This document shows positions 1-64,000 of a DNA stretch of 64,000 nt, in pieces (position 1 is the first letter of the stretch; every line of letters starts with the position of its first letter). Below the pieces are notes generated by a model. The model was given only the letters and a program-made list of their open reading frames with translations, was not told where the DNA came from and made no database searches. A program made the position numbers and the translations under genes. Source of the stretch: Mauremys mutica (Eukaryota > Chordata > Testudines > Geoemydidae); contig NC_059082.1 in NCBI RefSeq assembly GCF_020497125.1, positions 30,278,965 to 30,342,964 of the forward strand, in the 5' to 3' direction.

Positions 1-1385
1 CACCCGCTTTCAAACACAAAGACAGCGTAATGAGTATTTCACCAAACTTCTAGCTTTGGATTCTAGTTTCTACTAACTCAATTGTTTTCTCAAAACTACT
101 ATATTTTAGGAATTAACAGTTTGAGACACCAGCTATTTGCAGTTATCAGAATTACTAAGATTATTACCCTCACTTACAGAGTTTCATCTCAAAGAATTAT
201 AAAACAACTTACTAACTATATATCAGTCTTCAACCCCTGAAGTTTAGCTCCACTGGGTTAACATACGGTGGGTTTTTTAACAGCATAGGAAACATTATAC
301 AACAATTATTGTCAGGAAATCAAGAATACCATATTCAGTTAATTGCAAGGGGAAGGCAAGTAAAGCAGAATGTAATTAAACAAACTGGAATTTGGACAGA
401 AACTTCACTTTATGTCTCATCGAGAAGTCAACACCTATAGCACCACAGTGTGTGTGTTTATAGACTTTTCTATGGCACTAACTGTATTCAGACATGCACG
501 TAAGCACATGCTTAGCTTTAAGCAGAGATAGTCTCATAGAAGTCATTTAATTTATCCTGTGAAATTTTGAATTACTATCCACCCCACTTTATAGATTGGC
601 ACACAAAATGAAGCAGTTTGTCCAAGATTACACAGGAAAATTGTGGAAGAATGGAACTCAGATCTCCCAAGATCTTAACCACAACACTACACTTCTGCCC
701 TCACCATGCTGGGGCACTAATTTGAAATTAACTCACCTCTCAGACCAATTACATTACAGCTCTAACTGGTATAAGTGATTTCCTGAATAAATGCTCCTAA
801 TGCAGAAGGATGGTGACCTCAGGAAGGAATGGCAGTAATGGGAGTAAGCGGGCAAAATACTCAACAATTCAGAGTACACAAAGGCCTATTCCCTCTTGGG
901 GAAAAACAAACAAACTGAATTTGTCCTTAAAAAACAAACCAACCCTACACTTTGGTTGTTTGCTACTATAATGTAGCATGTAAGATGTTGAACAGCATAA
1001 AGACTATTTAACTGTTTTCTACAGATAAACAACAATCTTTGCTGTTTGCAAAGTACCTACGTTTTATAAGCCCCAGAACAAGATCCCATACTTTCTTTCA
1101 TAAGAAGATACAGTCAATCAATAATTACTCATTCAGGTAAAAATAAAATACTGAACTCTAGCCAAAAAGATTCCTCTCCCTGTCCCCCCCACAAATTCAG
1201 CACACTAAACTTTATCTCAATACACAACTGCATTGCAGTAGTTAGTTTTGCTTGATGATTAACAATATTCAAATACCAGGTAGTAAGTAGGTGAAATAAT
1301 TAACGTACACACTTGGAACAGTTACTTATTACTTCTCTTGTTCACTTTGAGGGTTGTAATGGCTAAGTCAATTTAAACAGCTGAT
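1..1385. other. MTMR10 intron 2, no recognised feature
   Basis: AT-rich sequence downstream (minus strand) of MTMR10 exon 2. I looked for the next MTMR10 exon here by translating the minus strand and did not find it, so exon 3 should lie beyond the window's left edge. No repeat boundary was recognised. Confidence 0.5.
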
Positions 1386-3640
1386 TACATAGAACCACAG
1401 AAATGAAGGGCTGGAAGAGACCTTAAGAAGTCATCTAATCCAACCCTCGGTGCTATGGCAAGACCAGGTAAATCTAAACCATCCCTGAGAAGTGTTTCTC
1501 CAAATGTTTTTAAAAGCTTCCAATGATGAAGACTCCACAACCTCCCTTGGAAGATGTGACGAAGTGGGACTCTTCTTAATGTTTCCTCTGAATACTGTGT
1601 GGGTGCCTCAGTTTCCCCATGCATTTCTTAAGTCTCTAGGGGGTGAGAGTGTTGCAGAGCAAAGGGCCAGTGCACATAAATGGCTGACACTATCTCCTGG
1701 CAACTAATGGCCGGGGCCCTTCCCCACATAAGGAGATAGCTAAAGGTGTTGGAGAACAATGAGATCAGGTGACCTCATTGCCCGGGAAAGGAACAAAGCC
1801 CAGAGGAGGAGGGGCTTGAGGGTGAGTCAGTTTTGGAGCTAGCTGGGGACGAGGAGTGAGTGCAGACGTGGGTGTCTGGCTCGCTGCCCCCAGGATGGAC
1901 CCGGCTGAGGGGTCCTGTTCTCTGTACCTACAAGCTCTGTTTTAGACCATGTTCCTGTCATCTAATAAACCTCTGTTTTACTGGCTGGCTAAGAGTCACG
2001 TCTGACCGCAAAGTGGGGGTGCAGGACCCTGTGGCTTCCCCAAGACCCCTCCAGGGCAGCCTCACTGTGGGAAGCGCACGGAGGGGCAGAGGATGCTGAA
2101 TGCTCCAAAGGTCAGACCCAGGAAGGTGGAAGCTGTGTGAGCTTCTTGCCCTGAAGACAGTCTGCTCACAGAGATGAGACTCCACCAGAGTCCTGACTGG
2201 CTTTGTAGAGAGCAGTTCCAGAGCATCGCCCAGGAACTCCGTGACAGAAGCCTATTCCAGATCTTAACTAATCTTATAGTTAGAAAGTTTTTCTTAATAA
2301 GCTAACCTAACTCTCCCTCACTGCAGCTTAAACCCATCATTTCTTGTCCTACCTTCACTGGACATGGAGAACAACTGATCACCGTCCTCTTTATAACAGC
2401 CCTTAACATATTGGAAGACTTATCAGGTCACCCCTCAACCTTCTTTTCTCAAGACTAAATATGGGAAGTTTTTGTAACCTTTCCTCGTAGGTCAGGTTTT
2501 CTAAACCTTTTCTCATTTTTATTGCTCTCCTCTGTATTCCTTCCATTTTGTCCACATCTTTCCTAAACTGTGGTGCCCAGAATTGGACACAGTCCTCCAG
2601 CTGAGGCCTGACCAGTCCCAAATAGGGTTGGACAACTACTGCCTGTGTCTTACATACAACACTCCTGTTAATACACCCCAGCTGTCTTTGCCGCTGCATC
2701 ATATTCAGTCATCCTTTTCAGAAGTACTATCACCTAGACAATTATTCCTCATTTTGTAGTTGTGCATTTGATTTTTCCTTCTTAAGTGAAGTACTTTGCA
2801 CTTCTCTGTATTGAATTTCATCTTGTTGAATTCAGACCAATTCGTCAAGCTTATTTTGAATTTTAAACCTGACTGACAAAATGCTCACAACCCCTCCCAG
2901 CTTGGTGTCATCTGAAGATTTTATAAGAATACTCTCTACTCCATTATCCAAGTCACTAATGGAAATATCGACTAATACTGAACGCAGGACTGACCCCTAT
3001 GGGACCGCACTAGATATGCCCTCCCAATTTGACAGCAAACCATGCCTAACTACTCTGAGTATGGTCTTTCAACCAGTTGTGCAACCACCTTATAATAATT
3101 TCATCTAGACCACATTTCTCTAGTTTGCTTATGAGAATGTCATGCAGAAATGTGTCAAAAGCCTTACTAAAATCAAGATACATCACGACTACTGCTTCTG
3201 CACTATCCACTAGGTTGGTAACCCTATTAAAGAAAGAAATTAAGTTGGTGTGGCATGATTTTTTTTTTTACAAATCCATGCTAACTATTCCTTATAATCC
3301 CATTATCCTCCAGGTCCTTACAAATTGACCGTTTAATAATTTGCTCCAGTATCTTTCAGGCACTGAAGTCCAGCTGATTGGTCTATAATTCTCTTGGTCC
3401 TTCTCCCTCCCCTTTTTAAAGGTACTATGTTTGCCCTTCTGCCATCTTCAGGGACTTCTACTGTCCTCCAGCAGTTCAAAGATAATTACTAATGGCTCCA
3501 AGACTGATTCAGCTAGTTCTTTAAGTACTCTAGGATGAATTTCATCAGGCCCTGCTGACTTGAATACATCTAATTATTCTTTAGCCATGATAACAATGTC
3601 CCACTAAAGTAAGTGATAATTTAGGTCATCTATTTTTCTT
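1386..3640 (-). mobile_element. CR1 LINE, 3' half, inverted and interrupted by a solo LTR
   Basis: Read on the minus strand, this is the reverse transcriptase end of a CR1 LINE. Decayed but recognisable pieces appear in order: a palm segment reading YLDFSKAFD (about 3150-3180), then the C-terminal block around LVRPQLEDCVQFW and EERLQKLPIFSLEKRRLRGD (2403-2640), then the conserved CR1 3' untranslated sequence (1386-1550). It carries stops and frameshifts and is an old copy. The run is split cleanly at 1554/2247 by an LTR; joining the flanks restores the CR1 sequence, which shows the LTR came later. Confidence 0.85.
1555..2246 (+). mobile_element. Solo LTR inserted in CR1
   Basis: A 692-bp block begins TGTGAC and ends GTGACA, the TG...CA ends of a retroviral or Gypsy LTR. 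It is flanked by GAAGA (1550-1554) and GAAGC (2247-2251), a 5-bp target duplication with one change. A polyadenylation signal AATAAA lies near 1964, giving the plus orientation. There is no internal gag or pol sequence, so this is a solo LTR left by recombination between two LTRs. Confidence 0.85.
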
Positions 3641-4570
3641 ATCTGTATTTAAATATATATGCTTAGATCTGTTCTAGCAAAAATACTCCCACAAAATCCA
3701 AGCAATGTTTGCAATCAACCGCCATATTTATTGCTCTAATTAGTAAGGAATAGTTTGTGGTTCAAGTAACAGCTATAGTATAGTAGGCTGATGGAATTTT
3801 TAATGTCAGAACAAGATTTTATAATTCCATGTTTCTCTGAGATAATATAGTTTTATCTTCTTAATAAAGTTTTATTTTCTTCATAAAGAGGTGGTACACG
3901 CAGTCGGACATCTTGGATTCTGATATAAACTACTGATTATAAAGCATGATAAAAAGCTACCCCTTCTTTCCATCACACTCTCTTGAAATAGTATTAGGTA
4001 TTAGTATTTCAAACTATTTCACAAGTTAGAATCAGATACTGGATATTCAGTAAGAGAAAAGGAATGAAGACTTTAATACAGAGCTGCCACCCACGTCACA
4101 CAGGCAGAGCTAACCAGAGGCGCAAAGGTCTGCCCATGTGGATCCGACTGCAAAATCAGAGCCTAAATCTGGTGATCCAAATAGAGAACCCCCTAAACAC
4201 TGTGTCACAAAGACTATCAAATTACAGTGCTTACCTGTTTCAGATAAGCAAGTAAATATCAAGGCATAAAATTTTACAATCCCATAACAAAACAAATACT
4301 CACCTATGTTTAATTTCAAGAGTTAACAACTAAACAAAATTAGAAAACCTCTCACAGACAAGAGTCAGTAGATTTTCTTACTGAGTTACAAGCTGCAATC
4401 CCTTAATTACTACATTAAGAGTAGAATAAAAGTTATTAATTATTGGTCAAACAGAGAAAAATAGAGTTACATGCACACTATTAATCCTACAAATACTACC
4501 AGAGTGAATAGAAGGCACTAAAAAAAATAACCCTGTGTAGACCTCTGTCAAATCCTTGATAAATATTTAC
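3641..4570. other. MTMR10 intron 2, no recognised feature
   Basis: Unique-looking AT-rich intron sequence between the CR1 copy and MTMR10 exon 2. Nothing coding or repetitive was recognised. Confidence 0.45.
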
Positions 4571-4631
4571 CTGGCAAAAGTACTGGTTCCAGCTTTTTAA
4601 TCTTGGGCTCTGGGGTTATTTTGTCTTCAAC
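4571..4631 (-). CDS. MTMR10: MTMR10 exon 2 (codons 19-39)
   Basis: This 61-bp exon on the minus strand is bounded by a TTTCAG acceptor and a GTAAAT donor. It begins at phase 0, matching the end of exon 1, and encodes VEDKITPEPKIKKLEPVLLP plus the first base of a glycine codon. The KIKKLEPVLLPG string is the well-conserved start of the MTMR10 PH-GRAM region. MTMR10 belongs to the catalytically inactive myotubularin-related phosphatases, which bind phosphoinositides and partner active myotubularins. The remaining exons lie left of the window. Confidence 0.93.
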
Positions 4632-4904
4632 CTGAAACAACAGCAACATCACAAAAAAGTAAAATACTTATAAAATTAAAGATATACATAGACTGGGAAT
4701 GGCTGAGCCATTACAAACATTGAATCTATCTCCCCATGTAAGTATTCTCACACTTCTTATCAAACTGTCTGTACTGGGCTATCTGGATTATCACTTCAGA
4801 ATTTTTTTCTCTTACTTAATTGGCCTCTCAGAGTTGGTAAGACAACTCCCACCTTTTCATACTCTCTGTATGTGTGTATATATATCCTAAATATATGTTC
4901 CATT

Positions 4905-5003
4905 CTATGCATCCGAAGAAGTGGGCTATAGCCCACGAAAGCTTATGCTCAAATAAATGTGTCAGTCTCTAAGGTGCCACAAGTACTCCTGTTCTTTTTA
5001 TAG
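4905..5003 (+). mobile_element. Short retroelement tail with hammerhead-like fold
   Basis: A repeat tail ending in a conserved AAGGTGCCACAAG-type stretch, which also ends each arm of the palindrome at 13998-14142. It contains a perfect 6-bp stem GTGGGC/GCCCAC with a TATA loop (4921-4936), followed by GAAA (4937-4940) and a GC-TTAT-GC mini-stem plus TC. That order (core, stem II, GAAA, short stem III, UH) is the layout of type I hammerhead ribozymes known from Penelope-like retroelements. The 5' core reads CCGAAGA rather than CTGATGA, so this copy would not be expected to cleave. Confidence 0.55.
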
Positions 5004-5143
5004 ATTTTCTGATCTTCTTGGGGCCACTTTTTTAGTTTAAAAGTTTTTGAGTCTTAAGTTTCAGGTCCCGATTCTGCAGGGATTTACACACGTTTAATGC
5101 TACACACTCCATAGACTTTAATGGAACTACTAATAGGTCTGGT

Positions 5144-5452
5144 CTATACTGGGGGGGGTCCAATCTAAGTTAGACAAATTCAGCTACGTCCACATACTTA
5201 GATCTACTCACCGCAGTGTCTTCACTGCAGTGAATCGACTGCTGATGCTCCCCTGTTGACTCCGCTTGCGCCTCTTGCTCTGGTGGAGTACCGGAGTCGA
5301 CGGGAGAGCACTTGGCAGTCAATTTATCATGTCTAGACTAGATGTGATAAATTGAACCCCGCTGGATCAATCACTGCCCATCAATCCAGCGGGTAATGTA
5401 GGCAAGCCCATAGTGTGTAAACTTAAGCACATGACTAAGTCTAGACAGGCCC
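5144..5452. mobile_element. TIR element, GGTCTGGTCTA family
   Basis: The left end reads TAGGTCTGGTCTATACT and the inverted right end GGGCCTGTCTAGACTTAG, an imperfect terminal inverted repeat. TAA lies on both outer sides. The interior holds further short inverted pairs, for example around TCAATTTATCA / TGATAAATTGA (5320-5356). No coding capacity is seen. It resembles non-autonomous Harbinger-type elements, but the family is not certain. Confidence 0.55.
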
Positions 5453-6339
5453 TAAATTGCTGGTCCTACAATAAGATCAATGCATGTGCCTGAACAGCCC
5501 CCCAGTGATTTAAACAAGGTTCTACTCAAGTATAAGCATCTATCTGCATGAAGAAACGTATAAGATCAAGACCTAAATTTGATTTTTTTTTTAAAGGCAC
5601 CTTATAAATCATTTTATGTTTAAATTCCAGTCCTTAAAAAAAACAAAACAAAAACCTCATTATCATTCATTTAAAAAGATACAGAAAATGTCATTTGACA
5701 CAATGTAACTATTTACATTTTCCATAGAGACAATTATGCCCTTCCCAGAAAAACAAAACAAAAAACCAAATAGTCATTTCTATTTCACTGAAAAAATGTG
5801 AAAAAAAATCCAGTTTTCTATTTTTGGCCATACATGTTAGTATGACACAGCATCCGACTTTTCAACTAGTAAGCCACACCCCATAAATCTAGATATAAAA
5901 ATCACTCCTTCTTTGGGGCACTGCAGAAACCCACACTGAAGTTTAGAACCTTTTCATAATAATTTTACTGAAACATACCATTTTCTTGTTTTATTGTCAG
6001 CTTTTGATTTCTAGTTAGTGCCAATAAGTTTAATGAGTACTGCAGCAGCTTAAATATTTGCATATAAGGAACAAGCACTTATGTTTTCTCTTTAAAGTAA
6101 CCCAATATTTGGCTAGTGCTAAAACAAGGTTCTAGCACTTAATCACTGTAAAAAGGAAAGGAAAGTCATTCACATATAGCTAAAGTTAGTACAAAGCATC
6201 CGAACTTTTCTTAGGTTGACAAACTTTAATTAATTGGTGATTGTGTTTCGCTTAAAAAGTTGTTGCTTCCCTCTAGTTGCAATAGAAATGATCTACATAG
6301 AGTTTGTGCCTGATTGGGAGGACAAACCTAGACAAAAAG
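5453..6339. other. MTMR10 intron 1, no recognised feature
   Basis: AT-rich intron with poly(A) and poly(T) runs between the TIR element and the CpG island. No exon, RNA gene or repeat boundary was recognised. Confidence 0.45.
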
Positions 6340-7440
6340 GGGGCACCAATGTCCAGACACCGGCCAATTCCCGGGATGCTGCTGCCTTCGCTCAGAGGAC
6401 ACCACCCAAGGAAAGTTTTCCTAGCACAGCCGAAGGGCCGGGGGGGGGGGGTCTAGCTCACGCGCAGGTGCTATTTAAACACCGCCGAGAGCCATTACCG
6501 GGCTGATAAGTGTTGCTGAGGGAAGCCGCCCCAAGGAGCCCCATCCTCTGCCCCCGGCCCTAGCGCGCTACGCCGGGGTGGGGGGGATGGACAGAAAGGG
6601 CTGTTACCTGCGGCAGAAGGTAGGACTTGAAGGTGGGCTTGGCTGGCTTGAGCGAAAACATCGCGGCTGCCCCCGGCAGTCCCCGCTGGAGGCTGCTCCC
6701 CGGGTGAGGCAAACAGCGAGGTGAGCCCCCAGTCCTGCCCGAGCCCCCCCGGCCCAGGGCTGCAGGCTCCCGGCGCTCTGGAGTTCCGAGGCGGCGGAAG
6801 GCGGCACCACTGCCCCCCCGTTCCCAAGGGAGGAGTCAGCCGGCTGGGCAGGTCCGGCCTGGGGCTGCCCCGGCCCCTCATGGAGCCCCCGTTAGCCCCG
6901 CTGCTCCCTCCCCTGCGGGCCGGCGTGGGGGTGGAGGCGGGGGCGCGTGAGGGGAACCTCCCCGCCCTAGCAGCTCCCTGCCTCCAGCAGCAGGAAGCAG
7001 CGGCGGCCTGGCTGGGCCCCGGAGACTGGGGCCTGAGCGGCCATGTTGGAGGCGAGGCTGAGTTTGTACGGCAGCGCGGAGGGGCCAAGCGGCCGCTCCC
7101 AGAGGCGTTCCCCCCTCCGCCGCTTCCCCTCGCCCCTTCCCCTGCTACGTGTGTGTCCCCACCCCCGCCCGCGCGCCCTGTGACGGGGGCATCTGCCAAG
7201 GAGCAGCCCCGAGGGGGGCCTCGATGATCTCCCCGCTTTCCCCTGGGCTTGGCTCTGCACAGCCTCAGCCGCGCCAGCCCCAGGGAAGGGGATGCTGCCC
7301 CCTCCCTCGGCTGGCCCCGCTGCCGTGGCTGCTGCTGTAGCTTTCCACTTGCAAGTTACAAGCCCGATTTTGCCCCACCTCCTTGGACAAGGTCCTTTCT
7401 GCTTTAGCAACCACATCCGGGGGCGGCGGGGGAGTGTTGC
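6340..7440 (-). promoter_or_regulatory. CpG island, MTMR10 promoter
   Basis: About 1.1 kb of strongly GC- and CpG-rich sequence in otherwise AT-rich DNA, centred on MTMR10 exon 1. It contains many GC-box-like GGGCGG/CCGCCC strings and no clear TATA box, as expected for a broadly expressed gene. Transcription start sites probably lie between 6662 and about 7050. Long open frames on both strands here reflect base composition. Such islands are often bidirectional; whether a divergent plus-strand RNA exists cannot be seen from sequence. Confidence 0.8.
6608..6661 (-). CDS. MTMR10: MTMR10 exon 1 coding part (codons 1-18)
   Basis: On the minus strand an ATG at 6661 opens MFSLKPAKPTFKSYLLPQ and runs to a GTAACA donor at 6607, ending at phase 0. 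From memory, the human protein starts MFSLKPPKPTFRSYLLPPPQ, so this copy appears two prolines shorter before the exon junction. The start codon is supported by this match and by its place inside the CpG island. Joined to exon 2 it gives an uninterrupted MTMR10 N-terminus. The gene lies head to tail behind TRPM1, as in mammals. Confidence 0.93.
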
Positions 7441-10114
7441 ACGCACTTCGAGGTTAACTAGACAAGCTGCTTTTGAGATCTCCGACCCATGAGTCCCCAG
7501 AGCTGGCTTCTGGCCTGAGACGACGCGCTTTTGGAGGGTTTCAGGCCTGCTTTCAAAATCTCATGCCATTGGGTGCGGCTATGGACCTCATGGCTGCCGC
7601 CCCACAGCTGTGACAGTGGCATCAAATAGATTAGAAGGATGGCCCCTGCCAACATAGGCTACAGCAAAGGCAGCCTTTGGCACCTGGAATCCCACTGTTG
7701 TCAGGGATAATTTACTTTCAAGATTTCAAACAATAAAATATATATGTAGGTATGTTTCAAACAATAAAATATATATGTAGGTATGTTACCCCGGATGACC
7801 AATAACTGACACTTCAAACTCTATCATCTATTTTTAAACATTTTCTAATAAACTTTTAAATTTGTTTCTCTGTAAGCGTGTGTGTGTGGTATGTGCGTTC
7901 ATTCATTCCAGAGGAAAACCTCAGGCTTTTCCATTCCCGGTCATAGGCAGCTATGGGTGTGTTTACACCGCTTTTGGAAAAGCTGTAATGCTCCTTCCCC
8001 TGCCCCCTCCTCATGCAATCTGACTTACCAGGATCAAAGAGAAATCTGAAACAAGAATTAATAGCTGTCTAGGCTATCCCTCAGTGGGAGAAGAATCAGA
8101 CTCCCTGGCCATATTCTATTACCATTAGGCATGTTGAATTAAATCCATAGGACTACTCAAGGAGTAAGGAACTAGCCACAGTGGGTAAAGGTGGCAAAAT
8201 CTGTCTCTATTGATGTTTTGTTTACTCCTACTGTATTTTGACTCTCTCTTGTAAGGGTATTTCAAGGTCACTTCCTCTAGTTTCTTTTTCAGATGCTGGG
8301 ATCAGTTCCAGCACAACTGTGAAACAGATGAAGAACTTAGGAAAAGAATTAAAATACCTACAGAGAATACTTTATGTAGTACTGTGAGCCTAACCAATAC
8401 CCTATTCCCTTGTCAGCTAAATAATTTCTTAGAAAAATATTTCTCAACATTAGACATTTTAGTACTTTATAGCAGTAGCTGTATGTATTAATTTTGTGTA
8501 TTTATTAAAATTACAAAAATCAAGTACCTGCTTTGTCTGTAAACATAGCACACAGTAATACTTAGTTGCACAGTGCAACATTTTCAGGGGGCTGAAAAAA
8601 CATTAGCTATTTAATCCACATCTTTTATTAAGTGAGTATTCTGTCCATTTCCGATAGTGAAAATGAGAGAGAGATCCACACAGCATGGAAACAGCAGAGC
8701 CAGGAAAAAAATTCAGGAGTTTTTGGTTTGCAGTCGATCAAGTGCTCATTTTGTCAAATTATTGTCTCTTTGCACTTGGCTGTGAGCAAATATGATAAAT
8801 ACAATGATTTTAATGTTTAATAGAATAATCCTGACTAGAGCATTCAGCATAGTTGCTGCATCACTTGGAAAGTGACACTTCAATGAAAGCTCAACACCAG
8901 TTCTGGCTGAAGAAAGTTAAATGATGGTCTGGGATGATTATTTGTTACACTGCCAGGCTTTACACACTATGAATTGATTGAAAACTTCTGGATTAACTGC
9001 TTCCCCTGCCACCTTCTCAACCAATGTCAACTGGAGAATGTATTGTGGTCTTTCACATATTCTGTATTTAATAAAAAAAAAAGTTGTACAAAATCCTAAG
9101 TGAAATAGAAAGAGATCATTAATGGTTTATAGCTGTGGCCAGATGAAAAAGTAAACATGAACACTCACATAGAAATATAACATACCTCAATAGTCTGTAA
9201 CATAACATAACCTGGGTGTGGTGCACACCTATGTGGAAGATAATTTTACTCAATTCCTCTGGTGGTGCTCATGAGGCTAGTTACTTTGGACCCTGTAGTT
9301 TGGAAGGAGTACTGGGAGAGAAAATCTTAAGCATTACCTTGCTAGATACCCTCATATTTTTCTGTTGGGGGTGTGCATATGGAGTTTGTTCACAAAGGCC
9401 TGCCCCAAAATCTACAAGAGGCCAGAGCCACCCTATAACCTGGACTACAGTACAGCTCCAGGAATTCTTCTCCTGCATCTGTCCATTTAGGGTGGTTGGA
9501 GCTATGTAGAAAATATAATGCTGTCCCAGGCTGGCTGTACTATCTTTTCTGCTCAAATTCTGCAAGGCTAGATGGGAAACAATATGTGGCTAGCTGTCCT
9601 GGCCCTTAATTCATCCATACCCCCAGTTAGCCTGTCTCCAATCCTTTTCTCTGTGTAACCCCACACTTAAAGAGTGCCCTTGGCCATAGGGAAGAGTGTC
9701 ATAGGCCAAAAGGAGAGATGGTGCCAGGGAGATGGCTGATGCTCTTTGGTACAGAATCTGTGGGAGTTCTGTTCATGAAGAGTCATTTTTGCACACAGAC
9801 CTTGGGGGGGACAATCCAGGCCTTTTATTTTTAATGCTCCATTAGTGGGGCTGAATATTCAAGTTCATAAATGAGCTTCCTGTCCTGCTTTAACAATGAG
9901 TTAACAATCATAACAAAATCATTACTATTTACTATTGAAGCAAAAGGTTAAAAGGAAAACTGGTGTAATTTTACCTTAAACAGCTAAATATATCTCAGTA
10001 TAGCTTTCTGTATGGTATCCCTTTATTAATAAAGAAATCAATATAGTTTCAAACTAATAAAATCAACACAGTTTTAGAAATACCTGCTCCTGTCACAGTA
10101 GCTCTAGTCAATAG
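7441..10114. other. Intergenic sequence upstream of MTMR10
   Basis: Between the MTMR10 CpG island and TRPM1's 3' end. AT-rich, with short (TG)n near 7877 and the 31-bp duplication at 7724. No exon, conserved open frame or repeat family was recognised. Confidence 0.4.
7724..7785. repeat. 31-bp tandem duplication, two copies
   Basis: The unit beginning TTTCAAACAATAAAATATAT occurs twice head to tail (7724-7754 and 7755-7785) with no differences. This suggests a recent replication slip or duplication. Confidence 0.9.
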
Positions 10115-10252
10115 CCCTGATTCAAGAAATATACTTAGTCAGGAAGGGTGCTTAAAAAAGTGCTTTAAGCCTAGTGAAGTACATGTGTTTTAGGCATGTA
10201 CTTCATTTTAAAAAGATATGCATACATGTAAGTGCTTTCTTGAATCAGAACC
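10115..10252. repeat. Fold-back repeat, CTGATTCAAGAAA ends
   Basis: The left end CCCTGATTCAAGAAA mirrors the right end TTTCTTGAATCAGAACC. A second inner inverted pair is GTGAAGTACATG / CATGTACTTCA. The whole 138 bp can fold on itself. A related copy lies at 40671-40780 and a partial one near 10750, so it is a dispersed non-coding family. Confidence 0.7.
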
Positions 10253-10749
10253 AATGAATGGGAATGTTATCCCTCAGTGAGCCCTGACAGCTTATACTTT
10301 CCAGAAGAGGTTTGATGATGGAAAATTAAGCAAACACTTATGCACATGAAAAAAAAAACTTTACTCCTGTGAGAAATATCATTGAAGTCGGCCTGCAAAG
10401 TGTGATAGGATTTAGTCGTCATGGGTAATTTCCTAGTTAATTGTAATCCGACGGGGATTGAGATAACTAAATCCACAAGCAGAATTCTATCTTTAGCTAA
10501 AATCATAGGCCAAAAGAAAAAAAATGGTCTGACTGTGATTTTCTGATGTAGATTTTATGCAACAGTTGAGCTATATTTCTAATATACAGTACCTCATCCA
10601 TAATGCTGTAGGGTGGTATTTAAATAGTTTTGCAGTGGTACTTTATGTATATAGCATTTGGGCACACACAGAGAAATATAGAACTCATGTATTAACATAG
10701 GGGAGCACAAAATTTATTTTGCTCAAACAGCTCTGTACTGCACATGCTG

Positions 10750-10830
10750 GTCCTGATTCAGCAAGCACATGCTTAAACATTGAAATTATGGGCCTGTTCA
10801 CAGGCTTAAAGCTAAGCACGTGCTTTATAG
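10750..10830. repeat. Partial copy of the CTGATTCA fold-back family
   Basis: Reads TCCTGATTCAGCAAGCACATG and later TAAGCACGTGCTT, resembling the left part and centre of the fold-back repeats at 10115 and 40671. The right terminus is not recognised. Confidence 0.4.
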
Positions 10831-10876
10831 ACTCAGGGTTAGAGCGCTGAGAAACTTACAGGCTCAAGTCCATTAA

Positions 10877-11096
10877 GGACTTGTCTACATGGGGAAATTT
10901 ACTGATACAATTCTATTGGTATAACTTCCCATATGGACACGCTTTTTCCAGTTTAGCTTATACTGCTGCCAAAGCAACAGACTAAAGCAGAAAAAGATAT
11001 TCTTATTCCAGAATAAGTGTCTCTACATGGGAAGTTATACCGCTATAGTATAAATACTCGCATAATTATGCCAGTAACTTTCCGTGTAGACAAACC
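10877..11096. mobile_element. TIR element, GGACTTGTCTACA family
   Basis: Left end GGACTTGTCTACATGGGGAA and inverted right end GGTTTGTCTACACGGAAA form an imperfect terminal inverted repeat. The interior is partly palindromic (GTATAACTTCCCATAT... / ...ATGGGAAGTTATAC). The flanking bases do not give a clear target duplication. It is non-coding and related to the element at 38531-38814. Confidence 0.65.
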
Positions 11097-13959
11097 AGAA
11101 AAATGATTGTGGACTGAGTTGGAATGGCAACTGGGTGTTACGTAGTAAAATGCAACTGGTTGTCATTTGGCTGTTGTCCCATAGTCACAAAAGGGAACCA
11201 CAAAGCCCACTTGGGGGTGGGGGGGAGTGAGAGCCTGCCTTCTTTACTGTACAGTTAACCTGTCACTCTATGTTTTCATGGAGGAATTTACTTTGTCTAG
11301 TGCTTAAAACTAAGGACTAAGAGGCAGGGTTCCTGCTCTTGACTGGCCTTGGCCCTGATCCAAAGTCCGTTGAAGTCAACGAAATTGAGCTTAATGAGGT
11401 TAGAATCGGGCTCTTTGACCCCAGCCTCCACCTGGCTTCTCTTTTGTTCTTGCAGTTATTTGTGGGCACAATTCACGTTACTGAGCCATCTTTGTACTTT
11501 GTGTACCCACAAACCCAAAAGGTCAAGTGACATGGAAAAGGGAGGTTAGCTTTTTATTTTTAAATTGTCCTGTAATTCTCTCTATGCCTATACAATAAGA
11601 ATATATTATTACCCTTTTTTTGACCCAACTGGCTAATCAAAGTTTTGGGCCCTGAGGATGTTTCAGTTGGAAGCAGAAATTGATGATGGCATCTGTTATT
11701 TTCTTTGATGCAATCTTGTTTATTTACAAGGAACACAGGCAAAGAAAAATGAACAGAGTGCTAGCTTATTTGCTTACAGTCCCAAGCCTCTTAGGTAGCA
11801 CCAGACCCAGAACCTTCCTCAAGGCTTCACCACGGTCACACTGTGCTTGGCTCTCTTCCTTCCTTTGAGTCTCATTTTTGTCTGCTCTGCCTCCCCTTTT
11901 CCCCCAAAGACCCCCTACCCAGACAGTACAATATTCAGCAAAACCCCACTGCCCTCTCAATGCAAAATTCCTGGATGGGTTCACAACCCCTTTTGTCTTA
12001 GGTGGTGGGTTTGTGATTAACTTGTCCTGATAGTCATGTTAAGTGAAGGGCATATTCACACCTGATGGTAAAGAGGCTTGGTGATCCATGCACTCACCAG
12101 TACCTCAGCATACAAATATATGTGCCTTCAGAACTTGGGTGCTGAATGTATTAATAAAATGTTACAGAGAAGAAACCTAATTACAGCTCTGGAAAATATT
12201 TCTGTTTAATGGACAATTGTATTTTTCTGTACATTGTAAAAAGCTACAAACTGCAGATCGTGGTTTTGTATCTGTTTCTGGTTTGGAGTTTGATCTCATA
12301 CAGCTCCTATTATTCATGAGCCTTTTGGGAATATGTTCATCTTTTGCTTCTTTTTAGCAAGCACTGGCAGACTCCCCTTTTGGTGAAGTCTCTCTCCTTT
12401 TTTGCTTTGAACCTGTGGCTGAGATTCATATCGGGGAATGGTGCAAAATGTAAGATATGCAAAGAACAACTTCCAAGACACCACGACTTCAGTGAGTTTG
12501 GTCATGAAGATCCTTGTTCTAGGTTTGGCTGCAGTAACCTACAGAATGCAAATAGCTTGAGTCCAACCACAGGATGAAGAACTCTACTGATTGGTTAAGT
12601 CTGCTCTAGCATCTGGCTGACAACTTAATGGACAAATAAGGAGCAAGGGGAAAAAATAATGAGAAACAGATTTTACTCATGTTTTGTGTTTCATCCTTAT
12701 GTGACAATGCAAAGTATTTAAAAGTTTTGAAAGTAAAAAAAAAAAAATTCTGATTCTGCCTTTGGTGGTTATCAGGAAAGCCAGAAGCTGAATATTAATT
12801 GCTTAGCTGGCAAACATATGGAAGCTATGGGAATGATCATGTGATCATCCAGTATAGGAACTCAGTACAGCCTTTCCACTGCAGATGCCATCAGGAACCC
12901 CAAACTGAGAAAGTAAGAGCCAGTCAATCATCAGAAAAGGCTGAGGGAAAAGAGACAGCAGATAGAAATGAAACTGCCAGGTATCAGGGTGCAGACCTTT
13001 GACTTATCTGCATAACTCAGACAATGATAAATAGTGTGTATTCAGTCATTCTGATTAACTGATTTTATTACTTGTGGATATGGATGTATTATTAAAGGGC
13101 CACTGTTTAGTAACTGTATTTAAAATAAAACTAATTTCACCACACAATTACATTTATTTTTAATTGTTTGTGCCATTTGTTTACTCCCCCAATCAAGCTG
13201 GAACAGAGATAACATTATAGTGTAATGTTTGGGTTGCAAACTACACATTAAATTATAAAAAATCATTTTTAATTTATGATCATATTTCTAATTTTAGTTT
13301 TACTTTTAAGAAAACCTAAATTGGGTGCCTAAAAGTATTCAGATCCACAGGCAATTAGCTGCCAAGCTAATCACTAATATCTGGCAACTGTTTACTTACC
13401 TTATGTAAAGTAGATTAATTTCTGTATATTGCCATTGTTCTGTATCAGAGCTTGCATTTAAGTCAATAGCAGCAAAAGCTCTTAAAAAATCATGATTGTC
13501 TTGTATTTTGTTAACTTGTTAGGAAAAACCCAGATTAAGACACATGCACATAGCAGCCAGCATTAGTACCATGACCAAATTATGTTCTCATTAAGCTTAA
13601 TGGGGTTGCATGGGAGTATCTGGGCATAAAACATGGTCCCAGGTTTTGTGAGTATTAAAATAAAGGGCTTAGATTTCAGGGCCTGATCCTTGCCTGATCC
13701 AAACAAAACATCCAATTGACATCAACAGAGAACTTTGATCATCATGCTCTGGTGGTGGAGTTTGAAAAGGAAAAAATCCTGTATTTTTAAAATCTCATGG
13801 AGCAGCTTACAAGGGGCACCGTAGAGTAAATTCCCCACATTTCATTCTGTACTTGCTCATTTAAGTTTTTATTTGACATTTTAAAGACACTGTTAAGTCA
13901 TTATCTCTTGCAGTATTTCTACCCTGCATCCTTTCTGGAATCAACAACTTTCTGTTCTA
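11097..13959. other. Intergenic, no recognised feature
   Basis: AT-rich intergenic DNA between TRPM1 and MTMR10, with a G-run at 11211-11226. No exon or repeat family was recognised. Confidence 0.4.
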
Positions 13960-14142
13960 AGAGACAGAGGGGTAGCCATGTTAGTCTGGATCTGTAAAAA
14001 GCAACAGAGTCCTGTGGCACCTTTCAGACTAACAGATGTATTGGAGTATAAGCTTTCGTGGGTTAAGTGGGTATTCCCCCACAAAAGCTTATGCTCCAAT
14101 ACATCTGTTAGTCTTAAAGGTGCCACAGGACTCTGTTGCTTT
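13960..14142. repeat. Near-perfect palindrome of retroelement tail
   Basis: A short head is followed by two inverted arms of about 60 bp (13998-14057 and about 14083-14142) that begin and end AAAGCAACAGAG / CTCTGTTGCTTT. Each arm holds CCACRAAAGCTTATRCTCC, the same block that follows stem II in the hammerhead-like tail at 4905. Both strands encode nearly the same peptide because of the symmetry, so the open frames here are not genes. The head-to-head tail arrangement resembles the inverted pseudo-LTR ends described for Penelope-like elements. Confidence 0.75.
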
Positions 14143-17100
14143 ATTCTAATAGAGTACATTTCTCTGCAAAAGCTCTTGCTGTTGTGATACTCTTTTCATG
14201 GCAGTTCCAGAGAGCACCTCTACAAATCTTTTTCTGCTTTTCTACTGGAGACAGATCCTGTTTTATAAGCTAAAATCCCTGGTGGGTTTGTTACGTGAGA
14301 AATGGTGCAGCTTGTCTCTTCTGTATTCTGCACTGAAAGCACTCTATTAACATTCAAAAAGGTCAGTGAAGGTAAATTCAAAGATGAGAGATTTTTCAGA
14401 GGGTTGTTCTCATGAATGAGGTTGACCCAAAGGGACAAAATACTTCAACAACTTGTTGCCACCATCTTTTCTTCATCCTTTAAGATGGTCACAATTTTGC
14501 TTTTAAAAAAAAACAAAAACAAAAAAGAGAGGGAGAGAGATTCCCAACACAAACTCTTGGCTTGATTCCCAGTTCGATTAGGTTACCGGTTACGATGAAG
14601 TCACGTAACATGAACACAATTTGACAGACTACTTAATTACAAATGTTTCTGTCTTTTACAGGTGATAGATTATGATTTTGTAATCTAACATGACAGTTTT
14701 GCCCTTATATATGCAAGTCCTGTTTGTGTCCTGTCACTGTGTATCTATATCATGGTGTGTCTGCAATGATTATTGTTTATCTTGTTAATTTGAAGCTGTC
14801 TGTTAAGGGGTGATACATTGTCATAGCCTTCTCTTTCTAACAGAAACTGTCAAAGTATTTTTCCTTAATCAAATAAATATTCTCCCTATACTCTTATCTA
14901 CACTGAGCAGACACATTGAAATCAATTGGATTATTTGAGAAGTTAAGGTCTGACTCTAAGGAAGTGTACCATGTTCTAGCCCGTGGAAGCTTGCATTTAA
15001 ATTTGGTTTCTTTAAAAATATTTTTTCTCCATTGCATGTAAACTGTACACAATGTTGTGTTATTACACGAGTCCATTATGTGAGCGAGGCTACTAGAATT
15101 TAAAAAAATATATAAAGGTAAAAAATGAAACTTTATCATGCAGCCCTTCTTCCAACAACATTGCCAAAAAAGCACAACAGCAACAAAACACACATACACA
15201 CACACACAAGCCTGAAATTGCATTTATCAACTTTGCCAGTGCCTCCATATCATTAAAAATTACAACTAATTCATATCACATCAGATCTGCAACAGCATTT
15301 TGTTTCAGCATTAGCCCTCTTCAGATGAAATTACAAATGCAATTTCATTTCTTATGTATAATGGTTTTATGATGCGGACAAACATCTATTACAGAATAGA
15401 TTGAAACCAATTTTATACTGCAGTTCTACTCTGAAAAAATGACCTGTTCAGCAGAGGATCATGAGGTTTAAAGGCTATTGAAAATTTTTGCACTGGAGAA
15501 GTTCTCCATTGGAAAATGCTGATTTGATGGAATCAAAATGTTCATTGTGTCAATTCTGTCAACATTTTTGACAAAACTAGGCCAGTTTCCAGAGAGCCTG
15601 CCTGTCTCTCCATTTGCTCCTGCATCCTCTGCTCCCCAGCAGCTTGGCTGGCAAGCTCCTCAGCCCCCCAAATTTCATGCTGCCTGCTGGCCTTGCCAGC
15701 CCCCCTGCATTTTTCAAAAATAGTCCATTTTGATTGTTCTGAAACAGGAGGGGTTTTTTTTAGAATTCCTTGTGGTGGAAACATTGTTTTGAATTCAAAT
15801 GAAAACCAAAATGTCCACATTTAGTGAAAAGAAATTCCCATTTTCAAACCAGCTCCAGCTATTGAGTTTCACTGATTCATTATCAGATTTGATCCCCTTA
15901 GATCTTAAGTGCCAGTCAAGCTAGATTCCTGAGTGCCTGTGCACCATCTCAAGATATGGCCCGACTGAACAAGCATTGCCAACTCTCTTGATTTAATTAT
16001 GAATCTGATGATATTTGGTGTTTTTCCTAAAGCTCCTGGAGTCACGAAACCTGAAATTCTCAGTCACATTGTTTAAAAAAAAGTTTCTAGCCCTCATGGT
16101 TGTGGAGAAAAAAAGCTTGAAAACATGAACAAGAAGGCAAATAAAAAGAAGCCAACATTTATTTATATATTCACTAGGATTGCAGGATCAAGGCCTTATA
16201 AAGGTATCACTCCATAGAATCCCATCTAAGTTAAAATTACTGGAAACCATTAACTGAAATTTTGCTTTGGAAAACATTTACTTCATGTATTCTGTAAAAA
16301 AAGAACAGACAGGCTGCAGTGTTTTCAGTATCCTTACAGTGACAAATTTGTTACATTATATTTATTATTTCATATCTTTTTGGTATTGTTCCTAGAGCTA
16401 ATATAACTGGTTATTTGTACACAAAGAAAATAAGTTAAGTCATTTAAGAGAGTTCCATGTTAGTCTAATTCAATGGTTAATTTGAGATAAATTAATAATT
16501 TAAAATTAGAAAGTGACTCTGGGCAAATAAAACATGGTTTAACACAATTTATAAAGATGTTACAACAAAATGCATGCAACATACTGTACTGCATACTGAA
16601 ATGGATACTGCTCATTTAGGAAAATGCTGAAAACCTTTATCTCTTTTGAGTTTGCTGATGAATCAGTTTCCAGCAAGAGTGTACAGGCAAATAATAAAAG
16701 GCATCTGCAAATTAGAACAAATATTTTAACTACACATATAAAAACACCATGAAATTGCATCAAACTGTCATACAGCAGTGTAGAAGTGCAACAATATCAA
16801 ATGTCATTCCATTTTACAACAGCAAATCTCAAATTCTAAGAAACTGAATAAAAAAGCCCTCATGAAAAAAAAAATCCTGTCTTCAGATACCGATAACATT
16901 GACAAGCCTTTGAATAACATCATCAGGGAAAAGTGCCGTAGTTCGTGAAGAATGAACTTCTATAACTGTCCATTTCATTTAAGTTTAGCAGCACTGTATA
17001 GTATTGGAACATGTTTTAGATGGAGATATTTGATACTAATGACAAAAACATGAGGCAGCCAACACCTTACTAGAATCTTGACACATACACGTACACACAC

Positions 17101-18260
17101 ACACACCCATACCCACACACCACCTCTCCTTTCTTTTTCAAATATTGTAGTAGAGTTTTCATTGTAAATACTAGGTCCCATGCTACAGTGGATCTGATGA
17201 TGGAAGAAAATACATATTAAACTCTACAATTTCAAAATAGTGCATGTAAAAATCCTGGTTACTAACAGCAGGACTTGAATGTAAACCTTTGAACAGCAGT
17301 CTGAAAGGAAAATAACTTTGTAAGTCAGTTAGCTTGTTTTCTTTCTTATCTGTTAAATGGTGCATTTGCCCTACAATAAGGAGGCTGCCTTAAATATTTT
17401 AGGAAAGTAGTCCTGGAAAGTAACAAATAAGAACTACGTAATCAAAATATAACATCACCAACAAAATTGCCAGAAACAAGTACATTTTAGTACTGCACTT
17501 TGCAATACCTTTGAATGACGACTCTAAATTTGAAAGATGTGAGTTGGGAAAATACTGACTATAAATTGTGAAATTTAGGCCCCCTTCATGGAATATAAAA
17601 GGGAGGAGCAGAGCCTATTTTGTGGAGTTTGTTTTCCCTATGTAAATTGTTTTGTAAATTCAAATTTTGTAAATCCCCCCTCATTTAGGGGAATTTAAAT
17701 TTTTATAGATTTTGAGGGAAAACCACCTGATCTCCTATACAAGAAATGTTCAAAAGAGACAGGTGGGATTCACACTAATAAAACCGAAGTGGCTGTTCAG
17801 GTTGTATTTTCACAAGAGGAGGAAAATATAGAAAATATGACCAACAAAAAATTTATCATGGTTTTGAAGCACCTAAAAACAAGCTTCAGGTGTTTTAGTG
17901 CCTGCCACTTGTGCTCCCCAGTTGTCATCAAAATGAAATTCCTGAAGGAAGAAAGGTTTGTTGCATTAGATTTGTTTGGAATAAAGGTGTGTATGTACTT
18001 TATCAGTACTTGTCACTCATTTTACAGTTGTACTTATTTATTTAAATAAAGCAAATTCCATTTATTACGAGGCTCCACTGTAACCTCTGGTGATGCAAGC
18101 CACTGATGCAGGTCTTGGACTCTCATTTTCCCACTTCAATCCCCACTAAGTGTTTTGAAACAATGAACACTGCCAGTTAAAAATATATGTAGTTCCCAAA
18201 ACAGAGCCTCCAGAAAGCAGTATTTCCAGTATGATGCCCAGCTTAAGGCAATTAGTTTTG
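14143..18260. other. Intergenic sequence, probably with TRPM1 3' UTR at its right end
   Basis: AT-rich, with (CA)n runs near 15188-15209 and 17090-17107. No exon or known repeat was recognised. TRPM1's 3' untranslated region should extend leftward from 19061 and may end in this stretch. Confidence 0.4.
18037..18066 (-). terminator. Candidate TRPM1 polyadenylation signals
   Basis: Two minus-strand AATAAA hexamers (18037-18042 and 18061-18066) lie about 1.0 kb beyond the TRPM1 stop codon. Another lies nearer, at 18486-18491. AATAAA is frequent by chance in AT-rich DNA, so which one is used is not known. Confidence 0.25.
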
Positions 18261-18306
18261 ACAGAGAGAGAGAGAGAGAAAAAGAGAGAGTGTGTGTGTG
18301 TGTGTA
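18261..18306. repeat. Compound (AG)n(TG)n microsatellite
   Basis: An AG-rich run interrupted by GAAAAAG is followed by TGTGTGTGTG. It is a simple repeat. Confidence 0.95.
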
Positions 18307-19060
18307 TATGCATGCATGCATGCTAAGGAGGATACTACTCAAAGTAACAGAAAACAAGATGCCATCACCCATGTTCAAAGACAAGTGAAATATTTTGGTA
18401 CTAGACCAAAATGATGGCTTCCAAGTCCTGCTGTTCTTGGAGAAACCTGCATTTTTTGTTTTGTTTTAACTCAGTTTATGTCTATTTTATTGACTGAAAG
18501 TCATTTCTGATGTGCATTCCTTGGTAATTTAACTAAAAGGTATCCGTGAAATCAAGGAGATTGCAAAACTTTCCTTTGCATTCAGTACTTTAAAGAAGAA
18601 AAAGACTACATCCATAAGGAAATCAGGTGCACATGTGAAGATAAAGCGAGTCCAAAAAGTTTGAATTTAGCAGCTTTCCAATGAAAAAAAAGGGAGAGAA
18701 TTTTCTCAATTTTTTATGAAAATATTTTCCAGTTTTCAACCAGCTCTAATAAAGACTCATTCAATAAATGAATGTGGAAGACCAACAGACCCCAGAAAAG
18801 TCTGGACCACTTGGCATTTTCTTATCATACCTAGCCTTACATCCACCCCTAAAGCGCATGTCTTCCTTTCACCCAAATCACAAAGCGTTTGTTTGAGAAC
18901 AGGGCATTAACATTTCTACAGAATTAAAAATACAGAAAATCAGTAAATGCAAGATTTTTTAGGAATTACATTTTCAAACATTTCTGTTCAGTGTGGTATA
19001 TTTGTTAAACTAATCCAAACAAATTCTTGACCATCACTGCCACAACGACTGTGAACCATC

Positions 19061-20351
19061 TTAGCACTCAGTTTCTGCGGAAGTGTTCTCTTGCTTAGCT
19101 TTTTTTTCTTCTGTTGCACTGCCACAGGCCACCACTAGATTAGTTACACTGCTGGCGTGTCCTGGTCTATTTAATTTGTCCTTAATGGACTTGGCTTTCC
19201 GAGAATGGCTGTGTAAACTCTTTGATCGTACAGATGGGAATCTATCAGTCCTGTCTGGCTTTACTGACAGTAAGTTTTCTGTCTCAGTCCTGTCGGTGAC
19301 GGGTGTAGAAGTATGAGAGGCACTGACACCTGCTTCGCCAACATCGCTGTCATCTTCTGTATCTGTCAGTAACTGTTTCTGCTCTGCTTGCCTTTCTGCT
19401 TCAGACTCACCAGGATATTCTGGACTAGGTTCATTAGAAAGTTTCTGTTCAACTTGGTATTTCCACTCACTAGTCCACTGTTCAACTGTGGAAGGGCACA
19501 CTTGATCCATTATGGTGTTATATTCTGTGGTCCAGTTGTTGACCCCTCCAACCAGTTTCCCTCCATGTGCAAATATAAAGCTCCTTGACTTTAGCATGGT
19601 TGTTTGACAAGCATTGAAAGCTTCAGCAGGGTAATAGCGCATTGCCTTAGACTTGTCCAAGGGATAAGAAATAGTAGCTTCTAACTTGGTCCTTTCTACT
19701 GTTAAATGAGTGTTCTGAAAATCTGGTCTTGTGACTGACTGTCCATTCATAACAATATCTGTTTGCTTTATGCTTTGGGGAATTGTTTCATCACTCTTGG
19801 ACATCCCTTGCTTGTCATCAGATGAAACACAAACATCTGAATCAGATCGGGGTCTAGTGACATTAGGTGCAATTTCTAATGTAGATTTATTGTAATCTGT
19901 AGTGGCAACTGTATTAGCACTGGAGATATAGCGAAGACTACCCTGACGTTCTGGAACCAGCTGTATCTTTGAGTCTGCACAATCTTTCTCTTCTTTTGTA
20001 CCAAAATAATAGGCTTTTTTGCGCAATGCCATGGCTGGTGACATCGGGGTGGTGCTATCATCGAATGTTAACTCATCACCACTGACATGGTATCTGTACA
20101 TGCTGTAGCCATCAGAGCTGTTGACACTGCTTTGCCTCAGGAGGTAAGCGGCATCACATTCAGAAGAAGCTCGTGAGCGTGTATGTGTCAGCTCGGATTT
20201 GTCAATACCCACCAGCTTTTCGAGGGCATTCACCATCCGACCAGATAGCTCCTCTAGTTGAGAAAGTCGAAGGTCAACTGTCTGAAGAGAAGCTTTCATA
20301 AAATGTTCTCTTTCATTCACTTCTTCTAACCTCATAGACATGTTTTCCACT
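19061..20351 (-). CDS. TRPM1: TRPM1 last exon: coiled coil and C-terminal tail
   Basis: The exon opens after a CCATAG acceptor with the last base of an arginine codon and runs 429 codons to a TGA stop (1,291 bp). The first about 50 residues (VENMSMRLEEVNERE ... QLEELSGRMVNALEKL) have heptad spacing and form the tetramerising coiled coil of TRPM channels. A serine- and acid-rich, probably disordered tail follows, with TRPM1-type strings SRASSECDAAYLLRQSS, KLVGGVN, ENLLSVKPD and GHASSVTNLV, ending in ETEC. Long unspliced last exons are usual in TRPM1 and TRPM3. The tail is far more diverged from mammals than the channel core. An upstream in-frame ATG in the intron is not a real start. Confidence 0.96.
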
Positions 20352-21583
20352 CTATGGAGTATAAGAATAAGATTAATTAAATATACCATAGAATGTTTTC
20401 AAGTAACACATTAATTTCTGCTGAGTGATGTTAGAGTTTAATTTTGCACCATACACGTTCCTTACTAATAACTATGTCAAAGGTCAGACGTGCTGAATGT
20501 GCAATTTTCACATACGGGGTGAAATTTGCTCCTGAGCAGAAAGCCAAAACAAGATTTCTGCAGCCCCTAAGTCCCACTTAAGCTTTCAAAACAGAACTTA
20601 AGTCATGCATAAGTCTTGTGTTGGCCTCTGAATAGCGAAGAATTTTACAATATAAGGAACAGTTCACTCTTCTAATGCACAAACTTCTCCTCATTTTGTA
20701 CAAAAGTTTGTGTAATGCACTCTACTATATTGTGATTTTCCAACAGTGGAAGTATTGAATATATATATGTAAACTGTTGAAAACCTCGCTTATAGCTACA
20801 CTACAATGTCACAATATTTGGTATCTTACTGTCTAGTCATTTCTGTTTTACCCCATACCCCTTTTTGTTTAAGAAAAGATGTGTCATATTTGATTTTGAG
20901 TATTAATCATTATCTTGTTAAACCTATTCTGCCATTTAATTATTGTGGAAAGACTTTCAGAACTTCTTGAGGAGAAAGCTGAAAACTTCTCAGTTTACAG
21001 CTGGAGGTCGATACCTTTTATTTAAAAAAGGGAAATTATATGAAATTACACAGCACTTAATATTGCAAATGTGGAACATGAATAGCTTTCTTTTAAAATT
21101 ACATTGTACCAAATTATTTGTTCCCCAAAACTTGAAAAAAAAATCAATGATGCAAGATGCTGAAGTTCTTGATAAAACTAATCAATCATTTACTTTTTGA
21201 CATCTTAATTTGTACCAAAGCCAGTAGGGTTTTCTGGGGTGCAAAGAATGCAGAATCCTGCCATAAATGAATGCCAAAATCCCAAAGAGAGTTTTGGATA
21301 GTCTCTTACTTTGAGCAAGGAGTTTTAACATCAGATTCCCTTGCTGTGAAACCCTGTTTCATTTCTTATTGCCTTACCTCAGATCCATCCCACTCCAATA
21401 ATTTACTGTTCATGGGTATTGGGATGGTCACAGGATATTCATGAAAATATATGAGAACCCTTGAAGTTTCACAAATTCTAACACCAATTGTTATTCATCC
21501 AAACATTCATAATGGAAACATATTAGATACTATTGCCGTTCTTTAGTCTTCTGTTTAAAAACTGTCAGACATCCATTCATGAA
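20352..21583. other. TRPM1 last intron, right flank of exon
   Basis: AT-rich intron sequence. Nothing coding or clearly repetitive was recognised before the hAT element at 21592. Confidence 0.4.
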
Positions 21584-21591
21584 GCAGAAAC

Positions 21592-21762
21592 CAGCGCACG
21601 CTTGGGGCAGCAAGCCGCGGGGGGTGCTCTGCCGGCGCTGTGAGGGTGGCAGGCAGGCTGCCTTTGGCAGCATGCCTGCGGAGGGTCCGCTGGTCTCGCG
21701 GCGGACCCGAAGACAGCCTGCCTGCCGTGCTTGGGGCGGCAGAATGCCTAGAGCCACCCCTG
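21592..21762. mobile_element. hAT-type MITE with 8-bp duplication
   Basis: GC-rich 171-bp insert flanked by GCAGAAAC on both sides (21584-21591 and 21763-21770), a perfect 8-bp target duplication typical of hAT transposons. The right end CTAGAGCCACCCCTG matches the CAGGGGCGGCTCTAG terminus of the family seen at 32098 and 47637. The left end starts CAGCGCACGCTTGGGG and seems to have lost the outer inverted repeat, joining CAG directly to the subterminal CTTGGGGC motif. Confidence 0.85.
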
Positions 21763-22864
21763 GCAGAAACAGTACCCACTGTGACCCAGTTGACCAATCA
21801 CACACCACAATTAATAGTGAAAGTGAATAGTATCCAAAACTATCCTTGGGTTGAAGTATATTTGCATGTTATTCAGTGAATGCTTATGAATAAATTTGCA
21901 GAAATCAGATCTAGTTTCCAAAACAATCTGAACAAAGAACTTTCTAAAATAATTTTTATCAGCTCCATTTGTACACTAAAGCAGTTCATTAATCTGATTC
22001 ATGTTATTGAAAGATTTTGCACTTTCTATTGAGCTATGCTCATTACTCTATACAAAATGGAAATTTAATCTCTCTCTCCCGTTAGTTATTAAGTGTCCAG
22101 GCAAGTACAAGTCATGTCAGCCTTGAGGTAAGCATGTTTTTATATTTCTTTCCACACATGCCAACCTCTTCATGTATAATAGTCATTCTTCTCTGTAAGG
22201 AACTCTATTAATTATATGGGAAGTATTTTCTAATGACAGATTCAAATGTTTACGTGATATAAGATCAAGATAATGGTGAAAAACACATTCAGTTGCTAGA
22301 TGAAAGAGAATGTACTCCGGAGTTTATGGAATTGTGCACTACTTTAGCCTTTTATTTCTACTTTCCAATTATGTATGAGATTTGCAAACAGTAGAATCAT
22401 TTGAAAAATCTATTTAAAAATTCTTTCCATTTTCTTGTATCATTTATCACATAATGGAAGTTACAGTGCAGGAAGACTGGATATAAAAACTACACACTGG
22501 GATGTGATTACAGATCACATACTAGCAAATCAACCGTGGAAGTAAATTAACATTCTTTTGCTCTCACATACAAAAACTGGTGGAGCATCTGGAGCAAGAA
22601 GCCATGAGAAATATGCAGATCTACTTTGTGACCATGTACTATAATGAATCAGAGAAGCATGTTGGTTCTACTCTATTCGCTGTCACAATAGCCCTGATTT
22701 TGACAAATTGCCATGGCATAAACAGTGCCGTAGCAATTACACACACACACACTTCATTTACTCTCTGACTCCCAGACTGCACATAGACCCTATTTGATGT
22801 TCACGACACCTCCCAATCAGAAAGATGTTAAAGAATTCAGAGAAAGACATTTAAGTGGTAGTGG

Positions 22865-23577
22865 TGTTGTGGGAGGATTAAACTTGATGTAACTGCAGCC
22901 ATTGTGTGCGTCCAGCCACTATTAGCTGAAAAACCAAATACCACACAGTTAAGAATAATTGTTAGGAGTCTGAGAGGCCAAGCCAAATAGCTGCATGATT
23001 GCGGTTTTGCTAATCAGAATAAGAGGATGGGACAGAGAGTTAATGAACCATAAGAATGGAAGAGGGTTTTTGGATAGCCGACCTTGGTTTTGAGTGCCCC
23101 TGACATAGAAGTTTTATTGTTGTTATGACTAGAAATGCTTTGCTGATAAGGGATAATGAGCAATTTGCTGAAGCTAGGAGAACTGGTGACCCACTAAGAG
23201 TAACGTGCTTTATTTAAGGTAGCTATAAAAGATTAAGTAAAAGAATATACTTTGGAGCAGTTCAAGGAGCTTTTATTCGAGCAGTGACCGACATCTTTTC
23301 CTCAGCAGCTGGATGGAAGAAGGACCCCCGGACGCCTGGCTGTTGATCACTTGAAACCATCTTAGACTTTGGGTATCTATGTTTGGGGTGCTCTAAAACT
23401 ATTGCCATGGCATGTGCTTGAGACTCAGTAAAGAAAGAGCTTTGGGTGAAAGCATCTTGTTTCTACTAATCATTCATCAGACGGAGGAGCTGTGTCCCCA
23501 TTGATTTATTCCTGACACCGCCTGCAGAAAATGGGTTAAGTCACCACCATTTTGGGTTCTGAAAACCCCAGATAACA
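22865..23577 (+). mobile_element. Solo LTR in TRPM1 last intron
   Basis: A 713-bp block starting TGTTGTGGG and ending CCCAGATAACA (TGTT...AACA ends) is flanked by GTGG on both sides (22861-22864 and 23578-23581). A TATA-like GCTATAAAAG lies near 23222 and an AGTAAA signal near 23428, giving the plus orientation, opposite to TRPM1. No internal retroviral coding sequence is present. The 4-bp duplication fits class I endogenous retroviruses or Gypsy elements. Confidence 0.82.
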
Positions 23578-24088
23578 GTGGCACTGATTTGTGAGGATTT
23601 CTTAAAAGAAATATATGGATAGAGTGGTCACCATTAAAGTGTTGACATCTACTGCTCTGAGTTAATTACCATTACTGTGGCATTGCAGGTATTCCCTTTG
23701 CTATCACAGTCACACTGACTATTTGCACATGGTAAATGTTATAACTTGGCTAAATGATGACTGAGAGGATTATTATATTTGGCTATTATTATTCTAAAGG
23801 TGTAAAAACCAGCAGGAATAGAATAATTTAGGATGGTCCTTAGGGTGGGGCTATAACTAGGGATTAGTGAGTATGCAACAGGGTAAAGGAATATGTAGAC
23901 TGAATATCAGATATCATTTTCTCAATAGCAAGATTTCTTATTTTGTGGAATAATCACCCAAGGGAATAATAGAAAGCCCATCATTTGAGTTATTTTAAAA
24001 CTGCCACTGGAGTAGGTAGAGCATGTGAAAACATTCTGCAGGGAAAAACCCTGCCAGAGCAGGGTTGTTGATTAGACGACCTAGTAAT

Positions 24089-26659
24089 CATAGGCGGCAG
24101 GTTTGTATAATTTTTGGTGGGGCCCAAAATGGTGGGGCCCCCCCGCTCCCGCCCTGTAAGCCGATATAAAATGAAGCTACAACGCGTCAGTGCCACAAGA
24201 TTACAAGGGTCAATTAAAAGTGGAAAGTCAGAAGCAGCATTTGCCTACTTCAATATACATTTTACCATCACTGTATAAAAATGGTTCCCAATTGTCGATG
24301 CAATCTGATTAATTTAAGAGCACATTACAATTAAATATTTCAATTCTCAGTCATTTTAAGACTTTGCCACACACTAGTTTGTCTGTACACCAGTTTCAGA
24401 CAATCCTTTATAGCAATTTTACTCCAGGTCCTATGTGAAACCAATCAATCACTTCCTCCTCTCACCCATATCATTTTGTTTTAAGCTGTAATCAAAAGTG
24501 GCTTCATCTGCTTTAAAAGTCACAGAGCAGCAGCCACAAGTCTACAGGTCTTAGGGATATTGTCCTGGTCAACTCAGTCAAAATTAATTACAACCTAGAT
24601 GGGATTATGGTGAGGGGGCACGGCACGGCCCCCTCCACTCCCCTCCCCCTCCTGAGGTGCTACAGCACCAGCAGCTTGCACTGCTGTAGCCCTTAGGCGG
24701 CGGCAGCAGCAGCAGCAAGGGAGAGAGACGCGCGCTGCACGCTCTTTACGTTCAGGCAGGGAAGCTCCGGGCAGGGCGGGCTCTAGGTTTTTTGCTGCCC
24801 CAAGCAAAAAAAAATTTGGCTGCCCCCCTTCCCAGCCCTGGGCTCCCCCCGTACCCTCCTGCTGCCCCAGTCCTGGGCTCTCCCCCGACCCACTCACCCA
24901 CCCACCCACACCCCCTGCCACCCCAGCACTGGGCTTCCCCCTTTCCTCCCCACCAGTGCCCTCCCTCCACCCTGCTGCTGCCCCAGCCCTGGGCTTCCCC
25001 CCACCAGTGCCCTCCCCACACCTCCTGCTGCCCCAGCCCTGGGTCACTGGTAACTCGCTCCGAGGGCAGGTCATTCAGCCGGAATTTTGGATGTGCACAA
25101 AACACAGACAGGATTGGTTCCCATATGGTTACAGAGCTGCAGTAAAGTGGAACAATTTTCAGCTTGTGTGATTGGAGAATATCTGGATGCATATTATAAG
25201 ACTGTCCTCCATAAATGGGGAAAAGTTAAGGTGCCTTTATTATTCTTTTGTTCCACTCTTTCTTTCTATGGGGAATTTGCCAATGCAATATCACTGTCTT
25301 CCTTTCAAACAAACAAAAAGGCAATGGCTGTTGAAAATAGCAATTCCAGTCCTAATAAGCATTTCTTGCTCAATTTTATCCTACTTTTTCTACAGCAAGT
25401 TACAGTGGATCAGTATATTTGATTTGGGAGAAATGAAGTAAAAGCTGCCCAAACCGAGCTTGAGCACTCCTGAATTTTGAGGTGTTCAAATCTGGAAGGC
25501 AGGTGCTGGGGGTGGGAGAGGGCTGTGGGCTCCACGGGGGAGCATGGCAGCAACTGTCTGGAGCTGCACGGAGCCAGACACGCTGGTCTGAGTGGCACAG
25601 TAAGCGGTTTGGGGGTTGGAGAAGGGGTAGGGCATTCCGGGGGGCAGTCAAGGGACAAGGAGCAGGGGGAGTTGGATGGGACAGAGGTTCGGAGGGGCAG
25701 TCAGGGGACAGGCAGCAATTGGATAGGCATGGGAGTCCAGGGGGTTTATCAGGGGACAGGTAGGGGGTGGGGTCCTGGGGGGAAGTTGGGTGGGGTCTCA
25801 GGAGGGGGCAGTTGGGGACAAGGAGAAGGGAGGCTTAGATAGGGCCATAGGGGCTGGGGTCCCAAGGGGCAGTTGTCTCGGGAGGGGGTAATCGGGGGAC
25901 AAGGACCAGTGGTGCTTAGATAGGGGGTGGGGATCCTGGGAGGCAGTTGGGGCAGGGGTCTGGGGAGGGGGCAATCAGCGGCCAGGGGCTGGGATTCAAA
26001 GGGCTCTGGGCTGCTGGCAGCCGCGGGGAGCCCTGAGCCCTTTAAATCCCAGCCGCCGCCGTGGCTGGGATTCAAAGGGCTCTGGGCTCTCTGCCCCTGC
26101 GGGCAGCGCAGAGCCCTCTGACTCCCGGCTGGGGCTGAGACTTAAAGGGCTCTGGGCTCCCTGCGGTTGCAGGCAGCCCAGAGCCCTCTGACTCCCGGCT
26201 GCGGCTGAGATTTAAAGGGCTCTGGGCTCCCCGCGGTTGCAGGCAGCCCAGAGCCCTCTGATTCCCGGCCGCGGCTGAGATTTAAAGGGCTCTGGGCTCC
26301 CCGCTGCAGCGGGCAGCGCAGAGCCCTCTGACTCCCGGCCGCGGCTGGGATTTAAAGGGCTCTGGGCTCCCCGCGGTTGCAGGCAGCCCAGAGCCCTCTG
26401 ATTCCCAGCTGCGACTGAGATTTAAAGGGCTCTGGGCTCCCCACTGCAGCGGGCAGCGCAGAGCCCTCTGACTCCCGGCCGCGGCTGGGATTTAAAGGGC
26501 TCTGGGCTCCCCGCCGCAGCGGGCAGCGCAGAGCCCTCTGACTCCCATGCGCTCCAAGCAGGGGAGAAACCTCGCTCCAAATATTAGTGGAGCAGAGCCC
26601 CTGATTGTGAATATTCCTGGGGCTTTAGCCCCACGAGCCCATATAAGTTGGCACCCATG
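24089..26659. mobile_element. 2.57-kb non-autonomous hAT-like element
   Basis: Flanked by a perfect 8-bp duplication CTAGTAAT (24081-24088 and 26660-26667). The left end CATAGGCGGCA pairs as an imperfect inverted repeat with the right end TGGCACCCATG (inverted CATGGGTGCCA). No transposase frame is evident. The interior holds a G-rich pseudo-tandem stretch (25500-25980), the 70-bp minisatellite at 25986-26550, and near 24773 a CAGGGCGGGCTCTAGG start like the other hAT family here, perhaps a nested remnant. Long open frames inside are compositional. A TSD this exact over 2.5 kb argues for a single insertion event. Confidence 0.8.
25986..26550. repeat. 70-bp hairpin minisatellite
   Basis: The string GAGCCCTCTG recurs at 26111, 26181, 26251, 26321, 26391, 26461 and 26531, exactly 70 bases apart, with partial units on the left. 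Each unit contains AGGGCTCTGGGCT and, about 20 bases on, its inverted copy AGCCCAGAGCCCT, so each can form a 13-bp hairpin. Two unit types occur: three (26181, 26251, 26391) read GTTGCAGGCAGCCCAG and keep full pairing, while the others read GCGGGCAGCGCAG and carry one mismatch. Confidence 0.93.
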
Positions 26660-26698
26660 CTAGTAATAGGGACATATACTGCTACTGGTTAGGTCTTC

Positions 26699-26904
26699 AT
26701 ATGTACAAATATTACCTAAGCCTCCCAACACCTCAGTGAGGTACACATAGGTATGATTGCTATTTACAGATGGGGAAGCTGAGAGAGAGGTTAAATGATT
26801 TGCCTAAGACCTCAGAGGGAATCTTTACCAGATCTGAGATTAGAATTCAAGAGTTCTGGGTGTCCAGACCCGACATGCAGACCACTAGAACATACTTCTC
26901 CCGT
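26699..26904 (-). mobile_element. CORE-SINE (MIR-like), inverted
   Basis: Plus-strand reading gives the inverted order of a MIR-type SINE: a TCAGTGAGGTA and ACAGATGGGGAAGCTGAG core, then TTGCCTAAGACCTCAGAGG, then GACCACTAGAACA at the tRNA-derived head. The sense copy at 58697 shows the same parts in the opposite order. It is an old, diverged SINE. Confidence 0.7.
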
Positions 26905-27331
26905 CCTATCTCACTGCTCTTGTCATTTGATTCCACTCTATTACAATAGGGCAATCTGTTGGAAAGCGAGCGAGTCGTCATTTGTTAAACAAGTAGAGAA
27001 AACATCTCTGAACTTCACACAGTTGAGGCGGGGGGTGAGGGGGAAGGGAGAGGAAGTGTAGAAGTAAAATGTGGGCAAGGCTCTTGCAGTATACCCAGAC
27101 CACAGAGAAGCAAACAGTGCTAGAGTTCTCATGAGAAAACCTGCTCTTGTGAGAGATTCAATTTTGGAGCCAGATTGTTAGGTATGGTTAAGATAAGCAT
27201 AGAAACTTTTGCTGCATTTTTTTGAGGCTACAAACATCGCATAGCTTGACCAACACTAGGTGTTAATGAACAGAAAAAGAAGTTTTCTAATCACTAGTAA
27301 AGTTAGGGTGGTTTTTGTTTTCACTAGTTAC

Positions 27332-27464
27332 CTTTCAGATGTGACTCTGATACGTTCGTCATTAGATGATTGTTGTTCATCCTCCTTTTCCTGAAAATAT
27401 TCCTCAACACATTGCTCTTCAAATTCATACAATTTCTTCAGCTCTTCATCATTCAGAAACAATT
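27332..27464 (-). CDS. TRPM1: TRPM1 exon: linker before the coiled coil
   Basis: A 133-bp exon with a TGCAG acceptor and GTAACT donor, starting with two bases of a lysine codon and ending with two of an arginine codon. It encodes [20 protein letters not shown] then [20 protein letters not shown], residues 642-685 of the window product. This acidic cytoplasmic segment links the TRP/rib helices to the coiled coil and is highly conserved in TRPM1 and TRPM3. Confidence 0.96.
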
Positions 27465-28113
27465 CTGCATAAAATTGTAAAATGTATTAGTTGAATTGCC
27501 CAAGGTTCATATAATTTTAAATCCAATAAAACAAGTGGGTTTTGATTTTGTAGGGCATTTTGGATATTGGGGAGGCGGGGGTTGGGGGGAGACAAGGGAA
27601 GGAACTGAAGGTTTTGTTTCTGCAATCCTTGCTTGGACACTTAATAAACAGGCTATTTTGTAAACAGGCAACCAGCACTTAGCCAAAGTCCTGAGCGCAA
27701 TGTTACCTTACTCAGTCAATCTGATTGCTCGTTTAGATGAGTCTTCTTTTTTACCCTCTCTCTAAAAAGGGATCTCATCACATTCAATAGATTAAATCCA
27801 ATGGGTCAGTCTGTTCCACTGACAGACTTTGGGTAAGGACTTTTCAAAAAATTGCAATTATTTTTTTTAAAAAAAAAGGAAAAATAAATGAGAGAAAAAA
27901 CCCCTTGGGAATGCTTCATATTGTTTTCAGGGGTGTCATATATGTAACTCTTTTGCATCAGGGGCATATGTAACAAAAATATAATTACCTACAAAATATG
28001 TTTCCCATGAAAAACAGAAACCAGAAAAGGTAAAAATACTACATGAATGCTAACATTTGTTTGATTAAATCCGTTTTTTCTTCTTAATTATTATTATGTT
28101 AAAAGTAACAATT
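27465..28113. other. TRPM1 intron, no recognised feature
   Basis: Intron with a poly(T)/poly(A) run near 27860. Nothing else was recognised. Confidence 0.4.
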
Positions 28114-28310
28114 TCAGGGCACTTCCATCTTCAAAGTATTTTACAGATAATAACTCATCTTCACATTGCTCCTGTGAGATAGGTAGGTATTATTATATGT
28201 GGGGAAACTGAGGCACAATATTGTCATACATGAACTGTTAAAGGCAAGAGAGAAGTCAATGTGACAGATAAGATTAGAAACCATAATCCCTGTATCCCCT
28301 CAATTTCTTA
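28114..28310 (-). mobile_element. CORE-SINE (MIR-like) fragment, inverted
   Basis: The segment reads CTCCTGTGAGATAGGTAGGTATTATT and then GGGGAAACTGAGGCACA, the inverted core and tail of a MIR-type SINE. The tRNA-like head is weakly preserved. Confidence 0.65.
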
Positions 28311-28636
28311 GTGAATGACGTCCATTACCTCCCACTGGGTGGCCTTCATTATAATTTGGTTAATCTGGACTAAACAGATGCCAAGACAGCAACTTTAAAA
28401 AAAATGCTAAGGAAGATTGGCAGCAGCAGTGCAGCATCATATTCTGTGGGCTCAGCACCCTGGAGACCTCTATGAATTTATTAGTTTGATGCAAGTGTTG
28501 TCACATACTGATTTTTACTAATACCGCCAATGGCCAAGGTGAAGAAAATGAATGGCAATTAGCACTGGATAAATGGCTGCTTTGTGTTTAAAATGATATA
28601 AAGAGCTCTATTTAAAACACAGAATCCTTCACATAC

Positions 28637-28839
28637 TCAGTCCCCGGTCACGCTCATCCTGGTCCCCTTCTTGTTTCTTCCTACAGCGACAGCAAAGGCG
28701 GATGATGATTATGTAGAGGTGGCTGAAGATGATCATAGGTGGAGGTAGGACAGGTCTGTCATGGAATGTCATGATCAGCTGATATCGCTGGAATTTCCAA
28801 ACTTGGTTGGATATGGACTTCACTTCAAAGAAGGTATTG
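28637..28839 (-). CDS. TRPM1: TRPM1 exon: TRP helix and post-TRP region
   Basis: A 203-bp exon with a CTTGCAG acceptor and GTATGT donor. Together with the preceding exon it gives [20 protein letters not shown], the TRP helix with the invariant WKFQR that lies under the gate, then [20 protein letters not shown] and the basic RLCCRCRKK stretch. These are residues 574-641. The TRP helix couples the pore to cytoplasmic domains and lipid. Confidence 0.97.
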
Positions 28840-29142
28840 CTGCAAGAGAGGTTATTGTTAGGTGTATTGTTTTCCATTAGGTTCTGATGATCCTTTGCCA
28901 TAAACAAGCATGCAATTAAAAATACAAAGGATATTAAATAGCAGTCTGAGTTCAGATACAATAATTTGACATGAATTGCTGAGTTGTGTAGCCAATCATT
29001 TCAGCAGTTATTATAAAGCCTGGAGGCTCTAGTTGGAAGAGACTGTTAAGACTGCTGATTAAGTTGAACTGATAATTTAACTATCCTTTTGACTGTTCTA
29101 GAACAGCAGCACACTCCTCCCCAGAAGGCTATCCTTTTAGAA

Positions 29143-29610
29143 CAGTGGTTCTCAAAAACTTATTTGATCTGCCCCCTTTCTTTGTGTCTGTAGTCGTTTA
29201 TGTGCCCTCCTCCCCCCGCACAAATACATATTCCGTCACCCAGCTCTGAAGGCAGAGCAGAAAGCAGCGGCTGCTGGGTGGATGCTCAGCTCTGAATGCA
29301 GTGCCATGCCAGCAGCAGCTCACAAGTAAGGGTGGCAATGTGAAAGTTGATATTCATCAATATCACTTTTTACAGCAGACTTAGTGCCCCATTGCCACTC
29401 TTACTTCTGTTCTGTACTTCTGTGCTGCAGCTGATGGCCGGAGACCCACTACCTCCTGGCGAGGGATTGGGGCAGGGAGGAAGGGAACGAGGGCCTGAGC
29501 CTGGGCTGCCTGGGGGGATGGGGACCCTTTATCCCTGTCTCCTGCATATGCATGGTCCTTCCACACAAGACCCAGCTACCTGGGGCTGACAGCCAGAGCT
29601 CTTTAAAAAA
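29143..29610. mobile_element. hAT left-end fragment (CAGTGGTTCTCAAA)
   Basis: Begins CAGTGGTTCTCAAA, a common hAT terminus, preceded by TTTTAGAA. The matching right end (TTTGAGAACCACTG) is not found nearby, so the right boundary given is approximate and the element looks truncated. The interior is GC-rich and non-coding. Confidence 0.5.
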
Positions 29611-30679
29611 AAAGAACAGAGCTTGCATCTTCCAGGACACATTCCTGCACTTCCATTGGGAGGTCTGCCATTTTAGAATGTTTGCCCCAGTATATAAAAC
29701 CTCTCAGCAGTCATGGAGAAAAATAAGCTCTGCAAAAATATATACATCACACTCCTATTTTGAAGCATGGTTATAAACAAAGTGCTGCTAATAACACATC
29801 CCAGTGTTTGATGTTACACAGAGTATTAAACACATGAAAGGTATTTTGTATAATAAAACTCAGAAGCTTCACAAGGCATATCCTGATCAGCTTGACCTAA
29901 ATAGCAGACTTTTTTCTAAAGCAATCACAAAATGTCCTCACTTCAAACTTCAATTCATACAAACTTCTCCACTTCAGAACAGAACACAGATACTTGCAAA
30001 GAGCTGTTCTTAGAAGCCAAAGATTTTCATTTTTGCCATCAAACCAGGTGTGTTGTTAAAAGAAAATATTTAGGAGTTCAGTGGATTTGGAGGGGTAGAA
30101 AAGGGACAGTGCTAGACCCAGAGACTAATAATAGACTCTCTTATATCAACTGAAAGCAAGTCATGCAGCTCTGAATGTGATGTGAAACTTTTCAAGCTAT
30201 TTTAGTGTCCCCAAATACTCTATTTTTCCTAAACCATCAAAGGTTATATAAGCACTTCCTTTAAGAAAAAATTCTAACCATTTCTTTTCTGACTTGCTGT
30301 GTTTTAAAATTCTTACATACTGTTTTGTGAAAGTAATTAAAACATGACTACAATAAAACATGAATGTCATAGTTTCTTATGGCTAGGAATATGTGCATTT
30401 ATATTACCATTGATACTGGCCAATTTGGCTTTATTCTACTATCTTCTCCATTGCAAGAGTTCTCTGGCTGAATATTATCATCTGCCATTATGCTGCTGAC
30501 AAGCGTTAACAGCATGACCTACTTCCTAAACTGCTGATTCTTTGGTCTTTTCTGTCAATAGTAACTGACGTATGTAAGGGTTTTTTTTCCCAGTATGTGA
30601 CTGGCATTTTAGTTCATTAAAATTCAAGCTACCTCCTAACTACATACACTTTGTGAAGTATACATTCCTGGGCATGACA

Positions 30680-30883
30680 TAGGGTGACCAGATGAGAGGA
30701 AGAAAATATCGGGACACATTGGGGGCGGGGGGGTCCGCCGACAGAGCAAATAAAAACAACGAGTGTTGCCGGCGGCGCAAACAAACAAACAAACAAAAAA
30801 CCGTGTGCTGCTGGCGGAGTGAAATATCAGGACAAATTGCGTCCCGACCAAAGATTGACCGACCTAAATATCTGGTCACCCTA
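30680..30883. mobile_element. TAGGGTGACCAGAT MITE, copy 1
   Basis: Terminal inverted repeats TAGGGTGACCAGAT / ATCTGGTCACCCTA match base for base. The flanks GCATGACA (30672-30679 and 30884-30891) are a perfect 8-bp duplication. The 204-bp interior carries an (AAAC)n run and short CCGGCGG motifs and differs from the two other copies (32838 and 38228), so the ends are shared but the middle is not. Confidence 0.92.
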
Positions 30884-31092
30884 GCATGACATGTAAACTA
30901 GGTATCATGCCCAGCAAAATGCGATCTACCTATGCCTGCAAGCACTGCAAAGCTGTATATACATGGGGAACACCACTTCATTTGTATCTCCACGAGGTGG
31001 TGCTTCTGACTGTGACTTAGTAGTAGCAGTCATTTCTAGCGTTCCCTCCCATCCCACCCCCATGTCATGATGGGAAAAACATCCAGGGTACC

Positions 31093-31554
31093 TGTGACTG
31101 GGCCAGCCATCTCCCCCGCGCCCCCCACCCATGGCCTAGGGTCACACTACAAGCAGATTGCCTCAGTTTCCCTTCTTGGACTGTTCAAGAAACTAATAAA
31201 ACACTTTTGCCCATTCTCATCCCTTCTTAGATTGTGTCCTATTAAATTAACAAACATTCAGAATAAAAGTTTTCAAGTCCATCCAGTCTACACAAAACAA
31301 AGGCTTCTCTTTCTCCTCCCTGCTTTGGCAGCCCACTCCCAGACGCCACCTGGCTGGAGTCTCAGTCCTTACTCCCAGGGCTCACTGCTAGAGCCTGCTC
31401 CCTCCCAGCAGCCTCTAATCCCCAGGCAGCCTCTAATCCCTCCCAGCAGCCTCTAATCCCCTTCCTTATAGCCTCTTTGCTGCTGATCTCTTCAGGTGGG
31501 GCTGTAATCAAGGTTGGCTACCTGCACCTTTCAAGGGTGAACCACTCTGTTACA
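31093..31554. mobile_element. Solo LTR in TRPM1 intron
   Basis: A 462-bp block from TGTGACTGGG to CTCTGTTACA, flanked by GTACC on both sides (31088-31092 and 31555-31559). TG...CA ends and a 5-bp duplication indicate a solo LTR. AATAAA strings occur near 31197 and 31262 on the plus strand, but a TATA-like GCTATAAGG appears on the minus strand, so orientation is left open. A short CAGCCTCTAATCCC motif repeats three times (about 31407-31460). Confidence 0.8.
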
Positions 31555-31689
31555 GTACCCAATGTAAAGAGGAAGTGGTAGAAGTGGATAAAAATTCCTT
31601 GGTTTTGCTTTCTGACTGTCAATGACAGGAATATAAATGATCAGTTTGATCATTGTGATTATCGGTTTTGCATTCCGGACACCTCTCAC

Positions 31690-32465
31690 CAGGGCCATCC
31701 CTAGCTATTCTGGGGCCATACGCAACCCCTCGCATGGGATGTGTGTGTGTGGCCCTAGGCCGCCGTGGGGGGGGGGAAGGGAACCACCCCCCCAGCACTC
31801 ACCAGCAGTGTGGCTGGGGCCAGGTCGCTGCTCTTCCCGCCACCGGTGAGTGCAGGCCCGGCCCTGCTGCAGTCCTCAGGGAAATGGGGGGTGGGACTGG
31901 GGCAGAGCAGGGGTGGGGTGGGTGCGGAACAGGGCAGAGGCTTTGAAGAAAGGGTGGAGTGGGGGCAGAGCAGGGGTGGGAAGAGGCGGGGCTGGGGCTG
32001 GAGCAGCATGCAGCTGCTCGGGGCATCAGAAAATTTGGTGCCCCACATTTCCTGGTGCCCTGCGCAGCTGTGTACTTTGTGTATGGGTAGGGATGACCAG
32101 GGCCGGCTCCAGACCCCAGCGCGCCAAGCGTGCGCTTGGGGCGACATTTTGCCAGCAGGGCGGCAGGCAGCTCCGGCGGACCTTCCGCAGTCATGCCTGC
32201 GGGAGGTCCACCGGAGCCGCGGGACCAGCGGACCTCCCGCAGGTATGACTGCGGAGGGTTCGCTGGTCCCACGGTTCGGGTGGACCTCCCGCAGGCATGG
32301 CTGCGGATGCTCCACCGGAGCCGGGGGACCAGCGCACCCTCCGCAGGCACGTCTGCAAGAGGTCCCCCGGAGCCGCGGGACCGGCGACCGGCAGCGCGCT
32401 CCCTGTGGCATGCCGCCCTGCTTGGGGCGGCCAAATTCCTAGAGCCGCCCCTGGGGATGACACTG
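31690..32465. mobile_element. hAT element split by a second hAT
   Basis: The left end CAGGGCCATCCCTA pairs with the inverted right end CAGTGTCATCCCTA. Outside lie CCTCTCAC (31682-31689) and CCTCTCAG (32466-32473), an 8-bp duplication with one change. The inner element at 32098-32453 is inserted within the right terminal repeat; its own duplication GGGATGAC is part of that repeat. Without the insert and one duplication copy the outer element is 412 bp. Open frames on both strands here are compositional. Confidence 0.85.
32098..32453. mobile_element. hAT MITE nested in another hAT
   Basis: Ends CAGGGCCGGCTCCAG / CTAGAGCCGCCCCTG, with perfect 8-bp duplications GGGATGAC at 32090-32097 and 32454-32461. 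The interior repeats a roughly 60-bp motif with CCGCAGGCATGCCTGCGG-type palindromes (GACCTCCCGCAGG and similar). It belongs to the same family as 47637-47932 and 21592-21762. It is non-coding and younger than its host element. Confidence 0.92.
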
Positions 32466-32837
32466 CCTCTCAGGCTAGCCGTAAAACTACACAAGGCTTA
32501 GGCAGTTTATAAGCATCTTTTATCTGGTTTCAACTGCGGAGCAGGGGTGAGTCCTTTTCTGGGAGACATTCTACTCACATCAAGTCTTACCTTCTCTTCT
32601 AGTGACCCCTGAATTCCATCCTGCTGGACTACTAGTATATTTTGCAAAGTCAGTATAGCAATTGATGTACCTGGGATGGAACTGTCTTACATCTGAACAA
32701 CAATAACCACTGCAACTTCAGTGAAATTCACTTGTTTAAACATAGTCGGTAGAGGCTGAAGTGGCTGCTAGGAACTAGTGTCACTTAGTATTAGGCATCA
32801 TGGCACTGTGATTCCTAGCAGTCACTTCAGTTGCTTC

Positions 32838-32960
32838 TAGGGTGACCAGATGTCCCGATTTTATAGACAGTCTCCCGATTTTTGGGTCTTTTTCTTATAT
32901 AGGCTCCTATTACCCTCCACTCCCGTCCTGATTTTTCACATTTGCTGTCTGGTCACTCGA
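32838..32960. mobile_element. TAGGGTGACCAGAT MITE, copy 2
   Basis: Starts TAGGGTGACCAGATGTCCCG and ends CTGTCTGGTCACTCGA, a mutated form of the inverted end. The interior (CCCGATTTTATAGACAGTC, TTTTTGGGTC, ATAGGCTCCTATTA) matches copy 3 at 38228 in inverted orientation. No clear target duplication remains. Confidence 0.75.
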
Positions 32961-34453
<1,493 letters not shown>

Positions 34454-34789
34454 CTAGGACAATTATCCATGTTAAAAGTTTATTTCCAATAGAACCAAAT
34501 GGAGTTTTTGGGCCAAATTCAGCTGCCAGTTACACCATGTAAATGCAAAATAACCTCCCCTCATAGTGAATAGTTATTCCAGATTTGTGGTGATGTAACC
34601 GAGATTAGAATTTAGCCCTTAGGACATTTAGATTTTTTCCCCCAATAGCAAAACTGGATCTAGGAAGAGATCTCATAACTCTAAGCACATGTAAACCTTT
34701 CAATACCAGAATAAAAAAAGAACCACTTAAAAGTGGAGAATGAAGCCCATATGGGGAAATCTGAAGTTGCTGCAGGGTGTGGAAACTAG

Positions 34790-34955
34790 GGCTACGTACA
34801 CACTACAATTTAAGTCGGTATAAGTTACGCCACTCAGGGGCTGAAGTAGTTAAGTCGATGGGGAGAGCTCTTGTCTGTCGACTTAGAGCATCTGCACTAG
34901 CAGCGCTACCGTGATGCAGCTGCAGTGCTGCAAGCTCTATAGTGTAGCCACAGCC
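34790..34955. mobile_element. TIR element with TAG duplication (Harbinger-like)
   Basis: Left GGCTACGTACACACTA and inverted right end GGCTGTGGCTACACTA form an imperfect inverted repeat. TAG lies on both sides (34787-34789 and 34956-34958), a 3-bp duplication like that of PIF/Harbinger elements. Non-coding, 166 bp. Confidence 0.6.
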
Positions 34956-35520
34956 TAGATAGTTAAGCTTCCTCCCTCCCAAAACCCCCAGTTAGACTGT
35001 AAGTTCTTTGTCAATGGCAAAACTCCTATTGCGTTCAATGGTGCAGGATCAGAAGTATTCATCAGTGAGATTTAAAACTATACAGGGACTAAAAACCTAA
35101 TATGAGAGGCAAACAAGTGGCAAGACACCTAAAAGGGGCCAGTAGATGGGGACTAAGTTCTGAAAATCAGGGCCGTTTAAGATATCTCCAGTCAGGCACC
35201 CAAAGTCACTAGTTACTTTTGAAGATATTGGCCTGTGAATCACGTTTGAAAAGTAAGGGCTTGTGTATATGGTAGGTAATGTGCTATACAGGGGTGTGAT
35301 TTCTAAAGCACAGTAACATGCTGTGCATTAATTGGTCTGTATAGACCCTGCTAGTGTGCATTAAAGATCCCCCCCAGTGCACTTTTAAGTGCTCGAAACA
35401 GTACTACGTTAAAGTGCACTAGTGCATGCCAACAGGGTCTACACGAACCAATTAAGTGCAATAAGTTAGTGTGCTTTAGAAATCACACCCTTGTAGAGTG
35501 CATTCCCCCACCATTTAGAC

Positions 35521-36539
35521 CAGGGGTCTCAAACTCAAATGATCACGAGGGCCGCATCACTGACACCCCCATCCTCACTGCCTCTGGCCCCGCCCCCACT
35601 CCACCCCTTCCATGAGGCTCCGCCCCTGCCTCGTCTCTTCTCCACCTCCTCCCCCGAGTGCGCGGCTCCCTGCTCCTCCCCCCTGGAAAGTGCTAAGTGC
35701 CACCAACAGCTGTTTGGCGGCTTGGCGGTGGGAAGAGCCTGGAGGTAGAAGAGTAATATAGTAGTATAGTATTAAAATATAGTATGCTATTAAAAGTCAA
35801 TTTATTAACTTTTTTATTAACTTATTTAACTGTAATGTGAAAAGTCAGTGCTAATTTTGACAGTCATTTCATTTTTGGCCACTTAGCTGGCAGCGTTTTG
35901 CATCAACCAGAGCATCAGTAATAGGTTTGATATCCTGAGACGAAACCAATCTCAGTGTTGCTTTCAAATGCTCATCAGTGAGCCTTGACCTTAACACAGA
36001 TTTGTTAATCTTCATGGAAGAGAAAAACTGTTCACATATATATGTACTTCCAAACATTGCCATTATCCTTGCGGAAGCAGAGAATAACATGGGAAATCTT
36101 CCTTGTGAAAGAAACCTGTAGAATTCTGGAATTCCAACATCTGTATACTTCTGCTTCAAAATGGTGTCACACTGAAGCTCCACTAACTCCATCTGCATTT
36201 CCGAAGGCTCTGGGAGGGAGTTTGGATGGGGGTGAGGGAGGGAGTCTGGGATGCAGACTCTGGGATGGAGTTTGGGTGCTGGGTGCAGGTTCTGGGCTGG
36301 GGCAGGGGTTGGGGGTGCAGGCTCTGGGATGGAGTTTGGGGATAGGAGGGGGTGCAGTGCAGGGGTGAGGGTTTGGGGCTCGGGATGAGCACGCGGGGAG
36401 CTTAGCTGCCATATAAAATAACTCGGTGGGGGGTGAAGGCAGTTTGGCGGCAACAGGAAGTAACTGGGGAGGGAGAGGGCGCAGGGAGCTTGGCAGGCTG
36501 CAGGGAAGAGCTCCGCGGGCCGTGTGTTTGAGACCCCTG
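35521..36539 (-). mobile_element. 1-kb hAT with transposase remnant
   Basis: Ends CAGGGGTCTCAAACTCAAA and TGTTTGAGACCCCTG are inverted repeats. ATTTAGAC on both sides (35513-35520 and 36540-36547) is a perfect 8-bp duplication. It contains the C-terminal part of a hAT transposase on the minus strand (35869-36198) and a G-rich repeated stretch (GGGATGGAGTTTGGG motifs, about 36210-36400). It is an internal-deletion derivative of an autonomous hAT. Confidence 0.92.
35869..36198 (-). pseudogene. hAT transposase C-terminal remnant
   Basis: About 109 residues on the minus strand resemble the end of hAT transposases, including the hATC dimerisation region: FPMLFSASARIMAMFGSTYI, then CEQFFSSMKINKSVLRSRL and TDEHLKATLRL, ending with a stop at 35869. 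Similar strings occur in domesticated hAT-derived vertebrate proteins of the ZBED5/GTF2IRD2 type. The catalytic core and DNA-binding domain are missing. The open frame continues upstream to 36549 only through low-complexity repeat and past the element's end, so no intact gene is claimed. Confidence 0.8.
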
Positions 36540-36552
36540 ATTTAGACAAGCC

Positions 36553-37364
36553 TTAAGTTTGTTCTTACTTTAAATATAGTTCCAGTTAATTTGGTTTCAA
36601 ACCCTGGGCTGGATCCTACAAACACTTACCATTAGGTGGAACACTTTACAGTGGCAAGTACTCTCCCACTGAAGTCTTATAAAAGACACTGTGCCCAGCA
36701 GTAATTTTTTGCAAGATCTGGTTTGCCAGCATAAACTGAACCAATTTATTTTAAAAGTGTTTGCAAAAACTAACATTCTCAACCTCTTTTGAAGATAAGG
36801 TTTTTAGGTGATTTGAAATCAGCTTGATCCTGTCTACACTCGCCTGAAAACACATATTTACGTCTTGTTTAGCCAGAACCATATTTAAAGAAAGTTCGAA
36901 CTTGGTTTCCAAACATGGTACCAAATTATACACTAATCCTGTATTTCTGGTTATCATGTGGAAACTGGACATGGAAAGTCAAGTACATCTCAAAAACACG
37001 AGTACCCAACTAGCTTTTTAAAATGTTAATGTAGAACTTGGATAATCAAAGGAAATTAAATTCTCTGTGTGCAACAACTCACATAATATAATTTAAAAAG
37101 GATCATTGTGGTGGTAACTCAATAGAATGTACAAAAATGTTGGCACTTAATTGCAAATCAATAAAGTAGTACCCAATCAGTTCTTTTTATAATTAAAAAA
37201 ATTCCCTGCTTCTTTGATACTTGAAATCAATTCAGTAGAAGAACAAAAATCTGACATCTGAATTTTGTCAGAACACTATAATTAAAATACCAATATCCAG
37301 GGAAGAAAAAGACTAATGAACGCATTTAACTAAATGAGTTAATCAGCTCCCCACATAGACTTAC
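36553..37364. other. TRPM1 intron before the microexon
   Basis: AT-rich intron sequence. No repeat family or exon was recognised. Confidence 0.4.
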
Positions 37365-37385
37365 GATTGATTTCCATGGCATAGA
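37365..37385 (-). CDS. TRPM1: TRPM1 21-bp pore-loop microexon (LYAMEIN)
   Basis: Minus-strand TCTATGCCATGGAAATCAATC lies between a GTGTAG acceptor and a GTAAGT donor. Joined to the C left by the upstream exon it reads L-Y-A-M-E-I-N and leaves a C that completes a proline with the next exon. Human TRPM1 has the same heptad after ADQID. Skipping keeps the frame and gives ...QIDPPCG..., the arrangement of TRPM3. The residues lie in the extracellular loop just beyond the selectivity filter. Confidence 0.93.
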
Positions 37386-38219
37386 CTACACAGCAATTTG
37401 AAAGCAAAAAAAAGGAAAGAAAACAACAGAATAATAGGGGGGAAAAAAAAACAAATGACTGACAATACAGTAGCTGTTTTGCTGCCAAGAATAGATAAGC
37501 AACTTAAATATCAGAACAGTAGAGACATATGCTTAGAAACAAAGGCTTTGTTAGAGTTACATTACATTCTGCAATTTCCTTTTCACTTTGTCTTCCCCAA
37601 ATGCTACATATGGCAGCAAATTCATGACAGTAAAAATAAATCACAAAATGATGCTGGCAGATGATCCTTTAAATATACAAGATTTATCAGTAAAACACAA
37701 TTGATAGTCACCACAAACAAAACAACACAAAGTTACCACACAAACTTAATCTTTCAGCTATTACAGAAACGAACTTCCTCCTGTTTCCTGGAAGCAGAGT
37801 CCTTTGCTGCCTGCTTCCTTTTCTATTATCATTCTATATTAAAACGATCAATAGCTATGATACAAATATATTGTTATAGTATCTAATATCATTAAAATCT
37901 AATTTGATTAGCATTATGGGTACTGTGTGCCTGTCCTTAGAAAGTCTTAAGCGGGATCACCCTACTTCTGCTTATGAATTTGATCCTGCTAAGTACTAAA
38001 TGCTTCTGATTTCATGCTCATGTGGCTCTTTTACATTGTAGCATTGGAGTGAATTTCATCCTTAGGGCAAAATCCTGGCTTCATTGAAGTCAACTGCAAA
38101 ATCCCATTTGACTACAGTGGTGCCAGAGTTTTATCTTTGATGTACAGTTGTGGCAAAGGAAAGTAACAAAGCAATGCATTTTACTGAACTACTGAAAGGG
38201 GAACAGGATATGGTACTTT
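37386..38219. other. TRPM1 intron, no recognised feature
   Basis: AT-rich intron sequence between the microexon and the MITE at 38228. Nothing was recognised. Confidence 0.4.
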
Positions 38220-38227
38220 CCCATAAA

Positions 38228-38351
38228 TAGGGTGACCAGAAAGCAAGTGTGAAAAGTCGGGATAGGGAATGGGGGGTAATAGATGCCTATAAAAGACAAA
38301 GCCCCAAATATCGTGACTGTCTCTATAAAATCGGGACATCTGGTCACCTTA
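38228..38351. mobile_element. TAGGGTGACCAGAT MITE, copy 3
   Basis: Starts TAGGGTGACCAGA and ends TCTGGTCACCTTA. CCCATAAA on both sides (38220-38227 and 38352-38359) is a perfect 8-bp duplication. The interior is the inverted form of copy 2 at 32838. It is 124 bp and non-coding. Confidence 0.92.
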
Positions 38352-38530
38352 CCCATAAATCATTTAAGTGTGGCAAAAGGACCTCACCGTATCTGACATA
38401 TTGGTTGGATTGCCTACTGTAGTCACACCCAGGTAAATTGTTAAGGGGAGCTTACTTACAGTCATGGGAAGATTAGATTGAGACCTATTGTCTTTGAAAG
38501 CAGAATGGTCTTTAGAAAGTAGGTGCCTAT

Positions 38531-38814
38531 GGGCTTGTCTACACAGGAAAGTTATACCTGTTTAAGCTAATTGTGAACTTTTAACTGATATAACTTCTCA
38601 TGTGGACATTTTTATTTCAGTGCAAGAAATAAAACTTTTTCCAATTTTGATTGTGTTGCTTTGGAAGCAGTTTAAGGTAAGCTGAATAAATCCATTTTTA
38701 TTCTGAAATAAGAGTGTTCGCATAGAGATTTATATAAGAATAACTACATCAGTTTAACTATACCAATAACACTATACTAGTATAACTGGAAAAATCTCTC
38801 TTATAGATAAGCCC
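38531..38814. mobile_element. TIR element, GGGCTTGTCTACA family
   Basis: Left end GGGCTTGTCTACACAGGAAA and inverted right end GGGCTTATCTATAAGAGA form a diverged inverted repeat. Internal pairs such as GATATAACTTC / AGTATAACTGG are seen. The flanks TAT and TGT nearly match as a 3-bp duplication. It is related to 10877-11096. Confidence 0.6.
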
Positions 38815-39475
38815 TGTGTAACCTACCTTTTGTTAGACCCCAAGTGGTCTTTCACCTAGCTGAGGTAGGATTTTCTGAGTCCTTGGCTAATCACATTTTC
38901 CCACAATAGGACTTTATGTTGTATAGTCGGGGTCTGATTGAAGCAGAGATCAGAGCTGGGACAGTGCATGTAAAGCAAGATACAGAGATAGGGAGAGCTT
39001 GGCAACAGGTGCTGAGACCAGTATATGTTTTGGCTGACTTTTGAGAAAAACAGACCTGTCTACATGGGACTTTGCTGTTGCTTTTACCATCTGTGTTCAA
39101 GATGAATAGGAATCTGTGTACATACTGTGAATCACATGGACTGCAGCAATATTCTCAATTTTTGCCTTAGTCATTTCCTCTCAACATGAGAATCAACCCA
39201 TCTGAGACTTAGCCAGACCACGTAGAAGCTGGGGCAGCACGTAATACGTAACTGGGTTGACCCAAATATTTCCAAGAACAATTTCACATATTGTAAGTTA
39301 CAGTAATATGATGATAATTTATGAGGGAAAGGAAGAAGAAAAGAGTGTTTCGGTGTCCCATCTAAACAAAACATCACTACAACAATGTAACTGCAGGACC
39401 AGATTAATGGCACAGCCCATATAGCCATTTCCTCCCTCCTATGTGGCAGGGAGTTCTGACCACTAATGATTAGAC

Positions 39476-39950
39476 CAGGGGTGGGCAAACTTTTTGGCCT
39501 GAGGGCTGCATCGGGTTTTGTAAATTGTATGGAGGGCCGGTTAGGGGAAGGGGTCGTGGCCCGGGCCCCACCTCCTATCTGCCCCCCCCCCGGGACTCCT
39601 GCCCCATCCAACCCCCCTATTCCCTGACAGCCCCCCTAGGACTCCTGCCCCATCCACCCCCCCCACTCCCTGTCCCCTGACTGCCCCCGGACTCCCGCCA
39701 CCCCTTCCAACCCCTCCTCTCATTCCTGACACCTCCCCGGGACTCCTGCCCCCTCCAACCACCCCTTTTCCCTGTCCCCTGACTTCCCCTGGAATCCCTG
39801 CCCCTGACTGCCCCCTGCCACTCCATCCAACCCCCCCTCCTTCCTGACTGCCCTCCCCAGGACCACTGCCCCCATTCAACCCCCTGTCTCCCCCCGACTG
39901 CCCTTCCCCGATCCACACCCCCGCCCCCTGACCACCCTCCGAACTCCCTA
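39476..39950. mobile_element. hAT left end plus C-rich minisatellite
   Basis: Begins CAGGGGTGGGCAAACTTTTT, a hAT-type end. From about 39545 it becomes an imperfect C-rich tandem of units around GGGACTCCTGCCCCATCCAACCCCC... with CCCTGACTGCCC. The right terminal repeat and target duplication are not found, so the right edge is approximate. Long minus-strand frames here are compositional. Confidence 0.6.
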
Positions 39951-40513
39951 CTAAAGGCCATGTTTTGTCCTCAGATAGAGGTGCCAGGAGCTCCCAGTGA
40001 GTTCAAGGTGGCCAAAGCAAGGCTATGGCCCTATAAAGGTTGAGGATGGAGCTATGATATATTTGGGAATAGTTTTCTCTCTTTTCTCCTTGATTTTACT
40101 CCCCATTCCTACTTAATACACTTCATCCTGATCAAAACTAACTGGAATTACTGCTGCTAGATTTCAGCATTCTTAACTTCAGTGTGTTGCTGAGCCACAA
40201 AATCAGAGCAAAGGGCCACTTTGGTAATATTACATTTTGTAAACAGTCCAAATAGTATTTTCACATTTTAAAGTATTACCAATTTTTATTATTAGCCCTG
40301 TTTCTTGCCCCTCCATTTCATTCCTTTGTTAACAACAAGCATCTGCATTCCCAGCTGATATCACAGCTCATCCTCCAGCTGGCAGGGCTCATGTTTTGAT
40401 AGATACTGCCCTACCCCCAGAAATGAAGGGAGCCAGGACATTTGTGATATATCCAGACTGTCTGGAAAAAGGATGGTATCAAAAGTTATTCATCACCTGA
40501 AATACTCTAGGAA

Positions 40514-40628
40514 CATATGTTCTAAACTTGTGGAGTCATAACCAAAAGTCAGGAAGTTGTGACCACCCGAGCTTCACATATTGCTAAGGGAAGGGGCTCT
40601 GTACTGAACAGGTTGAGAACCCTTGTTC
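40514..40628. mobile_element. Possible short hAT remnant
   Basis: Left CATATGTTCTAAACTTGTGG and right CAGGTTGAGAACCCTTG roughly resemble inverted hAT ends of the GGTTCTCAAC type. A target duplication is not clear, so this is a weak call. Confidence 0.35.
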
Positions 40629-40670
40629 TAGAGCATGTGCAGACCTATGACTCCACAATTAATTCTTATA

Positions 40671-40780
40671 GGCCCCATTTCAGGAAAGCATGTGTTTAAG
40701 TCCCATTGAAGTCAATAGGGTTTAAACATGAATTTAGAAGTTAAGCTTGTGCTTAAGTGCTTTCCTGAATCAGAGTCTGG
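40671..40780. repeat. Fold-back repeat, second copy
   Basis: GGCCCCATTTCAGGAAAGCA mirrors TGCTTTCCTGAATCAGAGTCTGG, with inner CCCATTGAAGTCAATAGGG. It is the same family as 10115-10252, partly diverged. Confidence 0.65.
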
Positions 40781-41126
40781 TGATGAACCAGGTTCAACAG
40801 TAACTCAAGGATTATCTCTTCTTGACCCATCTAAGGAAGGGGAGCATCTCAGAGATGATATTCTTAACATCCAAGATTGGCGAGCGTTTCAGATTGCACC
40901 ACTCTCAACAGTAATTGAAATAGAACATATGCTGACGAGTAGAGGATTCCCATTGGTACTCTGGTGGGGAGGAGAAAGTGACGTTTGGAAGTCTGGAATC
41001 TGCCACAAAAGCAACCAAAGACAAACATACTAATTCCAAATTAAAAACAGTCATTTTCATTAATTTGGATCTGATCATCTGCCTCAGAAACAGGAAACAG
41101 AATCTTACTATGAATTCTACTCTTAC

Positions 41127-41301
41127 GGTCTATCTGGTCTGCAAACACCTCTCCGTAGATCATCCAGTAGGGCATATAGAAGATGTTGCGGGCTAGTCTC
41201 CAAGAGGGCTCCTCATCTGGGTGCAGGATAGCTTGGCGGGCTACTCCAAAACTCATCAGAACCACAAGCATGATGACCACAAAGTACAGCATGTCAATCA
41301 T
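41127..41301 (-). CDS. TRPM1: TRPM1 exon: S5, pore helix and selectivity filter
   Basis: A 175-bp exon with a GTCCAG acceptor and GTAAGA donor, leaving one base of a codon. It encodes [20 protein letters not shown] (S5), [14 protein letters not shown], then [18 protein letters not shown]: pore helix and filter (residues 461-518). The YGEVFADQ filter acids are those of TRPM1 and TRPM3. The downstream exon choice (37365 or 34215) changes the loop right after this filter. Confidence 0.97.
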
Positions 41302-43442
<2,141 letters not shown>

Positions 43443-44306
43443 CTAAAAACAAACGGAAAAAATCCTGAAGAAAATCTGTGGAGTGCATTTTTTAAATAAT
43501 GGTGGTGAGACAGAGGGCAGTCTGACTGGGTGTAATGGGTTTCATCAGGACTACTTACGTGTTGAGCAGGATTTGCTCCTGCAGCAGAGCACATCGCTGC
43601 TTATAGACTCCATTTAATTTTTCTATTTTGACCCAACTTTCGTTTAACCAAAGGATTTCATCATTGTCAGTTAATTCACCGGCTGTGGCCCATTAACTTT
43701 TTGTCCACATTTATGTCCAAATCAAAATGATATGAGGTGTTTATTTTAGGAACATGGTGGGCCAGAGGGGAAACAGACTGGGAGGGAACTACAGTGGGGT
43801 GAATTGATTTGGCAGTGGGGTTTTTGTGCTGTGCTACCAATCTGTAAGAGCCGAGATGATAATGAATTAAATACTACTGCGAATTTACAGATAAAACACG
43901 TTCCTCCCTCCCAACCTCTTCATCATACACCATAACTGATCAATGCAACATACATTAATTGTGCATAACAGGAGGCTATTTAGGGATTATATCCTCATGC
44001 CTCCCAGGGAAATACACATAAGAAAGGGGCAGTGAATTCAGGAAACTGCAAAAATGACCTAATGGAATTTTTGACTGCTCTTTTGCTCAGGCAGGAGGGT
44101 TCTGAGAGCCCTGGAGTGGGTAGTGCCATGAAGTCCCCCGGCACTAGCATGGATTTGGAGGAGGTGCAGGGAAGGGAATCTCTTGCCTCATGCAAGGCTT
44201 GCCTGTCTACACTACTCCTCCAGCCCCCATTCACCATTTATTTATAAATGACAAGTTCTTCCCCACGATAACGTAAAATAGCAGTTATTGGTGCGATTCA
44301 CATTAC
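43443..44306. other. TRPM1 intron, no recognised feature
   Basis: Intron sequence. No repeat family or exon was recognised. Confidence 0.4.
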
Positions 44307-44435
44307 CTCTCTTACTTTCTCTAAAGCCAGAGTCACAATATAGGAGATGACAATCCATTCCTGGAGCGAGGGCCAGCGGTCCATCCGCACCAAGATTATA
44401 TAATTGAACAGCATTAGGTAACCCAGGTATGATAT
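44307..44435 (-). CDS. TRPM1: TRPM1 exon: end of S1 and S2
   Basis: A 129-bp exon with a TTCCAG acceptor and GTAATG donor, both phase 0. It encodes [20 protein letters not shown] (end of S1 and loop) and [19 protein letters not shown] (S2), residues 334-376. Confidence 0.97.
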
Positions 44436-44682
44436 CTGGAAAAAAGAATCCTTTATGTCCATGGACTCTAGGCATTAGTGTGCAGGGCTGTTACACAGTA
44501 ACTGCTTTGTCCATGGCTGCATAGACAGAATTTAGTTACTTGAGATCATTCCAGAATTTGTACACAAAGTCATTTGCAGAAAGTTTAAATGTATAAAGTA
44601 CAGAACATAAGTGTAAATCAGCAGAAACATACCTAATATTCAGGAAAATATTCATAATTGTCCACTAATTTTGGATTTCAAG

Positions 44683-45037
44683 TTTCATAGATATCAAGGC
44701 CAGAAGGGACCTTGTGAGCATCTAGACTGACCTCCTGTATAGCACAGGCCATAAAACTTCCCAAAATAATTCCTAGAACAGATCTTTTAGAAAAGCATGC
44801 AATCTTGATTTTAAAATTGCCAGTGATGGAGAGTCCACCACAATCCTTGGTAAATTGTTCCAACGGTTAATTACTCACCTTATTTCCAGTCTAAATTTGT
44901 CTAGCTTCAACTTCCAGTCATTGGATCATGTTATACCTTTGTTTGCTAGATTGAAGAGACCATTATTAAATATTTATTCCCTATGTAGGTACTTATGGAC
45001 TGCAATCAATTCATCCCTTGGTCTTTTCTTGATGCTA
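44683..45037 (-). mobile_element. CR1-type LINE 3' end, inverted
   Basis: The sequence CATAGATATCAAGGCCAGAAGGGACC through GGAGAGTCCACCACAATCCTTGG to CAATCAATTCATCCCTTGG is the inverted 3' end of a CR1 subfamily. It is similar in layout to 1386-1550 but a different lineage. It is a 5'-truncated copy. Confidence 0.75.
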
Positions 45038-45162
45038 GGGGCTGATTTTCAAAATATACTGAGTGCTTACAACCTTAATGAAAGTCAAATGGGGAAATAA
45101 TGGCCACAGGTGTCACAAGCTCAAAGTCCAGAATGAGAGAAGACCTTTTAACTTTTTGGTAT

Positions 45163-45745
45163 TGTGATAAAGTTTCTCCTCTACCTTGGTGGGTCCTGCG
45201 CTTATTGGCGGATTTTGCTAGCCTCAGAGATCTTCCTGTGATGGATCAGGAGTTGGGGGGAACCCAGGCCCGCCCTCTACCCCACGTTCTAGCCCAGGGC
45301 CCTGTGGACTGCAGCTTTCTACAGTGCATCCTGGTACAGCTACACGACAGCTACAATTCTCTGGGCTACTTCCCCCATGGCCTCCTCCCAACACCTTCTT
45401 TGTCCTCACCACAGGACCTTCCTCCTGATGTCTGTTAACGCTTGTACTCCTCAGTCCTCCAGCAGCACGTCCTCTCACTCCCAGCTCCTTACGCACACCT
45501 CACTAACTGGAGTGAGAGCCTTTTTATACCAGGTGTCCTGATTAGCCTTAATTAATTCTAGTAACTTCCCAATTGGCTACAGGTGTCCTAATTAGCCTGC
45601 CTGCCTTAATTAGTTCTAGAAAGTTCCTGAGAGTTCTGGAATAGTCCCTGTTATCTTACCCAGGGAAAAGGGACCTGCTTAACCTGGAGCTAATGTATCT
45701 ACCTTCGACCACTCTCTTGTAGCCATCTGGCCTGACCCTGTCACA
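45163..45745 (-). mobile_element. Solo LTR in TRPM1 intron
   Basis: A 583-bp block reads TGTGACAGGGTCAGG...TTTATCACA on the minus strand, with GTAT on both sides (45159-45162 and 45746-45749). A TATA-like GGTATAAAAAGG lies at about 45515-45526 on the minus strand, which sets orientation the same as TRPM1. No internal coding sequence is present. Its TATA box and orientation make it a possible alternative promoter, which is unproven. Confidence 0.78.
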
Positions 45746-46026
45746 GTATTTAAAAAATTAGATACAATAAAGCAGATGGAAAAACAATTTAAAAGATTTT
45801 AACTATGTCTCCTTAAGTTTTAATGGGAGTTAGACCATGTGCAATGTGAATTTTGTTATGTGCTCACATACGACGATTCATAAGAGAAACAGATGCTAAG
45901 GCCAAAGTGTATTTTGTTTATACCTGTTCTTTAAACTATATATCAAGATGTTTTCCTATTATTTTGTTTTAAATTAATATAATGTAACAAATTATTAATA
46001 ATCAAAAGTCAAGATGACTTACTCAC

Positions 46027-46158
46027 CGTGTAAAACCAGAACTTTACAATAGGTGCATTATAGAATTCATAGATCTTTTTTCCAATAGGAAGGCTCCGTT
46101 GCTTTTTGTTTCCATTCTCTTCATCTCCTTTTCGGGAGCCTGTATCAGCATTTGCATC
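46027..46158 (-). CDS. TRPM1: TRPM1 exon: cytoplasmic linker and start of S1
   Basis: A 132-bp exon with a TTCCAG acceptor and GTGAGT donor, both phase 0. It encodes [20 protein letters not shown], a charged variable linker, and [18 protein letters not shown] leading into S1 (residues 290-333). Confidence 0.96.
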
Positions 46159-46574
46159 CTGGAAGACAGAAACTGGCAGCTTGTCACCAATACAATGTCA
46201 CTTATGAGAGGTTCTTTCAATGATGATGCTCAATCATCTGTCAGCTACAGAAAACTTCCTTCTGAACAACAGGACTATTCTCTAATTATCCAGTTCCATT
46301 GCACTTTGAAAAATACAAGGTGAGGTTCTTAGCTGTTGTAAATTGGCATACCTCCACTGACCTCAATACAGCTACATCAATTTACACTGGCTGATAATGT
46401 GGCCCATATATTCCCAGTACTAGAACACACAGGGATTTGTGTTTCTACACAGGCAGGTGGCATGGTAAAGCTGCAGATTTCAATCTGAAGTGGCCAATGG
46501 CATCATTGTAGGCAAATCTGGATATTAAGTCTGCTGGAGAAGTTAAGAACATTCTGATAAGGTATAGTACCAAC

Positions 46575-46697
46575 CACATTTTCCTCCTCTTTTTCTTTGC
46601 CATCTTCATTTTCTCTTGATGTCTGATAGGAAAAATCATCAGAACTGCGAAACTCTAGAAATAGGATGGTGGGTGGGAAGAGAATCCCCATTATAAC
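46575..46697 (-). CDS. TRPM1: TRPM1 exon: pre-S1 segment
   Basis: Taken as 123 bp, with a GCCCAG acceptor, both phase 0. It encodes [20 protein letters not shown], then [20 protein letters not shown] and V (residues 249-289). The donor is unusual: GTTGGT after GTG, or three bases earlier GTGGTT. Both keep the frame, and human TRPM1 has one residue (T) here before DANAD. A better-looking GTACTA four bases further on would shift the frame. Confidence 0.93.
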
Positions 46698-47636
46698 CTG
46701 GGCAAGAAAAGAGGTATCAATTCAATGAATCATTGATTACATCATTAGATTTTGTTTAAAACAACATTATTTCTTTTGTTGCCTTCTCTGAATAACATTC
46801 AACATAATTAATATTTACACAAGCACCAGTATTACACATGGCACTATAATATATATTAAGATACAACATGGAGCTTGCTCTGGAAGACTCATCTCGGTAG
46901 ATACATTGCAATAAAACACACCAGAAGGTAAAAGTGTTGCAGGACAGAGTTCAACAGCTCAACCTCAGTGGAACAACACACAGCAGGATGGTGAGGGGAG
47001 CAGGGTTCTTTCCAAAGCTTATAAATTACATTCTGATGTGAAACAGGTGGGTTCTCAGAAGAGTTTTGAAAGAATAAAAGGGGGAAGCTTAGCAAACAAC
47101 AACTGGGAAAGCTTTCTAAGCATGAGAGATAGCATGCAAGAAGGCACATAAAGAGTTGGAGAAGGAGATGAAAGGAGTAGTGAGGGGAGGGAATGAGACT
47201 AGAAGGTTTGGGGGACATACAGATGAGGAGGATAGAACTGGAAGGTTAGGGAAGGCTGAATTGTGCATGGAAGAGGAAGGGAGATGTAACAAGGGAGAGA
47301 GATGTGATCTGAGAGAAGGGAGAGGATCATCAGCTATGACTCAAGATTTTGAGTAATTTAAGTTGGAGAGAAGTGGGAAAGTGGAAAGTGAGAGAGTTGA
47401 AGATGAGACAGGTCAAGGAGAGTGAAAAACAGAGAATGGATCAGGATGTTGGCAGGAGAAGATGAAAAATATAGATGGATTTTGTAGATGTTATGGTGTG
47501 AAAAATCAACTGGATTTGGTGATGACCTGGAAGTGAGAAAATGAGAGAGGGGTTGGAGATGACACCAATGTGACAGCCCTACATGTGGAAGGCAGTTTTA
47601 ACAATACAGGATGAGAGAAGAACGTCACCTGATAAT

Positions 47637-47932
47637 CAGGGGCGGTTCTATGTATTTTGCTGCCCCAAGCACGGCGGCTTTCGGTGGCATGCCTGAGGCA
47701 GGTCCGCTGGTAATGCGGATTTGGCAGCATGCCTGCGGGAGGTCCGCCGGTCCTGCGCCTTTGGCGTACCCACCGCCGAATTGCCACCGAAACTGCGGGA
47801 CTGGCGGACCTCCTGCAGGCATGCCACCGAAGGCAGCCTGACTGTTGCCCTCACGGCGACTGGCAGGCCGCCCCAGCTCTCCCCTCTGCTTGCCGCCCCA
47901 GGCATGTGCTTGGTGCGCTGGTGCCGCCCCTG
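47637..47932. mobile_element. hAT MITE, CAGGGGCGG family
   Basis: Ends CAGGGGCGGTTCTA and GGTGCCGCCCCTG, with perfect 8-bp duplications CTGATAAT at 47629-47636 and 47933-47940. The interior has the CTTGGGGC-type and GCCTGCGGGAGG motifs shared with 32098-32453. Open frames on both strands are compositional. Confidence 0.92.
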
Positions 47933-47940
47933 CTGATAAT

Positions 47941-49137
<1,197 letters not shown>

Positions 49138-49544
49138 TTAAGTCTGGTGCTTAAGAAGCTATTGATTGGAAATGTCATTATTGCTTGTAAAATATTTTTC
49201 ATCCTTTGATTACAGGCACTATTAAAGTTGTAATTGTCATTTTGTAAACTTCTAACATTCTAAGGACAATTATAATAAAGCCAATTACATTTGAAAGTTT
49301 TGAAGAAATTTGTTTAAAACCACTAAAAAAGCAATAAGGTACAAAGACTAACAAACTGAAGTAAGAGTGCATAGAGTAACATGTAATTTTAATTCCCTTT
49401 AAACTTATTTTTATTTTTAATCACCTTTCTTCAAACATGTCAACTTCTTTCACAGCTCATGTGAGACTGTTTGTGATCAAACTTACTTAGTAGACTGAAA
49501 CTTACCTCTTCAGAGAATTCATGTACATCAGTTAATCCTGACCT

Positions 49545-49670
49545 AGTGAGGTAAGCTAATTTTATTTTATAAAGGAGGAAACTGAGGCTGAGAGGTTAAG
49601 CAATTTTCCTAAGGCCACAGAGGGACTCCAAGATGTGATAACTCAAAAATTCCTGCCTCCCAGTCTTGTA
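49545..49670 (-). mobile_element. CORE-SINE (MIR-like) fragment, inverted
   Basis: Contains TTATAAAGGAGGAAACTGAGGCTGAGAGG and TTTTCCTAAGGCCACAGAGG, the inverted tail and core of a MIR-type SINE, like 26699 and 28114. Confidence 0.65.
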
Positions 49671-49786
49671 AGTATATCATCAAACTTCATAGATGAAAAA
49701 AGTTGGTCAGAAAAATGGGCCAAACAATCATCCCTGTGACCCACCATCTTAAAAATTAATTGCAATTGCCCCATATATACAAATTA

Positions 49787-50107
<321 letters not shown>

Positions 50108-51959
50108 CTAAAGGAAAGCAAACCAAAAGCCTTGCCACTGAATTCTGAAAGCTATTGTGAGACCTACTCCATGCACAAAGAACATATAGAGATGACTACT
50201 GGCATTTCCAAAAGAAAATGTGAACTTCCTATTAACAAGCAGCCTAAATTCCTTGAATTACATCATGTTCTGTAGTTTAATTTCTGATTTGTTTCTGTAA
50301 AGAATGCCAACAAAATAATGAAATAATACCTTATCAACAGATCATGCATTGGGTTAGCACTCCTGGGTTAATATTTTGGCCACAGAACCATTACTTGCAT
50401 GCTTCATTATGAGTCACTAGTGTTCTATAAATACAGTAGAACCCTATTATATTAAAGTCATCACTTTACACAGACCAGCTATATTATAAGCGGCGTTGTA
50501 CTGCATGTGTAATTGCACTGGTTGCTTTGCAGTAAACTGAAACACCTTAGGAATTTTCTTCTATTGAATTGTCAGTGGAGCTTCACTATAAGTAGGTTAT
50601 ACTGTAGTCTGATTTGATATGGTCTATCTCTATTCCTGCAGAATAATGCTTCATATCAGGCATCAAAGCAATTTTTAAACCAACATGCAGATGAAGAGAA
50701 GGGAAAACAGGCAAAGGGAAAAGGGAGGTAGACAGAATCCTTAGGAACAGAGTTAAGATACTAAAGGGAATGTTCACCTTTGAATAAGGAATCTCCTCGT
50801 ATGTATGCAGTACAAACTGAAGGTATAACTATCCCATTTCCTAAAAGGATAAGGAGGATAGGCCATTACTACAGGAACCAACATGGAAGTAACTGAAGGG
50901 AAATACAGACAATGGAGCAGGATCCTAAAGGGAGAAAAGCCACGATTGGGAAAATTAGGGTTTAAATAATGTAGGAAGAATACTGCATATATAGATATAG
51001 ATAAAGCTATTGATAATTTGTAGGGCTTGATTCCACTATCAGAGATGGAGTGCGAGTAGTGGTGATAAACACTTTATAACATCAATCCTTCTTTTAAGGA
51101 AGTATGCAGCAGCATGAGCTATATATGAGAGTTCAGAATTAAGTTTTAGAACCTGAGATTCCAAGCAGAAGTCTTCACTTATTCCTTAAATACATCTCAC
51201 TTCTTCCTACTTTCCAACAATTTCAGAAAGGGAAAAGTGGTCCTTATAGAAATTGCAGTGGTCATTATTCACATGCATTTAGAAAAAACATCATCTGTCT
51301 TTCAAGAAAAAGGCTGTGCATACACATGCAAGCGTCATTTCAAATCAGAAGACGAGAATTGCATTTTTTTGTAGAAAAGAACAAGCAATGATTGCAAAAT
51401 GCCAAATAATTTATAGTTAATAGTAAAGAAAATAATAGAACTGGAAATGAAGGAAGTTAATATTCCCTCTTCTTTCCACATGAGCACAAAAGCTTTCTTA
51501 CTTCTTTGGAATTTTTTAAAAGTTAATTTTATTTTTCACCATTTCTTTTCTTTTAGATAGATGGAACTTCACCCAGTGCAAGAAGGATGAAACAGAGTTA
51601 AACTTCAAAATACTTCAGTTTCTTCTGTGTAAAGCATTTGCCACTGAAGAAAAGCATAAAAACATCAAAAAGTGTTCTTGGAAAATACCGTGTAACCTGC
51701 CTATGAATAAGGCCACATATCTCAGAGCTCGACGACTCCGTATAAAAATGAGACCACATCTCTTCAGCTTTTGTTTCCTCCCATCTGTAACCTGAGCACT
51801 TTGCCCTAAAGCTGTTAGAAAATATGAAGTAGATCTGAGAGGAAAATTAAGTTTCCTTTACACTTCCTTCACACAGGGAAAAGCTGCTTATCTGCTTTGG
51901 AAAACATAGGCCTCTGTGCATATATATTTTACAATTGACTTCAGCTTTGACATAGAACT
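50108..51959. other. TRPM1 intron, no recognised feature
   Basis: AT-rich intron sequence without a recognised repeat or exon. Confidence 0.4.
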
Positions 51960-51967
51960 CTATTCAC

Positions 51968-52090
51968 TAGGGTTGCCAATTTTGGTTGGATGTATTCCTG
52001 GAGATTTCATCACATGACATAATCTTTAATAAAAGATAAATCTTTAATTCCTGCAGACTCCAGGGAAATCCTGGAGGCTTGGCAACCCTA
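51968..52090. mobile_element. TAGGGTTGCCAA MITE with 8-bp duplication
   Basis: Ends TAGGGTTGCCAATTT and GGCTTGGCAACCCTA are inverted repeats; inner CCTGGAGATTT and CCAGGAAATC-like halves also pair. CTATTCAC on both sides (51960-51967 and 52091-52098) is a perfect 8-bp duplication. It is 123 bp and non-coding. Confidence 0.9.
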
Positions 52091-52530
52091 CTATTCACAG
52101 AGTGATAATACAAGCTTACTTATATGCTTCATATACAAACGTCCCTAATCTTTTCATGTACCAAGTATCTAATTGGTATGTTCTAAGGTATCTATTAGAA
52201 ATATTTAGCTTTGCCTTCAGATCAGATATTGAACTTTCCCAAAGTTTGTTGGCATCTGAACCAGGGTTCTGGTTTGGGCCCATGGGAGATACAGGCCCCA
52301 GGTACAACATTTGGATCCAAATCTAAACTTCCCTGAAGTTCTGGGGTGGTTGGGGCAGGGCTCAGACCTGGGGTTCTGGTTCGGGTCCATCTTATCTCTG
52401 GGCTGTTTACTACAGAGCAGTGCTGCAATGCTCTGAAATAATCAGCTACGTTTTACAGTGGAAGAAAATAACTAACATAACACTTAGCTAACCTGACTGA
52501 AAAAGCAATTTCCCTCTCTGAGCTCTCTAA

Positions 52531-52924
52531 GGCTATGTCTACGCTAAATCCACATGTAAGGATGTAAGTACAGAGGCAGCGGGTCCAGCTAGCGCAGTTA
52601 TAAACAGCAGTGTAGGTGTGAGACCTGGCTTAGGTGAGAAGAGCAAAGTGCCCTACATGCCTTAACCCCCAGGGTACATACCCTGCATGGCTCTCTACGT
52701 GCCCAAACGGTGCCTCCAACATCTATGCTGTTGTCTTCAGCGCCGTAGCGTTTCATTGCCTCTCCCCTGCGAGAGCCTTTCCTTCCCACTGCCGGAGCCT
52801 TTCACTGCAGTGCGAAGCTACACACCACAGGGACAAGTGTGGATGCAGCCTGCCTTTCACTGTGGCATGTAGCTACACATGCAGTGCCTGTACTTTACAT
52901 GCTGCTATAGGTATAGACATAGCC
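52531..52924. mobile_element. TIR element with TAA duplication (Harbinger-like)
   Basis: Left GGCTATGTCTACGC and inverted right end GGCTATGTCTATACC share the first 11 bases exactly. TAA lies on both sides (52528-52530 and 52925-52927), the 3-bp duplication typical of PIF/Harbinger transposons. Interior 394 bp has no transposase. Confidence 0.75.
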
Positions 52925-53299
52925 TAAATCTTCCATGCATAAACTGCACTTTAAATATAAAGAGGATTTGACCATGAATTACTCAGCTGCTGTATTCTCT
53001 CTCATCACTATGTTCTCTGTGTTCATATCTAAAATTGTTTTATTGACAGTATTTTCCAGCACTGGAGTGTGTTATTACATAATACTGCTAAAAAACTGCT
53101 TGAGGATTATGTGAGCAAAGCTCTATGCAGAACTCAAGACCGTAAATATAAAGCAGGTTGCTGGTGTTTCAAAAGTAATCTGTAAAATAGAAGATCCCAG
53201 TCAGATTCAATTGATATTAAATCAGTGTAAAACTGAGAAAGCTCAGAATGATGCAGAAAGGTGTTTTTCCTAGTTATATGAAAAAAAAATCCAACTTAC

Positions 53300-53329
53300 C
53301 TCCATTCCTAAAAGTTTAAGAGCTTTTGG
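53300..53329 (-). CDS. TRPM1: TRPM1 30-bp exon (PKALKLLGME)
   Basis: A 30-bp exon between an ATGCAG acceptor and GTAAGT donor, phase 0 on both sides, encoding PKALKLLGME (residues 65-74). The same decapeptide occurs at this place in TRPM1 and TRPM3. It can be skipped without a frameshift. Confidence 0.95.
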
Positions 53330-54396
<1,067 letters not shown>

Positions 54397-56351
54397 CTAC
54401 AAAATACAAAGTGTATTTTTAGGATATAAAACAACAGTAAAGCATATACAGAGACTTGCCCTGGCTATATACAATATGACACATTTATACTCATACTTGG
54501 TAGACATTAATATTTTATTCATTATTAATATATCCATCCAGGGAAAATTTTTACTTGGGGCCAAATTCTCCTTTGGGGAGCTGTCTGTATATCCAAGGGT
54601 AGAATTTCAGCAATGGTTGTTGGTAACATATATATCAGTACAGAGTTATTTGCAGCAGTTAAATAATATGTAATAGAACTATAAATGTATCAGGGAAGGG
54701 AAGAAGACAAGAGCTTTATAGTTTTTATTATATTTCTGCTAAAATGGATACAATCACATTATTTTTAATAAATCAATGCAGCTGAAGATTTATACACATT
54801 CTGTTGGTTATGAGCTCCATGGATATTTGATGTAATTTCAGAGGTTTTCATTTTATAGATAACTTGCTTAATTTTAGTGGGGCTATCTCATGGCTGAAAG
54901 ATTAAAGTGATGACCAATCTTACTAGAGGTACGCAGTGCTAAGAAATTAAATTGAAACTGTTTTTAATTCAACAATAAAAATCAAGTGTTTATAATAGCC
55001 GTGAGGCTTGGTTCTGCAGAACCTGACTGATGAAAGTACTCTTCACATGCACGCGTAGTTCCTCTGAAGTCAATGGGACTGCTCGTGGGAGACAGGGCTT
55101 GCAGGATGGACCCCAGTGGCTTTGAGTGCTTTGAATTGAATGAATAACATTACGTTCCATGTTTGAATGGGATTTCAGTCTGCAAACTAATCTGAACAGC
55201 TTTGTCTATTTTAAGGTTTTATTCATGCAAGAATTAATTTTGCTTTTGAGATGGTTTAAAGCTGGCTTTTTGTATAATGGAGTGGGTGGGTTTTTTTCCT
55301 GTACCCCTTAATAAAAATCAAAACAAGCATTTTATTAGTACAACATTTCTGCTAATACACTGCTTGAATATTTATGATCTGTGCAATAATTTAGCGAGAT
55401 ATCATTGTAATACTCATACTCCAAATGTATACATATTACCACTAATAATTGTATACAGTACAAGATTATAAACAATTTTAATAAGTTTGATAAACTATAA
55501 ATGTACTATGCTACTAAGTATATTCAGTTATGGAGAACATTATAGTACTTGCAAACTCTATAGTATACTAGGTGCTCAGATTCCATGGTGATGAGCTTAG
55601 TAAAAGAACCTGAATATAAACAGAACTCCTATATTTAATTTACTCAACCTCAAAATGTGAGTCTCTGTGTTTTAAAATAAAAAGTGACAATTACAAATTA
55701 AAAGGGGATTGCAAATTGTGTGATTCCTCAGAGAAATCAAAGAGAAATTATCTGAATTGGACAGTATAATTTGTCCTTAAGATAAATATAATCGTTCAAT
55801 GGACTTTAGATAAGTCCCCAAATGAAGTCAATGGGAAGATTCCTATTGACTTCAGTAGACTTTGGATCAAGTCTCTGATGAGAAATCCAACTACTAAATT
55901 ACGATTTGTTTTAATTATTCTATTTATTTCAGGATAAGTCAGATTTGTTTACATTCCTTGCTTTTTAAAAAGAGAGCAATTATGTGTAGTATGCTGATAC
56001 AAGAGTTTCCTCCTGCTTGTGAAAGGGGTCAGAATACACTGTAGCTTTTCCTGTATGGATAAGTTTTTTCCCCACCTCATTATAATCTACAATTCCCAGC
56101 CCATCATGTATAGGGAAATTTGGGTTAATCTGCAGTCTAAACTTGGTAAACAAGCAGGTTGTATAACCTATATTGTAATACTGTTAAAGATTGGTTGGAC
56201 AATTACATTAAATCTCCCAGAGCTGTGACTGAACACTGTGTTTCACTGTTCTAACTGTATCCTTTTTTGCACACCACAGCAAGGTTTAGTCTAGAACACC
56301 ACTTAGCAATAAACTATGATGAAAGAGCTACATTCTAGGGAAACAAATCAC
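54397..56351. other. TRPM1 intron, no recognised feature
   Basis: AT-rich intron between the candidate cassette exon and the GNLPPDYH exon. A GAAGTCAATGGGACTGC fragment near 55064 recalls other dispersed repeats, but no boundaries are seen. Confidence 0.4.
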
Positions 56352-56387
56352 CTCCATGTTAACCCAACCAAATCCCCGAACTTGTCG
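56352..56387 (-). CDS. TRPM1: Candidate TRPM1 36-bp cassette exon (ICF-like)
   Basis: On the minus strand a pyrimidine-rich tract and CATTCAG acceptor are followed by exactly 12 codons, RQVRGFGWVNME, and a GTGATT donor. It lies between two exons that both have phase 0 here, so inclusion gives DVKK-RQVRGFGWVNME-GNLPP with no frameshift. TRPM3 has an optional 12-residue exon at this same place, which I recall as REYPGFGWIYFK; it was named ICF because variants lacking it fail as channels. Five of 12 residues agree, including GFGW. The donor is weak at +5. Not counted in the 1,115-residue product; use in transcripts is inferred. Confidence 0.72.
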
Positions 56388-57167
56388 CTGAATGAGAGTG
56401 AGCCATGGAAATGCGATGACCAGGAGGAGAAAGATGGACAGACAGATAGGAAAAATACACAGAAGAGAGTTAGTACCATTGGAAAATGTGAATAATGAAA
56501 AATTAGATAAGAATTAAACCCTGAGGTGGATCATTATGGATAATACATTGACCCAATCCTGCAAAACTTTCATGAGGAACTCTCACTGAAATCAGTTGAG
56601 GTTTTCCTTGCAATAGGAATGCAGGATATACTCTGTGTAGCAAAACAACAGATGCAAAACCCACCAAATATAGTGAATTTAACACTAAGCCTTACAATAC
56701 ATTTATATGCCGTGGATGGTAATGAATAACAGATTTATGACTTCTGACTCTGAAGAGTAGAAGTGACTTTCCCCCAGTGGAAGTGGTAGAAGTAACATTG
56801 CTTGGGAGTCTGAAAAACACAGTAGTAAATACACAGAAAGGAACAATCCTGCATTGGCAGGTAGATGGACTGGATAATGGAGTAGATATTTTCTCTAACT
56901 TCTGATTCTGCAATTTTGCCAGGAAATATTTTTCCACTGTAATGTTGTATGTAAGCTTCTTTTGATATGTAAAGAAATTAAGTATATTTAAATCTGGTCT
57001 GAGTATCTTACACTACTAGTGATTTAACTTCCCTTTCTTTAAAAACTATAATTTCATTTCAAAGTTTTATTTTCCATCTACATTATGTTCACTTCCCCCA
57101 TTGATTTGTACAATTAAAATAATCATGAAAATAAATCCCAATATCTGGAAATAATATAAAAACTTAC

Positions 57168-57218
57168 CTTTTTCACATCCCTGACTAGCAAATGCAGTGT
57201 ATTTGGTGGACCCAATCT
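57168..57218 (-). CDS. TRPM1: TRPM1 exon: first coding exon in the window
   Basis: A 51-bp exon with a CTTTCAG acceptor and GTAAGT donor, both phase 0, encoding RLGPPNTLHLLVRDVKK (residues 1-17 of the window product). This string precedes GNLPPDYH in TRPM1. The exon before it, ending near LEELYNT in the family, was not found up to 64000, so the preceding intron exceeds 6.7 kb and contains the CR1 insertion. Confidence 0.94.
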
Positions 57219-57699
57219 CTGAAAGAGAGACCATTCATATTTTGTTAAGCCTTTAATTCTTCCCTTTGATTAAAAAAAAAGTGTAGTTTCTGCAAAGCAT
57301 TAGAAATTTGGATGTGAATTCCCAGAACGATCATTTGTTCATTACCCAAACAGCACATGATTATATCCTGTTCTCTTCATGGATAAAAAGATGGGAGGCC
57401 TAACTGGCCAAAAGTAACAAGTCACTAATAGAGTTTACAGCCACCTTTGTGCTGCTATGAACCTAGGAACCCTGTGCAATGGTCCAGTCCTCAGATATAC
57501 ATCACAGGAGCCTTCAGGTTGCCTTAACTCGCACTGGCTGCCAACAGTTACAATGGGCTGTAATCCCCACCTGGGAATCGCAAGGTGCTGGGGTGCCTTG
57601 GCAGTGACCCTTTACCTTTGGCCACACCTCCCACACTAACAGCAGGGAGAGGTGATGGAGGAATAGTTTATGGCAGCTCTGTGCCTCTGCAGGATCTAC

Positions 57700-58627
57700 T
57701 CTTGGGGGAATTCTGCGCCAAAAATTAAATATTCTGCGCCCAATATTTTAAAAATCTGCATATTTTATTTGTGAAAATAACACAATATAATCATGTTAGT
57801 TTCAATTATTTTGTAATTTATTTCAAAGACCTGTCAGCAACTATGTCTATAACAATATAGACAACAAAAATATTCAAGAAATGTTTTTTGACAAGTAGAT
57901 TCCTTACCAGGTATATTAATACAGAACTCTGAGCAATAATTCATTTGAACTACAATGTGGAAATGTATTTCCTGCACCCCTAAGAAGCAGTGAAAAGGCT
58001 TGGGGAAGCCAGGGATAGTGGAGGAGCTGAGGGAGAGGGAAAAACGGCTGGGAAGGCTGGGTGTGAACCTGGAGGGTTGTTGGGTGTGGGTAGGAGAACA
58101 ATGTAAAAGGTTTTTGGGAGAGGGCAGAGTTTGTTAGGAAGCCACCACCATGCAGACCCTGGATGACCCATAGTCTCTCTCATTTAGTCAGGCACATCTG
58201 CCCCGTCCCCATGTGTCCCTGCACCCCCACTTAGCCACCTCCTGTCCCCATGTGTCTCTGCACCCCCACTCCCATTCAGCCCCTGCCCCAGTCTGTCACC
58301 CCCACTAGCCCTTCTGAATCCCAGTCTGTGACCCCCCAGCAGCCCCAGGTGCCCCATGCTGTCTGTGCCCCCATATCCCATGCCTCCTGATCTGCCCCCA
58401 TGGGCAGGGTGCTGTGAGCAAGGCAACTTCTTTCTCTTTCCTATCTGGAGCTGGGGCTGCTCCTGCCCAGGAGCCGCTGCTCTGTATTCTGGTGCCACAG
58501 CAGCCCCTTGTGGATGAAAGAAGTAACTGCAGCACCTTTCCAGAAGAATGTATTTTTGTGGAAAAAAATTCTGCGCAGCACATGAATTCTGCACATGCAC
58601 AGTGGTGCAGAATTCCCCCAGGAGTAA
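57700..58627. mobile_element. DNA transposon with 8-bp duplication, GGGGGAATTCTGC ends
   Basis: Inverted ends TCTTGGGGGAATTCTGCGCC (left) and GGTGCAGAATTCCCCCAGGA (right). GGATCTAC occurs on both sides (57692-57699 and 58628-58635). The 928-bp interior repeats ATTCTGCGC motifs near the ends (57725, 58568) and has C-rich stretches around 58190-58300. No transposase is recognised. The exact edge bases differ by a few positions between the two ends. Confidence 0.78.
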
Positions 58628-58696
58628 GGATCTACTGGGGTGTTCTGTCTGTGGGTTTGCGCAAAGGGGATTCTAGTCCCAAGCAGCCTATGTGTT

Positions 58697-58918
58697 ATAA
58701 AAGAGGCAGCATGACCTAGTGGATAGTGCACTGGACTGGGATTCAGAAGAACTGGGTTTTATTCCTGGTTCTGCCACTGGCCTGCTGGGTGACTTTGGGC
58801 AAGTCACTTTGCCTTAGTTTCCCCATCTATAAGTGGGAATAATGATACTCAGCTCCAGGTGTAAAGTGCTTTGGGATTTATGGATGAGAGTTTCTATACA
58901 GCATTTTATTATTACAAC
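58697..58918 (+). mobile_element. CORE-SINE (MIR-like), sense copy
   Basis: The tRNA-derived head TAGTGGATAGTGCACTGG (A box) and GGGTTTTATTCCTGG (decayed B box) are followed by the core CTGCCACTGGCCTGCTGGGTGACTTTGGGCAAGTCAC, the CTTAGTTTCCCCATC segment and an A/T-rich tail. It is a well-preserved amniote MIR-type SINE. Confidence 0.85.
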
Positions 58919-59211
58919 AACAATAAAAGATAAAGAAATGAAAACTAACTGAGAGTCAACAAGATTGTGTACACATCAGTGAGCGAGTTAAGAATATGTA
59001 GGTAAAAAGCCACAGCTATTGGCTGATATTATGGTCTTAATGGCAATACTAGTCATTAAAGAGTTCTTAATAAGCATTTTAAAACTACTTCACTATAGTT
59101 ACATGAGAAACCATAAGATTGTCTAAAAGCTGCTCTAGGCTTAGTCAAGATACTCTGTGTATCTTAAAGTATTATGAAGCCATGAGTTATGACAGTTTGT
59201 GTTTGCGTCTG

Positions 59212-59596
59212 TTTTGTGTTTGCGTCTGTCTTTGGGGTGCTTGTGTCTCTCTCTGTCAGGGCAGACTGCTGAGCCCTGATTAGGGGGCGGAGCTAGGCGG
59301 AGGAGGGGGCCTATAAAAGCGGCTGCCCAGCCAGGCAGCGGCACAGCTGATCGCAGCGGCCCAGGAGCCGGCCAACAGGGCGGCTAACAGGGGAGTTTGA
59401 GTGGGAGTTCCCATTGGAGGAGCCAGGTATTTGTGTTTGCGTCTGTCTTTGTGGTGCTTGTGTGTCTCTGTCGGGGCAGACTGCTGAGCCCTGATTAGGG
59501 GGCGGAGCTAGGCGGAGAAGGGGGCCTATAAAAGCGGCCGCCCAGCAGCCGGCCAACAGGGCTGCTAACAGGGGAGCTTGAGTGGGAGTTTACAGG
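59212..59596 (+). promoter_or_regulatory. Two tandem CR1 promoter units
   Basis: A unit beginning TTTGTGTTTGCGTCTGTC and running through GAGCCCTGATTAGGGGGCGG to CCTATAAAAGCGGC occurs twice, about 217 bp apart. TATAAAA boxes lie at 59312-59318 and 59527-59533. The second unit lacks about 30 bases (the CGGCACAGCTGATCGCAGCG part). GC boxes (GGGGCGG) precede each TATA. Confidence 0.85.
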
Positions 59597-59675
59597 GGGA
59601 GGTGGAAGGGGGCGGCGCCGTGTCCCCCGTGTTCCCCAGGTAAGAACGCCGAGCAAGGCTGAGACAGCAGCAGCC

Positions 59676-60809
59676 ATGAGCCAAGCTGTGGAGGATACAC
59701 CGAGGATGAGAGCATGCAGCAGCTGCGGTATGTACATGGTCCTAGCGGGGGACCCAGAACAGTACTATGTATGCATGAAGTGCCGCCTAATAGAGCTGCT
59801 GGAGGAAAAGATCCAAGGCCTAGAGCTGCAGGTAGAAACCCTGGTAGAGCATAGAAGGGGGTTCGAGCAGCTGATGGAGCAATGGCAAGCAGTGACCGAA
59901 GGGGAATGCCCAGGGGTACAGGGGGAAGCAGGGGCTAAGGCCAGTGAGGGGGGACTGCTGGATGAGGAAGATGGGCGGTGGAAGCATGTGACCGTGAGAA
60001 GCAGGCCAAGAAAAAGGAGAGCCAGTGAGGGAGAAATAGAGCTAAGGAACAGGTTCGAAGGTCTGGAGAATGAGGAAGGGGTAAAGCAGGTGGTAGGTGA
60101 AGGTGGGAGGCCAAGGAAAAAGAGAAGAGCGGCTAGTCCGATAGAAAGAGGGGAGGAGTCCATGGAGGCAGCACCAAGTGTGGGCCAAGGGAGGATACAG
60201 GATGGCTTAATGGGAACCACAAGGAATGATAGGAATGAAAGGAGCTTGCAACCAGGGGGGACGGAGGATAGGTTAGAGGACCGCACTGTCCCCAGGCAAA
60301 GGCAGGTCTACGTGATTGGGGATTCCATACTGAGAAGGTTGGACAGGCCTGTGACCAGGGCCGATCCAGAGAACAGAAGGGTGTGCTGTCTACTGGGCGC
60401 TAAAATACGGGATGTGGACCTGAGGTTGAAAAGGATCCTAAGAGGAGCAGGTAAGAACCCTTTGATCATCCTTCATGTAGGAACGAATGACACGGCTAGA
60501 TTCTCGCTAGAGAGGATCAAGGGAGACTATGCCAGGTTGGGTAAGACTCTCAAGGAAATTGAGGCTCAGGTGATCTTCAGTGGGATCCTACCTGTCCCTA
60601 GGGAAGGGCGCCAAAGGGGTGACAGGATCGTGACGATTAATAGTTGGCTGAGGGAGTGGTGTTACAAGGAGGGCTTTGGGATGTATGGGCACTGGGAGGC
60701 TTTTGGGGACAGACAACTGTTCTCACGGGATGGGCTCCACCTAAGTAGGGAAGGAAGTAGACTTCTAGGAGGGAGGCTGGCTCATCTGATTAAAAGAGCT
60801 TTAAACTAG
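59676..60809 (+). CDS. CR1 ORF1 protein, intact
   Basis: 377 residues, uninterrupted. Residues 14-36 carry C-x2-C ... C-x2-C (CSSC and CMKC), a zinc-binding motif. A coiled coil follows (about 38-75, LIELLEEKIQGLELQVETL), then a basic linker with KRR and KKRR clusters. The C-terminal half is an SGNH/GDSL esterase-like domain: VIGDSILRR near 213, HVGTNDTARF near 268 and DGLHLSREGS near 350 hold the catalytic Ser, Asn and Asp-x-x-His. Such ORF1s bind RNA and are known from CR1 and related LINEs. The ATG at 59676 lies just after the 5' repeats. Confidence 0.92.
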   Translation: MSQAVEDTPRMRACSSCGMYMVLAGDPEQYYVCMKCRLIELLEEKIQGLELQVETLVEHRRGFEQLMEQWQAVTEGECPGVQGEAGAKASEGGLLDEEDGRWKHVTVRSRPRKRRASEGEIELRNRFEGLENEEGVKQVVGEGGRPRKKRRAASPIERGEESMEAAPSVGQGRIQDGLMGTTRNDRNERSLQPGGTEDRLEDRTVPRQRQVYVIGDSILRRLDRPVTRADPENRRVCCLLGAKIRDVDLRLKRILRGAGKNPLIILHVGTNDTARFSLERIKGDYARLGKTLKEIEAQVIFSGILPVPREGRQRGDRIVTINSWLREWCYKEGFGMYGHWEAFGDRQLFSRDGLHLSREGSRLLGGRLAHLIKRALN

Positions 60810-60978
60810 ACACTGGGGGGAGACGGTTGGGAGAGGTCCAGGTGCTCTCCACGCCAAATTTATACATTGGGAGTGAGAACAACAGGATAACAACAGATAT
60901 AGCCAGAGGGGGACGGTTAGGTGTAAGGAAGAGGGGCGGGGGACGGATACTAGATCGACAGGTCATACTGGTAGTACT

Positions 60979-63805
60979 GTGTCCCTACCTAGTTGGGTGA
61001 AAAGGGTGAGAGGAGCCAAACAGCAAAAATTAGGATGTTTGTTCACCAATGCGAGAAGCTTAGGTAACAAAATGGAGGAACTGGAGCTCCTGGTCCAGGA
61101 ATTGAAACCGGATATCGTAGGAATAACCGAAACATGGTGGAACGGTAGCCATGACTGGAGTACAGGTATGGAAGGGTATGTGCTGTCTAGGAAAGACCGA
61201 TGCAAAGGTAAAGGTGGGGGGAGTAGCATTGTATATCAATAATGAGGTGAAATGTAACGAAATAACTAGCAATGCAATGGATAATACGGAGTCTGTTTGG
61301 GCAATGGTCACATTGGGGAAGAAAACTACTAGAGCCTCCCCTGGGATAGTGATTGGGGTGTGCTATAGACCGCCGGGATCTAGCCTGGATATGGATAGAG
61401 AGCTCTTTAATGTTTTTAAGGAAGTAAATACTAATAGGAACTGTTTGATCATGGGGGATTTTAACTTCCCGGATATAGATTGGGAAACAAATGCTAGTAA
61501 TAATAATAGGGCTCAGCTTTTCCTAGACGTGATAGCTGATGAATTCCTTCATCAAGTAGTTGCTGAACCGACGAGGGGGGATGCCATTTTAGATCTGATT
61601 TTGGTGAGTAACGAGGACCTTGTTGAGGAAATAGTTGTAGGGGACAACCTTGGCTCGAGTGATCATGAGCTAATTCGTTTCAAAATAAATGGGAGGATAA
61701 TCAAAATTGCATCTGAGACTAAGGTATACAATTTCAAAAGGGCTAACTTTACTAAATTAAGGCGACTAGTTAGGGAAGTGGATTGGACTAACATATTTAG
61801 GGATCTAAAGGCAGATGATGCCTGGGGTTACTTCAGGTTGAAGTTGCAGGAGTTGTCAGAGGCATGTATCCCGAGAAAGGGAAAACAGCTCGTAGGTAGC
61901 AGTTTTAGACCGAGCTGGATGAGCAAGTGTCTTAGAGGGGTGATTAAGAAAAAACAGAAAGCGTACAAGGAGTGGAAAATGGGAGGGATCAGCAAAGAAA
62001 CCTACCTTATTGAGGTCAGAGGGTGTAGGGAAGCAGTGAGAAAGGCAAAGAGCCGGATGGAGATGGACCTAGCGAAGGGGATTAAAACCAATAGCAAAAG
62101 GGTTTTTAGCCATATAAATAGGAAGAAAACCAAGAAGGAAGAAGTGGGACTGCTTAAAACTTTAAACAGAGTGGAGATTAGGGATTATCTTGGAATGGCA
62201 CAATATCTGAACGAATATTTTGCCTCGGTCTTTAATGAGGCTAATGAAGGGCTAAGGAATAGTGATAGAGGGACTGATGGGAATGAAGATATGGGGGTAG
62301 ACATTACGGTATCTGAGGTAGAAGCCAAACTTGAACAGCTAAACGGAAGTAAATCGGGGGGCCCGGATAATCTTCATCCTAGAATATTAAGGGAATTGGC
62401 GGGTGAAATTGCAAGCCCGTTAGCGATGATTTTTAATAAATCTCTAAACTCGGGGGTTGTACCGTTTGACTGGAGATTAGCTAATATAGTTCCTATATTC
62501 AAGAAGGGGAAAAAAAGTGACCCGGGTAACTACAGGCCTGTTAGTTTAACATCTGTAGTATGCAAAGTCATGGAAAAAATTTTAAAGGAGAGAGTGGTTA
62601 CGGAGCTTGAGGCCGATGGCAACTGGGACAAATTACAGCATGGATTTACGAAAGGTAGATCGTGCCAAACCAACCTGATCTCCTTCTTTGAGAAAGTAAC
62701 AGATTTTTTAGATAAGGGAAATGCGGTGGATCTAATGTATCTTGATTTCAGTAAGGCGTTTGATATGGTACCGCACGAGGAATTACTGGTTAAATTGGAA
62801 AAGATGGGGATCTAAATGAAAATCCAGAGGTGGATAAGGAGCTGGTTAAAGGGGAGACTGCAGAGGGTCGTATTGAAGGGGGAACTGTCGGGTTGGAGGG
62901 GGGTTACCAGTGGAGTTCCTCAAGGTTCGGTTTTGGGTCCAATTTTATTCAATCTATTTATCGCTGACCTGGGAACCAAGAGTAGGAGTGGGCTGATAAA
63001 GTTTGTGGATGACACCAAGCTGGGAGGTATTGCAAATTCGGAAAAGGATCGGGATATCCTCCAGGGAGATTTGGATGACCTTGTAAACTGGAGTATTAGT
63101 AACAGGATGAAATTCAATAGTGAGAAGTGTAAGGTTATGCATTTAGGGATGACTAACAAGAACTTTAGTTATAAGCTGGGGACGCACCAGTTGGAAGTAA
63201 CGGAGGAGGAGAAGGACCTAGGAGTCCTGGTTGATCGTAGGATGACTATGAGTAGGCAATGTGATGTGGCCGTTAAAAAAGCTAATGCGGTCTTGGGATG
63301 CATTAGGCGAGGTATTTCTAGTAGGGATAAGGAGGTGCTAGTCCTGTTATATAAGGCGTTGGTAAGACCTCATTTGGAGTATTGTGTGCAGTTTTGGTCT
63401 CCCATGTTTAAGAAGGATGAATTCAAACTGGAACGGGTACAAAGAAGGGCCACTAGAATGATCCGAGGAATGGAAAGCCTGTCGTATGAAAGGAGACTTG
63501 AGGAGCTCGGTTTGTTTTCCTTAACCAAAAGAAGGATAAGAGGAGATATGATTGCACTCTTTAAATATATCAGAGGGATAAATACCAGGGAAGGAGAGGA
63601 ATTATTTCAGCTCAGTGCTAATGTGGACACGAGGACAAACGGATATAAATTGTCAGTCAGGAAATTTAGGCTTGAAATTAGACGAAGGTTTCTAACCATC
63701 AGAGAAGTGCAATTCTGGAACAGCCTACCGAAGGAAACAGTGGGGGCGAAGGACCTCCATGACTTTAAGATTAAGCTAGATACGTTTATGGAGGAGATGG
63801 TATGA
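60979..63805 (+). pseudogene. CR1 ORF2 (endonuclease-reverse transcriptase), two breaks
   Basis: The start (60979, frame 1) encodes the apurinic-type endonuclease N-terminus with TNARSLGNK and GITETWW. A one-base shift between about 61198 and 61222, near a G-run, moves the frame to 2, where GDFNFPDIDWE and GSSDHELIRF complete the endonuclease. The reverse transcriptase follows: YRPVSLTSVVCKVMEKIL, LMYLDFSKAFD, SGVPQGSVLGP and the catalytic FVDDTKLGG. A TAA stop at 62813-62815 splits it after KLEKMGI; the same frame resumes at once. The C-terminal block (LVRPHLEYCVQFWSP) and final stop at 63803 are intact. These breaks make it non-autonomous unless they are assembly errors. Confidence 0.92.
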
Positions 63806-64000
63806 TAGGATAACGGGCTTAGTAAATAGGTCAATTAAGTGCCACACTGGTAATTAGTACAATGGGTCAATGATAGGATATTGTTAGCCTTTTTCCAGAG
63901 GGTATCGCTGGAGAGTCTTGCCCGCATGCTCGGGGTTCAGCTGACCGCCATATTTGGGGTCGGGAAGGAATTTTCCTCCAGGGTAGATTGGCAGTGGCCC
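63806..64000 (+). other. CR1 3' untranslated region, cut by window end
   Basis: Non-coding tail after the ORF2 stop, including GGGTCGGGAAGGAATTTTCC-type sequence that is conserved near CR1 3' ends. The terminal short repeats of CR1 and any target duplication lie beyond 64000. Confidence 0.8.

Follow-up and report, generated by a model that had tools for sequence, protein, structure and literature searches.

TRPM1 is the channel by which ON-bipolar cells report light (PMC4334530; PMC4756708), and the duplication that separated it from TRPM3 has been dated to the early vertebrate genome doublings (PMC13143021). The closest described counterpart of the TRPM1 exon treated here is the 36-bp exon 15 of TRPM3, whose inclusion varies in the mouse retina (PMC4334530). 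TRPM3alpha3 contains this exon and TRPM3alpha2 is made without it (PMC6583685), and it is present in 41% of human cerebellar transcripts (PMC9886277). An earlier study observed no effect of exon 15 on channel responses and a later study some modulation (both as recounted in PMC6583685). TRPM3 constructs that omit exon 15 were rated normal, as was one that contains it; a construct combining exons 8, 15, and 17 was inactive, whereas its counterpart lacking only exon 8 worked (PMC9886277).

Two other TRPM3 segments lie close by in the protein. The ICF, defined as V512-T529 of mouse TRPM3alpha2, is the region whose skipping abolishes function (PMC7027284) and is located in exon 13 (PMC6583685). 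Exon 17 binds G-beta-gamma (PMC12799613), which also binds the N-terminus of TRPM1 (PMC4756708).

Here, a stretch of 64,000 nt from the turtle Mauremys mutica (NC_059082.1, positions 30,278,965 to 30,342,964 of the forward strand; the window) is compared with these systems. An earlier note, made from the letters of the window, had drawn attention to a 36-base segment with splice signals between two phase-0 exons of TRPM1 and had labeled it an ICF-type cassette. We consider it likely that this cassette is a real alternative exon of turtle TRPM1, skipped in most cases, which would be paralogous to TRPM3 exon 15, ancestral, and endowed with a tuning role. Automated gene models already contain it; the accessible literature, which leaves most subscription papers outside its scope, yielded no published description of it for TRPM1.

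Gene identity and exon organization

Without the cassette, the protein encoded in the window is 98.0% identical to the Terrapene triunguis record P0121 over 1,115 aligned positions. Identity amounts to 89% for crocodile, 88% for tuatara, 87% for woodpecker, 77% for owl, and 77-79% for two mammalian TRPM1 proteins, so that eight TRPM1 proteins span 77-98%, as opposed to 52-57% for four TRPM3 proteins. Because the identities to TRPM1 lie far above those to TRPM3, the gene is, by protein comparison, turtle TRPM1, as the earlier note had assumed, from a species close to Terrapene, and TRPM3 is ruled out as its identity. UniRef lists P0121-P0126 and several other reptile and bird records under the name TRPM3, which is contradicted for the three that were tested (P0121, P0123, and P0125) by 88-98% identity to the window protein.

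The TRPM1 coding part of the window, as rebuilt on the minus strand, spans 57218-19061, with the stop codon at 19061, and comprises 15 exons, the cassette counted (Table 1); the frame is open both with and without the 36 bp. Read directly, the minus strand at the cassette is ...ctctcattcag/CGACAAGTTCGGGGATTTGGTTGGGTTAACATGGAG/gtgatttg..., which translates in phase 0 into RQVRGFGWVNME. The cassette starts 780 nt into a 2,771-bp intron flanked by the end of the DVKK exon (57168) and the start of the GNLPP exon (54396), and both neighbors (57218-57168 and 54396-54256) are in phase 0 where they meet it. The turtle TRPM1 segment has the layout of TRPM3 exon 15: it is 36 bp long and in phase 0/0, with the DVKK exon on one side and the GNLPP exon on the other.

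Table 1. Positions in the window of the predicted optional TRPM1 exon, its splice sites and the other coding exons of the gene.
Feature	Position	Strand	Description
Predicted optional exon, TRPM1 counterpart of TRPM3 exon 15	56352..56387	-	36 bp, phase 0/0, encodes RQVRGFGWVNME
3' splice site region of cassette	56388..56437	-	ends tctcattcag; 75% pyrimidine over -42..-3; 5 YCAY tetramers
5' splice site of cassette	56346..56354	-	GAG/gtgatt; 6/9 match to CAGgtaagt; T, not G, at +5
TRPM1 exon homologous to TRPM3 exon 14	57168..57218	-	RLGPPNTLHLLVRDVKK; donor gtaagt
TRPM1 exon homologous to TRPM3 exon 16	54256..54396	-	starts GNLPP, ends GPKR; 47 aa
TRPM1 exon homologous to TRPM3 exon 17 (G-beta-gamma binding exon)	53300..53329	-	PKALKLLGME, 10 aa
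Other 11 TRPM1 coding exons	19061..50107	-	frame intact up to stop codon

Splice sites were scored with matrices trained on the other exons of the same TRPM1 gene. Among the 148 GTs of the intron, the cassette donor ranks second; only the constitutive donor, at 57168, surpasses it, so that no other internal GT scores as high. The acceptor ranks eighth among 159 intronic AGs, seven of which score higher. Over the whole minus strand of the window, 2.1% of 3306 GTs and 2.7% of 4312 AGs reach the scores of the cassette or better. The AG/GT borders are of exon quality, as judged on sequence only.

The 50 nt preceding the cassette (56388-56437, minus strand) contain five YCAY tetramers, compared to none or one at the other 14 acceptors. 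This enrichment has a P value of 0.004 in a mononucleotide shuffle, is equaled in 10 of 12,790 windows of the strand, and concerns one of eleven motifs tried. We take the cluster to be a possible NOVA-type element; since no YCAY was seen by eye in the printed stretch flanking turtle TRPM3 exon 15, it is only a lead. In the scan for splicing-factor motifs, GCATG was absent from the 300 nt flanking the cassette on each side, and TGC from the 175 nt upstream of it.

Several other elements of the window were noted. A near-full-length non-LTR retrotransposon, presumably CR1-like, lies antisense in the TRPM1 intron upstream of 57218 (59676-63805, plus strand) and contains one 377-aa open reading frame (ORF) and a reverse-transcriptase-like ORF in two pieces sharing one frame. 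The end of a further ORF (35869-36549, minus strand) may represent a hAT-transposase dimerization domain, which it resembles. An Rfam search of the window returned no match; mir-211, we assume, is located in another TRPM1 intron upstream of the window. Four pattern matches in viral contigs were discarded, as none is a relative.

A paralogous exon in TRPM3

In the same genome, TRPM3 exon 15 is a 36-bp exon at the same place in the gene (C6:91938250-91938215) that encodes REYPGFGWIYFK. The two exons are identical at 22 of 36 nucleotides and have similarly imperfect donors, gtgatt in TRPM1 and gtgaat in TRPM3. Among solved structures, the rabbit TRPM3 chains 9n1g and 9n1j carry REYPGFGWIYFK at exactly the position of the cassette, and nine other full-span TRPM3 or TRPM1 sequences (e.g., 8ddr and TRPM1 9or5) are 12 residues shorter (64 versus 76 residues covered). 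The view that the known form of TRPM1 joins DVKK straight to the next exon accordingly holds for the solved 9or5 isoform and fails for the bird, lizard, and frog models described below.

The resemblance exceeds what chance would provide. Six open phase-0 AG-36nt-GT windows exist in the intron; the cassette obtains a BLOSUM62 score of 35 against REYPGFGWIYFK and the runner-up -11. None of 5000 dinucleotide shuffles of the intron reached 35 (best shuffle, 19), although two of the 5000 contained at least five identities to the TRPM3 peptide. These shuffles rule out a chance pseudo-exon, and the alignment of the R...GFGW core with REYPGFGWIYFK exceeds chance expectation. The cassette region (161 bases) matches a single place in the window's own assembly, at 100%.

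By intron, length, phase, and GFGW core, the 36-bp exon is the TRPM1 counterpart, i.e., the paralogue, of TRPM3 exon 15; the earlier note had likewise compared it with an optional 12-residue TRPM3 exon at this position. The peptides differ considerably: the turtle cassette is identical at 5 of 12 residues to the common TRPM3 form, at 6 of 12 to lungfish and Zootoca TRPM3, and at 3 of 12 to Danionella TRPM3. Exon 15 is present in all 99 TRPM3 representatives P0022-P0120, a count biased by the cassette-bearing query, whereas 108 of the 120 listed TRPM1 representatives are without the exon.

The exon junction of TRPM1 recurs at two more TRPM loci of the genome, C11:18.94 Mb and C6:94.2 Mb. From their residues, we take these loci to be TRPM7 and TRPM6, respectively. 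This inferred assignment draws in part on the location of TRPM7 in the TRPM1 region, as stated in PMC13143021. No cassette-like exon of 36 nt was found in the 4.7-kb stretches searched at these loci, each of which holds 13 open AG-36-GT windows. The best scores in the matching introns were 1 and 1, versus 35 and 75, and the sole match to G[FYW][GS]W in the two stretches, GWSW, is preceded by a stop codon.

Conservation across TRPM1 proteins

A protein search with the cassette region (best 120 of 2024 matches examined) was complemented by a second search with the TRPM1 C-terminus (best 120 of 1632 matches, 7983 candidates scored), and groups were assigned by the displayed names. Among the 120 TRPM1 representatives listed, 12 carry the exon. 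In 82, DVKK or a variant is followed immediately by [GS]NLPP; the junctions of the remaining 26, five of them mammalian, are different or unreadable and do not contain the exon. The carriers (P0004-P0015) are an owl, a woodpecker, Anolis, three Pogona entries, Paroedura, Eublepharis, Hyla, Hyperolius, Engystomops, and Bufo. By group, the exon is found in two of 33 birds (including P0128, an unnamed entry that we placed ourselves), six of 15 lizards, and four of 26 amphibians among the matches listed. It is absent from the listed representatives of turtles (0/2), crocodiles (0/1), the tuatara (0/1), snakes (0/12), and mammals (0/30), a weak form of absence, as each representative stands for a 90% cluster of up to 598 members in which other isoforms are hidden. 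With regard to the two turtles, Terrapene P0121 joins DVKK to GNLPP and the junction of Chrysemys P0122 is garbled.

The exon of P0004-P0015 occurs as RQSRGFGWVNME, RLARGFGWVNME, RQSGGFGWVNME, RQSRGFGWANLE, RLSRGFGWVNME, RITRGFGWVNME, and RMARGFGWVNLE, which are identical to the window at 9-11 of 12 residues. Seven of the 12 columns (R1, G5, F6, G7, W8, N10, and E12) are invariant over the eight distinct TRPM1 forms, and the consensus R..[RG]GFGW[VA]N[ML]E extends from frogs to birds. The models that include the exon were predicted automatically. Pogona has models both with and without it, X3 and X4 being distinguished by precisely these 12 residues and one separate pore-loop change. Judged by these models, the cassette is evolutionarily conserved in TRPM1. 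A search of other TRPM1 sequences for a GFGW exon, which the earlier note had suggested, succeeded in owl, woodpecker, and lizards, and gave a negative outcome for five teleost-like introns and for the listed snakes, crocodile, and tuatara.

Several further records bear on the junction. The exon was found in none of the 63 matches of a short-protein search, and in two transcript-like contigs (P0231 and P0232) as well as a TRPM1-like protein from salmon (P0241), DVKK is immediately followed by GNLPP or SNLPP. Five unnamed entries (P0233, P0246, P0249, P0270, and P0274), considered teleost-like by their resemblance to the salmon protein, have introns of 81-150 bp, as counted by hand from the printed translations, without the exon. 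Such short introns are consistent with loss of the cassette. Inserts of other kinds at the junction were not counted as the exon: 13 residues (TSMPGFSVYIYYN) in the elephant TRPM1 model P0016, 14 residues in Anolis carolinensis P0021, and VSL.. inserts, suggestive of read-through into the intron, in the Dromaius, Melopsittacus, and Apteryx models.

Alternative explanations

The earlier note had regarded the cassette as an ICF-type element, i.e., one whose inclusion or skipping would turn TRPM1 on or off. A TRPM3 region whose loss abolishes function does lie nearby in the protein (PMC7027284), and the earlier note had referred to a nearby optional exon; the ICF and, presumably, the cassette are optional in-frame segments of the cytosolic N-terminal half. 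They differ in exon, length, and sequence, and in that the ICF is needed for function. The 18 residues of the ICF, V512-T529, close exon 13, one exon ahead of the end of the DVKK exon. In the TRPM3 representative P0100, residues 512-529 read VSMHRFLTISRLEELYNT and are followed by RHGPSNTL, and precisely these 18 residues are missing from two Bos mutus TRPM3 models that retain the GFGW exon. The turtle TRPM1 equivalent, VNMQRFLTIPRLEELYNT, closes a 135-bp exon located entirely outside the window (C11:30343461-30343327, minus strand), which rules out the cassette as the ICF. Because the ICF is the end of its exon, its loss would make use of an internal donor instead of a cassette. The TRPM1 ICF exon (L002:363-497) has an internal GGA/GTGAAC where TRPM3 models lose the ICF, and an ICF-skipping donor might exist in TRPM1, too. 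The label would also predict a dead channel, against the TRPM3 data: according to PMC6583685 and PMC9886277, TRPM3 works with and without the GFGW exon, which exerts at most modest tuning, and the inactive construct with exon 15 also held exon 8, exon 15 without exon 8 being normal (PMC9886277). The TRPM1 tetramer of 9or5 was likewise solved without the cassette. Taken together, an on/off switch is highly improbable.

An unlikely but more plausible alternative is that the cassette is a relic from the TRPM1/TRPM3 ancestor which is negligibly spliced in by the turtle and heading for loss, as in some teleosts and probably mammals. Such decay would fit the lack of the exon in the representatives listed for turtles, the crocodile, the tuatara, snakes, and mammals, the five exon-free teleost-like introns, and the skipping in the two transcript-like contigs. 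However, the turtle exon matches its TRPM1 counterparts from frogs, lizards, and birds in frame, borders, and 9-11 of 12 residues, a match that would not persist if the intron drifted freely, and the donor is the strongest internal GT of its intron. Hardly any credence is given to a copy acquired from TRPM3 after the split, by gene conversion or duplication, or to an independent look-alike exon. Copying could in principle account for the common GFGW core and the identical length, yet only 22 of 36 nucleotides agree with TRPM3 exon 15 of the same genome, and the TRPM1 exons have a consensus of their own from frogs to birds; intron and phase are identical as well.

Proposed origin and role of the TRPM1 exon

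The simplest history of the conserved, probably alternative exon is a gain in the TRPM1/TRPM3 ancestor, because the exon occurs in both paralogues and was not found at the loci presumed to be TRPM6 and TRPM7; the earlier note's proposal that the exon predates the TRPM1/TRPM3 split agrees with this account. Common descent is likewise indicated by its retention in the TRPM1 of other species and its absence from the two other TRPM loci, the TRPM1 data comprising tetrapods and short teleost-like introns. The exon would have been present in the ancestor after the split from TRPM6/7 and passed on to both genes. The TRPM1 copy appears to have survived in frogs and sauropsids and to have disappeared from at least some teleosts and probably from mammals.

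Inclusion is predicted to add 12 residues to the cytosolic N-terminal half of the channel, between the segments of exon 14 and exon 16 and 47 residues before PKALKLLGME, the homologue of the G-beta-gamma-binding exon 17. Like the putatively optional cassette, TRPM3 exon 17 is a small optional in-frame exon of the same region; it differs by binding G-beta-gamma (PMC12799613) and by its place two exons downstream (53329-53300 in the turtle). In a subset of transcripts, the included exon may leave the channel working and modestly tune its agonist sensitivity and possibly its inhibition by G-proteins. Tuning appears likelier than an on/off switch of activity, because TRPM3 conducts with or without exon 15. 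A structure prediction for the N-terminal part of mouse TRPM3 with exon 15 (P0019, 737 aa, 26 rows) drew the insert as a coil between two helices at a mean pLDDT of 39.3, which is too poor to count as evidence. As the structural model is poor, the suggested effect on function relies on the analogy to TRPM3.

In a bolder and rather unlikely scenario, non-mammalian tetrapods would have kept an ancestral cassette that lets ON-bipolar cells or melanocytes tune TRPM1 by splicing, e.g., in its mGluR6-dependent G-protein inhibition via the neighboring exon 17 site, and its loss in mammals would have hidden it from work on mouse and human. As for TRPM3 exon 15, the TRPM1 exon bears on its age and offers a separately evolving copy that shows which residues selection keeps (GFGW, N, and E in TRPM1). 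Given a conserved, probably optional segment that is found in none of the 30 listed mammals, the TRPM1 of birds, lizards, frogs, and probably turtles may have an unstudied form.
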